Assembly (NCBI GenBank): GCA_902729315.2
Contig: LR746272.1
Coordinates: 682,001 to 746,000, forward strand
Reading direction: 5' to 3'
DNA: 64,000 bases
Source of the DNA: Spirodela intermedia
Lineage: Eukaryota; Streptophyta; Magnoliopsida; Alismatales; Araceae
Shown piece by piece: positions 1 through 64,000 of this stretch. How positions within the stretch are numbered: the stretch's first letter is position 1; each line of letters begins with the position of its first letter. The notes under the pieces are model-generated. The model saw only the letters and a list, made by a program, of their open reading frames with translations. It did not search any database and was not told the origin of the DNA. The translations under genes and the position numbers were made by a program.

Positions 1-420
1 ACCAAAGTAAAAATATAGATTGATTGTAAAAGGCTTTCAACCAACTGAAAGGTATTGACTTTGATGAAATTTTCTCACTTATTGTGAAATGATTGTCAGT
101 ATAAACTTAAAGGTCAAGCAGTTGGATGTAAAGATATCATTTCTTCATAAAAATTTAGAGGAAGTGATTTATATTGAGCAACCAAAAGACTTCAAGGTGG
201 AAAGCAAAGAACATCTTGTGTGCTTGTTGAAGAAGATATTGTATGGACTGAAACAAGTTCCAAGATAGTGGTATAAGAAGTTTGATTCATTTATGATTAA
301 TAATGGATACAAACATACTACTAGAGATCATTACGCCTACATCAAGTGGTTTGATGAGAATTTTCTGATTCTTTTATTGTATTTTTATGATATGTTTATA
401 CTTAGAAAAGATATGTCAAC
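1..420 (+). mobile_element. Ty1/copia reverse-transcriptase relic
   Basis: Conceptual translation of the plus strand gives pieces typical of the copia reverse transcriptase core: a QLDV...FLH stretch, then YIEQPKDF and LLKKILYGLKQ, then a block about a tyrosine-rich strand near 390. The pieces are separated by in-frame stops and frame changes, so no protein can be made. The element runs in from the left edge; no LTR is visible. Family assignment rests on motif recognition only. Confidence 0.6.
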
Positions 421-1147
421 AATTGACAGGTTGAAACCAATATCACCTTTTTTGCATAAATTTCATATGTGAGAAACTTAAAACAAAGTGAGAGGTCTTT
501 GTGAAGTAAATGATAATTTTTCTCTAATAATTTGTCTGTTGGAAGATAAGATAATTGTTCTCTATGATTAATTAAAACTATTGAGAAACCAATATGATAT
601 GTCCATTTAGTTACTTTAGATATCCTTAGATAAAACCAATACTTAACATTCATATTCGAATCATATTGATTCATGTTGATCCATTAAGGATTCAATAGAA
701 TGAGAGTAGAATCAATAAAAGCATGTTTCATTAAAACCATGATAAATAGTCAACACTGATTCAAATTATCTCAAACAAGGTATGATGTCTATGAAAATAT
801 CTTGATCAATTATCACAATATATTAAACCATGACTTCAATGATTTAGATAATAAACTTGTTTGACATCAATTTATATTTTGAATACACTTTGTTAATTTG
901 AAGTCAAAAACCTTTTGAAACTTGGGACATTAAATCATGAGTTCATAGAAAATTGAGTAAGCTTTCATACTCATATTTTACTTCATGAAATCTTGTTGAT
1001 TTGTGTGTCTTTATCATCTTTTTCTTACTTTAGTAGTTTATGCAAATATTAACAATTTCTACAATAATATACAAAATAATAACTCTTCATTCAGTAGTAA
1101 ATCAGTTTAGTTAGTTTAGCATCATGGGCCATGAATATACTCGCTAA
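421..1147. other. AT-rich DNA without recognised gene
   Basis: No open frame with recognisable similarity, no tRNA-like fold and no strong repeat was seen. It probably continues the decayed copia element on its left and ends at the first LTR-like direct repeat. Confidence 0.5.
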
Positions 1148-1447
1148 GGTCATGATAAGTCTTCATTATCATGAGTTAATAATTAGTAAATAATATAGTT
1201 TTAGCCTTAACTCATGATAAATAGACTTATATTTGTGTTAAAGTGTGAAAAGTGGTTTTCAGTTGATTAATGTGAATTTTTAGGTAATTATTTAATTTTA
1301 CATGAATTTATATGATTTTTACAGTCTTACTTTTGAGATAAATGAAGAAAAAGAAATAAAAATAAGACAAAATGAGAGGGACCTGCCGGCCAACCGGGGC
1401 CGCAAACGGGTCGGAAGCTCAGTCAGGGAGTAGCCGCGAGCAAGGGA
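1148..1447 (+). mobile_element. LTR fragment (gypsy-like), 5' copy
   Basis: About 300 bp beginning TGATAAGTCTTCATTATC is repeated almost word for word from 3,437 onward, including the shift from AT-rich DNA to a GC-rich tail (GGTCGGAAGCTCAGTC). The copy stops being alignable near 1,447, so it is a truncated long terminal repeat. Related, older copies in minus orientation lie at about 39.33-39.55, 52.78-53.03 and 54.39-54.62 kb. Confidence 0.7.
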
Positions 1448-3436
1448 AGATTATGCAGATAAAAGAACATATTAAGAAATAGGTGAGTGGAAGAATTAGA
1501 GATATCAATTTAGATGAAAAAAATTTAGATTGGGTAAGAGCTAATTTGAAAATTATATGGCATGAGCACATTTTATGATCTATTAATAGAAAGTATTTAT
1601 TAATGAATGAGAGCTTTACAAAATAAGATAGAAATGAGGAAAGATTCTTTTCAAAATAGAAATATTATTTTTGGGAAGATTTTGTTAATTTTCATTTTGT
1701 TTTGGCTGAAAGTATGTCAAGGTATATATATGAAGTATATGAATTTATGCTAAATCTGAAAAAGAATATCATGAAACTTACCTTGGGATGCAAATATATT
1801 TTGATGGCCATAGATCATCTTATATGATCTAAGAGTTGTCTAGCTGAAGACATTAAATTCAGCGCTGCATGGGAGGCAACCCATGGTTTTTATTTCATTC
1901 TATTTGATTTTTTTTAAGCTCTGTTTTTCTTAGAATTTTGTAGTACTTGTTTCTATATTTGTTTTTTCGAAAAAGTGCAGGAGGAGGAGTGTAAGACGAA
2001 GTGGAAAATTAAAAACGAGGTTGAGATGATGTCTTTCGGAGCTTTATCATTTATGACAACATTTTTAATGCTTAACTTTGCATATATGCATGCTTCATGT
2101 GAAAATTATATTTTCTGCATATTCTGTTTCGATTTTTCTGTGTCATTGAGGACAATGTCATTTTTAAGTTGGGGGGTGAAGTATTCATTATTAATTTATG
2201 CTGTAAGACGATTAAGAACATGTGTTTGCATTTTATTCAACTTAGAACAACAACTAAAAAAATAAAAATAAAATAAAATTCAGAAAAATTACAACATCTA
2301 TTTTCTGGTTTTTTGTCAAGAACAACAGACTGTCAAAAATAGCAGACGAAAAAACAACCCGAAATTTGAAATTATAGAGACCCTTTTCTCACATTTCAAT
2401 CCCCTAGACATATATTACTGAAATTTGAAATTACAACTATAAAGAAGATAGTTTTGATTTATTTTTGACAAATTTATTGCTACTAAAGATAGAACTGAAA
2501 ACAAAAAACAGAACTGTCAGAACTATCTGATTTACAAATTTCTTACATCATATTGCATGCATGAAAAATTTAATCAATTAGATTGATTGATACCAAAAGA
2601 TATTAGGAAGATTATTATTGAGTCAAAATAATGATCTAGTAGCATGAAATGTTGGAATACTCCTTGGATACATGATAGATAACATGGATTTGATTTTACA
2701 GATTTTCACTTCATGATCTTGATGGATAGTATTTACTTGATATGAAAATTTGATTGATCATTTGAGTTTAATAGAGATTTTTGCACCCTGATCTATAGGA
2801 CTTGTGAGGAGAAATCACGTATTTTGAAAAAAAAAAGAAGAGAGAGCAATGTGAAAAATCTAGAAACGAAGAGTACACATGGAGGGTGTGAGACATCATT
2901 CTCATTGTCGAAAATTGTGTATAGAAAAACACTTGTTGCAAAATAAGTGGATAAAGTGAAAGCCCTGAAAATGAAGAGTACACATGGAGGGTATGAGACA
3001 TCATTCTTATTGTCGAAATTTGTCTACAAGAAAAGCTACTTATCCACTATATATAAAAAAAAAGAAAAGAAAGAAGAAATATAGTGCAAACTTCAAAAAT
3101 CAAGCCATAAAAAAAGAGAAATGTAGGATCAATATTATTCTTGGATGAGTATTGATAATTGGAACATCCTGTAAATACATCTATGAGTGAAGAAGTGATA
3201 AAGATGTGAATAGAAGAAGTGAAGTCTAGATTGTTATTCCAAGGAGTGTTTAAACATTTAAGTGCTTGACATCATTCTTAAATACTTGATATAAGAATCC
3301 AAAGTATCTAAAGGTGCATCATTTCTAATTGTATTTTTTTCTTTCTATATTGAAATATGATGTTTGAGATTTGTAAATTTTTATTTTCGTAATTCCATTG
3401 CTAAGGGACTAGCAATGATTTAAGTTGGGGGGTGTG
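1448..3436 (+). mobile_element. Non-coding interior of an internally deleted LTR retrotransposon
   Basis: The interval lies between the two LTR-like direct repeats and has no gag or pol similarity that I can see. A G-rich purine tract (AAGTTGGGGGGTG) sits directly before the downstream LTR at about 3,423-3,436, where a polypurine tract should be. A second copy of the tract near 2,167 hints at a nested or duplicated 3' end. Only 2 kb remain, so it would be a deleted, non-autonomous element. Confidence 0.5.
2868..3040. repeat. Direct repeat with 105 bp period
   Basis: The string GAAGAGTACACATGGAGGGT followed by TGAGACATCATTCT occurs at 2,868 and again at 2,973 with small differences, giving a local tandem duplication inside the retroelement interior. 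Confidence 0.7.
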
Positions 3437-4768
3437 ATAAGTCTTCATTATCATGAGTTAATAATTAGTAAATAATATAGTTTTAGGCTTAACTCATGAT
3501 AAATAGACTTATATTTGTGTTAAAGTGTGAAAAGTGGTTTTCAGTTGATTAATGTGAATTTTTAGGTAATTATGTGATTTTACATGAATTTATATGATTT
3601 TTACAGTCTTGGTTTTGAGATAAATGAAGAAAAATAAATAAAAATAAGACAAAATGAGGGGGACTTGCCGGCCAGCCAGGGGCCCGCAAACGGGTCGGAA
3701 GCTCAGTCGGGGAGTAGCCGCGAGCAGGGGCTCGAGTGGCTTGGACCGATAGGGGCAGGTATGCGCCACTCCCCTTCCACGTCACCGGTGGCCAGCCGGC
3801 TGTGGGGCAAGGAGTGGTCGTACACGCGAGAGAAGGAACTTTGCTTAGAAATGTAACATTACTATATATTCGTCCAAAAAATCGGCGCACAACTGATGTG
3901 GGACTAAACCCGCGTCACACCTTCCTTAGAAGGGGCGGACAACCGGCGCGGGTTTGAATCCTCCCAGAGTCAAAAGTCATATATTTTTATCTGATTATCA
4001 TGACTTTCCTGTAGATCGCCGATGAAGGATTAAGCAACGAGAATCGCTGGATCATCGGCGAAAATCTCATCAATGCGATTCGCGGAGCATTGCTACTAAA
4101 ATTGCTGAACGATTTGCGATAAAAAGATCGCGAATCCATCGAGTAAATCATCTCCGATTGATCGACGAACAAGCCGTCGTCGGGAAGAGGACGATCTGCC
4201 GGGAGACGAGTCACCACCTCCTGAGAGCGTACTAGATGCGATGAAGAGCCTCCTCTTGCTGCGCGGACTTGAGGATGAAGCTCCCTAACACATGCCCCAC
4301 CTCCATCCAGCTCCTCTCTGTTGGGTGACAGCCGCCGGAGAGCCGCAAAGTTGCCATTTTTTCGCTCCGCCGGGTGACAGTCGCCGGAGACGAGTTGACG
4401 ACCCATTTCATTAATCTCTAGACTTCGCAAGGAGATCTAGAGATTGCCCACGTCGTCTTTGTCCAAGGAGAGCCTTCGAGGCCATGGACATTACACGATA
4501 ATCCTCCCGAACGCTCAGGATTCCGGTGCATCGCCGACGCATCGCCGTCGCAATGCCGGAACTCTGTTTTCTTGCTTTTAACTTACTTTACGCTTCATTT
4601 AGTGATAGTTTTTGTGATTTTAATTTACCAAAATATACTTTGTTCTATTACGATTCTTTCGGCTTTTATAGATTTTAATTTGATTAATTAAATTGTTTGT
4701 AATCGCTTACATAAGAATCACCGAGTGGAACTCTGTTTTCGCCCGATTTGCGTTCGCCGGGCGCTGAC
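3437..4768 (+). mobile_element. LTR (gypsy-like), 3' copy
   Basis: It starts TGATAAGTC directly after the G-rich polypurine tract and repeats the 1,148-1,447 segment for its first 300 bp, then continues through a GC-rich region. The 3' end is placed near 4,768 (ending GCGCTGACA) only because a TG...CA boundary is expected. I could not confirm a target-site duplication. The open frames inside (for example 3,570-3,890 minus and 3,987-4,430 minus) are GC-driven and match nothing I recognise. Confidence 0.5.
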
Positions 4769-5180
4769 ATCATCTTGACGTCCGCACCCTTATTTCCCTT
4801 TTTCGTGAATTTTAAATATATTTCCTTTTCATTTCCTAGTATACAATTCATAGAAAATCCTATTCATTGAGAAAAATTCTGAATAATTACCAGATATTAT
4901 ATTACATCCCTGTGATCGACTTGGAAAATTACCGCTATTTTTGGAAGTTTTATTGAATTATAATTAATATATTTATTTAGAAATACTTCTAAATATTTGA
5001 AAATTCATATTTTCTAGTTTTATAAATTTTATATTTACGTGATTTAATATACAACGACTGAGTCACGTCAAGTCCAATCTAATTTTTTTAATAAGTTATT
5101 TGAAACATACTTGAACATTCTATGTTCAATATCATATCATGAATATCTTAAACCAAGTATAATTAAAATATCATATATTT
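4769..5180. other. AT-rich DNA, no feature seen
   Basis: Nothing recognisable on either strand. It lies between two retroelement ends and is probably retroelement-derived. Confidence 0.4.
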
Positions 5181-5300
5181 TAATGCTCCAGTAGAAGCCA
5201 CCTAAGAGCTTTACAATCTTCATTCAGAAGTAATTTTCCTAATTTAACCTTGAGGACAAGGTGTAACTCATTGAGGGGGTAATGATGGACCTTGACCCAA
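5181..5300 (+). mobile_element. 3' end relic of a Ty3/gypsy element
   Basis: The string CCTTGAGGACAAGG, followed about 20 bp later by a TTGAGGGGG purine tract and then TAATGATGGACC, is the usual arrangement at the end of plant gypsy polyproteins just before the 3' LTR. No coding frame or matching 5' LTR is visible. Confidence 0.45.
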
Positions 5301-8300
5301 TTCACTTACTTTTGTATGTGAAGGAAAGACAAATCTAATTTTAGAGGAACAAAGGGGTACAAATTTTTTTTGTGATTGGGTGATTAGTGTCTAAGAGCAT
5401 TTTGGGTTGTGTTCACCATAAGAGAGTTGAAGGATCCTCTCAAATTGACCTCTTTTGATACATTGGGGTTTCCCTTGGGAGCCTAGATTTCTCAACCTGA
5501 TTTTCAGTATTCTTATCATCTTTAGATCTATGTTTGTTTGTAGTTCTTAGGTTCCCATTATACTTTCAGGTAGATCATTTGTGACTAGTTGTTAAATAAG
5601 AAACACCTAATGGATGAATGACCATAAAGAAAGATAAGAGAGCTAAACAAAGAAAGATGTGAAAGGAAATCCCTTTGCAGTTATTCACAATTGAACCTGT
5701 TGACTAGAAAAAAGTAATTATCTCTAAGAAAAAAATGAGTTCATCAGAAATGAAGCCCAAATGATTTAGTGAAACCTTAGAAAATTAGTTATTTGTTTGG
5801 TTAAGTTGTTGCCATGTCGTCCATGGTTTCCATTGTCATAGCAGATGAAAAGCATATGGCATATCCCGGCTTTTTTATGAAGAGTATTTAATGCTCATTG
5901 ACAATGACTATTACTTTGCAATGTATGACATATTTAAGCTAAAAAATATAATAATGTGAAGCATGGAAGAAAGTAGTTGCATACACTTTGGATACATGTT
6001 CCTCTTGTAAATTTTGAATCTTTGAATCATTGCAAGCTGGCTAAAAAGTTGACCATTGAGAATGAGCATAAGAAGAATGTTATGCTTTCAAGACAAATTG
6101 AGATATCAAAGAAAGAAAAGGCAAGTTTAAAATTTTGGCTTGTCAAATGGAAGAGTTAAATGAAGATAATTTGTAACTAAAGTGAGGTGTGTTATTAATC
6201 ATCTATTGTTGTGTTTTACTATTCATTTTTTTAGGGGTATCGTTGTTTTTTATTATGTAGAAAATACTGAATTTTGGAGCAAGGGCTTCTGAAGGCACAA
6301 AAATATAGTACCAACACCTTGGAAAAGTTGCAGCATATTGAGACGGAAAAATATGAAGCTTTGACAAAATATGTAAATTTTAATTAATGATGAGCTGCCC
6401 CAACCAGCATCATCCTCTTTTATGTATTTATGAAAACATTGACTTGCAGTTTAAAAGTAAATAGCCACTAATGTGACTCCATCATTGTTTTTTAAATCAC
6501 TCAAATTTAAGATTTTCAAACAATTTAATCCATGTATTTTAATTTTTAGAAATTATTTTAGAAGGAAATCTGTCAATTAAAACCTAAAATAACATCATAA
6601 TTTATAGTAGATTTTTAAGGTCGATATTAGGGATATAAGAGAAATTTGAGTAAAATTTTAGAACTTTTGTAAAAGAAGATGAGTTTTAGGATTGTTAGAA
6701 GTTATTTTTTTATCGATTGAAAACTTTTGAAAATAGAGAAAGTTTAGAGAAATTAAGATGTTGACATCATGATGACACCATCTCTTGAAGAACAACTTGC
6801 AAAATTAGAGTTGTAGCCCATTATTTCAATGGAGATTTTGTTGAATTCGATGGATCAAATTGTGAAACAAAATCAAATGAATGATTGTGATGATTGAATG
6901 AAATGATTTGAATAAAAATATCAAAATAAACAAACATAAGTTGAAAGTTTGAAGTGTGTTTTTTTAAAGGATGGAATTCTAGTGATTGCCGGAATTCCAA
7001 ATCTTAGGGTTATGAGATGTATCCTAGTTCCCCAAAAGATGCTATAGAATACTACACAGCTTTGGTGCCTTATGGATTTTTGTGTTGAGGTTGGAAGTCA
7101 AAGGTTGATGTTGGACGATGTTGTTGGTTAAAGCAGCAGAGGTGGTAATGGCAGTAGACTTTGGCAGCTGTCACCTAGTGGAGGAAGAAGAGGTTTTGCA
7201 ACTTGGCACTTCCAATGATTGTTGTGGTGAACTCCTGTGGATCATCGACTTCGGTGATGGCTGGTTCACTAGATGGATCAAGGATGCCTTCCCCTTCACA
7301 AGGGAAGACTTATATAGACACTTCATTGGTGTTTGAACCTCCAGCTGTTTGCCAAACAAACAGCAGTGCCTTTTGGTAGTCGACATCTACGCATACATTA
7401 AGCGTTCCATCCTCTCCTTCTTTGCTCAAACTGATTTTCTTGATGACTCAAAACATTTCATTCCTACAGTTTTCATGTAATAAACACATCAAAAGGTTTC
7501 TTACAGTGTTCTTCCAGAAGGTTGAAATTCGGTCTCAAATGATGGTCTTTTGGTGCAATTTTTATTCAATTTCGATTTGAAATAATGCTTACATGTGTCA
7601 TGAACAAAATCTGATCGAAATCATGGCTCAAATTGTTGTGTTAGGGTTAAATCGGTGAAGAATAACCAAAAAAACTTAAGTAAACAAAGTTGATTACACA
7701 AATGCATTTAAATGTAATAATTAGAGAATCGCTTGATTTTTCCATCATTTATGCCATTAGAACCTGCATGTGCATGAAAGATTTGTCCCACATTGGATTT
7801 TCCAGAAATTAGTATGGGTATAAATACTAAGGTTGTATGTAGTATGTGAATACTTCTCCCAATAAAAATAAGAAACTGGGCATGAGAGAAGTTTATCCTT
7901 TGTACATGTGGCTCGTACCTTTTGTAATATATATATCTTTAAACTATAGAAAATCAAAAATTATAAAAATGTATTTAAAATCATATTTTAAACCAAAAAT
8001 TCATGACAATCAATTAAAAAAAAAATATTTAAATTTGTCATGGATAAATCCTCATTTTATATGAAATAATAGACAATTTGTGCTCATAAAATGATAGTTA
8101 CACTCTAAAAATGGAGATTTATCAGCCACGTTTGACATAACAACTGTACATCTACTGGACATTATCAAAAGGGAGCCATTTGGCACAGTACAATTGCAAG
8201 ACTCTTGGATGCCAACAACTTACAGCCATTAGATTGGAAATCCACACAAGAAGAATGGCCATGTTTCAATATCCTCAATTTCGTTCTCACTACCCAGATA

Positions 8301-8389
8301 TATAATAGACAATTTTTATCCTATGTTTTCAAAATATGATGTATTTTTTCTTTCTTCTATTTTTTCCTTTTTGTTCTCATTATTACAAA
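5301..8389. other. AT-rich DNA without supportable gene
   Basis: Only short frames occur: a lysine-rich 60-codon one at 5,977-6,159 plus, and overlapping frames near 7,120-7,390 on both strands. None has a domain, a splice context or a paralogue in the window that I can recognise. I would not call a gene here. Confidence 0.4.
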
Positions 8390-8620
8390 CCAGACTGGCC
8401 CAACCTAGACCAGTCCGGTTCACCCTTATATTAATGGGCTTATATAAATAGCAGTCTCATCATAAACCTAATTAAGAACAAGAAAAAGAGCTATGGGGCT
8501 ATGGTCGTTCTCTCCTCCGCTGAAGATTGGAGAAGGTCAATCGAGAATTTTTCGGATTTGACATAGGTTATCAGATCATGTGAGAATGATATAAGATATG
8601 AGGCTTTGTTTCTCACAAAA
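8390..8620 (+). mobile_element. Possible LTR or promoter fragment
   Basis: A compact TATATAAATAG box near 8,441 is followed by a purine-rich leader. The stretch resembles the U3/R part of plant copia LTRs, but no second copy was found in the window, so a solo LTR or an unrelated promoter remain possible. Confidence 0.25.
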
Positions 8621-9428
8621 ATGTCATATTTTCATCATGTTTCTTTTAAAATTGTATTGGATTTTCATATTCATCTATCAAGCAAATTTACAATTGTCAT
8701 AATAAAATATTTTAACACGATGACAAGGGTAAGTAAGGATAATAATATGATCTACAGAAACTCAACTGCTTGCATCAAAGACACAAATATCCTGCCATAC
8801 GACTTCTCATGCATAAAAAAATACATATCACCTAGGCACTTCTTTTTCTCAATTTCAGTTCATGTTCTTTTTGTCATCCTCTATCCTACTTAGTGCACCC
8901 ACAAAAAAATGATCACGTGTAAGTAGTTATGCTTCTATTACTCTTCTTTCAACTGTCCAACAATCTCATCTAGATTTGATTGACTCGTTAAACACTAGTG
9001 CACTGGGAAAAAGTATGTTTCTACTATCTCGCTCTCTTGCACCCAAGGTGTTCGTCTTTTATCACACCTTCAGAGAGTATCTTGTTCTAAAACAATGTTA
9101 TGCAAAAATAATGAAAAGTAGTATAAAAACAAGCTACTAAATTTGAAAGCAGCAAAAAATAAAGGTTAGTGCTCTACAAACTTATCCCTATGTGCATCAG
9201 AATTCATCAAAACTCCTTGCAAAGTGACACATATCCCGACCTAATGAAAAAGTTTATATATTTAAAGTCAAAGTACACTTTAATCCGTATGAATACCTGC
9301 ATCTAACAGATGAACAAATGGATTCAAGGATTGGCACGAACTGCCAGCGAATTCCATCCCTAATAGTGGTTACTTGTAAGGAACATCCATAATATTTACT
9401 TTTATGCTGCCACTAATCAAAACTAGTG

Positions 9429-9465
<37 letters not shown>

Positions 9466-11556
9466 ACATGCACAGTTACATTAGAAAGTGGCAACCCCAA
9501 ATTGGCATGCAAGCAAGCACGAACTTAGTAAAGAAAGAAAGAGCACCTGTTTGAGCCTGCGAAGCTGTTTTCTTGGCAGCCTTCTGTCTCCAAGCATATT
9601 GAATAGATACTTAAGCATGCAAATACTACAAGAATCCCAAACACACTTTCCACATCCTCCATTGAGTCTAAATTGAGGAGTATGTATTGATATATAGGAG
9701 GCAAATCAATTTTGTAGGAATTTTGTGGCATATTAAAATAGAGAGCAGGGGAACCTACTGAGAATAAGAGACATTGCAAATAAAAGCCCTAGTGGTGACA
9801 TCTCCGGAGAAAGTGAAATCAACATGAATGAAACATTATTGCATTTGAAAGAAAAAGTAGAATTCCTTTGCACAAGTCATACCCACAGGATCCCTCGAAA
9901 AAAGTCCAGAACAAAAGAACAAAGCAATAGTACAAGGTGTTATTAAACATATCCATTAGTACTACAGAACTTATAACGTGAGTATTTTTTTTCTTCATTC
10001 CTTTTATAAAGCTACTAGACAACTATTAGCAAATAAAAATACATTAAATCATACCATTTATTGAAAGATAAAAATGAATAGCTACCCAATCTATTAAATA
10101 AAAAGGCAGACTCAGAGAATAACGTGAGGCAAAAATTGACTGAGGAAAATAATACTAAAGAGAATATCATAGGAAACATGCATGGAAAACAACTTGCTTA
10201 AAAATAAAACCTGGATCAATGTGGCAGTTTTTTGTCTTTTGATAGATGGGTTCCACGTATGAGCTAAAAAGCCATGGATGCATGACATGACAGTTATAAC
10301 ATCAAAACAAAAAATTCCTGAATTGACTATGTTGCAGCCATCATCATACAATTTCTTGAATTATCACTGCTGCTGCTTTTCATTTGAGAATTGAGCAAAC
10401 TCCACGATCCGAGGAACCTAAAGAAAAAGGTAATTATAAATTAATCACCTAACCAAATGATTACCAATGGTTTCGGCAAAGTAGTAAGCATGTAGCATGA
10501 GTGACACAAATGTATGAATTCGATTTAGAATGACAAAAAGATACAAGATAAGCAAAAATATATAATTTTTTTTTATCCATATTTTGCCAACCTAGACAAG
10601 ACGACCTACAATAAGAATATAGCTCCTCCCATAGCCACTTACAATTAGGAACAAAAGACCCATTGAGTTCTATGCGATGATTTATTTAAGTTTAAGATAG
10701 TGTGGATATAGCTCAATATGATCTTTTGCATGAGAATGAACTGCAGCAGATGAATTTAGCTCTATTTTTATTGGTGGCAATATCTTACCTTCACTGACTT
10801 TGTCTGAGAAGGCTAAATTAGGCTATATTTAAGTAAAAAGGGATATAATTTTAGATATTTATGAATATATTGTTTAAAATGGATATATAATTGTATTAGT
10901 ATAAAAATGTATATTTGATGCTTATAAAACTAAGGATAAAATTTACAACTAAAAAAAGCAACACAACAATTATAATAGAGTGGAGAGACAACTAATAATG
11001 ACAAACTCAATTAATCACAAAGAAGCACAAGCAGTGAAAACTGGTAAAATAAGTGACAGAAAACTTGGTATACCTTCATGACAATAAAATGCAAGGTGAT
11101 CACATAACAAAGTCCCTATGGTCAACGATGGCAAAAGGCTTGTAGAACAAATGTATCTTGTTTGATTATGAGAAAATCTCTTCGGATAAGAAATATAATC
11201 ACATGACACTAGATAGTCTTTGCTGAATTATAGTTGAAGCATGCCACCCTCTTTACTGGAATGAATATATATTTTCAAGGTCTTAGGTTAAATAGTGAAG
11301 AACTGTATTCTTACATGTTGTTAAAGACTAACATTGGCATTTTTTACCTTCATGTGAAAATATTCACATGTATCCAAACATTTCCACAGCTGCACTCCTT
11401 ATTGCCAATAATAGTTTAAGGTAACCAAAATTGGTCCATGCTGTATATGTTGAACCAATTGTTATTTCACATATAATCTATCTTTACATAAATTGTACAT
11501 TTCATGTCAACATCATGTTTGCAACACAATGGAATTATTCATGTCACATTGTAATA

Positions 11557-11598
<42 letters not shown>

Positions 11599-12740
11599 TA
11601 GTATAGAAGATATAAAAAACTAAAGTAGCACATACAAGAGTCTATCTGCTTAGAAAATTAAGTAAAATAACAAACACATGGTTAATAACACCTACTACAT
11701 CCATTACTAAATAATGAAAAGAGAGTAACTTTACTATGTATCCCAACATTCAGAAAATTCAAATGCATCATCTACTGATCATGTATTCATGCAATAAATT
11801 TATAGACATCTTGTTGATATAAATGACTAAAAATGGTTTAGTTTCTCAATTGTTGTCTCATTGACAGGTCACTAAAGTCGTTACTACTATTTATTCCTAT
11901 TTTATTCCCGATACTTAAGTTGAGCATGTATAGAATCAATACTCAAGACATGAGTAGGAAATAGAAGGTGATTACATATATAAGAGACTTAGAAAAACAT
12001 ACTTGGAAATTTTTAAGTTTTCACCTTTGCAAAATTTTCTCTAGCAATGTCTTTCCATTGTAGTTGCAAGACCAAAAAAGAAAGACAAAACCAGACTTCA
12101 ATGGTGATGAATGAAAAAAAGGAAAGTTGAACTATAAAAGAGTGAAAAAAATGCAAGATAAACATTACAAATATTTTTATATTTCTTCAAAAACTTCTTT
12201 GAATTTTATAAAAAAATAATTTTTTCATGTAATGCAATGAGTCCATATGGTTAGGAAAGAATCAAATATCAGTACAAGCTCCAAAAAGTTGAGTCATCAT
12301 AGATAGTTTGACTAAATAGGATGATTCCTATATCTATTATTATAAAAATTTAATGCAGGAATGGATGATTAGGAAATCAATCATAGTGAATTGAAGAATA
12401 CCAAATCTCTAACTCAAATAATACAAGTTTCAATTGAGTCCATTATGTATTATAACACATTAATCCAAGCCAATTAGCTAATATGTAATCAGGTATATAC
12501 ACCTCAAAGATGGACAACGAAGGATAGTATGCTGACATAATAGCTTCTACCTTATTTATTTCATATAAGGGTAGAACCATATTTTTATAAAGAAACAATC
12601 ACATCACATAAGTCTTCTAAATAGTAGTTGAAAATGCAAGAGAAGATTTTGACCTCTTTTGATGAACAATATATGTAAGCTACTAAAATTATCATTTGGT
12701 TAAAAGATTATGGGGTGTAAGTGAGTCTTTATGATGTAAG
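8621..12740. other. AT-rich intergenic DNA with microsatellites
   Basis: Contains a (GA)n tract near 9,431-9,462 and an (AT)n tract near 11,562-11,594. The short frames on both strands (60-95 codons) show no recognisable domain. I see no exon chain with plausible splice sites. Confidence 0.4.
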
Positions 12741-14100
12741 AACAAATTCTTCTGGAGAAGATACTATCTTCAAGGCACAATTGATGGTGAATGATTTCAC
12801 ACAGTAGGAAAGTATTGATTTCAATGAGGTATTGTCTCTTATTGTGAGATGCAATTTTATTCTTATATTACTTAGCACTGTTTTTTTATTTTATTGAAAG
12901 TTAGAGCAATTGGATATTAAGATAGATTTCTTACATAGTGAGCTAGAGGAGGAGTTTTTTATCTTGCTCTATTTTGAGGGTTTTGTAGTTTCTAAAAAGA
13001 AATATCATGTATGCACATTGAAGAAGCCTTTGTATGTTTTGAAGCAATCTTTGAGGTAGTCATAAAAGAACTTTGATATGTTTATGTTGAGTCATAAATA
13101 AGTTATAAGTAATTATGAAAACTATGTATATCAAAAGAACTTTCTAGATTATTCATTTATTCAGTTCTTGTTGTATGTAGATAATAAATATAAAATTAAT
13201 TAATTAAAGTATTTATTATGTATTAAATCCAAAATTAAAATTATTAAATTAGTAAAAAGTAATTTGATATTAGAAATTTATAGAGATCATTGCACTAGAA
13301 GGTTGTACTTGTATCAAAAATAATACAAGGAGAAGGTGCAAAGGTGGTTCGACATAAAAGATTGTATGGTGTAAACACTCCATTAGTAACTTATTTTCAA
13401 AGTTTTTACTAAAGATTTATTAAAGATAAAGAAGATGGATACAAAGTTGATGAGTAAAGTTTTTTATGTGAGTATCATTGGTAGCATTATGTATTTTATG
13501 GTATACATTCGGCCTTGATATTTTCATGATACTATCGTAGTTAATAGGTATATCAAAAGTCTAGAGGTCTATCTTAAAAGTGCTTCAGATGTGAACATAG
13601 TAATATAGATAAGAGGAAATCTTTGAGAAGTTATGCCTTTAATTTTTTGTATTATGCTATCAGTTGGAAGATTTCTTTTGCATTATATTGTTGCTTTGTC
13701 GATGACAACATAGAATACATAATAGTGGCCGAGGGAGTGAAAGAAGCCTTGTGATTGAGAGGTTTGATTGACAATCTAGGTCATGTAAATGACTCTAGTG
13801 CATTGTGATAGGCATACTATATCATAAATCTTATTAAAATCAGATGTATTATGAGAAGACTAAACATATTATTTTCATGTATCACTTTATTCATGATGTC
13901 ATTTTTTAAGGTATAATTTATATGAATTTTTTTTCATACAATAAGGAACAAAGCAGATATGGTGACAAAGCTTATTCCTTCAATGAAGGTCAAGTATTGC
14001 TTAACCATGGTTGGATTGCAAAACATGTGAGGATTGCCCTGATCAGGTCATTGTCAATTCAAGCGTTTGTGGTGGAGCCTGGCGCTAGATGCAGCTTAGG
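12741..14100 (+). mobile_element. Ty1/copia pol relic (RT to RNase H), copy linked to unit A
   Basis: Broken plus-strand translation gives copia reverse-transcriptase pieces (around 12,800-13,200), then RNase H and C-terminal pieces around 13,690-14,100. It carries many stops. The 3' part (13,690-14,100) is shared with 30,130-30,590 in front of P450-B. The element therefore inserted before the P450 blocks duplicated and was carried along. Confidence 0.6.
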
Positions 14101-14700
14101 AAAATGAGTCAAGAGGAGACTTTGTCAAGTGTGGCTCACCACTTACACCAAACAGCACAAGGAGAGCAGATGGGCACCATGCATTTTCTCTTCTTTGTGG
14201 GCCATCTAAAAGGGTCCTTTTATGTGCTTATAAAAGGAGGCCTTTCTCCCTCTTGTAGCAAAGTAAGAGTGAACAAAAAAAGGACAGAGATAGGAAGTGC
14301 AAGAGAAGGTGGGTGCAGGAGTTCTAGAATGAGAAGTTGCCAGTTGTTTTACTGGTGAATGCCATTGGTCCTGTTGGCAGAGGGAGAGATCTATCTTCTC
14401 TGTATGTGGAGGAGGAGAGCTGTTCCTCTATGTGAGGGGATTTGAGTTTGTATAATTCTCTCCGCATATAGTGAGGCCAACGATACCATTACCTACCGAT
14501 GTAGGAGGCCAACCTCCAAATCACATTTTTTTTTTCAGTGCTTTTACTATGGGTTGATTATTCTTCCGTATCTTTACTTCATGTCATGCAAATCAAGGAG
14601 GCAACATTCTACTTCTCGGCGTGATCATATATCATTCGAGAAATATTTTTATTGTATTTTCAATGATAACGAGACAAGAAAACGGACTGAGACAGCCGAA
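14101..14700 (+). mobile_element. Copia LTR relic forming the 3' flank of P450-A
   Basis: Follows a purine tract (AAGAGGAGAC) at the end of the copia relic. The sequence includes TTCTCTCCGCATATAG and GATGTAGGAGGC, and is shared with about 24.18-24.55, 30.60-31.41, 45.24-45.56, 46.84-47.16 and 56.57-56.93 kb. Every P450 copy has it just beyond its stop codon, so it predates the duplications. It runs antisense to P450-A and may supply 3'-end or antisense transcription signals (inference). Confidence 0.6.
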
Positions 14701-14829
14701 GGTTGACTTGGCTCGTGATGCGGTTGATGTGATCTGGCAGTGGCCCTTGATAAAAGGTAGTTAGGAGTTCAAGCTCGCACCTGCCGTTTCACGACGGGGA
14801 CAGGATTTCGTGAGGTTCACATCGGGCAT

Positions 14830-16425
14830 CTAAGATCCTGGTGGCAGTCGGTATGTAGGGACGGCGAGCAGGTTTTTTGCTCTGCTCAACCTTATCCCGA
14901 ATCTCTCCGACATGTCCAAGTCTCCGGGAAGCGCCCAGTCGAAGCAGTGCACCAGCTGGGCCACGACGATCCGCACTGTCGTCAGCCCCATCTGCATGCC
15001 GGGGCACCTCCGGTTTCCAGCTCCAAAGGCGAGGAAGTCAGACTCGAGGCCATCACGATCCTCAGCCCCTCTGATGCCCCCCTCGAACCTCTCCGGGTAG
15101 AAGGCCTCCGGGTCGTCCCATTGGCTTGGATCCCTTCCCACTGCCCAGAGGTTCACAAGCACCTGGCTTCCCTTCTTAAGCTGGAAGCCGCCGGCGACAC
15201 AGTCCACCCTAGCCTCCCTGGGGATTAGGGGGATGGCCGGGTGCAGCCGCATGCTTTCCTTGATCACCATTTCCAGGTAGGGCAGCTTGGGTAGGTCTTC
15301 CTCCTCAACCACCCTATCCATGCCGACGGCCTCCTCCAGCTCATGCTGCAGCTTCCTCATCACCCGGGGGTGCCTCAGGAGCTCCGACATCGTCCACTCC
15401 ACAGTGGTTGCCGACGTGTCCGATCCCCCAGTGATCATGTCCTAATAGGATAGACAAACGTTGCGAGATGACAATAATACTTAAATAATATAATCTTATC
15501 CATTTTGTTGCCGTTGTCTCACCATGAGGATGGCCTTGAGGTTAACCCGATCATACTGTGTTCCCGTCGAAGAGAGGATCGAGGCGACGACACAGTCCTC
15601 AAGCTTCGTCCCTTCGTTCAGACTCCGGCAGTGCTTGTGGATGACCGTCTCGAAGAGGCTGTCGTAGGCCCTTCTGACGGCCTTCATTCGTCGCCGGTGT
15701 CCATTCAAGTCGAGGAATCCGATGAAGGGGATGTAGTCGTTGATGTTGAATACCCCGGTCAACTGGGTAGCTTCTTTGAGCGTCTTCTCTATTGCAGATG
15801 CGTTGCCATATACCTTGCCAAACAAAGTACGGCAGACTATGGCCAAGATCGTCGCAGTTACGGCTTCGCTGAGATCCACCGCTTTGCAGTCCCCATCGGC
15901 AGCCTTCTTCAGGGAGTACAGCAGCCGGTGAATCTCCTCATTCCTCACGCCTCGTAGGGCGTCGATGCTGCGGGTGGAGAGCATATGATCCAGGCAGAGA
16001 TTCCGGGATTCGCGCCAGTTAGACCCGCATTCGGAGGAGAGGACTCCCTTCCGCCCATAGGTGAGGTAATTGCTGACGTCGCCCGCGGGTCTGCTCATGA
16101 AGGCGGGTTCCCTGAGGAACTTCTGCGCAGAAACGAAGGACGATACTACCACCGCTTGGACGAGGCCGAGTCTGATGCCCATGACGGGCCCGTACGCCTC
16201 CGCCAACTTCCGGAGGGCCCGGTGGGGCAAGGCTCCCAAAATGCGGAGATTTCCTAGGATAGGAAGACCGGGAGGATTAGGCGGCAGCCTTAAGCTTATT
16301 CCATTGCCGATCCGAGTCGTCCTCTTTAACAATGGGAGAGCGAAGAAACGTGCCGCCGCAGCGGATGCTGCCACCACTACGGCTACCAGAAGGCTATCTG
16401 GGCTCATCCACGAGTACATCGCCAT
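14830..16425 (-). CDS. Cytochrome P450, CYP71 clan (copy A)
   Basis: Predicted ER-anchored haem-thiolate monooxygenase. Exon 1 is 16,425-15,523 (301 codons), the intron 15,522-15,442 (81 bp, GT-AG, phase 0), and exon 2 15,441-14,830 (203 codons plus stop), giving 504 residues, normal for the family. Visible in order: hydrophobic anchor (residues about 10-30), proline hinge ([12 protein letters not shown]), I-helix GGSDTS, ExxR (KESMR), PERF, and the haem loop [10 protein letters not shown] with its cysteine near residue 447. The start is the first ATG of MAMYSW, matching MAVYSW in the paralogues. An upstream in-frame ATG would add 12 residues. The overall pattern resembles CYP736/CYP71-type enzymes, but substrate is unknown. 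It is the most diverged intact copy. Confidence 0.93.
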
Positions 16426-16589
16426 ACTGGCTCCTCTGAAACTATGGCTGCTTATCTGCACGTATATTTATTGTGTGCGTGTGTTTGAGAGAGAGAGAGA
16501 GAGAGAAACGTGCCGCCGCCGCCGCTGCCACCACTACGACTACGAGAACTGGGAGCATCCACGAGTACACTGGCATGCTTGCTCTGAAA

Positions 16590-16621
<32 letters not shown>

Positions 16622-16940
16622 CGTGTCATCGTACCTTGATAGGCAGGCATGTCTGTCCGAGTTAGTGTTCGCTAGGAGACGGAGGAAACGTGCCGCCGCC
16701 GCGGTTGCTCCGGCTACCACGAGTACACCGGCATGCATAGTCCGAATATTTCTTTATTTATTACGAGAGATAGACTGAGAGCGATGTCGCCATGGCCTTG
16801 CCGGAGTCGGGTTCATACGTTGAAAGTCAATAGTCGCTCGGAGACAGATGTGGCATCGTCACCTTGCAAGGCCGGCACTACGTCTTACGGAGTTATTGCT
16901 CGCTAGGAGAGAGAAACTGCCGTGACGTAGCCGGCTGCAC
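16426..16940 (-). repeat. 5' leader/anchor module array upstream of P450-A (two extra modules)
   Basis: Two further copies of the beginning of the P450 coding sequence lie upstream of the true start. One has ATG at 16,576 (MPVYSWMLPV then a Val/Ala-rich stretch ending AARF), and the other has ATG at 16,734 (MPVYSW then stop). Each is preceded by the same leader with a (GA)n tract, a GAGTTATTGCTCGCTAGGAG-like string and a GCCGGC-type string. With the gene start this makes three modules spaced about 150 bp. Confidence 0.8.
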
Positions 16941-17326
16941 TTCACTTACAAATAAATCGAGTCAAACATGGAGGACAAGTTCGGAACAGAATATCGTTTT
17001 CATTCCTCCATTACCTATCTACGTTCCTTAAATTAGACCAGTAGAGGTTCGCCTCGCCTTTCCGTGTCATCCTCGAGCTCTCTAGTTGTTGAGTCTAGTT
17101 TAAGCTGTCCAGTTGAGTATGGTACCAATACTATTTCGATGAGTTACCAAGCCAACTGCCACATCAACATTTAATCACTACGAGAAAAACGCTTAAGATA
17201 AAACAGCCAAGATATTCATTCGATTGACTTCCACTATTTCAGTCTTCGGACAATAAAACAGGGTGGGTTAAGGAAAATATAACCCAAACCGAAAACACAC
17301 ATAGATACGAAAGGATTTGGATGCGT

Positions 17327-17541
17327 GAGTGGTGGAAGCATTTGGATGGAAGACCTTGCAATCCGGGAAAATGATCGGGACACCAGAAAGAAGAAGATCC
17401 TACTCTTCTGAGCACTGCTCATTTCGTGATTGAAAATGATCGGGGCACCAATGGTGGAAGCATTTCAATACGGGAAAATGTTCGGGGCACCAGAAAGAAG
17501 AAGATCCTACCCATCTGAACACGACTCATTTCGTGATTGAA
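17327..17541. repeat. Tandem duplication, 122 bp period
   Basis: The string GGTGGAAGCATTT ... CACCAGAAAGAAGAAGATCC ... CATTTCGTGATTGAA begins at 17,331 and is repeated from 17,453 with a small internal deletion and a few substitutions. Confidence 0.75.
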
Positions 17542-17908
17542 GCATCATTCTCTTAATTAACTACTGGGAGATAAAATCAATTCGCCTCCCTCTTAGTTCT
17601 TTATGTTGTCAACTTGAGACTAGCATGGTTATCATATATTTATGTGTATGTATGCATAGTATCTTCTTTTATTCATGTCTAAACCTTTAAAAAAAGGCTA
17701 TCTGAAGATTGACTTACATGATGTAAAAAACCCTTGAAATTAAAGGTTTCAGAATAAATCAAAAATCAAAAATCAAAAATCAAAAGCATAAAAAATAGTG
17801 AGTTAGAAATATAGAACTTTTTTGTAATATCTATCATCTGACGCAACATCATCTAAATACAAGATGTGACAGTCCACATATGGTGTTTCATAGGTGACTT
17901 AATAATAT

Positions 17909-18120
17909 CCCAATTGATTAGAATGGTTGCTTTAGAACGTGTTTACCATTAAAAAGTCTCTCTCATTTCATACATCTATCTATCATGCGATATAACATCA
18001 CATAGATACTAGATGTGACAGACTACATGTGGTTTGTCATAGGTCACATAATAATGTATGAAAAGAGAGAGACTTTTTACTAGTAAACATGATCTAAAGC
18101 AACTATTCTATTAAATTGGG
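17909..18120. repeat. Foldback element with 65 bp inverted arms
   Basis: 17,909-17,973 is the near reverse complement of 18,056-18,120 (CCCAATTGATTAGAATGG... against ...ATTCTATTAAATTGGG), with an 82 bp loop. A related foldback lies at about 58,105-58,310 in the duplicate block. No transposase and no clear target duplication was seen, so it could be a MITE or a hairpin-forming locus. Confidence 0.7.
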
Positions 18121-19294
18121 AAGTTATTGTTTTTTTTAAAATAGATAATATGGATCTAGGCATTTTTCCAACAACTTTAAAAAATCTCTTTTTCATGGAC
18201 ATTTTCTGCACCTCAATAGTCACTACTACATAAGAAATCTCCAAGACACTTAATAGCTTCAATAATGAAGCACTTCATTTCAGTAAAAACTATTATTCAT
18301 CCTATTGATCGTCCCATTTCCTATGATTACTTTTTAATGATATTTACGTCATTATCAATCTAACCATTCTCAAGTCCTCAAGCATCATCTACATTTGCAC
18401 TACTTTTCATCATTTAATATTTATTTCATGGTGTTTGTGAAAACAAGTGTTGTTCTTTAGAGCTCTATTGCTTGAAAGATAAGATGTATAATGCAATTCT
18501 ACTTCTCACCTGAGGAAATTTCTGCAGATTTAGTCCATGGTGAATATATTTTTTCATCCATTTATGTTCACCCTCTCTCTCTCTCACGTGGGATGTAGGG
18601 CTTTTGAGTTCAAAAAACTGATGGCTCTTGTCCTCTCATTACTATGAGGGGAACTGAAGTTTAATGGGAAGGAGGTGGAGTCAAGTTTTAGACTATTGTC
18701 ACAGTCACGGAAAAGAGGATAAGGAAAGACGCATATTTCACTCCCACTACACATTGGTACAAACTCTTAGATAAAATAGATTTCTACTCACAGAAAACCT
18801 AAAAACTAAGATTTTATATAAACTATAATGGCAATTTTACCTTTAAGTACATTTCACTTAGTTTGGTGCACGTTTTCTTCTATATTAACTTATGATTAAT
18901 TGACAACGTAATTTTATCATTATATGGTTACTATGTTACCCTTCTACATAGTTTGTCATTATCAAAACTATTAAGCATCCCAAAGCCAACATGTTTTTGA
19001 TAAAAAAAAAATCCCACATAAAATGCGATGGTATTATATATGCTTGATGTGACATTTTATCTATGAAACATGTTGGGCCACTGATGTAGTACCAGATGAG
19101 AGTTAAAACCATGGTTGCTGAGAAGCTACTGAAAGATTGATGTGACTAAGTAATCTGATTGTGATGATAATTTCTTTGTTAAGAAATTTTGATTGATTTC
19201 ATTAGGACAACATTTGCTCTTCTGAGCTACCACCTCGATCAGGAAGAATGCATGAAGAATAAATAATTTTATCTAAATACTAATGGTGGTAAAC

Positions 19295-20325
19295 GCCAGG
19301 CCTACATAGATAGGCGGGTAATTTCCTCCTGACACCTCAGCTGCCTCACCGTCCCGCACCGAAGCCTTGACCTCACTGATGGGCATAAGCGGCCCGGAGC
19401 CTCGACAAAATAGACTGTCGTAGTATGTTCCGTGACAAGGCACAGCCACTTGAGACATTCAACGATCCTGGAAAGTGTGCGAATTAAATCTACATGACGA
19501 TATCTACAGAGGCATCCGAATTTCCTCCTCAGACCACGGCCACTTTACCTGTACGCCACGAAGCCTTGGGCCCACTGACAGGCATCGGCGACCCGGAGTC
19601 TCGACAAATATTGGATCTCATAATATGTTCCGTGACAGAAACACAGCCACAGGAGGAATTCAAACGTCCATGGAAAGTGTGCGAATTAAATCTACATGGT
19701 GATATCTGCAGATGCGCCATAATTTCCTCCTGAGACCACAGCCGCCTTACCGGCACACACCGAAGCCTTGGGCCCACTGATAGGCATCGGCGACCCGGAG
19801 TCTCGACAAATATCGGTTGTCATAATATGTTCCGTGACAGAAACACAGCCACAGGAGGAATTCAAACTTTCACGGTAAGTGTGTCAATTTAATCTACATG
19901 ATGATATCTACAGAGGCGCCATAATTTCCTCCTTAGACTACGCTCGCCTTAACGGCACGCACCGAAGCCGTGGGCCCACTGATAGGCATCGGCGACCCGG
20001 AATATCGACAGATCGCGGCTGTCATAATATGCTCCGTGACAGAAACACAGCCAAAAAAGGAATTCAAACGTTCATGGTGAGTGTGCTAATTAATCTTCAT
20101 GGTGATATCGTCAGAGGCGCCATGAGATCCTCCTGAGACCACACCCGCATTACCGGCACGTACCGAAGCCTTGGGCCCACTGATAGGCATCGGCGACCCG
20201 GAGTCTCGAGAAATATCGGCTGTCGTAATATGTTCCGTGACAGAAACACAGCCACAGGAGACATTCAGACGTTCGTGGAAAGTGTGAGAATTAAATATAC
20301 ATGACGCTATCTACACAGGGAGTAA
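19295..20325. repeat. Five-unit tandem array (about 200 bp) derived from myosin 3'-flanking DNA
   Basis: Strings such as GGCATCGGCGACCCGGAGTC, GTTCCGTGACAGAAACACAG and a terminal CTACATG.TGATATCTACAG recur about every 200 bp (motif starts near 19,381, 19,581, 19,793, 19,985 and 20,186). A single diverged unit lies at about 59,760-59,990, immediately beyond the myosin stop codon. The short open frames inside (for example 19,475-19,702 and 19,494-19,733) arise from the repeat and are not likely genes. Confidence 0.85.
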
Positions 20326-20387
20326 ATGCCTGCCGAAGACTCAAATGGAGGGATCTACTCACACATGTAGCTAAGCTAGAGTGAAGA

Positions 20388-20433
20388 GGGAAAGGGGGGG
20401 AAGGGGGGGGAGGAGGGTGGGGGAGGGGAGAGG
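20388..20433 (+). other. G-run tract, possible G-quadruplex
   Basis: At least five runs of three or more G with short spacers occur in 46 bp of the plus strand, right at the junction between the tandem array and an LTR-like element. Folding is inferred, not shown. Confidence 0.6.
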
Positions 20434-20442
20434 GAGAGAGAG

Positions 20443-21830
20443 TGATGCAGGACGGGTTGACGAAAGACTAAACTAACGTAGACCAACAGCCTAGACGTGA
20501 TTCTCACATTAGATCTACAGAATCTAAGAGGGATGACTAGGGTAGGATTGAGTGTTCTTGAAGGATTTGAAAGGAACTGGATCAACATGATTAAGGAATC
20601 ATGAGGGCACTCCACGGGAAATAGATTGATAGTACAAACCAAGTCGATCGTCTCTATATTCTCACCACTAGCTATAGATGAAAGAAAGCCGATCTAGGAT
20701 CACTCAACTACAGTGTTACAAGATAATACACTAAAATAATAAAGAGCTCAAATATGGAAAGAGAGTTTACAGATAACCTTATTGTCAGAATAGGTGACTG
20801 ACTCTTGGAAGAACACAGGTTGAAGTTGAGCCATGCTTGTGGTTAGCTGACTTGACATTGATTGTTGCCCAAGGATTTTACCATTGATCGAAGGGTTGAT
20901 TGTTGACCCTCTATCATTGACTATTGACTGAGCTGACCTGGTTGTTAGGTGGGCGGGCTTGAATCAGGCGAAGTGGACTGACATGGATTAGGCTGTCCAA
21001 AGTGGTTCAGACCAATGAGATGGCCTGGTGCGACTCAAGCGGTCTGAGATGGTTTGAACCAAAGTGGTACGTTTACTTAGACTAAGTGGTCAAGCCGATT
21101 TGGGTTGGGCAGAGGTGGGTTGGTAGAACCGGTCGGATCTGGAATCCAAACCGATAGGGATTAATCCAACTCAGCAGGCTAGAAATTGAGAGCACCTAAA
21201 ATGGGTTGAGCGAAAAGTTGGAAAACGGGGGCAGACGGGTGAAACAGCAGGTCAGGTAGGTGGTGAAAGTAAGGTCGGCAGACGCAGCGGCAGATGGCGG
21301 AGGCGAATGGCGACGGTGTTGGGAGACGGTGGCAGCGGTAACGAATCATGGCGAAAGAGGGATGAAAGGTAGGGGTGGGTGGTGGTCGTTGGAACCGAAT
21401 GAATATAGGAAGGCGGTGGGATTAGGCAACAGAAGATGATGGACAGTGGCAACAGGCAGCGGCAGCAGTGGAGGGTTGGCTGGCGATGGACGACGAAGGG
21501 CGAAAGTCGAAAGCCGAAAGCCGAGTGATGTTGAAAAGGGAACAGTTTGAAGATGGGCGCTGACGGTGACTAATGGTGGCTAGATAATGGCCCTAATGGC
21601 CTCTCCATCACGAAGGGAAGAAAGTTGACCCTCATGGTCTCACCCTCATGCAGCTAAACAGGAAATCCCTAAAAAATGATCTCTAATCTTGTTCTAGGGC
21701 TACATTAACATTTTAATAGTGTTTTGAAATCAAAATAGACCAATGAAAGATAAAAAATAAAGAAAATCGCTCCTAAATGGGCCTAGGCCAATCTTGACGA
21801 TGTGAAGGTATGAGCCTACTTTTTCAGTTT
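20443..21830 (-). mobile_element. LTR-like element, copy 1
   Basis: Begins TGATGCAGGACGGG and shares order and motifs with the element in the palindrome arms (41,407 onward): a run of TTGACT-type motifs, then CGGTTTGAACC-like and GGCGGA-rich strings. The strand is inferred from the arm copy, where the element has a TATA box. Frames such as 21,252-21,452 minus are Ser/Pro-rich by composition only. Confidence 0.5.
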
Positions 21831-22845
21831 CTATTAATTCTCCCATTGTGGGGAGAATTCGACAATGTTGAGTTTAGTGTGGGATTTAAATACCAATGCC
21901 ACTTCCAACGTACATGATGTTTTTGAAACCCTCAACTTCATTCACCAAGTATATTATCTCTGTGCTCATGCTGAAATATGGCTGGTGGACACTCAAAGTT
22001 TGGTTCACTCACAAAGAATGAAAAATATTGAAATGACTCATTATGAATAATTGATGGTTCTTGATATACAACTAAATCAAAATTGTTGAAATTAGAGGCA
22101 ATTCCTCAATCATATAGCAAATTAGTAATACATGTATCCATTCCAATTTATTTCTAAATTTTAAAAGATTGCATTCAGGTCCAACCAAAGTTTTCCTTCT
22201 TAAACATTTTGCATCATACACGAGGGGAAACAAGATGCTTATATAACCTTTTTGCTAATACTAATTATTATATAGACTCAACTAGTTTTAACGCTAACAT
22301 GTATTAACATGAAATCAAATCAATCAATTTTCAAACTTTATTAATGCATAGTTACAAGTATAGAAATTCTCATTCAATTTTCCTTGATATATTCATGCAT
22401 GAAGAAGTGTAAACTCTTTAAGTTGGTTTCTAAGGATCAGGTTGATGATAAAGAAACCAAATGATCTTTCTATATTTAAGTATAAAATAATATGCTGTAG
22501 ACTTTCTACATTGCGTGTCATACTTATAATACTTATTTTGAATCAACACAATAGTTTTTTTTTAATGAAAATAACAGATGGATTTACCTAAGATGTCTTA
22601 AATGAGCCGTGACAGTGATTAGGGCAAGTCCTAGGCATGATTCAATACTAATGGATTTTGAATTAGCGTTATTACTAGTATTTACTCTAATTTTACAAGT
22701 ACTTTCTCCAACTTTAAAGAATGTGTGAAAGGTAGAAATTAGACAAATATCACCTTCCTTGTTAAGTTGTGCTGGAATGCATTTATTATCTCTTAAACTT
22801 ACATCATCTAATTGGTCATTTATAATATAATCACTAGAATCTTCA
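21831..22845. other. AT-rich DNA, no recognised gene
   Basis: One 61-codon frame starts at 21,865 plus with ordinary residue composition, but it has no splice context and no similarity I recognise. The rest is AT-rich. This separates two copies of the same LTR-like element. Confidence 0.4.
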
Positions 22846-24175
22846 CATCCAAAATGGTTCGAACTGGCGAGACAGCCTAGTGCGACTCAAGCGGTCCAAA
22901 ATGGTTTGGACCGAAGTCTTTGGGTTGGCACTGACTAGGTGGTCGAGCCCGTTTGGGTCAGGCAGACGTGGGCCGATAGAACTGATCGGATCCAGAATCT
23001 GAACCGATAGGGATTAACCCTAGTTGGTGGACCGGAAATTGAGAGCACCAGAAACGGGCGGAGAGAGGCGGCAAAATGGGGATAGACGGACGTAACGGCA
23101 AGGCAAGCAGGCAGTGAAATGAAGGGTGGCGCCAGCAGACGGTGGAGGCAGTAGCAGACGGCGAATGTGGATGGCTGCAGTGTCGGGAGACAATGGCAGC
23201 AATAAAAAACGATGGCGAAAGAGGGATGAAAGGTAGGGATGGGTGGCGGTTGTTGGCAATGAGCAAAGATAGGAAGGCTGTGGGATTAGGTGGCTGAAGA
23301 TGATGGACAGCGGGAACATGCAGCAGCAGCAATGGAGGGTTGGCTGGCGATGGACGACGAAGGGTGGAAGCCGAGTAGTAATGTTGGAAAGACAGCAGTT
23401 TGAAGATGGTCGACGAAGGTGGCTGATGGCAGCTGGAGAACGGTGGTGGATGGATAATGGCCCTCACGGCCTCTCCTTCATGGAGCAAAGATAGTTGACC
23501 CTCTGATGCGATCCTCCCATTTTCCATCCCATTACAGAAGGGCCGTTGGGCACCAAAGAAAGGGAAGGGAGACGACAGCAGGATGTCCAAAGTCGGGCAA
23601 GCCGTAACCGCCACAAAACGGAATTCACAAGGGACCGCAGGAGACTTACAAGGGCGACAGCTTGTCAATTAAATACCTTTATAATCGGAGGCAGGAGGAG
23701 GAGAAAAAGGGAGAAAAATCTGGAGGTCAATCCCCTCGAAGTGATCATTCTGTCGTGAGTGTCTGGGTCAGGAAGTCTGAGATACGGTTCTGTTCGAGTC
23801 TGCTGTTTTATTTTTCTGTTCCTTCTAGATCGTCTGTTTTGTTCTAGGTTGAATCCTGGAATAAAAACCCCCTATTCTTCCGCACCTCAATTTTTCTCAT
23901 CCTTCTTTAGAGCGATTCATGGAATTTACCCTTCTTGAGCGAGGGGGTTCCATCACCCTCATGTTCTGTCCCTCACAGAGCAAACAGGTAATCCCCCCAA
24001 AAATGATCTCTAATCTCGTTCTAGGGCTACGTCAGCGATTTCTTACTGTTCTGAAATCAAAATACAGAAATAAAAGATTAACAATGAATAAAATCGTTCC
24101 TAAATGGGCTTGGGACAATGCTGACGATGTGAAGGTATTGGCCTGCTTCTTCGATTCCCATTAGAGAGAGGGAGA
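22846..24175 (-). mobile_element. LTR-like element, copy 2
   Basis: Near-parallel to 20,985-21,830: TGGTTCGAACTGGCGAGACAG here against TGGTTCAGACCAATGAGATGG there, followed by the same GGCGG-rich stretch and the same CTCTAATCTCGTTCTAGGGC ending. The long minus-strand frame at 22,958-23,668 is Pro/Ser/His-rich and conserved only as repeat DNA. Confidence 0.55.
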
Positions 24176-24657
24176 GATAGAGAGGAAGCATAGGAGAAGG
24201 TGGGTGTGCGAGAGTTATGGGGCAAGAAGGCATCACTTATATTATTTCTGCTCTTGTGCAGGGAGCTGCTGTCTGTTTATCGGTTAGAAAAGAGCCACCA
24301 CATATTCCTATGTGCGAGGAGTGTGAGGTTGCGTGATTTTCTCCACATCTAGTGAAGCCTACCAATGTCATTGCCCATGGATGTAGGAGCAACAGAACCA
24401 CATTTAGTTTCTTGTGTAGGTGCTTTTTCTGTAGATTGATTATCCTTCTCTATCTTTAGTTCTTGTCATTCCGGATTGAGGGGGAAACAATCTATTACTC
24501 GGAGTTGACAGTTATTCAAACAAAAAATATGCCTGGATATATATTTTTATTATATTTTAGATTGTAATTAGTCGAGAAATACAATTGAGAGAGTCAAAGT
24601 TTAACTCGGATCGTGATATTGTTGTTGTGATCATAGGTACTTAGTATAGTCTGATAT
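24176..24657 (+). mobile_element. P450 3'-flank/LTR relic, left half of an interrupted copy
   Basis: Matches the 3' flanks of the P450 genes (GAGTGTGAGGTTGCGTGATTTTCTCC..., CTAGTGAAGCCTACCAATGTC..., TAGTCGAGAAATACAA). It ends at the GATAT that is the target duplication of the copia element. Its continuation lies at 29,452-29,575. Confidence 0.7.
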
Positions 24658-24834
24658 TATAGATGAGGAAGAGAAAATTCAAGAATTAATGATTGAAGAA
24701 GAGGAGTACATGAGGTTATATAGAAGACGAGAAGAAAGAGAGAGAGAAGAAGTAGAGATCGTGGAGGAAGAATAAGGATGTAAATAGAATAAGTTTAAAA
24801 TGGGTCTAGTGGGCCTAGTGGGCTTATTTTTAAA
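24658..24834 (-). repeat. 3' LTR of the copia element
   Basis: 177 bp, clearly alignable to 29,267-29,446 (GAGGAAGAGAAAA...GAAGAAAGAGAGAG... and CAGTGGGC.TATT), but with many substitutions and a degraded TG/CA end. Confidence 0.8.
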
Positions 24835-27800
24835 CTCCCTCTCAAGTTAGAGTATACAAGTCAAACATGCTTAACTTGATGCACGTTGTGTCGTAGGAGA
24901 TCTTCACAAGACTTTTGGTGAAGACATCTGCGAGCTGACGAGTTAAGACAATGTGTAGAGTAGAGATAACACTTGACATAATCTTATCTTGGATGTAACG
25001 ACAATCAATCTTGATATGCTTTGTTCGCTTATAAAATGTAGGATTCTTAACAATGAATATGATGACTTAATTATCACAGTATATAGACATTAGCGTAGGA
25101 GATGAGATATCAAGTTTTTCAAGGAGTGAACTTAGTCACACCATCTTTTGTGCTATCTCACTTATGATGTGATACTCGCACTCAGCACTAGAGTAAGATA
25201 CCACCTTTTACTTCCTAGAGCATCATGTGATAAGGTTACCACTCACATATGTGTAGTAACTATTGATGGACTTTTGATCTCTCCTGTAAAGCTCCCTCCT
25301 AGTGAATTTGTCGAAGTTCTTACATGAACTAACTAAGGACATTAATTGTATACATGATGTCGGGGCGAAGTAGATCATCTTCCCCAACAATCGTCTGTAT
25401 TGATTAACATCCTCTAAGAGCGGAGATAATGTATCTCAAAAGTATGAATGTGCCTTCATATGCAACGACTTTAGCTTGCACTCAAGTAGCTTAGTCTCTT
25501 GAAGTATATCAAGAGCATACTTTTGTTGAGAGAGAGAGAGCTTGTCATCTTAATAAACAAACTCAATCTCAAGGAAGTATTGTGGAACCCCCAAATCTTG
25601 AATACTAAAGTACTGTTGTATATATGATTTAGTAGCTTGAATGTTTTTTCTATCACTTCTTGCCATAAGAATGTCACCTACATAAACAACTAGAATGATC
25701 CACAAGTAACTTGAATGTTGTATATATCGATAGTCTTTGTAAGTATTGTGAGATCCGCAAGATGTGGTGAGAATCTAAATTGCATTAGAAGACCATTGAA
25801 CTTAGTAAACCAAGCACATAGACTTTGCTTAAGTTTATAAATGGTGCGTTGTAAAAGACACACCTTTGATAACTCTATTTGAATAATATATTTAAAAGGT
25901 TATTCTAAAAATATTTGTTCCTCAAAGTCACTATAGAGAAACATTAGAAACATCTAATTAATGTAAAGACTATGTTTGATTCACCGCTATAGAGAGTATC
26001 ACTTGAATGGAGTTGAGCCAAACCACTAGAGAGAACATCTTAATATAGCCAATGTCATAAGCCTCAGTAAATTCACGAGTAATCAAACGAGTCTTGTGAT
26101 GTGTAATAGATCTATCTGAGTTATACTTGAGTGTGAAAACCTACTTATATGTGATGGTGTTGGCATCACGTGGACGCAATATAAGTGTTAAAATTCTCCA
26201 AAACACTAAGGCATCCACTTCTAAGTTCATGGCCGCCTTCTATTTAGGTATTTATGCAGCCTCAACATAAAACTATGAAATCGACTTGGAGGCCACAAAA
26301 AGGACAAAGGTACGAAAGAAAGAAGAAAAAAGGTTGTAGGAAATAAAGTGAGAAATAGGATGTCTGGTGCATGCATGTGTATCTTTGCGAAGAGCAATAG
26401 GAAGACAAAGGTCATCTACCTGAGTGTGAAAAGGGACGATCTCGGAGGAGGCTCGTCAGTAGAGGGTGAAGATGAATTTGATCTCAAAGTAGAGGAGTTG
26501 GATGGTGACAAAAGGAGAAACTAGACAAGTAAAAAGAGTAGGACATAGATCTACAATGATCACCACATGAGGAAAATTAGGTGATGAAGATGTAATGAAT
26601 TGAAGAGGAATCAATGTTGGAGAAAAGAAAGGAAACTCATAAAAGATAACATTAGTTGATGTCACATAGTGACAAGTATTAAGAAAATAGACCTAATAAC
26701 TTTTTTGTGTTTGTGAGTAACCAACAAAGATTTCTTTGAGAGTACGAGGAACTAATTTAGAAAGAGAAAGAGAGTAGTCTTAGACAAAAATAGTACATCT
26801 AAAGACGCGAGGGGGTAAGAAAAAAAAAGAAAGAATTAAGTGAAAGACGATGAAGTGGAATGACCCCCCACTAAGTGGAGCAGAAAGAACCTGGTTATGA
26901 AGATATGTGACTATTAAGAGAGCATCAGACCATAGATAATGAGGAACATTCATCTCAAGGTCAGGATGTATGTGGATACATGATTTAATGAAGGATACCA
27001 CAAGTAACACAAAATGTGCAAAGTGAGTCTTAGACTAACTCCATAGTATTGTTGGTGCGAAAAATCTTGAGCATAATAAAATACTGAGTGATAACCTCAA
27101 TAATGAAGTGAATAACTGTGGTATGAATTTAAGTACATCTTGGAGTATAGTCATCAACAAAAACAATGTAATAGCAATGGCCCCAGATAGATGAAGTATG
27201 AGAGGGGCCCCAACTCGAGTAAGAATCACGATGTTATTTACTCAATTGACATGACTCATACACAAACTTATTAAGAGAAAGCCAATATAAGATTTTTAAA
27301 AGTTTATCAGACAAGGATGTTTAAACGACAATGCCATAAAAAAGATGGAGTGACTATAGAAGAAATAAAAAGAACTTGATGGCTAGAAGAAGGTTTATCA
27401 AAAATTAACTCATATACACATTATCAATTCTTATGTCAGAAATTAATCCTCCGCTTGGTATACAGATCTTGGAAGGTACAATGAAAAGAAAAAAAATATA
27501 ATAGAACAAAGAATAGCTCGAGTAATGATATTAATAGATAAAAGATTAGTAGAAACTTCAAGAACATAGAATCTGGGTGAGAGAAATACTTGGAGTAACA
27601 ACGATTTTGTCATATTCGTTGATCAGACAAGTTTGACCATTGGCAATGGTAATTAATGGATGATGAAGGGTAACGTGATGATAAAATGATGGGTGTGCTG
27701 GTCATGTGGGTGGAGGCCCTGGAGTTAATAATCTATGATGAAGATAAAGATGCAAAGAGAGCATGTGTATCTGACGTGAAAGGATTCAAAAGCGAGGTCA

Positions 27801-29266
27801 AATTGACTAAGGAATGAGCCATAGTACTACTAGAGTGATGTAGTGTTTCATACTCGGTGGAGGTCAATGTTACATAAAAAGTCAGAGACTAGATATTAGA
27901 TAGCATTATAGAAATTGGTGAAAGAGGTAGGAGAACCAATTGGGTAGAGTTGGGCTTCCCAAATTATTTCTAACATTTGTCAGACATGTGGTTTTACTTT
28001 CCATAGTAGATGGATGGAAGAAAAGAATTGTAGCCCTTCCCACGTGGTGGACGGTTATTGTTTGATTTTGAAGTAAGAGGGTCATGTGACACTCGAGGAG
28101 TGGAGACGACCATCGTCAAAGGAGTAGATGTGGTGCTGGCTATAGCAAGATGAATGTTTATACTCACACGAAGTGTAATAGAGAAAATGTGAGAGATATT
28201 AGGTACTCGGTCTCCAAAGAGGATCATCTCACAAATTTGAGAGGTAATCGATGGGTGAAGTCTACTCAGATAGATTCTAACATAAAACTCATAACGATAG
28301 CATTCAAATATCTAGAGGTTAGTGATTGGAGGTTGATAGATGGTAAGCTTCTATATCAGGGTCTGGAGATGACCAAAATAAGTTTAAAGTGAAGAGTCAC
28401 TCTACATGCAGACAAGAAGTGACTCGAAGATCTTGACCGTGCTACTAATATTTATTCAATTGACGTACATGTTCTCTAATGTTGTCTAGAGTTATTGCAT
28501 AAGACGAATTTAGGCGAAAAGCTCGGTAATACTTGTCTCAATGCTCTGAAACATTTAGGTAAGGATGGCTAAATCGAGCTGAGATCATGAAGCAAAGGAC
28601 AGATTAGTGAGGCTGGATAGATCAATCAACAAGTGATGGAAAATATTGTGTGATATCAAAAAGTACTTGAATCTAGAGGCCCACGATGCATAATTATGTC
28701 TATTGAAGACATGCTAGTTGAGTGAGTTGTACTGTGATGGAGTGTCATGGAGTAGCCGACTCAACCGAAGGAAAAGCGACAACTAGCTGAAGAATTGACG
28801 AAGGAGGTGCATGCGACATCAAAGATTCACCCACTAGATCCATAGATTAGGATTAGTAGGAGATAAGATGACACTAGGAGGAGACATCTTCAGAGTCGTG
28901 CGAGGGGCTGAGATGCGACATACAAGGTGTCAGGAGGCAACATGTGGGGTGTCGGGAGGGGGGCATCAGGAGTCTACAGATAGTGTGCTTGTAGTCGGTG
29001 CACGAGGCACTAGCAGGAGATGGTGCCATCAGGTGCATAGACATAGCAGCATGCTAGATGGGTATGTAGAATGACACTAGACAAGTGTCAAATGGGCATG
29101 TAGGTGCGCACAGTAAGAAGCACAGCAGGCATGTAGGGCTACATAGACTGAGCATTAGGTAGGTGCATAGGGCAGCATTGCAAGAGATTACGCCGGGAGA
29201 GGATAAGTGACACTGAAAGAGGAGGTGGTGCAGTGGCAGCGGAGAAATCCTAGGGCTTTGATACCA

Positions 29267-29446
29267 TGTTGACAAGAGGAAGAGAAAACCATAGAATTGA
29301 TGATTAAAGAACAAGAGTATATGAGGTCATATAGAAGAAGGGAAGAAAGAGAGAAAATGAGAAGTGGAGATCGTGGAGAAAGAATAGGGGTTTGGAGAGA
29401 ATAAGTCCAAAATAGACCTGGTGGGCCCAGTGGGCCTATTCTAACA
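29267..29446 (-). repeat. 5' LTR of the copia element
   Basis: 180 bp with intact TG...CA ends on the minus strand, directly followed by the 12 bp tRNA primer-binding site at 29,255-29,266. Confidence 0.85.
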
Positions 29447-29451
29447 GATAT

Positions 29452-29575
29452 AAATGACATAAAAGGTAGGGTTCAAAGCATGTGCTTATTGTTTGGGATG
29501 AAATTTTCTGAGGTCCACATCTAAGATCATGGTCACATGTGGTAAGTAAGTGGCTTTTCATATTTTAAGAACCAC
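29452..29575 (-). pseudogene. 3' stub of a sixth P450 copy
   Basis: The stretch following the copia element matches the DNA just beyond the stop codon and the last dozen codons of P450-B (31,556-31,680), in the same orientation. TCTAAGATCATGG corresponds to the terminal Gly-Ser-stop. The remaining codons contain stops and similarity ends near 29,575, so this is only a relic showing another duplication. Confidence 0.7.
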
Positions 29576-30130
29576 CCTCTCTCTTGAAAACATGAGGTTT
29601 ATTCTGTCAATAAGCATCTACATAGGCCTAAAGCTGTTTGATTACACTTTTTATAATTTTCTTGATAAAATAGATTTCTGATGAAAATTTAAGTTGTGCA
29701 GCATTCCTCTACCAATGAGATTGAATTATGACAATTACATTTATGCATAAGGCATAGACTTTCTGAAGGTTGGAAATCCAAGATAATTGATAATACTAAG
29801 AGGATTTTAGTGACTATCTTATTCTGAGATTCTTTCTAATATTTTCCATGATGGACAAGGAATCTTCATCTTAACTTGTTGTGAATGATGGCTCATTCAT
29901 GGAAAGGTTTAAACAACTTCAGCAAGAAAACCAGGAGAAGGATTCATCAAAGGAGAAGCCCAAGTCCATGGCACCCAATTTATCTACGTTAATGAAGGCC
30001 AACACAACTAACACTTTCTTGAATAAGCCGCAATTGGATATTAAGCCTAATAATGTGAAGAAGCCTACAAAATCTACTTGAAACATAAGTCAAATGTTTA
30101 CGTAGCTTCTTCTCCAGGCTTGTGACTGAG
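29576..30130 (+). pseudogene. Gene fragment, possibly of a SURP/G-patch splicing-factor-like gene
   Basis: The frame 29,881-30,081 reads NDGSFMERFKQLQQENQEKD followed by a Lys/Ser/Pro-rich linker. This resembles the segment near a SURP module in plant SURP and G-patch proteins, from memory only. It is flanked by retroelement and P450 remnants and has no start, so it looks like a captured or duplicated fragment. It may not be expressed. Confidence 0.35.
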
Positions 30131-30593
30131 TTGTGGCATATGTTTATATCTACATTTATTTTGTCAACGATGATGGTAAAATACATGATAGTTGCAGAGA
30201 AAGTGAAAAAACCCTTATGCTTGGGAGGTTTAGTTCGTGATCTCAGTCATGTGCAAGAGATGACTCCCATGAATTATGATGTCAAAGTGTTTTACATCAT
30301 ACTAAAAATCATATAATATCATTAGAAGACTAAATACATCAATATCATCAATCACATCTTTCATGATGTCATTTTGCATAGTACAATTGTCGTGCAAAGT
30401 TTCATATGAAGGAGAACCCAGGAGATACGATCACAAAGCAAATTCTTTCAGAGAATTCCACGCATTACTCAGATTTGACTGGTTTGCAAAGCATGTGACG
30501 ATTGCATTGATAGCATCATTATCAGTTATGATGATTGTGTTAGAGCTTGGCACTAGATGCAGCTTGGAAAGACGTGCCAATAGGAGAATTTGA
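30131..30593 (+). mobile_element. Ty1/copia RNase H relic, copy linked to unit B
   Basis: VKYMIVAEKVKKPLCLGGLV (frame at 30,122) corresponds to the copia RNase H core, with later pieces in other frames. It is homologous to 13,690-14,100 beside P450-A and in the same order. Confidence 0.6.
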
Positions 30594-30793
30594 GTGCCGC
30601 AGACCTCACACGCCATGCAGCAATTTTTTGACTGAAGTACCAACGGCTGTGGCGCATGGAGCACCAACATGCATCCTGCACTTTCTCTCTCTTTGTGCGC
30701 CATCCAAAACGGTCCTTTATGAGCTTATATTATTTGGCCTTCTCCCCCTCCTAGTTAAACCAGAGTGAATAAAAAGAGGAGAAAAAAAGCGAG

Positions 30794-30825
<32 letters not shown>

Positions 30826-31410
30826 CACGGGAGAAAGCAGTTATTCAGAAGCATGAAATTTTTTGAAAGATGAATGTCATGGAGAAAATAGAGTTACGAT
30901 TATAAAACTTCAAACTCTCTATAGAGAATTTGACACTATTTTTATGAAATCTGGTGAATTTATCAAGGATTTACTTTCTCGTATTTCAATATTCTCAATG
31001 AGATAAGAATATTGGGAGAAAGCGAGAGAGACAGAGACAGAGAGAGCACGGGAGAAAGCAGGTCTGCAAGAGTTCTGGAGCGAGAAGGCGTCAGTTGTAT
31101 TACTGGAGAATGTTGCTGGTCTGTCCTGTGGAGGGAGCCACCGTCTGTTCGTGGGTTAGGAGAGAGACACCACCAATTCCTACGACGGAGGAGGTGTGAG
31201 GTTTGTGTGATTTTCTCCGCATCTAATGAAGCCTACCAACGTCCTTGCCTGTGGATGTAGGAGGCAAACCTCTGAACCACATTTCATTTCTTGTGTCGGT
31301 GCTTCTGCTGTAGATTGATAATCCTTCTCTATCTTAATTTCATGCCATGGCAGATCAAGGGGACAACATTTCGTTACTCAAAGTTGACATTTGTTCTAAC
31401 AAAAAATATC
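30594..31410 (+). mobile_element. Copia LTR relic forming the 3' flank of P450-B
   Basis: Follows the RNase H relic and a purine tract. It contains a (GA)n tract near 30,792-30,825, a directly repeated GAGAGCACGGGAGAAAGCAG (30,820 and 31,045 area) and the shared CCACCGTCTGTTCGTGGGTT motif. The 30,820-31,130 part also reappears, inverted, in the palindrome spacer at 45,563-45,830. Confidence 0.6.
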
Positions 31411-31631
31411 CCTAGGTACATATCTTTATTTTATTTTAGATGGTAACTAGTCGAGAAAATACAACTGAGAGAGCCAAAGGTTGACCCGGATCCTGATACC
31501 GTTGCTATGATTTGACCATGGCCCTTGATCATAGGTAGTTAGAACAGTATGATATGCATGACCTAAAAGATAGGGTTGAAAGCGCGCGCTTGCTGTCTGG
31601 GACGGAATTTCCTGAGGTTCACATCTGGTAT

Positions 31632-33238
31632 CTAAGACCCTGGTCGCAGGCGGTAAGTAGGGACGGCGAGCAGGTTTTTGGCTCTCGCCAAGCTTAACCC
31701 GAATTTCTCCGACATGTCCAACTCGCCGGGGAGCTCCCAGTCGAAGCAGTGCACCAGTTGGGCTACGACAAACCGCACCGTCGTCAGGCCCATCTGCATG
31801 CCGGGGCACCTCCGGTTTCCGGCTCCGAAGGGGAGGAAGCCAGGCTCGAGGCCATCACGATCCTCAGCCCCGCCGCTGCTCCCCTCGAACCTCTCTGGGT
31901 AGAATGCGTCCGGGTTGACCCATTCATTCGGATCCCTTCCCATGGCCCAGAGGTTCACAACCACTTGGCTTCCTTTTTCAAACTGGAAGCCGCCAATGAC
32001 ACAGTCCTCCCGTGCCTGCCTGGGGATTAGGGGGATTACCGGGTGCAGCCGCATGCTTTCCTTGATCACCATCTCCAGGTAGGGCAGCTTCGGGAGGTCT
32101 TCCTCCTCAACCATCCTGTCCATGCCGACGGCCTCCTCCAGCTCTTGCTGCAGCTTCCTCATCACCCGGGGGTGCGTCAGGAGCTCCGACAGCGTCCACT
32201 CCACCGTGATTGCCGATGAGTCCGATCCCGCGGTGATCGTGTCCTAATAGGAAAGAAAAACAAGGCGAGATAAAAAATAATAATACTCACAGTAGTATAA
32301 TCTGATTTCTTTTCTTGTCGTTGTCTCACCATGAGGATGGCCTTGAGGTTAACCCGATCATACTGCGTTCCCATCGAAGAGAGGATCGAGGCGATCACGG
32401 AGTCCTCAACCTTCACCCCTTCGTTCAGACTCCGACAGTACTTGTCGATGACCTCCTCGAAGAGGCTATCGTAGACCCTTCTGACGGCCTTCATTCGTCT
32501 CCGAACTCCGTTCAAGTCGAGGAATCCGATAAAAGGGAGGTAGTCGTTGATGTTGAATACCCCGGCTAACTGGGTAGCTTCTCTGACCGTCTTCTGTATT
32601 GTGGCTTCGTCGCCATGTACCTTCCCGAACAGAATACGGCACACAATGGCCATGGACATCGAGGCTAAGGCTTCGCTGAGATCGACCGGTTTGTGGCTTC
32701 CCTCGGCAGCCTTCTTCAGGGAGCCCAAGAGCCGCTGAATCTTCTCGTTCCTCACGCCCCGGAAGGCTTGGATCTTGCGGGTGGAGAGCATATGGGATAG
32801 GCAGAGGTTCCGGGATTCGCGCCAGGTATCCCCGTATTCGGAGGCGAGGACCCCCTTCTGCTGCCCATAGGTGAGGTAAACGGTGACGTCGCCCCCGGGT
32901 CGGTTCGTGAAGGCAGGCTCCCTGAGGAACTTCTGCGCAGCAGCGAAGGACGATACCATCACCACTCGGACGAAGCCGAGCTTGATGCCCATGACGGTCC
33001 CGTACGCCTCCGCCAGTTTCCGGAGGGTCTGATGTGGTAAGGTTCCCAAAGCGAGGAGATTCCCCAAAATAGGAAGACCGGGAGGGGATGGCGGCGGCCT
33101 GAAGCTTTCTCCACGGCCGATCTGGGTCGTCTTCTTCCTCAACAACGGGAGTGCGAAGAAACGTGCGGCCGCAGCGGCCGCTGCCACCGCTATGGCTACG
33201 AGAAGGGTATCTGGGGCCATCCACGAGTACACCGCCAT
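31632..33238 (-). CDS. Cytochrome P450, CYP71 clan (copy B)
   Basis: Intact two-exon gene: exon 1 33,238-32,330 (303 codons), intron 32,329-32,244 (86 bp, GT-AG, phase 0), exon 2 32,243-31,632 (203 codons plus stop), 506 residues. Anchor at residues about 10-35 (Ala-rich), hinge [14 protein letters not shown]-helix AGSDSS (residues 308-313), E365xxR368, PERF at 419-422, haem loop [10 protein letters not shown] with C449. The start is MAVYSW, the first ATG after a (GT)n(GA)n leader. Predicted ER-bound monooxygenase of unknown substrate. The usual I-helix threonine is serine here and in C/C', unlike A and D. It is closely related to the palindrome copies but not identical. Confidence 0.95.
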
Positions 33239-33324
33239 ACTTTGCTCCTCTTAAACTATGGCTACTTACCTGCATATATAGATATATATATATATATATA
33301 TGATGTGTGCACGTGTGGGATGTG

Positions 33325-33391
<67 letters not shown>

Positions 33392-33830
33392 GTTTCATCG
33401 TGCTTTGATCGGCCGGCCTACATGACTCTCGGAGTTATTGGTCCGAAGGGGATAGAAGAAACGTGCCGCGGCTTCTGCCAGCCCTACGGCCACCAGGACT
33501 GGGATCATCCACCAGTACACCGGCATACTTCCTCCCCTGAAATTATGGCTTCTTACCTGAAACATATATTTATTTATTAAGAAAGAGATGGAGAGACAGA
33601 GACAGAAACAGAGACACAGACAAAGACAGAACTCGCGGTGACCTTGCTGGACTGGGGTTTAAACTCCTTCAAAGTCATCACTCGCTCGGAGCCAGACGAG
33701 TCATCGTTACCTTGCGAATCCGGCACTACATGTCTTACCGAGTTATTGCTCGCTAGGAGAGAGACCTAGCCGTGACATAGCTGCTAGGAGACAGACCTTG
33801 CCGTGACGTCGCCGGCCGCACTTACCAGCA
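33239..33830 (-). repeat. 5' leader/anchor module upstream of P450-B (one extra module)
   Basis: An extra anchor copy starts at ATG 33,526 (MPVYWWMIPVLVAVG...AAARFF), behind a leader similar to those at the other genes. Between it and the gene lie (TA)n near 33,283-33,301 and (GT)n(GA)n at about 33,327-33,389. A further leader without anchor codons lies at 33,680-33,770. Confidence 0.75.
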
Positions 33831-34440
33831 CAGCTGGTTCAGATTTTGCCACATGTCATTTATTGGAACTTGTTCAAGCATCAAATTTCCGATGTTTCTT
33901 TCGCCCAATCTCGTGTAATCATCCGCTAGATTTGTGATAGCTAGACTCATGCTGTGTTCGATTTAGATTCCTCCAAGCCTGCAGCATTCAAAGTAGAAAG
34001 CAGGACGATGACAGAACAAGCCCATCATTACACAAGCCTGGCACGGAATTTCAACTCCTAGGTCTACAGATGGCGGCGGCGGCGGTCATGGAAGTTGACT
34101 ATACACTCCGGAGTAATGTGGAACACCTCCCTGGCCAAATACGAACTTAGTCCGCCATCGAATGAATATAGCCCAGAAAGCAACCTCATGCACCAACGGA
34201 GATATTTTACCCTATTTCCTCTCCCACGTGCCTGCCTCTCCGTGATTTATCTTGATCTATTTTATCTGTCCACTTACGCGCCAGTTGCACCATGGAATGC
34301 TTGCTATGTCTTCAAAAAATCCCATCATTTCCAACAGCAGCCCAGCGATCAGGTTTCGAAAAGCTGTTGCTGAACACCTGTTGAACAACCCCAGCGAAAA
34401 TTATTCAGCCTGAAATAAATAGTTCTTTGAGCAATTCAGT
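33831..34440. other. Unassigned DNA between P450-B and the myosin relic
   Basis: Contains a short (GGC)n run near 34,073-34,085 and a 92-codon frame at 34,095-34,373 plus with no recognised similarity. No paralogous copy was spotted in the other units. Confidence 0.35.
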
Positions 34441-35496
34441 GCGCATGAATAGACCTGAGTGGTGAGCTTGCGGATGAAGAATGAAGGTACCTGTTGCTAA
34501 AAAATAAAAGTTAGGCGAGCATTCAACTATAAATAAATAACTAAAATAAACTGAACACAAGGTACGATGAAACTGACATGATTCTGGCGTAATCGAACCA
34601 CAAACAAATCTGGCAAGTGAACGATGCTCTCACATTGACTGTACAGGAGCTGGTGAGCGGAACCATTAGATGATCTCAACAATCTGCCACTCTGTGTCTT
34701 CAACTTTTTGCGGCCTTCAAAATGAGATCGTAATGTTCAATACAAAAAAACGATCCTGTCTCTGGTCCCGAGGGACAGTTAAGCATTAAGATGCTGAAAT
34801 ATAATGAGCATTCTGTAAGAATATGTAAGAACAAAAACATCGATTACCATCTGTGCATGCAAAGCCCTCGTTCAGGAGTCGGGATTTTATTACTGGTGGC
34901 CTGTCTCTGGAGAAAATCCAGGCTAATTTGAAGGCCATTCTGTGCTTGAGTGCAGCCTTTCTTACACCCCACGAAAGATAACTTGGATCGTTGTGTTATT
35001 GGCAACACTTGGATAGTAAATTAAAATTGGCACTATAGAAAATAAGGAAATGGAACTCTTAGCATCTGGTCCGGAGGGAAAGCTTACGGGGAGATTTCTG
35101 TTCTCAATCAGACTTTTTGTGCCGCAAAAGAATGATGAACATTGTAGAGAGCCAATACAACGACGAGAAAAAGCACTCCAACTCAGCTCTTGCAGATCAC
35201 CTTGAGAAAATACTTCCTAGGATTTTCCAAGGAATGGAAAAATGATGGATCTCCAAGAACAGGATCCTCCTCCCATGAGAACTGCTCCTTTAGAGGCAAC
35301 GGACTTATTTTCAGTGCATCACTGATATGGGGAGAACCACGACATCAACAACTCGGATGCCTCAATAGCTCAACGGCCATTTTTAACCACTGCACATTCT
35401 AATATGTACCAACGAAGGTCATGGATGGAAATCATATTAATGAGGAGAGGCACTTCAGAGCGGGAAGAAGTAGTAAAAGTGTCAGGTCACTCTAAG

Positions 35497-36470
35497 TGAT
35501 GGGGATCGAAGAAGTCGGCCAGCACTTTCACATCATCAATACGTCGGCCCAAGCCCATTAATGCATAATTTCCTTCTTCTGTCATTTATATATTTTTTTA
35601 ATCCTTAGAGGTTATAAATAACATCACATAGCCTTAAGAATGATCAGAGAAGATAATGAAGTTCTGAGGTTTACCTTGTGTCACTCATAAGGAGAGGCTG
35701 TGAGAGTCATTGCTCTACAAGGAGAGGCTGTGAAGGTCATCTGCTCTGCAAGGAGAGGTCATGATGGCCAATTATCATTCACCACCACCGCCATACATTG
35801 TCACTGTCGCCTGCTGCTGTCCACCACCTTCATCGTCCATTGTTATCTTTAAACACCTTTTCTTTCTACATTAGACCATTTTGTTCATTTTGTATTTTAT
35901 CTTACAATATTGCTGTTGTGAGATTTATAGATAGGTCCATTTATTTTCATAGCTGGTGGTTAATGAAGAGTGATAACCCACTCCATTTATTTGCATCTTA
36001 TCGACTTATTGATTTTGGAGCACCCTAATCATTGGCGATTTCTTAATTATGTCGAACCTTTGTTTAAAATCTTGTAGGAAATCACTGTCTTATCTTAGTC
36101 AACTCTCTTAATCCTTATAACTTTGCAAGAGTTGAGTCTAAATTACCTGTCTAGGGTAGTTTAGTCACTTTCATCACTGTCCCACAACACAAAGCACCTG
36201 TGTTATCCATCTCTCTCTCTCTCTTTCTCTATTTCCCACGGAGTTGCTAGGGTCTACAATTTGTAGTCAACTCTCCTTCTTTCCCTTCTTAAGAGAGGCT
36301 TAGGTCACGGGAGCCTTCGTTCCGTTGTGTCGTCATTGTTTTTTCATCTATAGTGTCCAATCATCACTTCTCCCTCTCTCACTTGTTATTTTATTATCTT
36401 GTGTGTCACCCAAGCGTCAAAAACAACCAATTATCCACTATAGCTACTGTTCCAAAGCCAAGGTCCTACA
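35497..36470 (+). mobile_element. Probable LTR inserted in the myosin pseudogene
   Basis: Starts TGATGGGGATCGAAGAAG and ends ...GTCCTACA, followed after four bases by TGGTATCCAAGCC (36,475 on), which is close to an initiator-Met tRNA primer site. The beginning matches 56,930 on (TGATGAGGATCGAAGAAG). About 1.1 kb of internal sequence (to about 37,560) carries no recognised gene. No 3' LTR was seen, so it is truncated. Confidence 0.55.
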
Positions 36471-37560
36471 AATTTGGTATCCAAGCCAGAAACCACCTCC
36501 CTATTTCACGAATGGATGGTTCCCTATTATTGCTTAATTTTTTTACATTGAAGAAAAATGATAGTAAATACCACATTAACTAAGCTCAAATATAATCAAA
36601 TTAAATGGAAAACAACGAATAGAGTTTAGAACATGTTTCATGATTTTTTGTTTAAACTTGCATAGTATTTATGAAAAATGTTAATTTGATGATTTAACTC
36701 AAACACTAACATGACAGTCCAAGGCATACATTCGTGAGAAATATTTTTGTCTTTATTATTATTAACATGAAATCAAAGAACAGGCAGAAGTAGGAAAAAT
36801 CGATTTTTTCCTAGGTTTATTCGAATTTATGGAGATGTGACCTGGTAATGAGCTGATTGTATTAGGTCCAATAGGTAGGCACATCACGAGGGTTTAAGGG
36901 AGAAAGAGAGAGAGAGAAGGGGCTAGACCCTGATGGAGGCTAAGCATGGAAGGGCACGGTGACGATGGTGGTGGCGGCAAATGATTCTCCCTCTGAGATC
37001 ATGGTGGCAACCACAGTGTGCTGAGCATGATGGGTGTGAACGAATAGAGCCTTCTCCAGTGATCAAAGTTCCTCCATCTCCCATGAACTTGACAGCAACA
37101 CATTGTCAAAGCTCCTCCATTCCTAGCATTCACAACCAGTTTGCAGTAGTAGGTTCTTTCTACGAGTGACAGACAAAGAAAATGAAAATGGTGGCACAGA
37201 AGGGGAACTTTCTTTTCACTTTACACTCCAATGTCGTTTCCGTTCTGTTTAAACTAGTCGATTTTGTGGGTGACAGGCACTCAGCAGAGTGGGATCATTC
37301 CTTTTGCTCATCCTTGTTTTGTGCGATTTTCGTCATCCTTTCTCTTTCAGAATTGTTATGTTCATCCTTTGGTGATAGGGAAAGTTTGATTTTAGTTTCG
37401 TATTTCATTTATTCTTTCTTATTATATAAATGATGTCCTTGATTTTATCCTAACTTTGAATAATGTTTTATCTGTACATATTGGCCATTCTCCCCTCTTC
37501 TTCTTGTCCCCTTCTTTAGTTTTTGGTGATGTTGCCTTCTTGCTGGTGAAGATGTAGCTG
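36471..37560 (+). mobile_element. Interior remnant of the inserted element
   Basis: No gag or pol similarity was recognised. A purine-rich tract occurs near 36,900-36,930 and a GGTGACGATGGTGG-type stretch near 36,957-36,975. Similarity to myosin or its flank resumes around 37,560-37,670. The same 37,560-37,670 stretch recurs at 51,560-51,670. Confidence 0.4.
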
Positions 37561-38890
37561 CAGCGACTAAGAATTAGAGGAAACAATTCTCGGAGTTCTT
37601 TCACCCTTTTTCACTCAATAAATATTTGAGAACAGAATTTGATCGTCATCACTGAGGATAGACTTGGCACCTGCCCTGCTCTTCCTGTTAAACCAGGAGA
37701 ACCTGAAACAGTTCGAGCGGGGGACGTAAAGAATGTATCAAATCGAACATTTCTCTGCGAGAGGCAGAGAAGTCGTGAAGTATTGGACAGCCGGTACGGC
37801 AATGCATCTCACTCATCCCCAACCTGAAAATATACTGGCAACATCAGCACAGACACCACTAGTAAATCTTTTCAACAGAACCCAACAACCTTCTGTGCGC
37901 AATGTAGAACAACAAAATCATTAAGGTAAAAGAATTACTTCGGCATCAATATAATGAATTCACAATTAAGGACAATATCAGGAAAACTTGAAGATCATAA
38001 AAACAGAAGAATTACTTCAAGCACCTTGACAACATCACTGATTCCTTCGATTTGTCCATAAAAAACTGTTTTTATCTCTGCTTCAAAAGAAAATGTCGAG
38101 AGGATAAATTTATGTGTTGCTGACAACAAGAGGTTTGCCATCTTTAAACCCCATATGTCCTTTAGTGCATCTTAAAAGAAATTCATGATGACCCTACACG
38201 CAAAAACAGAAAAATAAAAACCAAGGAAAACTCAGAAAGAAAATTAATATCGCCCAGAATCAAGTTCTAGTGCTCAAGTGATAATATCTTCATTAAAAAA
38301 TAAGATCCATTTAGGATTAACTTGAGCAAGCATTCCCAACATCTGCTGGGGTAAGAAAGAAGAGGAGAATAACCTCCTGTCTCTCAATGGCCTTCACTAA
38401 CCGCTCTCTCTGATATGGGATGCGAAGTCTTGTGGACATACGAGTATCCTACAGAAAAGGTGTTGCAAATCGAATAAAAAATGCCCATAAATAAAGCAAA
38501 AAGCGAGAAAAAATAAGTGAAATATAAGCAGGACATCTCACAAACATACCATGTAGTTCAAAACTGGGAGGTCCGGGTGGTGGTTCTGTCTTAAAACCAT
38601 GTCAATTTGTTAATAAGCTATGAAATGATACTCTAACCTAAAACAAACTATCAAATAAAAAATATTGAAAAAGATAACGACTTGAATTAAAAAAATCACA
38701 GTTCACAAACTTGTGGAATGAAAAGATGAAATTAATGTGAAAAAAAGGGCAAATGAAAGTGAACAATAGCAAGCATCAGTTTTGCCCATCATACCTTCGA
38801 AACTGATCGAGACAAAAGTGGATTCTCAAGAGTCATACTATTTTTTGCAAACTCTTTTTTTCCACCATACTTAAAGTCTTCTTAGTCATG

Positions 38891-39329
38891 CTAGTATCAA
38901 AAATCAACAAATAGTTAAAAATTGTGATAGTGGCTTTTGGAGAGTATAATAAAATGATAAAGTTAATGAAAAACTACGACATGTTCATCAATCAATTGAA
39001 GATCATTTTCTTGAAGAATTTGTGATTTTTGCATTCAAGATCCTTGGTCAATTACTAACGATGATATCCAATAGCATTAACAAAATTTTCATCGATGATC
39101 AAATGATTTTGACAACTTGATCATTGACTGGCGTTCTATACAAACTCATGATTTAATCATATAAAAAAATATAAATTATGGTTGTGGTAGGATTCAAACC
39201 TTCATTTCCCAACTATGTAAGAGAAGGTTAACTATTTACCATAATACCGTTAAATAGTGACATTGTAGTTGCATTTCTTTCTCCTAAGGAATATTTTAGG
39301 TAATAATTTTCCATCATTTTAGACTTGCG
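38891..39329. other. AT-rich DNA, gypsy-derived in part
   Basis: 39,098-39,240 resembles 53,905-54,045 (GATGATCAAATGATT...GATTCAAACCTT against GATGATTAAGTGATT...GATTCAAACTCT), placing it in the same gypsy LTR neighbourhood. No gene was seen. Confidence 0.45.
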
Positions 39330-39550
39330 TGCAGTGCCCTCTAAGTCAGCTGCTAGGTCTTAGTTGGCTCATAGGTTCTCTTTTTTCTCATTTTTGTATT
39401 TATGTTATTTTTCTTTATTTTATCCTAAAAATACGAATATAAAAATTATATAAGTTTACATAAAATCACACTAGTCAACTAAAAACTCATTTTCTCAATG
39501 TAACATAAAGATAAAATATATTATTAACTTATAATAATGAAAACTTATTA
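39330..39550 (-). mobile_element. Gypsy-like LTR relic, minus orientation
   Basis: Reverse-complement relative of the 1,148-1,447 LTR: it ends ...TTATAATAATGAAAACTTATTA where that one starts TGATAAGTCTTCATTATC. Strongly diverged. Confidence 0.55.
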
Positions 39551-39711
39551 GATATCCCATGATGTTGACACTTATTCAAGTAGTCCATCCTCTCTCAAAT
39601 TTTATAAAATGTATCATGGGGTCTTTGACTGAATTATCTTATAGCCTTCCTAATGGAGTTAGTTCTCCCAATTAAATAGTACTTTAAGAAATCACTCTCC
39701 AATTAAATAGT

Positions 39712-39863
39712 GAATTAGTTCACTGTTTGAATATTATCTAATAGCACAAGTTGGTTTCATTTGCTAACTTGTTCACCCATGCTTTAGCCTTATCCTTTAA
39801 AGAAAAAGGAAAGCACTTCATTTTCACAATATCATTGAGAATATTCAAACAGTGAACTAATTC
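39712..39863. repeat. 24 bp perfect inverted repeat inside the gag relic
   Basis: 39,712-39,735 (GAATTAGTTCACTGTTTGAA plus TATT) is the exact reverse complement of 39,840-39,863, with 104 bp between. It looks like a small foldback insertion copied from the gag sequence. Confidence 0.85.
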
Positions 39864-40060
39864 ACATTTCGAATGGAACTCTTCAAGATGCTTGTAACGT
39901 TCCTCATTCCCATGTCCATAGAAAATCAGAAAGTACTGAATCATTTGATAATCTAATTTGAAGTGAGCATCTTGAGCAATGTGTCCATTAATATGAGTGG
40001 TTGGCTTAAATGGCAATGGCGATGATCTCTCTTGAAGGCTCACTTTACACTCTATCCTTA
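39724..40060 (-). pseudogene. Ty3/gypsy gag fragment
   Basis: The minus-strand frame (39,738-40,043, 101 codons) contains FPFSLKDKAKAWVN, a signature of plant gypsy (Athila/Tat-type) gag, preceded by HLEEFHSKCELV. It is a truncated piece next to the LTR relic. The end of the frame is disturbed by a 24 bp inverted repeat. Confidence 0.75.
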
Positions 40061-40063
40061 GAT

Positions 40064-40864
40064 TTGTGGCTCTGCCACTCCTCCTTGACCTTGTTTCTCC
40101 TTGGATAATGCTCTAGTCCTAGGAATTCAAGATCAAGGTGAATTTAATGCAGAAATCAATATAGGTTTTTGAACCTTCTCTTGTGCATGCAAATCAGCAA
40201 CTATTAGGATATAGTTCCAGCAAAAAATTAGTTTTTAATTCTTAGGAGAGGTGTTGTTGTAATGTACAAAGAGGCAACAAAAATAGAGTGAATTAAAGCA
40301 ATAAATGTCAAGGTAAGATGATCAAAATTGATATAAATTCAATCTAAAATATAAATGGTACCTTGGTTTGCTTTTAATTCTTTCTGTAACAAAGACTAAT
40401 AAAAAAAAACTCAAAATCAACCAAAATACAAATCAAAACCACCCTAGATTGACACTACAACTCCCCGACAACAACACTAGTTTCTGATGCCCTTAAATCA
40501 CTGATATTAAGATTGATAAAAAATAATAATATATAGACTGAATTTTCAACAAGAAAAATAAGATGTATAGTGGTCAATCCATGCGAGTTGTCTAATCATT
40601 GATGATTCTAATGTAAAGATATATCGGTTGAGATTGAGGAAGAATTAAGTGAAAGAGATAGAAGAGAGTTAACTTTAGAAAACAAGAGAGAGATTAAATT
40701 AATGTCACCTTGATGATTTTCAATCGCCAAAGAAGGGATACTAAGATAGGAAACATATAATGATCATAAGATGAAGGGGTTTGATCATCTAGATAAAGAT
40801 AGAAAGAATTTACTCCTACTCTCTACCTAATCGTGGCGTTCTCTTCTCTACCCTAATATCACCG
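40064..40864. other. Unassigned DNA up to the palindrome edge
   Basis: AT-rich, with short frames only. Likely gypsy interior. It ends at 40,864 where the left palindrome arm starts. Confidence 0.4.
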
Positions 40865-41395
40865 GGTACCTTCATTCTTCATCCGCAAGCTCACCACTCA
40901 AGTCTTTTCGTTCACAAATGTTCAGCTTTTGGACAGGTAAATTGGTTGTAAAAAAAGAAAAAATGCCACGATTGACTGAAACCTTCATCTCCTATCATTG
41001 ACTTAATCTTTTGCGTCTCTTAAGTCTTTTGTTGCGCTGTGAGTGCTGCTCGTTCTTGAGCGAGGAGTACATGAAGTCGGGGCTTGCCGAGCTGGAGAAA
41101 TGGATTGTAAATGCCACGGAAGAGGTGGGCATCACATGGTCCTGTCCTTTGTTCACCGTATGGTTTGTCCGACAGCTGATGAATCTCGTCTCTACGTACA
41201 GTTCTCAGGGACCTCTTGGCATGAGTTGAAATATATCCGCCAAGCAGTAGGTTCCCTAGTATGGAATCTCAAGCCCGGGTTCAATATCTGGATGTTCCGC
41301 ATGCCATTTCATTTTATCTTGCCTTCGCGTTCCAGGGGATACATCAGAAGCGGATAAAGTCTCTCAAAGAGATCAGATAGAATCTTTTTCCAGTG
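40865..41395 (+). pseudogene. Myosin XI tail fragment (left arm)
   Basis: Corresponds to the myosin exons at 61,077-61,147, 60,887-60,986, 60,744-60,800 and 60,602-60,658: [20 protein letters not shown], then [13 protein letters not shown], then IHQKR.KSL.EIR followed by a stop. Only a few exons survive and the last has an in-frame TAG, so it is a relic. It has the opposite orientation to the intact gene because this arm is inverted. Confidence 0.85.
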
Positions 41396-41406
41396 TCTAC
41401 CATGTA

Positions 41407-42826
41407 TGATGCAGGGCAGGATGAAGAATAACTAGGCTAACCCTAAATAAGTAACCTAATTGATTCTCAATATTAGATCTAGGAGTCTAAGAAAGTTCAC
41501 TAAGATAAGATTAAGTGATTTCTCACGAGATTTGATATGAATAAAGTCGATGTGTTTGACAAATCGTCGAGGATTTTAGAGTGATTAACCCACAATAAGT
41601 GGACTACATGACTATCAAGGGGTTTTCACAAACTCTTTACCAGTTAATCCATAAATGGACCTATATAAGATTCACTCAACGGCAATTGGAAGATAAGATA
41701 CTAAATAAGCAAAATCCTCAAACCAAAAAGAAAAAGGATTTAGCGATAGCGTTGTTGCCGGAATGAATGGCTAGTCGGTGGATGAGCACAGAGTGAAGCT
41801 GAAACCCTCAATTGGTCATAGTTGGCCGTGTGGACAGTTGACTAGGTGCTGATTGTCGACTGTTCATCGTTGACTGGCTTCCTGCTGACCGGGTTCGGAT
41901 TGTTGACAGTTGGCAGGTTCGGGTCTTGCGGAACTGGGCCAGTCCAGTCCGGTGGGTCCAGAGTCATGAACTGGTGGGGATTTAATCTGAACCGGTGAGA
42001 TGGGGGCGGGGAAATTGGCAAAAAACAGCCGGAGTGAGAGGTGGCAAAACGGGTGAAAGGGCGGAACAGCGGGGCAGAGCGGCGGTTCAGGAGGAGGTGG
42101 CACGGTGGTGGTAGGGCTGGTGACGTGGGCAATGGCTCTAGACAGCGGCGAAGGTATGAATTGTTCCCCATGTATCGTTGGCAGGCGGTGGACGACGACA
42201 ACAGTCGATGGTGATCGTGGCGGCAGCAGCAGCATCAGATAGCAACGGCAATGGACGGTGGACAGAGGGCGATAGATGGTGGCAGAAGGATGATGAACGG
42301 CGGATGATCGACGAAGGACGGTGATAGGTGGCTGGTAGATGGCGAACTAGCAGTGCAGCAACGACTAGGTGAAAAGACTAGGGTATAGAAAGATAGAGGT
42401 TGAAGACGAGACAAAGGAGAGTGTCGAGAAGAAGAAGATTAGAATAGAAAGAATGGTTCATGTGTTACATTGTAAGGGTCAGTTTATATAGAGAAGTCAT
42501 GTGGTAGAATTGGGCAAGGAGCCGTTGCTCTTATGAAAATATTGCTCTAGTTTGTCTTGGATGACAGCTGGTGCCGTAACGGCTTCTTGATCCTTTACGG
42601 CACTTGCTTGAATGGGTTATGTGTCCTCAACACTAGGCAGGCAAATAATGTGCCGGCAGATAGTGGGGTGGTGGACATGATCTTCCTTCTCTTGGTTTTC
42701 TAGGGTTACATGAAGTTATTTATAACTTCTCGAATGCATAATTAAAGAAATAAATAATTACTAATAAAACAAGATCCTCTCTTAATCAGCTTGGCGACGT
42801 GGACGTGATCCGTTCTCCTCGGTCTC
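41407..42826 (-). mobile_element. LTR-like element in the left arm
   Basis: Mirror copy of 49,576-50,995, bounded on the inside by the P450 leader and on the outside by the myosin fragment. It begins TGATGCAGGGCAGG. The 119- and 123-codon frames (41,842-42,235 minus) are Pro/Ser-rich products of a CCACCG-rich repeat and are not convincing genes. Confidence 0.55.
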
Positions 42827-42839
42827 CATTATTAACCCG

Positions 42840-43434
42840 GTTTATTTGTGAGTGGAGTGCAGCCGGCTTTGACACGGCAAGGTTCCTCTCCTCGCGAGCA
42901 ATAACTCTGTAAGACATGCTGTGCCGGCGTAGCAAGGTGATGTTGATGACACGTCTGGCTCCGAGGGAGCGAGGACTTTGAACGAGTATGAACCCCAGTC
43001 CGGCAGAGTCACGGCGAATTCTCTCTCTCTCGATAAATAAATAAATATTCAGTGCAGCATGTATGCCGGTGTACTCGTGGAAGCAGCCGCGGCAGCGGGA
43101 GGTTTCTTCCGTCTCCTCGAGAGGACTAAAAAGGTCCTTACATGTCTCACTCTTACTAAATAAATATATATTTCAGGTAAGCAGCAATAATTTCATAGGA
43201 CCAAGTATGGCGGTATACTCGTGGATGATCCCAATTCCCGTAGCCGTAGTGGTGGAAGCGGCCGCGGCGGCGGTACGTGGCTTCTCTCCTAGAGAGCAAT
43301 AACTCGGAAAAATGTTATGCCGGCCTATGAAGGTAGGATGTCACGTCCCTCTCTCGCTCACACACACCACACGAACACACTATATATGTGTATACACATG
43401 AAAGTGAGCAGCCATGGTTTCAGAGGAGCAAAGT
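42840..43434 (+). repeat. 5' leader/anchor module array upstream of P450-C (two extra modules)
   Basis: Three iterations of leader plus anchor start: ATG 43,063 (MPVYSWKQPRQ, anchor frame disturbed), ATG 43,207 (MAVYSWMIPIPVAVVVEAA, anchor preserved) and the gene ATG 43,435. The first two lie in one 79-codon frame. Leaders repeat the string GAGCAATAACTC.G.AA..ATG.T.TGCCGG at 42,895 and 43,294. These upstream frames could reduce translation of the main frame or serve as alternative starts; that is inference. Confidence 0.85.
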
Positions 43435-45041
43435 ATGGCAGTGTACTCGTGGATGGCCCCAGATACCCTTCTCGTAGCCATAGCGGTGGCAGCGGCCGCT
43501 GCGGCCGCACGTTTCTTCGCTCTCCCGTTGTTGAGGAAGAAGACGACCCAGATCGGCGGTGGAGAAAGCTTCAGGCCGCCGCCATCCCCTCCCGGTCTTC
43601 CTATTTTGGGGAATCTCCTCGCTTTGGGAACCTTACCACATCAGACCCTCCGGAAACTGGCGGCGGCGTACGGGCCCGTCATGGGCATCAAGCTCGGCTT
43701 CGTCCGAATGGTGGTGGTATCGTCCTTCGCTACTGCGCAGAAGTTCCTCAGGGAGCCCGTCTTCATGGACCGGCCAGGGGGCGATATCAGCGCTTACCTC
43801 ACCTATGGGCAGCAGAAGGGGATCCTGAACAGCGAATACGGGACTAACTGGCGCGAATCCCGGAACCTCTGCCTGTCTCATATGCTCTCCACCCGCAAGA
43901 TCCAAGCCTTCCGGGGCATGAGGAACGCGGAGATTCACCGGCTCCTGCACTTCCTGAAGAAGGCTGCCGAGGGGGACAGCAAACCTGTCGATCTCACCGA
44001 AGCCGTAGCCTCGACGACCATGGCCATTGTGTTCCGTATTCTGTTCGGGAAGATATCTGGGGACGAAGCTACCATACAGAAGACGGTCAAAGAAGCTACC
44101 CAGTTAGCCGGGGTATTCAACATCAACGACTACCTCCCTTTTATCGGATTCCTCGACTTGAACGGAGTCCGGAGACGAATGAAGGCCGTCAGAAGGGTCT
44201 ACGATAGCCTCTTCGAGGAGGTCATCGACAAGTACTGTCGGAGTCTGAACGAAGGGATGAAGGTTGAGGACTCCGTGATCGCCTCGATCCTCTCTTCGAT
44301 GGGAACGCAGTATGATCGGGTTAACCTCAAGGCCATCCTCATGGTGAGACAACGACAAGAAAAGAAATCAGATTATACTACTGTGAGTATTATTATTTTT
44401 TATCTCGCCTTGTTTTTCTTTCCTATTAGGACACGATCACCGCGGGAACGGATTCGTCGGCAACCGCGGTGGAGTGGACGATGTCGGAGCTCTTGAGGCA
44501 CCCCCGGGTGATGAGGAAGCTGCAGCAGGAGCTGGAGGAGGCCGTCGGCATGGACAGGATGGTTGAGGAGGAAGACCTCCCCAGGCTGCACTACCTGGAG
44601 ATGGTGATCAAGGAAAGCATGCGGCTGCACCCGGTCGCCCCCCTCATCCCCAGGGCTGTCCGGGAGGACTGTGTCGTCGGCGGCTTCCAGTTTGAAAAAG
44701 GAAACCAAGTGGTTGTGAACCTCTGGGCCATGGGAAGGGATCCGAGTGAATGGGTCGATCCGGAGGCCTTCTACCCGGAGAGGTTCGAGGGGGCCGGCGG
44801 CGGGTCTGAGGATCGTGATGGCCTCGACTCTGGCATCCTCCCCTTCGGAGCTGGAAACCGGAGGTGCCCCGGCATGCAGATGGGTCTGACGACGGTGCGG
44901 TTCGTCGTAGCCCAGCTGGTGCACTGCTTCGACTGGGAGCTCCCCGGCGAGTTGGACATGTCGGAGAAATTCGGGTTAAGCTTGGCGAGAGCCAAAAACC
45001 TGCTCGCCGTCCCTACTTACCGCCTGCGACCAGGATCTTAG
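43435..45041 (+). CDS. Cytochrome P450, CYP71 clan (copy C, left arm)
   Basis: Intact: exon 1 43,435-44,343 (303 codons), intron 44,344-44,429 (86 bp, GT-AG, phase 0), exon 2 44,430-45,041 (203 codons plus stop), 506 residues. Anchor at residues about 10-35, hinge [14 protein letters not shown]-helix AGTDSS, ExxR at 365-368, PERF at 419-422, haem loop [10 protein letters not shown] with C449. An in-frame ATG at 43,414 would add seven residues, but MAVYSW matches the family start. It is identical to C' and close to B, from which it differs around the K-helix region ([14 protein letters not shown] against [14 protein letters not shown]), a substrate-recognition area in plant P450s. Predicted ER monooxygenase of unknown substrate. 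Confidence 0.95.
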
Positions 45042-45562
45042 ATGTGGACCTCGGAAATTCCGTCCCAGACAGCAAGCGCGCTCTTTCAACCCTATCTTTT
45101 AGGTCATGTATATCATACTGTCCTAACTACCTATGATCAAGGGCCATGGTCATATCACAGCAATGGTATCACGATCCGGGTCAACCTTTGGCTCTCTCAG
45201 TTGTATTTTCTCGACTAGTTACCATCTAAAATAAAATAAAGATATGTACCTAGGGATATTTTTTGTTAGAACAAATGTCAACTTTGAGTAACGAAATGTT
45301 GTCCCCTTGATCTGCCATGGCATGAAATTAAGATAGAGAAGGATTATCAATCTACAGCAGAAGCACCGACACAAGAAATGAAATGTGGTTCAGAGGTTTG
45401 CCTCCTACATCCACAGGCAAGGACGTTGGTAGGCTTCATTAGATGCGGAGAAAATCACACAAACCTCACACCTCCTCCGTCGTAGGAATTGGTGGTGCCT
45501 CTCTCCTAACCCACGAACAGACGGTGGCTCCCTCCACAGGACAGACCAGAAACATTCTCCAG
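45042..45562 (-). mobile_element. P450-C 3' flank with copia LTR relic (left arm)
   Basis: After about 200 bp of 3' flank it carries the shared LTR relic (GATGTAGGAGGC and TTCTCCGCATCTAATG on the minus strand). It includes GATAT at the position used as target by the copia element in the 24.6 kb copy. Confidence 0.6.
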
Positions 45563-46839
45563 TAGTACAACTGACGCCTTCTCGCTCCAGAATTCTTGCA
45601 GACCTGCTTTCTCCCGTGCTCTCTCTCTCTCTCTCTCTCTCTCGCTTTCTCCCAATATTCTTATCTCATTGAGAATATTGAAATACGAGAAAGTAAATCC
45701 TTGATAAATTCACCAGATTTCATAAAAATAGTGTCAAATTCTCTATAGAGAGTTTGAAGTTTTATAAACGTAACTCTATTTTCTCCATGACATTCATCTT
45801 TCAAAAAATTTCATGCTTCTGAATAACTTGTTGCTTTAGTAAGTTATGAAAAAATAGTTTGTAAAACTAATTGTTGTAACACAATAAGGCCTTAGCATCT
45901 TTTTTCTATTTTTTTTATTATCTTATTTAGAACTCTCTCATTCTTTACAACCATTCTCAACTAAACCCATAAGTCTTGTGAAATAAAAAATATTTTCATG
46001 TTAATACTCTAGATATCGTATTTCTCTCTGTTGAAGTGTGAGATAGGAGATTGTAAGAATTTGAGGGGGGTTGCCATTTGCCATTCTCAAAGTCAATAGC
46101 TATAACTCTTCATAAAAACTTCAAACAACACCTTCACATTCCTTGCAATGTGAGAAAATCTTTACAAATGCCCAGAAAGTTCACCAAACTCGCTTTTGAA
46201 TTTCCTTGATGTTGCTGTGGTTTCCATGGTAACAAAACACCCAATACACGAACCCTGCATTTTGATACCACTTTGTAGGGCAATAAGAATGAAATATGTG
46301 GACAGAATAGATGGATTTAGGGGAGATAATCGTTGGAGAGGAGGGGAGGAGAAAGGAGAATTTCACACCGAAAAAACCCTTAGCTTTAAATTTCACAACT
46401 ATTTTAAAAGAGGAGAGATAAAGGGTATTTTAAGGTTATATTAAAACCCTATGTGGGCGGCCAGACTTATAGCCCAATAAGGATAAAAGAGAGGACCAAT
46501 AAAGATAAAAAGAAATATTACAATACATCGTCGGGGCGACTAAAGCATTGGTCGTAATAGATTGACATGAATACATAGAAGCATTTATCGTCCCAGGGTG
46601 GCTAGTGCGGTATATCTGGCTAAACAGTCGACACCTTTCGGCGACTCGAACAGATCAGAGGAAGGGCAGCGGAGAGCGAGAGAGAGATCGAATCACTCAA
46701 ACGGAGAGATCGAATCGCCCTTGTAGCCAAACTAGAGTGAAGAAAAAGGAGGGGGGGAGCGAGAGAGAGAGAGAGAGAGGAAGCATGAGGAAGGTGGGGT
46801 GTGCAAGAGTTCTGGAGCAACAAGGCATCACTTGTATTG
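45563..46839. other. Palindrome spacer (1,277 bp)
   Basis: Unpaired centre. 45,563-45,830 continues the LTR relic and matches the unit B flank (30,840-31,130, inverted). 45,831-46,600 is AT-rich and includes a GCATTTTGATACCA motif near 46,258 (minus-strand primer-site-like), suggesting an LTR end. 46,600-46,720 resembles a myosin exon-intron stretch (GTGCGGTATATCTG and GCGACTCGAACAGAT, as near 60,480-60,530). 46,723-46,839 is a second LTR-relic piece with (GA)n. The two inner flanks therefore differ from each other. The frames at 46,181-46,444 match nothing known. Confidence 0.7.
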
Positions 46840-47360
46840 CTGGAGAATGTTTCTGGTCTGTCCTGTGGAGGGAGCCACCGTCTGTTCGTGGGTTAGGAGA
46901 GAGGCACCACCAATTCCTACGACGGAGGAGGTGTGAGGTTTGTGTGATTTTCTCCGCATCTAATGAAGCCTACCAACGTCCTTGCCTGTGGATGTAGGAG
47001 GCAAACCTCTGAACCACATTTCATTTCTTGTGTCGGTGCTTCTGCTGTAGATTGATAATCCTTCTCTATCTTAATTTCATGCCATGGCAGATCAAGGGGA
47101 CAACATTTCGTTACTCAAAGTTGACATTTGTTCTAACAAAAAATATCCCTAGGTACATATCTTTATTTTATTTTAGATGGTAACTAGTCGAGAAAATACA
47201 ACTGAGAGAGCCAAAGGTTGACCCGGATCGTGATACCATTGCTGTGATATGACCATGGCCCTTGATCATAGGTAGTTAGGACAGTATGATATACATGACC
47301 TAAAAGATAGGGTTGAAAGAGCGCGCTTGCTGTCTGGGACGGAATTTCCGAGGTCCACAT
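46840..47360 (+). mobile_element. P450-C' 3' flank with copia LTR relic (right arm)
   Basis: Mirror of the left-arm flank. The two P450 genes end 2.3 kb apart, facing each other, with this flank, the spacer and the partner flank between them. Confidence 0.6.
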
Positions 47361-48967
47361 CTAAGATCCTGGTCGCAGGCGGTAAGTAGGGACGGCGAGC
47401 AGGTTTTTGGCTCTCGCCAAGCTTAACCCGAATTTCTCCGACATGTCCAACTCGCCGGGGAGCTCCCAGTCGAAGCAGTGCACCAGCTGGGCTACGACGA
47501 ACCGCACCGTCGTCAGACCCATCTGCATGCCGGGGCACCTCCGGTTTCCAGCTCCGAAGGGGAGGATGCCAGAGTCGAGGCCATCACGATCCTCAGACCC
47601 GCCGCCGGCCCCCTCGAACCTCTCCGGGTAGAAGGCCTCCGGATCGACCCATTCACTCGGATCCCTTCCCATGGCCCAGAGGTTCACAACCACTTGGTTT
47701 CCTTTTTCAAACTGGAAGCCGCCGACGACACAGTCCTCCCGGACAGCCCTGGGGATGAGGGGGGCGACCGGGTGCAGCCGCATGCTTTCCTTGATCACCA
47801 TCTCCAGGTAGTGCAGCCTGGGGAGGTCTTCCTCCTCAACCATCCTGTCCATGCCGACGGCCTCCTCCAGCTCCTGCTGCAGCTTCCTCATCACCCGGGG
47901 GTGCCTCAAGAGCTCCGACATCGTCCACTCCACCGCGGTTGCCGACGAATCCGTTCCCGCGGTGATCGTGTCCTAATAGGAAAGAAAAACAAGGCGAGAT
48001 AAAAAATAATAATACTCACAGTAGTATAATCTGATTTCTTTTCTTGTCGTTGTCTCACCATGAGGATGGCCTTGAGGTTAACCCGATCATACTGCGTTCC
48101 CATCGAAGAGAGGATCGAGGCGATCACGGAGTCCTCAACCTTCATCCCTTCGTTCAGACTCCGACAGTACTTGTCGATGACCTCCTCGAAGAGGCTATCG
48201 TAGACCCTTCTGACGGCCTTCATTCGTCTCCGGACTCCGTTCAAGTCGAGGAATCCGATAAAAGGGAGGTAGTCGTTGATGTTGAATACCCCGGCTAACT
48301 GGGTAGCTTCTTTGACCGTCTTCTGTATGGTAGCTTCGTCCCCAGATATCTTCCCGAACAGAATACGGAACACAATGGCCATGGTCGTCGAGGCTACGGC
48401 TTCGGTGAGATCGACAGGTTTGCTGTCCCCCTCGGCAGCCTTCTTCAGGAAGTGCAGGAGCCGGTGAATCTCCGCGTTCCTCATGCCCCGGAAGGCTTGG
48501 ATCTTGCGGGTGGAGAGCATATGAGACAGGCAGAGGTTCCGGGATTCGCGCCAGTTAGTCCCGTATTCGCTGTTCAGGATCCCCTTCTGCTGCCCATAGG
48601 TGAGGTAAGCGCTGATATCGCCCCCTGGCCGGTCCATGAAGACGGGCTCCCTGAGGAACTTCTGCGCAGTAGCGAAGGACGATACCACCACCATTCGGAC
48701 GAAGCCGAGCTTGATGCCCATGACGGGCCCGTACGCCGCCGCCAGTTTCCGGAGGGTCTGATGTGGTAAGGTTCCCAAAGCGAGGAGATTCCCCAAAATA
48801 GGAAGACCGGGAGGGGATGGCGGCGGCCTGAAGCTTTCTCCACCGCCGATCTGGGTCGTCTTCTTCCTCAACAACGGGAGAGCGAAGAAACGTGCGGCCG
48901 CAGCGGCCGCTGCCACCGCTATGGCTACGAGAAGGGTATCTGGGGCCATCCACGAGTACACTGCCAT
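47361..48967 (-). CDS. Cytochrome P450, CYP71 clan (copy C', right arm)
   Basis: Exon 1 48,967-48,059, intron 48,058-47,973 (86 bp), exon 2 47,972-47,361; 506 residues identical to copy C, including the silent positions inside all shared frames. It therefore has the same anchor, hinge, AGTDSS, ExxR, PERF and haem-cysteine loop. It is convergent with copy C. Read-through of either gene would make RNA containing its own reverse complement. If the palindrome is an assembly artefact, only one of C and C' exists. Confidence 0.93.
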
Positions 48968-49562
48968 ACTTTGCTCCTCTGAAACCATGGCTGCTCACTT
49001 TCATGTGTATACACATATATAGTGTGTTCGTGTGGTGTGTGTGAGCGAGAGAGGGACGTGACATCCTACCTTCATAGGCCGGCATAACATTTTTCCGAGT
49101 TATTGCTCACTAGGAGAGAAGCCACGTACCGCCGCCGCGGCCGCTTCCACCACTACGGCTACGGGAATTGGGATCATCCACGAGTATACCGCCATACTTG
49201 GTCCTATGAAATTATTGCTGCTTACCTGAAATATATATTTATTTAGTAAGAGTGAGACATGTAAGGACCTTTTTAGTCCTCTCGAGGAGACGGAAGAAAC
49301 CTCCCGCTGCCGCGGCTGCTTCCACGAGTACACCGGCATACATGCTGCACTGAATATTTATTTATTTATCGAGAGAGAGAGAATTCGCCGTGACTCTGCC
49401 GGACTGGGGTTCATACTCGTTCAAAGTCCTCGCTCCCTCGGAGCCAGACGTGTCATCAACATCACCTTGCTACGCCGGCACAGCATGTCTTACAGAGTTA
49501 TTGCTCGCGAGGAGAGGAACCTTGCCGTGTCAAAGCCGGCTGCACTCCACTCACAAATAAAC
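48968..49562 (-). repeat. 5' leader/anchor module array upstream of P450-C'
   Basis: Mirror of 42,840-43,434: upstream ATGs at 49,195 and 49,339 with the gene at 48,967. It carries the only arm-to-arm difference I noticed, changing Arg to Ser near the end of the 79-codon upstream frame. Confidence 0.85.
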
Positions 49563-49575
49563 CGGGTTAATAATG

Positions 49576-50995
49576 GAGACCGAGGAGAACGGATCACGTC
49601 CACGTCGCCAAGCTGATTAAGAGAGGATCTTGTTTTATTAGTAATTATTTATTTCTTTAATTATGCATTCGAGAAGTTATAAATAACTTCATGTAACCCT
49701 AGAAAACCAAGAGAAGGAAGATCATGTCCACCACCCCACTATCTGCCGGCACATTATTTGCCTGCCTAGTGTTGAGGACACATAACCCATTCAAGCAAGT
49801 GCCGTAAAGGATCAAGAAGCCGTTACGGCACCAGCTGTCATCCAAGACAAACTAGAGCAATATTTTCATAAGAGCAACGGCTCCTTGCCCAATTCTACCA
49901 CATGACTTCTCTATATAAACTGACCCTTACAATGTAACACATGAACCATTCTTTCTATTCTAATCTTCTTCTTCTCGACACTCTCCTTTGTCTCGTCTTC
50001 AACCTCTATCTTTCTATACCCTAGTCTTTTCACCTAGTCGTTGCTGCACTGCTAGTTCGCCATCTACCAGCCACCTATCACCGTCCTTCGTCGATCATCC
50101 GCCGTTCATCATCCTTCTGCCACCATCTATCGCCCTCTGTCCACCGTCCATTGCCGTTGCTATCTGATGCTGCTGCTGCCGCCACGATCACCATCGACTG
50201 TTGTCGTCGTCCACCGCCTGCCAACGATACATGGGGAACAATTCATACCTTCGCCGCTGTCTAGAGCCATTGCCCACGTCACCAGCCCTACCACCACCGT
50301 GCCACCTCCTCCTGAACCGCCGCTCTGCCCCGCTGTTCCGCCCTTTCACCCGTTTTGCCACCTCTCACTCCGGCTGTTTTTTGCCAATTTCCCCGCCCCC
50401 ATCTCACCGGTTCAGATTAAATCCCCACCAGTTCATGACTCTGGACCCACCGGACTGGACTGGCCCAGTTCCGCAAGACCCGAACCTGCCAACTGTCAAC
50501 AATCCGAACCCGGTCAGCAGGAAGCCAGTCAACGATGAACAGTCGACAATCAGCACCTAGTCAACTGTCCACACGGCCAACTATGACCAATTGAGGGTTT
50601 CAGCTTCACTCTGTGCTCATCCACCGACTAGCCATTCATTCCGGCAACAACGCTATCGCTAAATCCTTTTTCTTTTTGGTTTGAGGATTTTGCTTATTTA
50701 GTATCTTATCTTCCAATTGCCGTTGAGTGAATCTTATATAGGTCCATTTATGGATTAACTGGTAAAGAGTTTGTGAAAACCCCTTGATAGTCATGTAGTC
50801 CACTTATTGTGGGTTAATCACTCTAAAATCCTCGACGATTTGTCAAACACATCGACTTTATTCATATCAAATCTCGTGAGAAATCACTTAATCTTATCTT
50901 AGTGAACTTTCTTAGACTCCTAGATCTAATATTGAGAATCAATTAGGTTACTTATTTAGGGTTAGCCTAGTTATTCTTCATCCTGCCCTGCATCA
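49576..50995 (+). mobile_element. LTR-like element in the right arm, probably a solo LTR
   Basis: About 1.4 kb between P450 leader DNA and myosin DNA, ending CCCTGCATCA. A TATATAA box is at 49,912, followed by a T/C-rich leader and a CCACCGTC-rich stretch, as expected for an LTR promoter and R/U5. Related copies lie at 20,443-21,830, 22,846-24,175 and 56,930-57,500. The start is set by loss of similarity to the P450-A upstream DNA. No target duplication was confirmed. Confidence 0.5.
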
Positions 50996-51006
50996 TACAT
51001 GGTAGA

Positions 51007-51556
51007 CACTGGAAAAAGATTCTATCTGATCTCTTTGAGAGACTTTATCCGCTTCTGATGTATCCCCTGGAACGCGAAGGCAAGATAAAATGAAATGGCA
51101 TGCGGAACATCCAGATATTGAACCCGGGCTTGAGATTCCATACTAGGGAACCTACTGCTTGGCGGATATATTTCAACTCATGCCAAGAGGTCCCTGAGAA
51201 CTGTACGTAGAGACGAGATTCATCAGCTGTCGGACAAACCATACGGTGAACAAAGGACAGGACCATGTGATGCCCACCTCTTCCGTGGCATTTACAATCC
51301 ATTTCTCCAGCTCGGCAAGCCCCGACTTCATGTACTCCTCGCTCAAGAACGAGCAGCACTCACAGCGCAACAAAAGACTTAAGAGACGCAAAAGATTAAG
51401 TCAATGATAGGAGATGAAGGTTTCAGTCAATCGTGGCATTTTTTCTTTTTTTACAACCAATTTACCTGTCCAAAAGCTGAACATTTGTGAACGAAAAGAC
51501 TTGAGTGGTGAGCTTGCGGATGAAGAATGAAGGTACCTGTGATAAGAAATAAAAGG
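51007..51556 (-). pseudogene. Myosin XI tail fragment (right arm and just beyond)
   Basis: Mirror of the left-arm fragment, in the same orientation as the intact myosin gene. It runs through the palindrome edge to about 51,556, then joins DNA matching 37,560-37,670 of the unit B myosin pseudogene (51,560-51,680). It is thus a collapsed relic with an internal deletion. Confidence 0.82.
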
Positions 51557-51680
51557 GGCCTAGTAGCAGTCACTAGGAATTGGAGGAAACAATTTGAGTT
51601 CATTTACCCTTTTTCACTGAATAAATATTTGAGAACAGAGTTTGACATCTAAAATTTGACAATTATCCGTGAGGATCAAC

Positions 51681-52140
51681 TTGAACCCACTAGAACTTTT
51701 ATACTAATTTCCATGTCCCAGCTTTAGTTATAAATACTAAAATTGACATCTTTCGACTGAACAACTAAGAGATGATCACCACCCAAGTAGGCAACAACTG
51801 TTTTGAGGCGTTGAGAAGAATATTGATGAGAAACATGAGGTATTGGATTGCTTGTTGTTAATGCAGCATTTTTAGATGATAACTAGGGTCAGATATTAAG
51901 AAATATTGGTTTTATCAACGTGAAATGTAACTAAATTTAAGAAAAATATAAGATCATATTTTTGAACACATCTCATGAATTTTCAATTAAATACACATAT
52001 TAATCTCAATCAATTTGTATTTGATCTTTAAATCTATACTCTAACATGATTTCCAGGGTATATTCTAGAAAAAAATTAGTTTTTCTACAGCCAACGGAAA
52101 AGGTTTGTGGAGTTAGAATTTTTCTATATGTATTGAGGAA
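51681..52140. other. AT-rich DNA, no recognised gene
   Basis: No frame, repeat or regulatory motif that I can support. Confidence 0.35.
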
Positions 52141-52620
52141 TTTACGATGTTTTTCTATGTGATATTGAGCCAAAAAATATGAGGCCCAATACCCGGCCCA
52201 TTATGATGAGGGTATAAAGGGAAGAGCAGATAGAAAAAAGTGGGGACCCCCAAGAGCCAGGGTATGATAGCAGCAGCCAGCAGCGATGATGGGAGCAGCA
52301 TGGAGTGACATCAACGACAACAACAGCGAGCTCCCCTCTTGAGTGACAGGTGGAGGAGAGTATGGCTGCGGCAATGGCGACAGTAGCTACAGTGACAGCG
52401 ACGACAGCTACGGCGATGGTAGTAGTGAGCTCCCCTCCTGAGTGACAAGTGGAGGTGGAGGTTGGCACAACGACGGTGGCCGCTGCTATGGCAGATGGAG
52501 CACATCCACGGCAGGCTGAGCATGGTGATGATAGACGGATCCCTTCTTCCCCCTTTCTCAAACATCTTCGGAGTGACAGAAAAGGGATGAGATTGCTATA
52601 GATTAGGGCTTTCCTTTACT
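52141..52620 (-). repeat. Low-complexity GC-rich stretch with internal duplication
   Basis: The string GAGCTCCCCTC(T/C)TGAGTGACA(G/A)GTGGAGG occurs at about 52,331 and 52,430, amid GACGACAG-type repeats. The 139-codon minus frame is Ala/Val/Thr-rich through composition and lacks any domain, so I do not call it a gene. It is probably part of an LTR. Confidence 0.5.
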
Positions 52621-52779
52621 ACATCTATTTACTGTTTTTCATGGCATAATTCAGTACTCATTCTACTTCTCTAAATGTAAGCGGACTAAAGATGATTCTA
52701 TTGCAGATTTATTTTTTATTATTATTTCTTTGATGTATCTTTCTGTTTCGTTCTATATTGAGTGACATGGCAGTCGGAA

Positions 52780-53030
52780 TATACTTCCGACCCACTTGTG
52801 GGACCAGTTGGCCAGCGGGTCCCCCCTTTTTATATACTTTTATTTTATTTTTCTTCATTTATCTAAAAAACATAACTATATAAATTCACATAAAATCACA
52901 TAATTAGTTTAAAATTTATATTAACTAACTAAAAATTAATTTTATAATTAGCATAAATATTAGTTCATTTATTATAACTTAAGAATTAAACTATATTATT
53001 AATTAATTATTAATTTATGATAATAAAGAC
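52780..53030 (-). mobile_element. Gypsy-like LTR relic
   Basis: Inverse relative of 1,148-1,447: it ends TTTATGATAATAAAGACTTATAAG, with the shared GTGGGACC..TTGGCCAGCGGGTCC at its other end. Confidence 0.6.
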
Positions 53031-54389
53031 TTATAAGTGAGTGATAGTCACAGAGTGAGATTTGATTATTCTTCCCACTTATTTATAATTATTATTTTTA
53101 TCTATCTAAATTATTATTTTTATTATTGGGTGATGATGTGATCTAATAGTTGTATAATAAATTACACAAATTTAAAATTTATAACATTAAAAATAATATT
53201 TTTTAGTTTTTAAAAATTATTTAAGAAAAACTAAATCAATTATAATTCAATAAAAGGTTTCAAAAATAGTGAGAATTTTTAATCTGATCATAGGGATGTA
53301 AGATAATATCTAATAATATTTTAATGTTTTTAAAAGAATATGATGTTTTATAATTTTTAGACTAAATGATGAATATAAAATTTATTTAAAATTTTACATA
53401 AAAAATAAGGGTGCAAATATCAAAATGACATCAACTTCTCGATGAACATGATTCATATGAAAATAAAGTTATGTCTGATAATTTTTATATAAGCAATTAC
53501 AAATAATTTATTTAGTCAAATTAAGATCTATAAAAGTCAAAATAATTGTAATTGAATGAATAAGATTTTTAAAACTTAAAATTACACAAAATTTAAAAAT
53601 AAAGTAGAAAAATTATGACTTTACAGATCTTCAGTGACTATCACTCGATGGAGATAAATTAGAAAGAGGTGAGATGCATCTTAGAGAACTTCATTCTCAA
53701 GTCTGCGTAGTAAGAGTAGGCTCTTCATTACATCTGATATGATCTTAGGAGGTGACAACTCGTCTTTCAACATATTGTCATTTTCCCAACAATAGCTTGT
53801 TCATTAATCAATCAAAAATAATTTATTAAATAGATTCGCGATACTTTTATCTATAATCATTTGACAATTTGGCATAACAATGCTCTACAAATCTTATTGA
53901 TGAAATTTTCATTGATGATTAAGTGATTCTGATAGCATAATCATTGATTGACACTCTCTAAGAAAATTATAATTTAATCAAATAAAAATATAAGTTTTGG
54001 CTCTAGTGAGATTCAAACTCTTGTTAGTTGCTCACTTATATGAGAGAGAGTGAAATAAGTATATGAATACTCAGATAATATGATATTATAAAGATATATC
54101 TTTCTCACAAACTAAGAGTATTTTAGGTATTTAAAATTATTGAAAACCATCCAAAAAGTTGTGAATAGGTTTAGTCTCACATTTGTTATTATTTGAGTTA
54201 TAAAATGAATATTTAGTAAGATTAAATACTATAGTCAATAATTTTCTCTCTCACACATGTGTATGACCATCACTTGCTCCACATCTAGCAAGCCATTGGT
54301 GATGTGGAAGGGGAGTGTTTGCACACTTGTTCCCTACCTATTGATCAAGCCTCATGCTCGTAGCTACACTCGATTGTGCTTCTAACCCA
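53031..54389 (-). mobile_element. AT-rich interior between two gypsy LTR relics
   Basis: No coding frame. 53,905-54,045 is shared with 39,098-39,240. Flanked by related, same-strand LTR relics, so probably a deleted element or two adjacent solo LTRs. Confidence 0.45.
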
Positions 54390-54625
54390 CTTGTAGGGCT
54401 TGATTGACTAGTAAGTTACCCTTTTACTATATTTTTATTTTATTTCTCTTCATTTATCTTAAAAATAAGATTATAAAAATTAAATAAATTTATATAATTA
54501 ATAAAAAAATATTAACTTATTAAAAATTATTTTTCATAATTTAATATAAATATAAATATATTTATTATAAGTAAGGTTAAAAATATATTATTAATTAATT
54601 ATTAACTCATGATAATGAAGACTTA
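54390..54625 (-). mobile_element. Gypsy-like LTR relic
   Basis: Ends TTAACTCATGATAATGAAGACTTATTA, the reverse complement of the LTR start at 1,148. P450-D leader similarity begins about 80 bp further on. Confidence 0.6.
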
Positions 54626-54699
54626 TTATATGGCAAGTAGTAACAATATAATTTCAGTAGTGTTTTAGTTTATTTTTCTCACTACACAAGTAGGGACAA

Positions 54700-54834
54700 T
54701 GAGCAATAACTCGTGAGGAGATGATGATGATGACACATCTAACTCTAAGCGAGGGAAGACGTTGAATGAGTATGAACCTCAGTCCAAGAAGGTTACAACG
54801 AATCCTCTCTCTCTCTCATATTTTCAGAGCAACT
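54700..54834 (+). repeat. Single leader module of P450-D
   Basis: GAGCAATAACTCGTGAGGAG, GATGACACATCTAACTC and AATGAGTATGAACCTCAGTCC match the outermost leader of copies C/C', but here the leader joins the gene start directly. The array therefore has one module only. Confidence 0.75.
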
Positions 54835-56418
54835 ATGGCGGTGTACTCATGGATGGCCCCAGAATCCCTTCTCGTAGCCGTAGCAGTGGCAGCGGCATGT
54901 TTCTTCACTCTCCCATTGTTGCGGAAGAGGAGGACTCTAATTGACGATGGAGTAAGCTTTAGGGTTCTGCCAGGCCCTCCTGGTATTCCTATCCTTGGGA
55001 ATCTCCTCAGTTTGGGAACCTTGCCTCACCAAGCCCTCCGGAAGCTGGCGGAGGTGTACGGGCCGGTCATGGGCATCGAAATCGGCCTCGTCAAAGTGGT
55101 GATTGTATCGTCCTTTGCTGATGCGCAGAAGTTACTCAGGGCCTTCGCGAACCGGCCCTCGAGCAACTCCAGCGTTTACCTCGCCTATGGGCGGAAGGGG
55201 GTCGTCTTCTCAGACTATGGGAATATCTGGCGCGAATCCCGCAACCTCTGCCTTGTTCACATGCTCTCCATCCGAAAGGTCGAAGCCTTCCGGAACGTGA
55301 GGAAGGGGGAGATTCACCGGCTCCTGCACTCCCTGAAGAAGGCTGCAGAGGAGGACCCCAAGCCGGTCGATCTCAGCGAAGCCGCAGCCTCGACGATCAT
55401 GGCAATCGCGTGCCGTACTTTTTTCGGGGAGGAATATGGCAACGAATATGCCATATATATTAGACGGTCAGAGAAGCTTTGCTGCTGGCCGGGGTATTCA
55501 ACATCAACGACTACATCCCCTTCACGGATTCCTCGGCTTGAACAGAGTCAGGAGACGAATGAAGGCCGTCAGAAGGGTCTACGATGGCCTCTTCGAGGAG
55601 GTCATCGACAAGTAGTGTCGGAGTCTGAACGAAGGGATGAAGGCTGAGGACTCCGTGATCGGCTCGATCCTCTCTTCGATGGGAACACAGTATGATGGGC
55701 TAACCTCAAGGCCATCCTCATGGTGAGACAACGACAAGAAGAGATGTCAGATTACATTGCCGAAGTATTCTTCTCATCTCACAGCGTTTGTCTCTCCTAT
55801 TAGGACACGATCACCGCGGGATCGGACACGTCCGCAACCACGGTGGAGTGGATGATGTCGGAGCTCCTGAGGCACCCCCGGGTGATGAGGAAGGTGCAGC
55901 AGGAGCTGGAGGAGGTCGTCGGCATGGACAGGGTGGTTGAGGAGGAAGACCTCCCGAAGCTGCCCTACCTGGAGATGGTGATCAAGGAAAGCATGCGGCT
56001 GCACCCAGTCATCCCTCTGATCCCCAGGGAGGCCCGGGAGTACTGTGTCGCCAATGGCATCCAGTTTGAGAAAGGAACCCAGGTGTTTGTCAACATCTGG
56101 GCCATGGGAAGGGACCCGAATGAATGGGTCAACCCTGAGGCCTTCTACCCAGAGAGGTTCGAGGCGGGCAGCGGGGGGGGGGCTGGGGATCGCGATAGCC
56201 TCGAGTCTGGCTCCCTCGCCTTCGGAGCCGGAAACCGGAGTTGCCCCGGCATGCTGATGGCTCTGACGACGGTGCGGATCATTGTGACCCAGCTGGTGCA
56301 TTGCTTCGACTGGGAACTCTCCGGAGAGTTGGACATGTCGGAGAGATTCGGGTTAAACTTGGCCAGAGCCAAAAACCTGCTCGTCGTACCTACCTACCGC
56401 CTTCCACCAGGATCTTAG
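54835..56418 (+). pseudogene. Cytochrome P450 pseudogene (copy D)
   Basis: Start [10 protein letters not shown]; exon 1 is open to about 55,460, where a small insertion (GCCATATATATTAGACGG against GCTACCATACAGAAGACGG in C) shifts the frame. A 1 bp deletion near 55,532, a stop in the ATCGACAAGTAG codon run (55,604-55,615) and another 1 bp deletion near 55,697 follow. Exon 2 (55,804-56,418) is open and keeps AGSDTS, ExxR, PERF and FGAGNRSCPG. The open second exon suggests that the damage is fairly recent. It is the only copy outside the palindrome on the plus strand. Confidence 0.92.
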
Positions 56419-56429
56419 ATGCCAGATGA

Positions 56430-56929
56430 GGACCTAAGGAAGTTCTGTCCCCGACGTGAAACGGCAAGCGTGAGCTTGATCCCCACGTTTTGGGTCATTT
56501 ATATCACCCTTTGCCTCTTTCAGTCTGATTTCTCGACTAGTTGTCATATAAAATAAAAGAAAGATATTTACCTAGGGATATTTTTTGTTGGAACAAGGGT
56601 CAACTCCAAGTAACAAAAAGTTATCCCCTTGATCCGTCATGACACAGTATAGATAGAGAAAGATAATCAATCCACAGTTCAAGGATCGAACAGAAAAAAC
56701 TAAACATTGTTCAGAGATTCGCCTCCACATCGACAAGTAACGACGTCAGTAGACTTCACTGAATGCTAATATCACGCTCCCTTGCAAATTGGGATTGGCG
56801 GTTCCTGTTTTCTAACCCACAAACAGACGGTAGCTCACTGCACAAGTAAGACTAGCAACATTTTAAAGCAAGACGAGTGACACTTCCTCACTCTAGAACA
56901 CCTCCACCAGGCTTTTCTTATGCTTCCTC
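56430..56929 (-). mobile_element. Copia LTR relic forming the 3' flank of P450-D
   Basis: Contains CGACTAGTTGTCATATAAAATAA, CCTAGGGATATTTTTTGTT and ACAAACAGACGGTAGCTC, matching the 3' flanks of C and B. It is truncated by the element that starts at 56,930. Confidence 0.6.
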
Positions 56930-57520
56930 TGATGAGGATCGAAGAAGCGGGCCAACACCTCCAATTGTCAGCATATCCGCCCAAGCCCATTAGGGTGTAA
57001 TGTCTTCCTCGGGCCTCTCTATTTTCAATTATCAAAGAGGTTGTGAATAACCTCATGTACACCTATGAACGCCGAGAAGAAGATGAAGTCATTTTAAGTT
57101 TACTGCATATAGTTCCGCAACCACCTCCACCCGCCATATCCGCTCATGTTGTCCACTGTTCGCTGTCCATCAAGCATTTATCACCGTCTTTGGCCCATCG
57201 CCCACCGTCCATCTCCCTCCACCATCCATCCGCCATCCAGAACCGTCATCATATACGTCCTCCACTTCCGCCATCACCATCGACCACTGTCACTGCCCAC
57301 CGCCCACCAACAACACCTAGACCACAACTGGTGTCTTCGCCGCCGTTCGAACCATTGCCACCATTGATAGCGCTGCCGCCAGCATCGTCAGCCACCGAAC
57401 TACTGTCAACACATCCTCACCGATGTTCCACAGCTAGAATCCCGTCCACCACTCCATCGTTCTCCCGCTTGTTCCCTGCCGCTACGAAAACTAAATAGCT
57501 TTCAAGGAAGCTTACCCTAC
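56930..57520 (+). mobile_element. LTR-like element fragment
   Basis: Starts TGATGAGGATCGAAGAAG, like 35,497. It includes the CCACCGTCCATC-rich part seen at 50,130-50,220. The 151-codon frame at 57,043-57,498 is Pro/Ser/His-rich repeat DNA. Confidence 0.55.
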
Positions 57521-57739
57521 CACTGTCAGCGAAGGAAAACCGCTGCACCTATGCCAACCCCGATGACTAGCCGCAGATTATTCGCGAGATGTGTGTGTGT
57601 GTAGAGAGAGAGTGTCGGAGAGGCAGAGAGAAAGAGAGAGATGGAATGACTGCTACCATTTGACGAAGTGAAAGATGAATTTGTATCCATTAGCTGACGG
57701 CTGAGTACAAGCCATCTTAAACGATAGTAGAAAGCTAAA

Positions 57740-59759
57740 ATGTTTTGCTGTAAGCTATCTAGTTGAGCATGGAACCAACACTATTTTCCATGACTTATCT
57801 AGCCCACTGCCATATCAACATTGAATCATTACGAGAAAAATGTTTTAGAGAAAACAGCCCAGATATTCTTTCAATTGGCTTCTACCAATTCAGTCTTCCC
57901 CAAAATGGACACATCATGTTAAAACATCTTGAACATGAGATACTAACATGGTTTCACACTAAATCACAAACTAAAATCATAAAAAAAAGGAATTAGAAGT
58001 GTAGAACACTGTTGAAGTATCTCTATCATGTGACATAGCATCATCTAAATGAGAGACATGACAATCCACATGTGGAGTGTCAAGGGTGACTTAAGAACAT
58101 CCCAATTGATTAGAATGGTTGTTTTAGACCATTTTTACAAGTAAAAAATATCACATTTCATACATCTATCTATCATGTTACATAACATCATCTAAACACG
58201 AGATGTGTCAATCTACGTGGGGTGTCATAGGTGACTGCAGAATGCATGAAATGAGAGAGATTTTTTACTAGTAAACATGTTATAAAGCTACTCTTCAAAT
58301 TAATTGATATGATATTTAGTTTTTTATTTTAAAGTAGAAAATAGGGATCTTGGTGTTTTTCCAACAACTCTAAGAAGTCCCCTTTGCAGGGACAATTGTC
58401 ATGCCTCAATAGTCAATACAAAGGAAATCTCCAAGCCACTTCATAGCTGCAACAATGAAGCACATCATTTCAGTCAAAGCTACTATTCATCCTGTTGGCC
58501 ATTCCATTTCCTACTCTTAATGATCTGTGTTATGATCAATCTAGCCATAACTCCTCAAAAATCACTTAAATTTGCTCTTGTTTTAATCATTTAATATGTG
58601 TTTGATGTTGCTTGTGAAGACAATAATTTCTCTTTATGGCTATATTAGTTCAAAGATCAAATCTTAGTAATGCAATTGTGTTTTTCACTGAAGTCAATTT
58701 CTCCAGATTTATTCCATGATAAATACATTTTCATTAATTTACATTCGCCCTCTTTCTCATTTGAGATAAATGAATTCTGAGTGAAAATAATTGATGGGTA
58801 TTGTCCTCTCATTGTTCTTAGTGGAACTGAAGTTGAATGAGGAGGCAGAGGACAATTGCCATAGTCATGCAAGGGTGTAGATAGAAGTAGGGAGGACAAT
58901 GGCAAGAAGCAGATTTCATTTTCGCTCCATATTGATAGATCCTCACAGACAAAAGAGATTTCTCCCCATGGAAACTTTAGAAACTAAGACTTTATAAAAG
59001 GTTTGATGACAATCTTACCCTTTAGTACACTTTCCTTGGTTTGATGCATGCTTTTCATCTGTAGGGATTTATAATCGTTAGGTAACATAAACCTTACATT
59101 CTAAGATTATAGCATTACTCTTCTACACACTTTTTAATAACTCTGACATAATATATACAAACCAATACTTTCTTTACATTCTAAGAAGGCAAGATTGTGG
59201 TCCCCTCTTATTTCTTTACATCTAGCCCCTGCACAACATCAGATAGAGTATTCTGTTATCAGGCATTGATGTCACTAGATTGCCACTAGGTCGTGTAGAT
59301 TTTAGAAATGGAGGTTGAAATGAGAGTCTTGTGGTGTGACAAAAATTCACCATCACTTTGTCAAATTGGTAATTCCTTCTACCCATTGTCTTATATATGA
59401 TTGACGTGATGTTTTATCTAATAAATATGTTGAGCAACTGATGTCGGACCAGATGCAAATCATAATGCACTAATGGATCATATACGATTCAGAAAAGTAA
59501 TGAGAATAATGAGAATCATGATTGTTGAGAAGCCTAAATGTAGAATGGTTGTTTTAGACCATTTTTACAAGTAAAAAATATCACATTTTCACATTTTTCA
59601 TATAATGACCCAGAATAATCTGATTGTGATAGAAATTAATTCTTGAAAGACATTTGAATTAATTTCATTTTGGACAAAATTTACTCTTATGAGCTAATAG
59701 CTCGATCAGGAATAAGGCATAAAGAATAAGTAACTTTAGCTAATTACTAAAGGTGGTGA
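57740..59759. repeat. Segmental duplicate of 17,100-19,300
   Basis: Colinear with unit A and without genes. It contains the sister foldback at about 58,105-58,310. A 50 bp piece (TAGAATGGTTGTTTTAGACC...) recurs at 59,541, so part of the foldback arm has been copied again here. A (GT)n/(GA)n tract lies near 57,590-57,640. Confidence 0.7.
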
Positions 59760-60000
59760 ATGCCAGGCCTAAATAGACAGGCGCCCTAATTTCCTCATGA
59801 AACCACCGCCGCCTGAACAGCCAGAACCGAAGCCCTGAGCCCACAGATGGAGCGTCGGCGGCCCGGATTCTGGGCAAACTCCTACCGCCGTAGTGGTATT
59901 CCGTAAGATATACACAGCCACAGGAGACATTACAAACGGCCGTGGAAGGAGTGGCAAGTAAATCTAGGAGACGATATCTACATGGGGAATAAGTATATAC
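59760..60000 (-). repeat. Single unit of the 200 bp repeat, at the myosin 3' end
   Basis: Parallel to the units at 19.3-20.3 kb (TAATTTCCTCATGAAACCAC, CACAGCCACAGGAGACATT, GACGATATCTACATGGGG). It lies within 24-260 bp of the myosin stop codon, so it is probably 3' UTR or terminator-region DNA. This copy is likely the source of the tandem array. Confidence 0.75.
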
Positions 60001-60023
60001 CGGAAATGCCGTCGTCGGGCCGA

Positions 60024-63000
60024 CTACGGGGCGGGCAGCTGGAGCCGCTTGGCCAGGAGCTGCCCCGAGGGGAGCTCGCGCAGGAGAGGCGGCAGCTCGA
60101 CGTCCGCCGCATCGACCGCCGGAATCGCCTTCGATATGTCCTCGGTGGAGAACGGGATGCTGCAGGAAGAGAGAGCGAGTGAGGAAGGAGACGAGATGCT
60201 CGCAAAAGGAGAAGAAGAAGAAGAAGAAGAAGAAGAAGAAGAAGAATACCTCATGTCCTCGTCCAAGAGGAACGAATTGGAGGCGAGATCCAAGGATTCC
60301 TTGGTCACCAAGTCCCTCATCTGGGCCACCACCTGTGAAGGAATCATCTGAGAGTGACGGAACCGAGGGCGACGGGAGAAAGAAGGGGGAAAGGGGGGTT
60401 TAGCCTGAGGTCCAGGGGGAAACTTGCCTCGTTTGAGACGCTCTGCGTGTCGTACTTGTCGTCCCAGTACATGGTGCTTATGCGGTATATCTGCCGAACA
60501 GTCAGCGCCTGTCGACGACTCGAACAGATTAGGATTAGAAGGAGAAGAAGAAGAGACAGAGAGATCGAATCAAATCACTCGAATGGAGGCTTGGCAAGTA
60601 CCGGACAAAGATCCTGTCTGATCTCATCGAGAGACTTCTTCCGCTTCTGATGTATCACCTGGAACGTGATGACGGCGAAGGCAAGATGAAATGAAATGGC
60701 ATGCGGAACATCCAGATATCGACCCGGGTTTGGGATTGCGTACCAGGAAACCGACTGCTTGTCGGATATATTTCAACTCATGCCAGGAGGTCCCTGCGAA
60801 CTGTACGTAGAGACGAGATTCGTCAGCTGTTTGACCACCTTTGTCAACCATGCGGTGCATAAAGGAGAGGAGCACGTGATGCCCACCTCTTCCGTGGCAT
60901 TTCCGATCCATTTCTCCAGCTCGGCAAGCCCCGACTTCATGTACTCCCCATTTGAGAATGAGCAGCACTCACGGCGCAGCAGGAGACTGGAGACACGAGA
61001 AAGATTAAGTCAACGAACGGAGATGAAGGGTTCAGTCAACCGTGGCGTTTTTCTTTTGATCTTACAGTCAACCGACCTGTTGAAAAGCTGAACATTTATG
61101 AATGAAAAGACCTGGGTGGTGAGCTTGCGGATGAAGAATGAAGGTACCTGTCGATAAGAAATAAAAGGTTGGCGAGCATTCAAATAAATAAATAAACAAA
61201 TAAATAAATAAATGAACGGAATAGAGAGTACGATGAAACTGACATGATTCTGGCGTAATCGGGCCACGAACAAATCTAGCAAGTGAACGATGCTCTCCCA
61301 ATGACTGTACAGGAGCTGGTGAGCGGCGCCATTAGATGATCTCAACAGCCTGCCACTCAATGTCTTGGCACTTTTTGGGGCCTTCAAAATGCGATGTAAA
61401 CATTGAAGACGAGACAACGAGGATGAGCGCCAAAGAGGACAAATGAGCATTAAGATGCTGAGATATAATGAGCATTCTGCAGGAATATGTAAGAATGAAA
61501 ACACCGATTAGCGTCTGTGCATGGAAACCCCTCGCTCAAGAGTTGAGATTTTACTACCCGGGAGAAAATCCAGGCCAATTCGAAGGCCATTCTGGGCTTG
61601 ACCGCAAAAGAATTGAAATGTCACTGGGATAGTAAATTAGCGTCTGTGTATCGTCGTGTGATTGGCGACACTGGGATAGTAAATTAGACTTGAAACTATA
61701 GCAAATTAGGGAAATGGAACTCGTAGGATATGATGTCACAAGGGACAGCTTGGGGGGAGGTTTCTGTTCTTAGTCAGAATTTTCTGTGCGGTAAAAACTC
61801 AGCTCTCGCAGATCACAAAGAGAAAAACTGAATAACTAGGGTTTTCCAAAAGGAACTGAATAAGTATTCCACAGCAGGAGAGGTAGAAATACAAGCATGC
61901 TGGAGGTTATTACCAGCAGTTTTGAGAGGCATACAGACCGAAAGAAACAGCATAAGTGTCATAAACCCTTTAGACAGGTTCGCAATATTTCCAACAAGCC
62001 ATTTTTTCAGTAGAACACTAGGCAAGAACAGCTGAATCGGAAGATATCATCATAACCTCAAAAAAGGAAATAATTTACTTCTTGAATGTCTGCCCAGGCC
62101 ACAATTTTTGTGGAATCGAAATCATTGTTGGGGTTAGGGTTGCCCCTTTTCTCGTATTTTTTTTCTTTTCAACCATTTTTCTGTATTATTCTAGTCCAAT
62201 CATATGCACTGCATTTGTACTTCATTTCCATGTTCTTAAAATTTAAAAAATAAAAATAAAATTTGACTACCATTTACCTGAATGCAAAGTGTTAAAAGTG
62301 CGGATATCTCATTTTTAACTCCATCCCGAATGAATCCAAAAATTTTCTCCAGGGAAGCAGTCAGCTGTTGCTTAAATAATACAGCAGGGTATCGAGCCTC
62401 CAAAAGAGGGAAACTTTCTTCACAGTTCTTTAGACGATACTTCATGTCCTGATAATTTAGAATGATATTAGAAGGCAGCATTTCTGAAAACTAAAATGAC
62501 GGACGGAAAAGGGATTTTTTTTGGGATCATTCACGAATCTAAAATGGGAAGCACCTGCATTGCTCTTCCGGTCAAACCAGGAGAACCGGAAACAGCTCGA
62601 GCGGGGGACGTAAAGAACGTATCAAATCGAACATTCCTCTGCAAGAGGCAGAGAAGCCCTGAAGTATTGGACAGCCAGTACGGCAATACATCGCACTCAT
62701 CTCCAACCTGAAAATATACTAGCAACATAAGCACAGATACCACCAGTAAAATATTTCAAAGGAACCCACCAACCTTGTATGCGCAATGTAGAAAAAACAA
62801 GATGATGATAAAAGAAGAATTACTTGGGCATCAATTTAATGAATTCGCAACTAAGGACGAGATCAGGAAAATTTGAAGACTTCATGCACCTTGATAACAT
62901 CATTGATCCCTTCGATTATGCCATCAAAAACTGTTGTTATCTCTGCTTCAAAAGCACGTGTCTGGAGGAGAAATTTATATATGATGCAGGCAGCGAGAGG

Positions 63001-63773
63001 CTTGCCATCTTTAAACCCCATATCTTCTTTAATGCATCTTATAAGAAATTCATGATGACCCTACACGCAAGAACAGAAAAATAAAAAAACAAAGAAAAAC
63101 TCAGAAAGGAAATTAATATTGCCCAGAATCAAGTTCTAGTGCTCGAGTGATAATATCTTCAGTAAAAAAATAAGATCCATTTAGGATCAGCTTGATCAAG
63201 CGTGCTCAACATTTGCTCAGATAAAAAAGGAGAAGAGAACAACCTCCTGTCTGTCAATGGCCTTCGCTAACCGTTCTCTCTGATATGGGCTGCGAAGTCT
63301 TGTCGATACAGGAGTATCCTACAGAACAGGTGATGCAAATCAGATAAAACGAGCCCATGAAGAAAGCAAAAAGCGAGAGAAACTAAGTGAAATATAAACA
63401 GAACATCTCACAAACGTAGCCTGCAGTTCAGCACTGGAAGGTACGGGGTGTTGCTTCTGTTTTAAAAACCATGTCAATTTGTTAATAAAGTATGAAATGA
63501 TATTCTGAGCTAAAACTAGGTATCAAAATAAACAATATTAAAAAAGATAAAGACTTGAATTCAACAAAATCACAGGTCGCAAACTTGTGGAATGAAAAGA
63601 TGAAAGTAATATTGGAAAAAGGCCAAAAGAAAGTGACAGAATCAAGTACCAGTTTCGTCCATCATACCTTCGAAACTGATCGAGACAAAAGCTGATTCAC
63701 AGGAGTCAGACTCAGTGTTTTTTGTCTCAAAGTGGTGTTCTCTTCCACCATACTTGAAATCTTCTCAGTCATG
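60024..63773 (-). CDS. Myosin class XI heavy chain, C-terminal part (5' end off window)
   Basis: Actin-based organelle motor; the visible part encodes the end of the coiled coil and the whole cargo-binding globular (dilute) tail. Exons, 5' to 3': 63,773-63,668; 63,456-63,412; 63,318-63,244; 63,060-62,890; 62,707-62,555; 62,448-62,278; 61,381-61,244; 61,147-61,077; 60,986-60,887; 60,800-60,744; 60,658-60,602; 60,508-60,428; 60,332-60,250; 60,159-60,024. Joined phases agree and give about 480 open residues. Signatures: [64 protein letters not shown], ending QLPAP. All introns appear GT-AG except the one after 60,428, which has a GC donor. The largest intron is 61,382-62,277. It is the source of the relics in units B and C. 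Confidence 0.93.
60204..60246 (+). repeat. (GAA)n microsatellite in a myosin intron
   Basis: A GAA run of about 14 repeats lies inside the intron between the last two myosin exons (60,160-60,249). It creates Glu/Lys-rich shadow frames that are not genes. Confidence 0.9.
61382..62277 (-). other. Largest myosin intron
   Basis: No other gene or mobile element was recognised in it. The matching DNA in unit B (34,715-35,240) is colinear over its first half. There the second half and the next exon are lost and replaced by the LTR insertion. Confidence 0.7.
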
Positions 63774-64000
63774 CTAATTTCAGAAAGTGAACAAACAGTT
63801 AGAACAACCGCGACAGTGGTTTTTCGAGAGTATAACAAAATGGCAAACTTATTGAAATAAAAGAATCGACCAAGAGCAGTCAAAGGACGGAATATAATTC
63901 TCCTCTTCAGATCTTAATATTTGAAAAAATGACAGCATCTTCCAGGCCCACTGAAGACCGCAAAATGATCCTTTTAAAGCTAAACATCAAGTAGCATGTT
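63774..64000 (-). other. Myosin intron at the right edge
   Basis: Follows an AG acceptor before exon 63,773. The next upstream exon was not identified within the window. Confidence 0.5.

Follow-up and report, generated by a model that had tools for sequence, protein, structure and literature searches.

The window analysed here, a stretch of 64,000 nucleotides of Spirodela intermedia (contig C9:682001-746000), carries two cytochrome P450 genes in inverted arms of 4,698 bp that are identical at 4,697 of 4,698 positions, and at the inner edge this perfect identity ends inside an older, already diverged inverted 3' flank. With a confidence only a little above even, we take the locus to be a genuine palindrome within an active cluster of P450 genes, in which one inverted unit would have been copied over another by homology-directed repair. 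Such a locus, if real, would place open P450 genes within a palindrome in a mainly asexual plant.

Arms and genes of the palindrome

Pairing the two arms base by base at a coordinate sum of 92,402 gave no indel and one mismatch, at 43,293 against 49,109; the arm coordinates, constant sum, lack of indels and single substitution listed in an earlier note on this DNA were all exact on recomputation. Between the arms lies a spacer of 1,277 bp. Outward from 40,864 the pairing drops to chance, and inward from 45,563 it drops to a weaker, non-random level. A second comparison extended the pair to 40,865-45,667 and 46,735-51,537 at 99%, and a gapped alignment of 40,857-45,646 with 46,758-51,544 reached 99.58%. 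A search of the assembly (136.5 Mb, 32 contigs) with the arm's first 1,001 bp scored ten matches, two of them perfect, namely the arms themselves. Over the 264 kb surrounding the window, no other pair reaches both 95% identity and 300 bp. Nothing in the window matched Rfam at gathering thresholds. Inverted arms of more than 99% identity, a short spacer unlike them and genes with open frames together characterise the locus as a gene-bearing palindrome (Table 1).

Table 1. Features of the palindrome and of the surrounding P450 cluster (positions in the window).
Feature	Position	Strand	Remarks
P450 copy A	14283..16504	-	about 80% to arms (80.7% in alignment)
P450 3' flank relic	24163..24631		78-79% to arms
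P450 copy B	30839..33588	-	open frame; 90.8% to left arm, exact patches up to 325 bp
Dispersed repeat adjoining left arm	40484..40860	+	cut off at junction
Left arm (C)	40865..45562	+	base-by-base partner of 46840-51537 (sum 92402); one mismatch
Sole arm-to-arm mismatch	43293 (partner 49109)		upstream of start codon at 43435
P450 gene C	43435..45041	+	exon 43435-44343, intron 44344-44429, exon 44430-45041; PF00067
Left inner flank	45563..45646	+	about 82% to right inner flank
Spacer core, old dispersed repeat	45647..46707		many genome copies at 66-87%
Right inner flank	46758..46839	-	homologous P450 3' flank
Right arm (D)	46840..51537	-	pairs with left arm at sum 92402
P450 gene D	47361..48967	-	coding sequence identical to gene C
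Right outer flank	51538..51645		cluster context: matches 61153-61168 and 37560-37642
P450 copy E	54827..56506	+	about 82.7% to arms; first exon appears frame-shifted

Gene C encodes 506 residues in two exons separated by an 86-bp intron, without an internal stop, and lies tail to tail with gene D, their 3' ends facing each other. Both of its exons matched PF00067 in a Pfam scan of the left arm, and the cysteine haem-binding motif, by which cytochromes P450 are recognised, is present. The right arm has the same open reading frames as the left and an identical 1,521-bp coding sequence, which bears out the earlier description of two identical P450 genes tail to tail. The sole mismatch precedes the start codon, and 3,177 of the 4,698 arm bp (about two thirds) fall outside the coding sequence of gene C yet are equally identical, so that the arms do not owe their identity to selection on the protein.

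Among the best 120 matches of the P450 protein, the first three are Spirodela intermedia proteins (89, 78 and 73% identity), in agreement with the plant origin of the genes assumed in the note, and the 117 from outside Spirodela share 37-51% with it; the second exon alone reaches 63%. Copies A and B are represented among these 120 matches, and no full-length protein for gene C or D was found there. Copy B is matched without substitution by the annotated protein P0001, and copy A by P0002, the product of 14833-16425. Members of one P450 subfamily share more than about 55% identity over the whole protein, and the candidate assignments CYP736A and CYP71AU fall short of this value at the identities found outside Spirodela among the best 120 matches. 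Possibly the outer part of the arms holds a fragment of a myosin XI tail, an assignment we make only tentatively; a related open reading frame at 61 kb gave a Pfam DIL match only, below the cut-off (E 0.098).

The gene type is also present in a second clone and assembly. Protein P0121 of clone 7747 is of the C/D type, is encoded on a contig as long as the Si09 scaffold of that clone and is identical to C/D over its residues 1-55; the remaining exon, compared over 203 columns, shows gaps in 12 columns and 4 mismatches, all at one place that looks like a gap in the gene model. P0121 speaks to one gene, not to the inverted pair, and its protein cluster has two members that may or may not be both copies.

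Conversion within the P450 cluster

The remaining copies in the window had been described as several per cent or more different from the arms, which holds on average for copies B, E and A (90.8, 82.7 and 80.7%), but copy B includes exact stretches of up to 325 bp. In a test for conversion, in which C represented both arms, gap columns were dropped and variable sites were treated as exchangeable, the longest concordant run between B and the arm lineage comprised 38 of 391 variable sites (permutation p 0.0008), and for the remaining five pairings of A, B, C and E the p values ranged from 0.29 to 0.96. Between C and B, dN was 0.059 and dS 0.098. On these alignments, gene conversion between copy B and the arm lineage is demonstrated within the cluster.

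Edges of the arms and proposed origin

Beyond the inner ends of the arms, the two flanks are homologous to each other for about 82 bp at 82%, the last part of which, roughly one third, is the CT repeat at 45619-45651. They differ in ancestry: the left flank (45563-45828) is 97% like the 3' flank of copy B (30839-31102), and the right one is closest to the relic at 24163-24243 (85%), with 80-82% to B and C. A fold-back artefact is expected to have little or no spacer and no diverged or older homology at its edges, and the 1,277-bp spacer together with the 82-bp diverged flank thus disfavours a fold-back read error.

Whereas the identity of the arms ends within older homology at the inner edge, the outer edge has no such homology. 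On the left, homology stops after about 8 bp, where the arm adjoins a dispersed repeat. Two pairs among three other copies of this repeat align 155 and 254 bp beyond the junction point, and the element is therefore broken at the junction; its missing half was not found in 264 kb of the region with the three copies as queries. An outer edge without homology beyond about 8 bp is likewise what a plain inverted duplication would leave. On the right, 51541-51556 is exact with 61153-61168 (16 bp) and 51566-51645 matches 37560-37642 at 85.5% over 83 columns, and, judging by these two short stretches, the right arm appears to retain the cluster context outside. The outer flanks compared on the same strand gave matches of up to 224 bp at 70-86%, which come from older direct repeats of the cluster, and in the palindrome sense, on opposite strands, only short, weak matches of 46 bp at most.

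A homologous inner end combined with a non-homologous left outer end is the form expected of break-induced replication finished by end joining. The edges therefore suggest break-induced replication or a long gene conversion between inverted paralogues, which they would fit better than a fold-back without spacer. We propose that a pair of older P450 units lay inverted to each other, with an old repeat between their 3' flanks, and that homology-directed repair then overwrote one of them with a copy of the other over 4.7 kb, comprising the gene and 2.6 kb upstream of it. Because the inner edge falls inside the 82% homology, repair would have been initiated by pairing or strand invasion in the diverged 3' flank, and copying would have terminated at the left outer edge in a non-homologous join to the broken dispersed repeat. 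That join would also be produced by a plain recent inverted duplication through template switching at microhomology, for which the older homology would be irrelevant; the position of the inner edge inside an 82-bp two-sided homology would then be a coincidence, and we regard this origin as very improbable.

The flanks conflict in direction: outside, the right arm is the native one, and inside, it is the left arm that runs on into B-like sequence. This calls for a second conversion or for a later crossover between the arms, and one such crossover, which would flip the 1.3-kb spacer, is simpler than two conversions in opposite directions. A palindrome that is itself older, with arms held identical by repeated arm-to-arm gene conversion, would agree with the diverged inner flank, by which the inverted 3' flanks predate the identity, and with the conversion occurring in this P450 cluster; the small differences just beyond the left edge could then be unconverted remnants. 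A single copying event plus a flip suffices for the same data, however, and we consider the older palindrome unlikely, if worth real weight. Among the three readings offered in the earlier note, which made no choice between them, very recent origin or conversion is thus favoured by the edges and by copy B and fold-back is disfavoured, and homogenisation by the assembler is weighed below.

Other near-identical pairs and the assembly

Families were searched in the assembly with P450 protein (96 matches), NB-ARC (127), 2OG oxygenase (52) and UDPGT (64), and the counts for these large families are lower bounds. Near-identical pairs were picked by eye among the matches listed as those of equal score within 100 kb. 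This gave three inverted pairs (the palindrome of the window on C9 and one each on C4 and C7) and six direct ones (C8, three on C16, C13 and C4); the direct pairs were chosen by score, and sequences were compared for the inverted three. The count excludes two inverted pairs, one of equal score on C8 whose members lie 345 kb apart and one of UDPGT on C9 with nearly equal scores (75.1 and 74.7 bits). Near-identical inverted copies are not singular in the assembly, and nothing in these numbers indicates an excess of inverted over direct pairs.

The pair on C4 is another P450 palindrome, whose arms measure 9,282 bp (5509980-5519261 and 5527517-5536798) and differ by 3 mismatches. It shares with the palindrome of the window the tail-to-tail P450 genes and the near-identical arms, but differs in its spacer of 8,255 bp, in an indel of about 30 bp at the outer edge and in that only 8 further bases match past the inner edge, where no older homology was seen. 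Because its arms are longer still, the opinion that a long palindrome of plant genes would be unusual loses force. On C7, an inverted NB-ARC pair is 99.88% identical over 5,726 bp, with 7 mismatches, and is open at the inner end of the compared stretch.

Further near-identical inverted pairs in the same assembly also count in favour of the possibility that the identity was made by the assembler, by giving one consensus to two slightly different real inverted copies or by misinserting a copy. The excerpted text of the assembly paper (PMC7645714) describes a MaSuRCA hybrid of 191.9 Mb that was filtered for heterozygous duplicates to 136.6 Mb, which would favour such homogenisation. On the other hand, identity gives way abruptly to 82% homology, a divergence at which reads should tell the copies apart; the spacers of 1.3 and 8.3 kb are unlike those of fold-back reads, and the arms on C4 carry 3 substitutions and the indel of about 30 bp. 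Weighing these points, we hold homogenisation to be unlikely, though not negligible. By its content, the window would belong to Si09 of the clone 8410 assembly, described in the same excerpt as a nanopore and Illumina assembly of 136.6 Mb whose largest scaffold is Si09 (13.4 Mb; 12.5 Mb in clone 7747) and for which 307,111 nanopore reads of at least 10 kb, 9.96 Gb in total, were used (PMC7645714). These reads average about 32 kb and are therefore long enough to span the 10.7 kb of the palindrome (PMC7645714).

Age and comparison with known systems

Spirodela intermedia propagates mainly asexually (PMC7645714, in excerpt), and the mutation rate of its sister species S. polyrhiza is very low, with 7.92e-11 and 2.38e-10 per site per generation in outdoor lines (PMC6423293, in excerpt) and 8.39e-11 elsewhere (PMC7642947, in excerpt). 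At the two outdoor rates, one mismatch in 4,698 bp puts the last identity of the arms very roughly 0.4 to 1.3 million generations back (about 1.3e6 and 4.5e5 generations, respectively), and the 95% Poisson interval covering both rates is very wide, about 10^4 to 7.5 x 10^6 generations, assuming that the mismatch is real and that the S. polyrhiza rates are valid for S. intermedia (PMC6423293). It is conceivable, although in our estimation improbable, that inverted tail-to-tail gene palindromes are formed and kept identical by arm repair in a mainly clonal duckweed and in this way preserve and spread P450 copies without sex and flip the spacer, with read-through hairpins perhaps tuning the family. 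With three inverted pairs in one assembly, ectopic conversion in a clonal plant could be tested directly on public reads.

The titles and abstract openings listed for plant palindromes with conversion, for Spirodela small RNA with inverted repeats, for tail-to-tail silencing loci and for P450s with conversion and inverted copies named neither a duckweed P450 palindrome nor this locus. Human Y palindromes differ from the duckweed palindrome in size, chromosome and age. In them, conversion between the arms keeps gene copies similar (PMC7023750, in excerpt), as it may in the duckweed. The W palindromes of the willow Salix purpurea have gene-bearing inverted arms with conversion among the copies: four 20-kb arms there exceed 99% identity, and the spacer of W.P1 is 2.6 kb (PMC7023750). 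The palindrome of S. intermedia resembles them in its gene-bearing arms of more than 99% identity, its short spacer and conversion among copies, but the willow arms, of about 20-73 kb, lie on a sex chromosome and are backed by read depth and a second species, whereas here arms of 4.7 kb lie in a P450 cluster and are known from assembled sequence (PMC7023750). The soybean locus GmIRCHS (pseudoCHS) is similar in that it, too, is an inverted repeat built from a gene of a plant biosynthetic family; it is linked to natural RNA silencing within that family, however, whereas both copies here have open frames and are known from DNA (PMC13051633, in excerpt). Gene-bearing plant palindromes with conversion are thus already known, and what the present locus possibly adds to them is a clonal host.

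Palindromic and duplicated gene regions elsewhere in the genome

A second palindrome carrying P450 genes tail to tail was found in the S. intermedia assembly on contig C4, and comparison of its arms revealed 3 mismatches over 9,282 bp. The 8,255-bp spacer between these arms contains a stretch with 76% likeness to their P450 region. On contig C7, a region with an NB-ARC gene is likewise present as an inverted pair, the copies lying about 44 kb apart with 7 mismatches in the 5,726 bp compared, beyond which the pairing perhaps extends. Within C16:2297179-2348584, NB-ARC fragments recur on the same strand, at a constant offset among the matches listed, a spacing as would arise from a direct segmental duplication.

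Positions of the paired copies by contig
Feature	Coordinates	Orientation	Basis
C4 palindrome arms	C4:5509980-5519261 and C4:5527517-5536798	inverted	sequence comparison
C7 NB-ARC pair	C7:6905871-6911596 and C7:6956001-6961726	inverted	sequence comparison
C16 NB-ARC fragment pairs	2297179/2344118 and 2301364/2348303	same strand	shift 46,939 bp

Additional features of the window

Short exon-like pieces occur at 60600-61796, at 34445-35129 and at the outer ends of both arms of the window palindrome. We take them to resemble the myosin XI tail, for which the Pfam check gave only a below-cut-off match to the DIL domain, in one related ORF at 61 kb. The first exon of P450 copy E (54766-56418), a further copy in the window, is apparently frame-shifted, despite which part of this copy is annotated in the public set as a 255-residue protein (P0122). 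A 202-bp unit forms a five-copy tandem array at 19319-20319, and a related stretch lies at 59616-59992.
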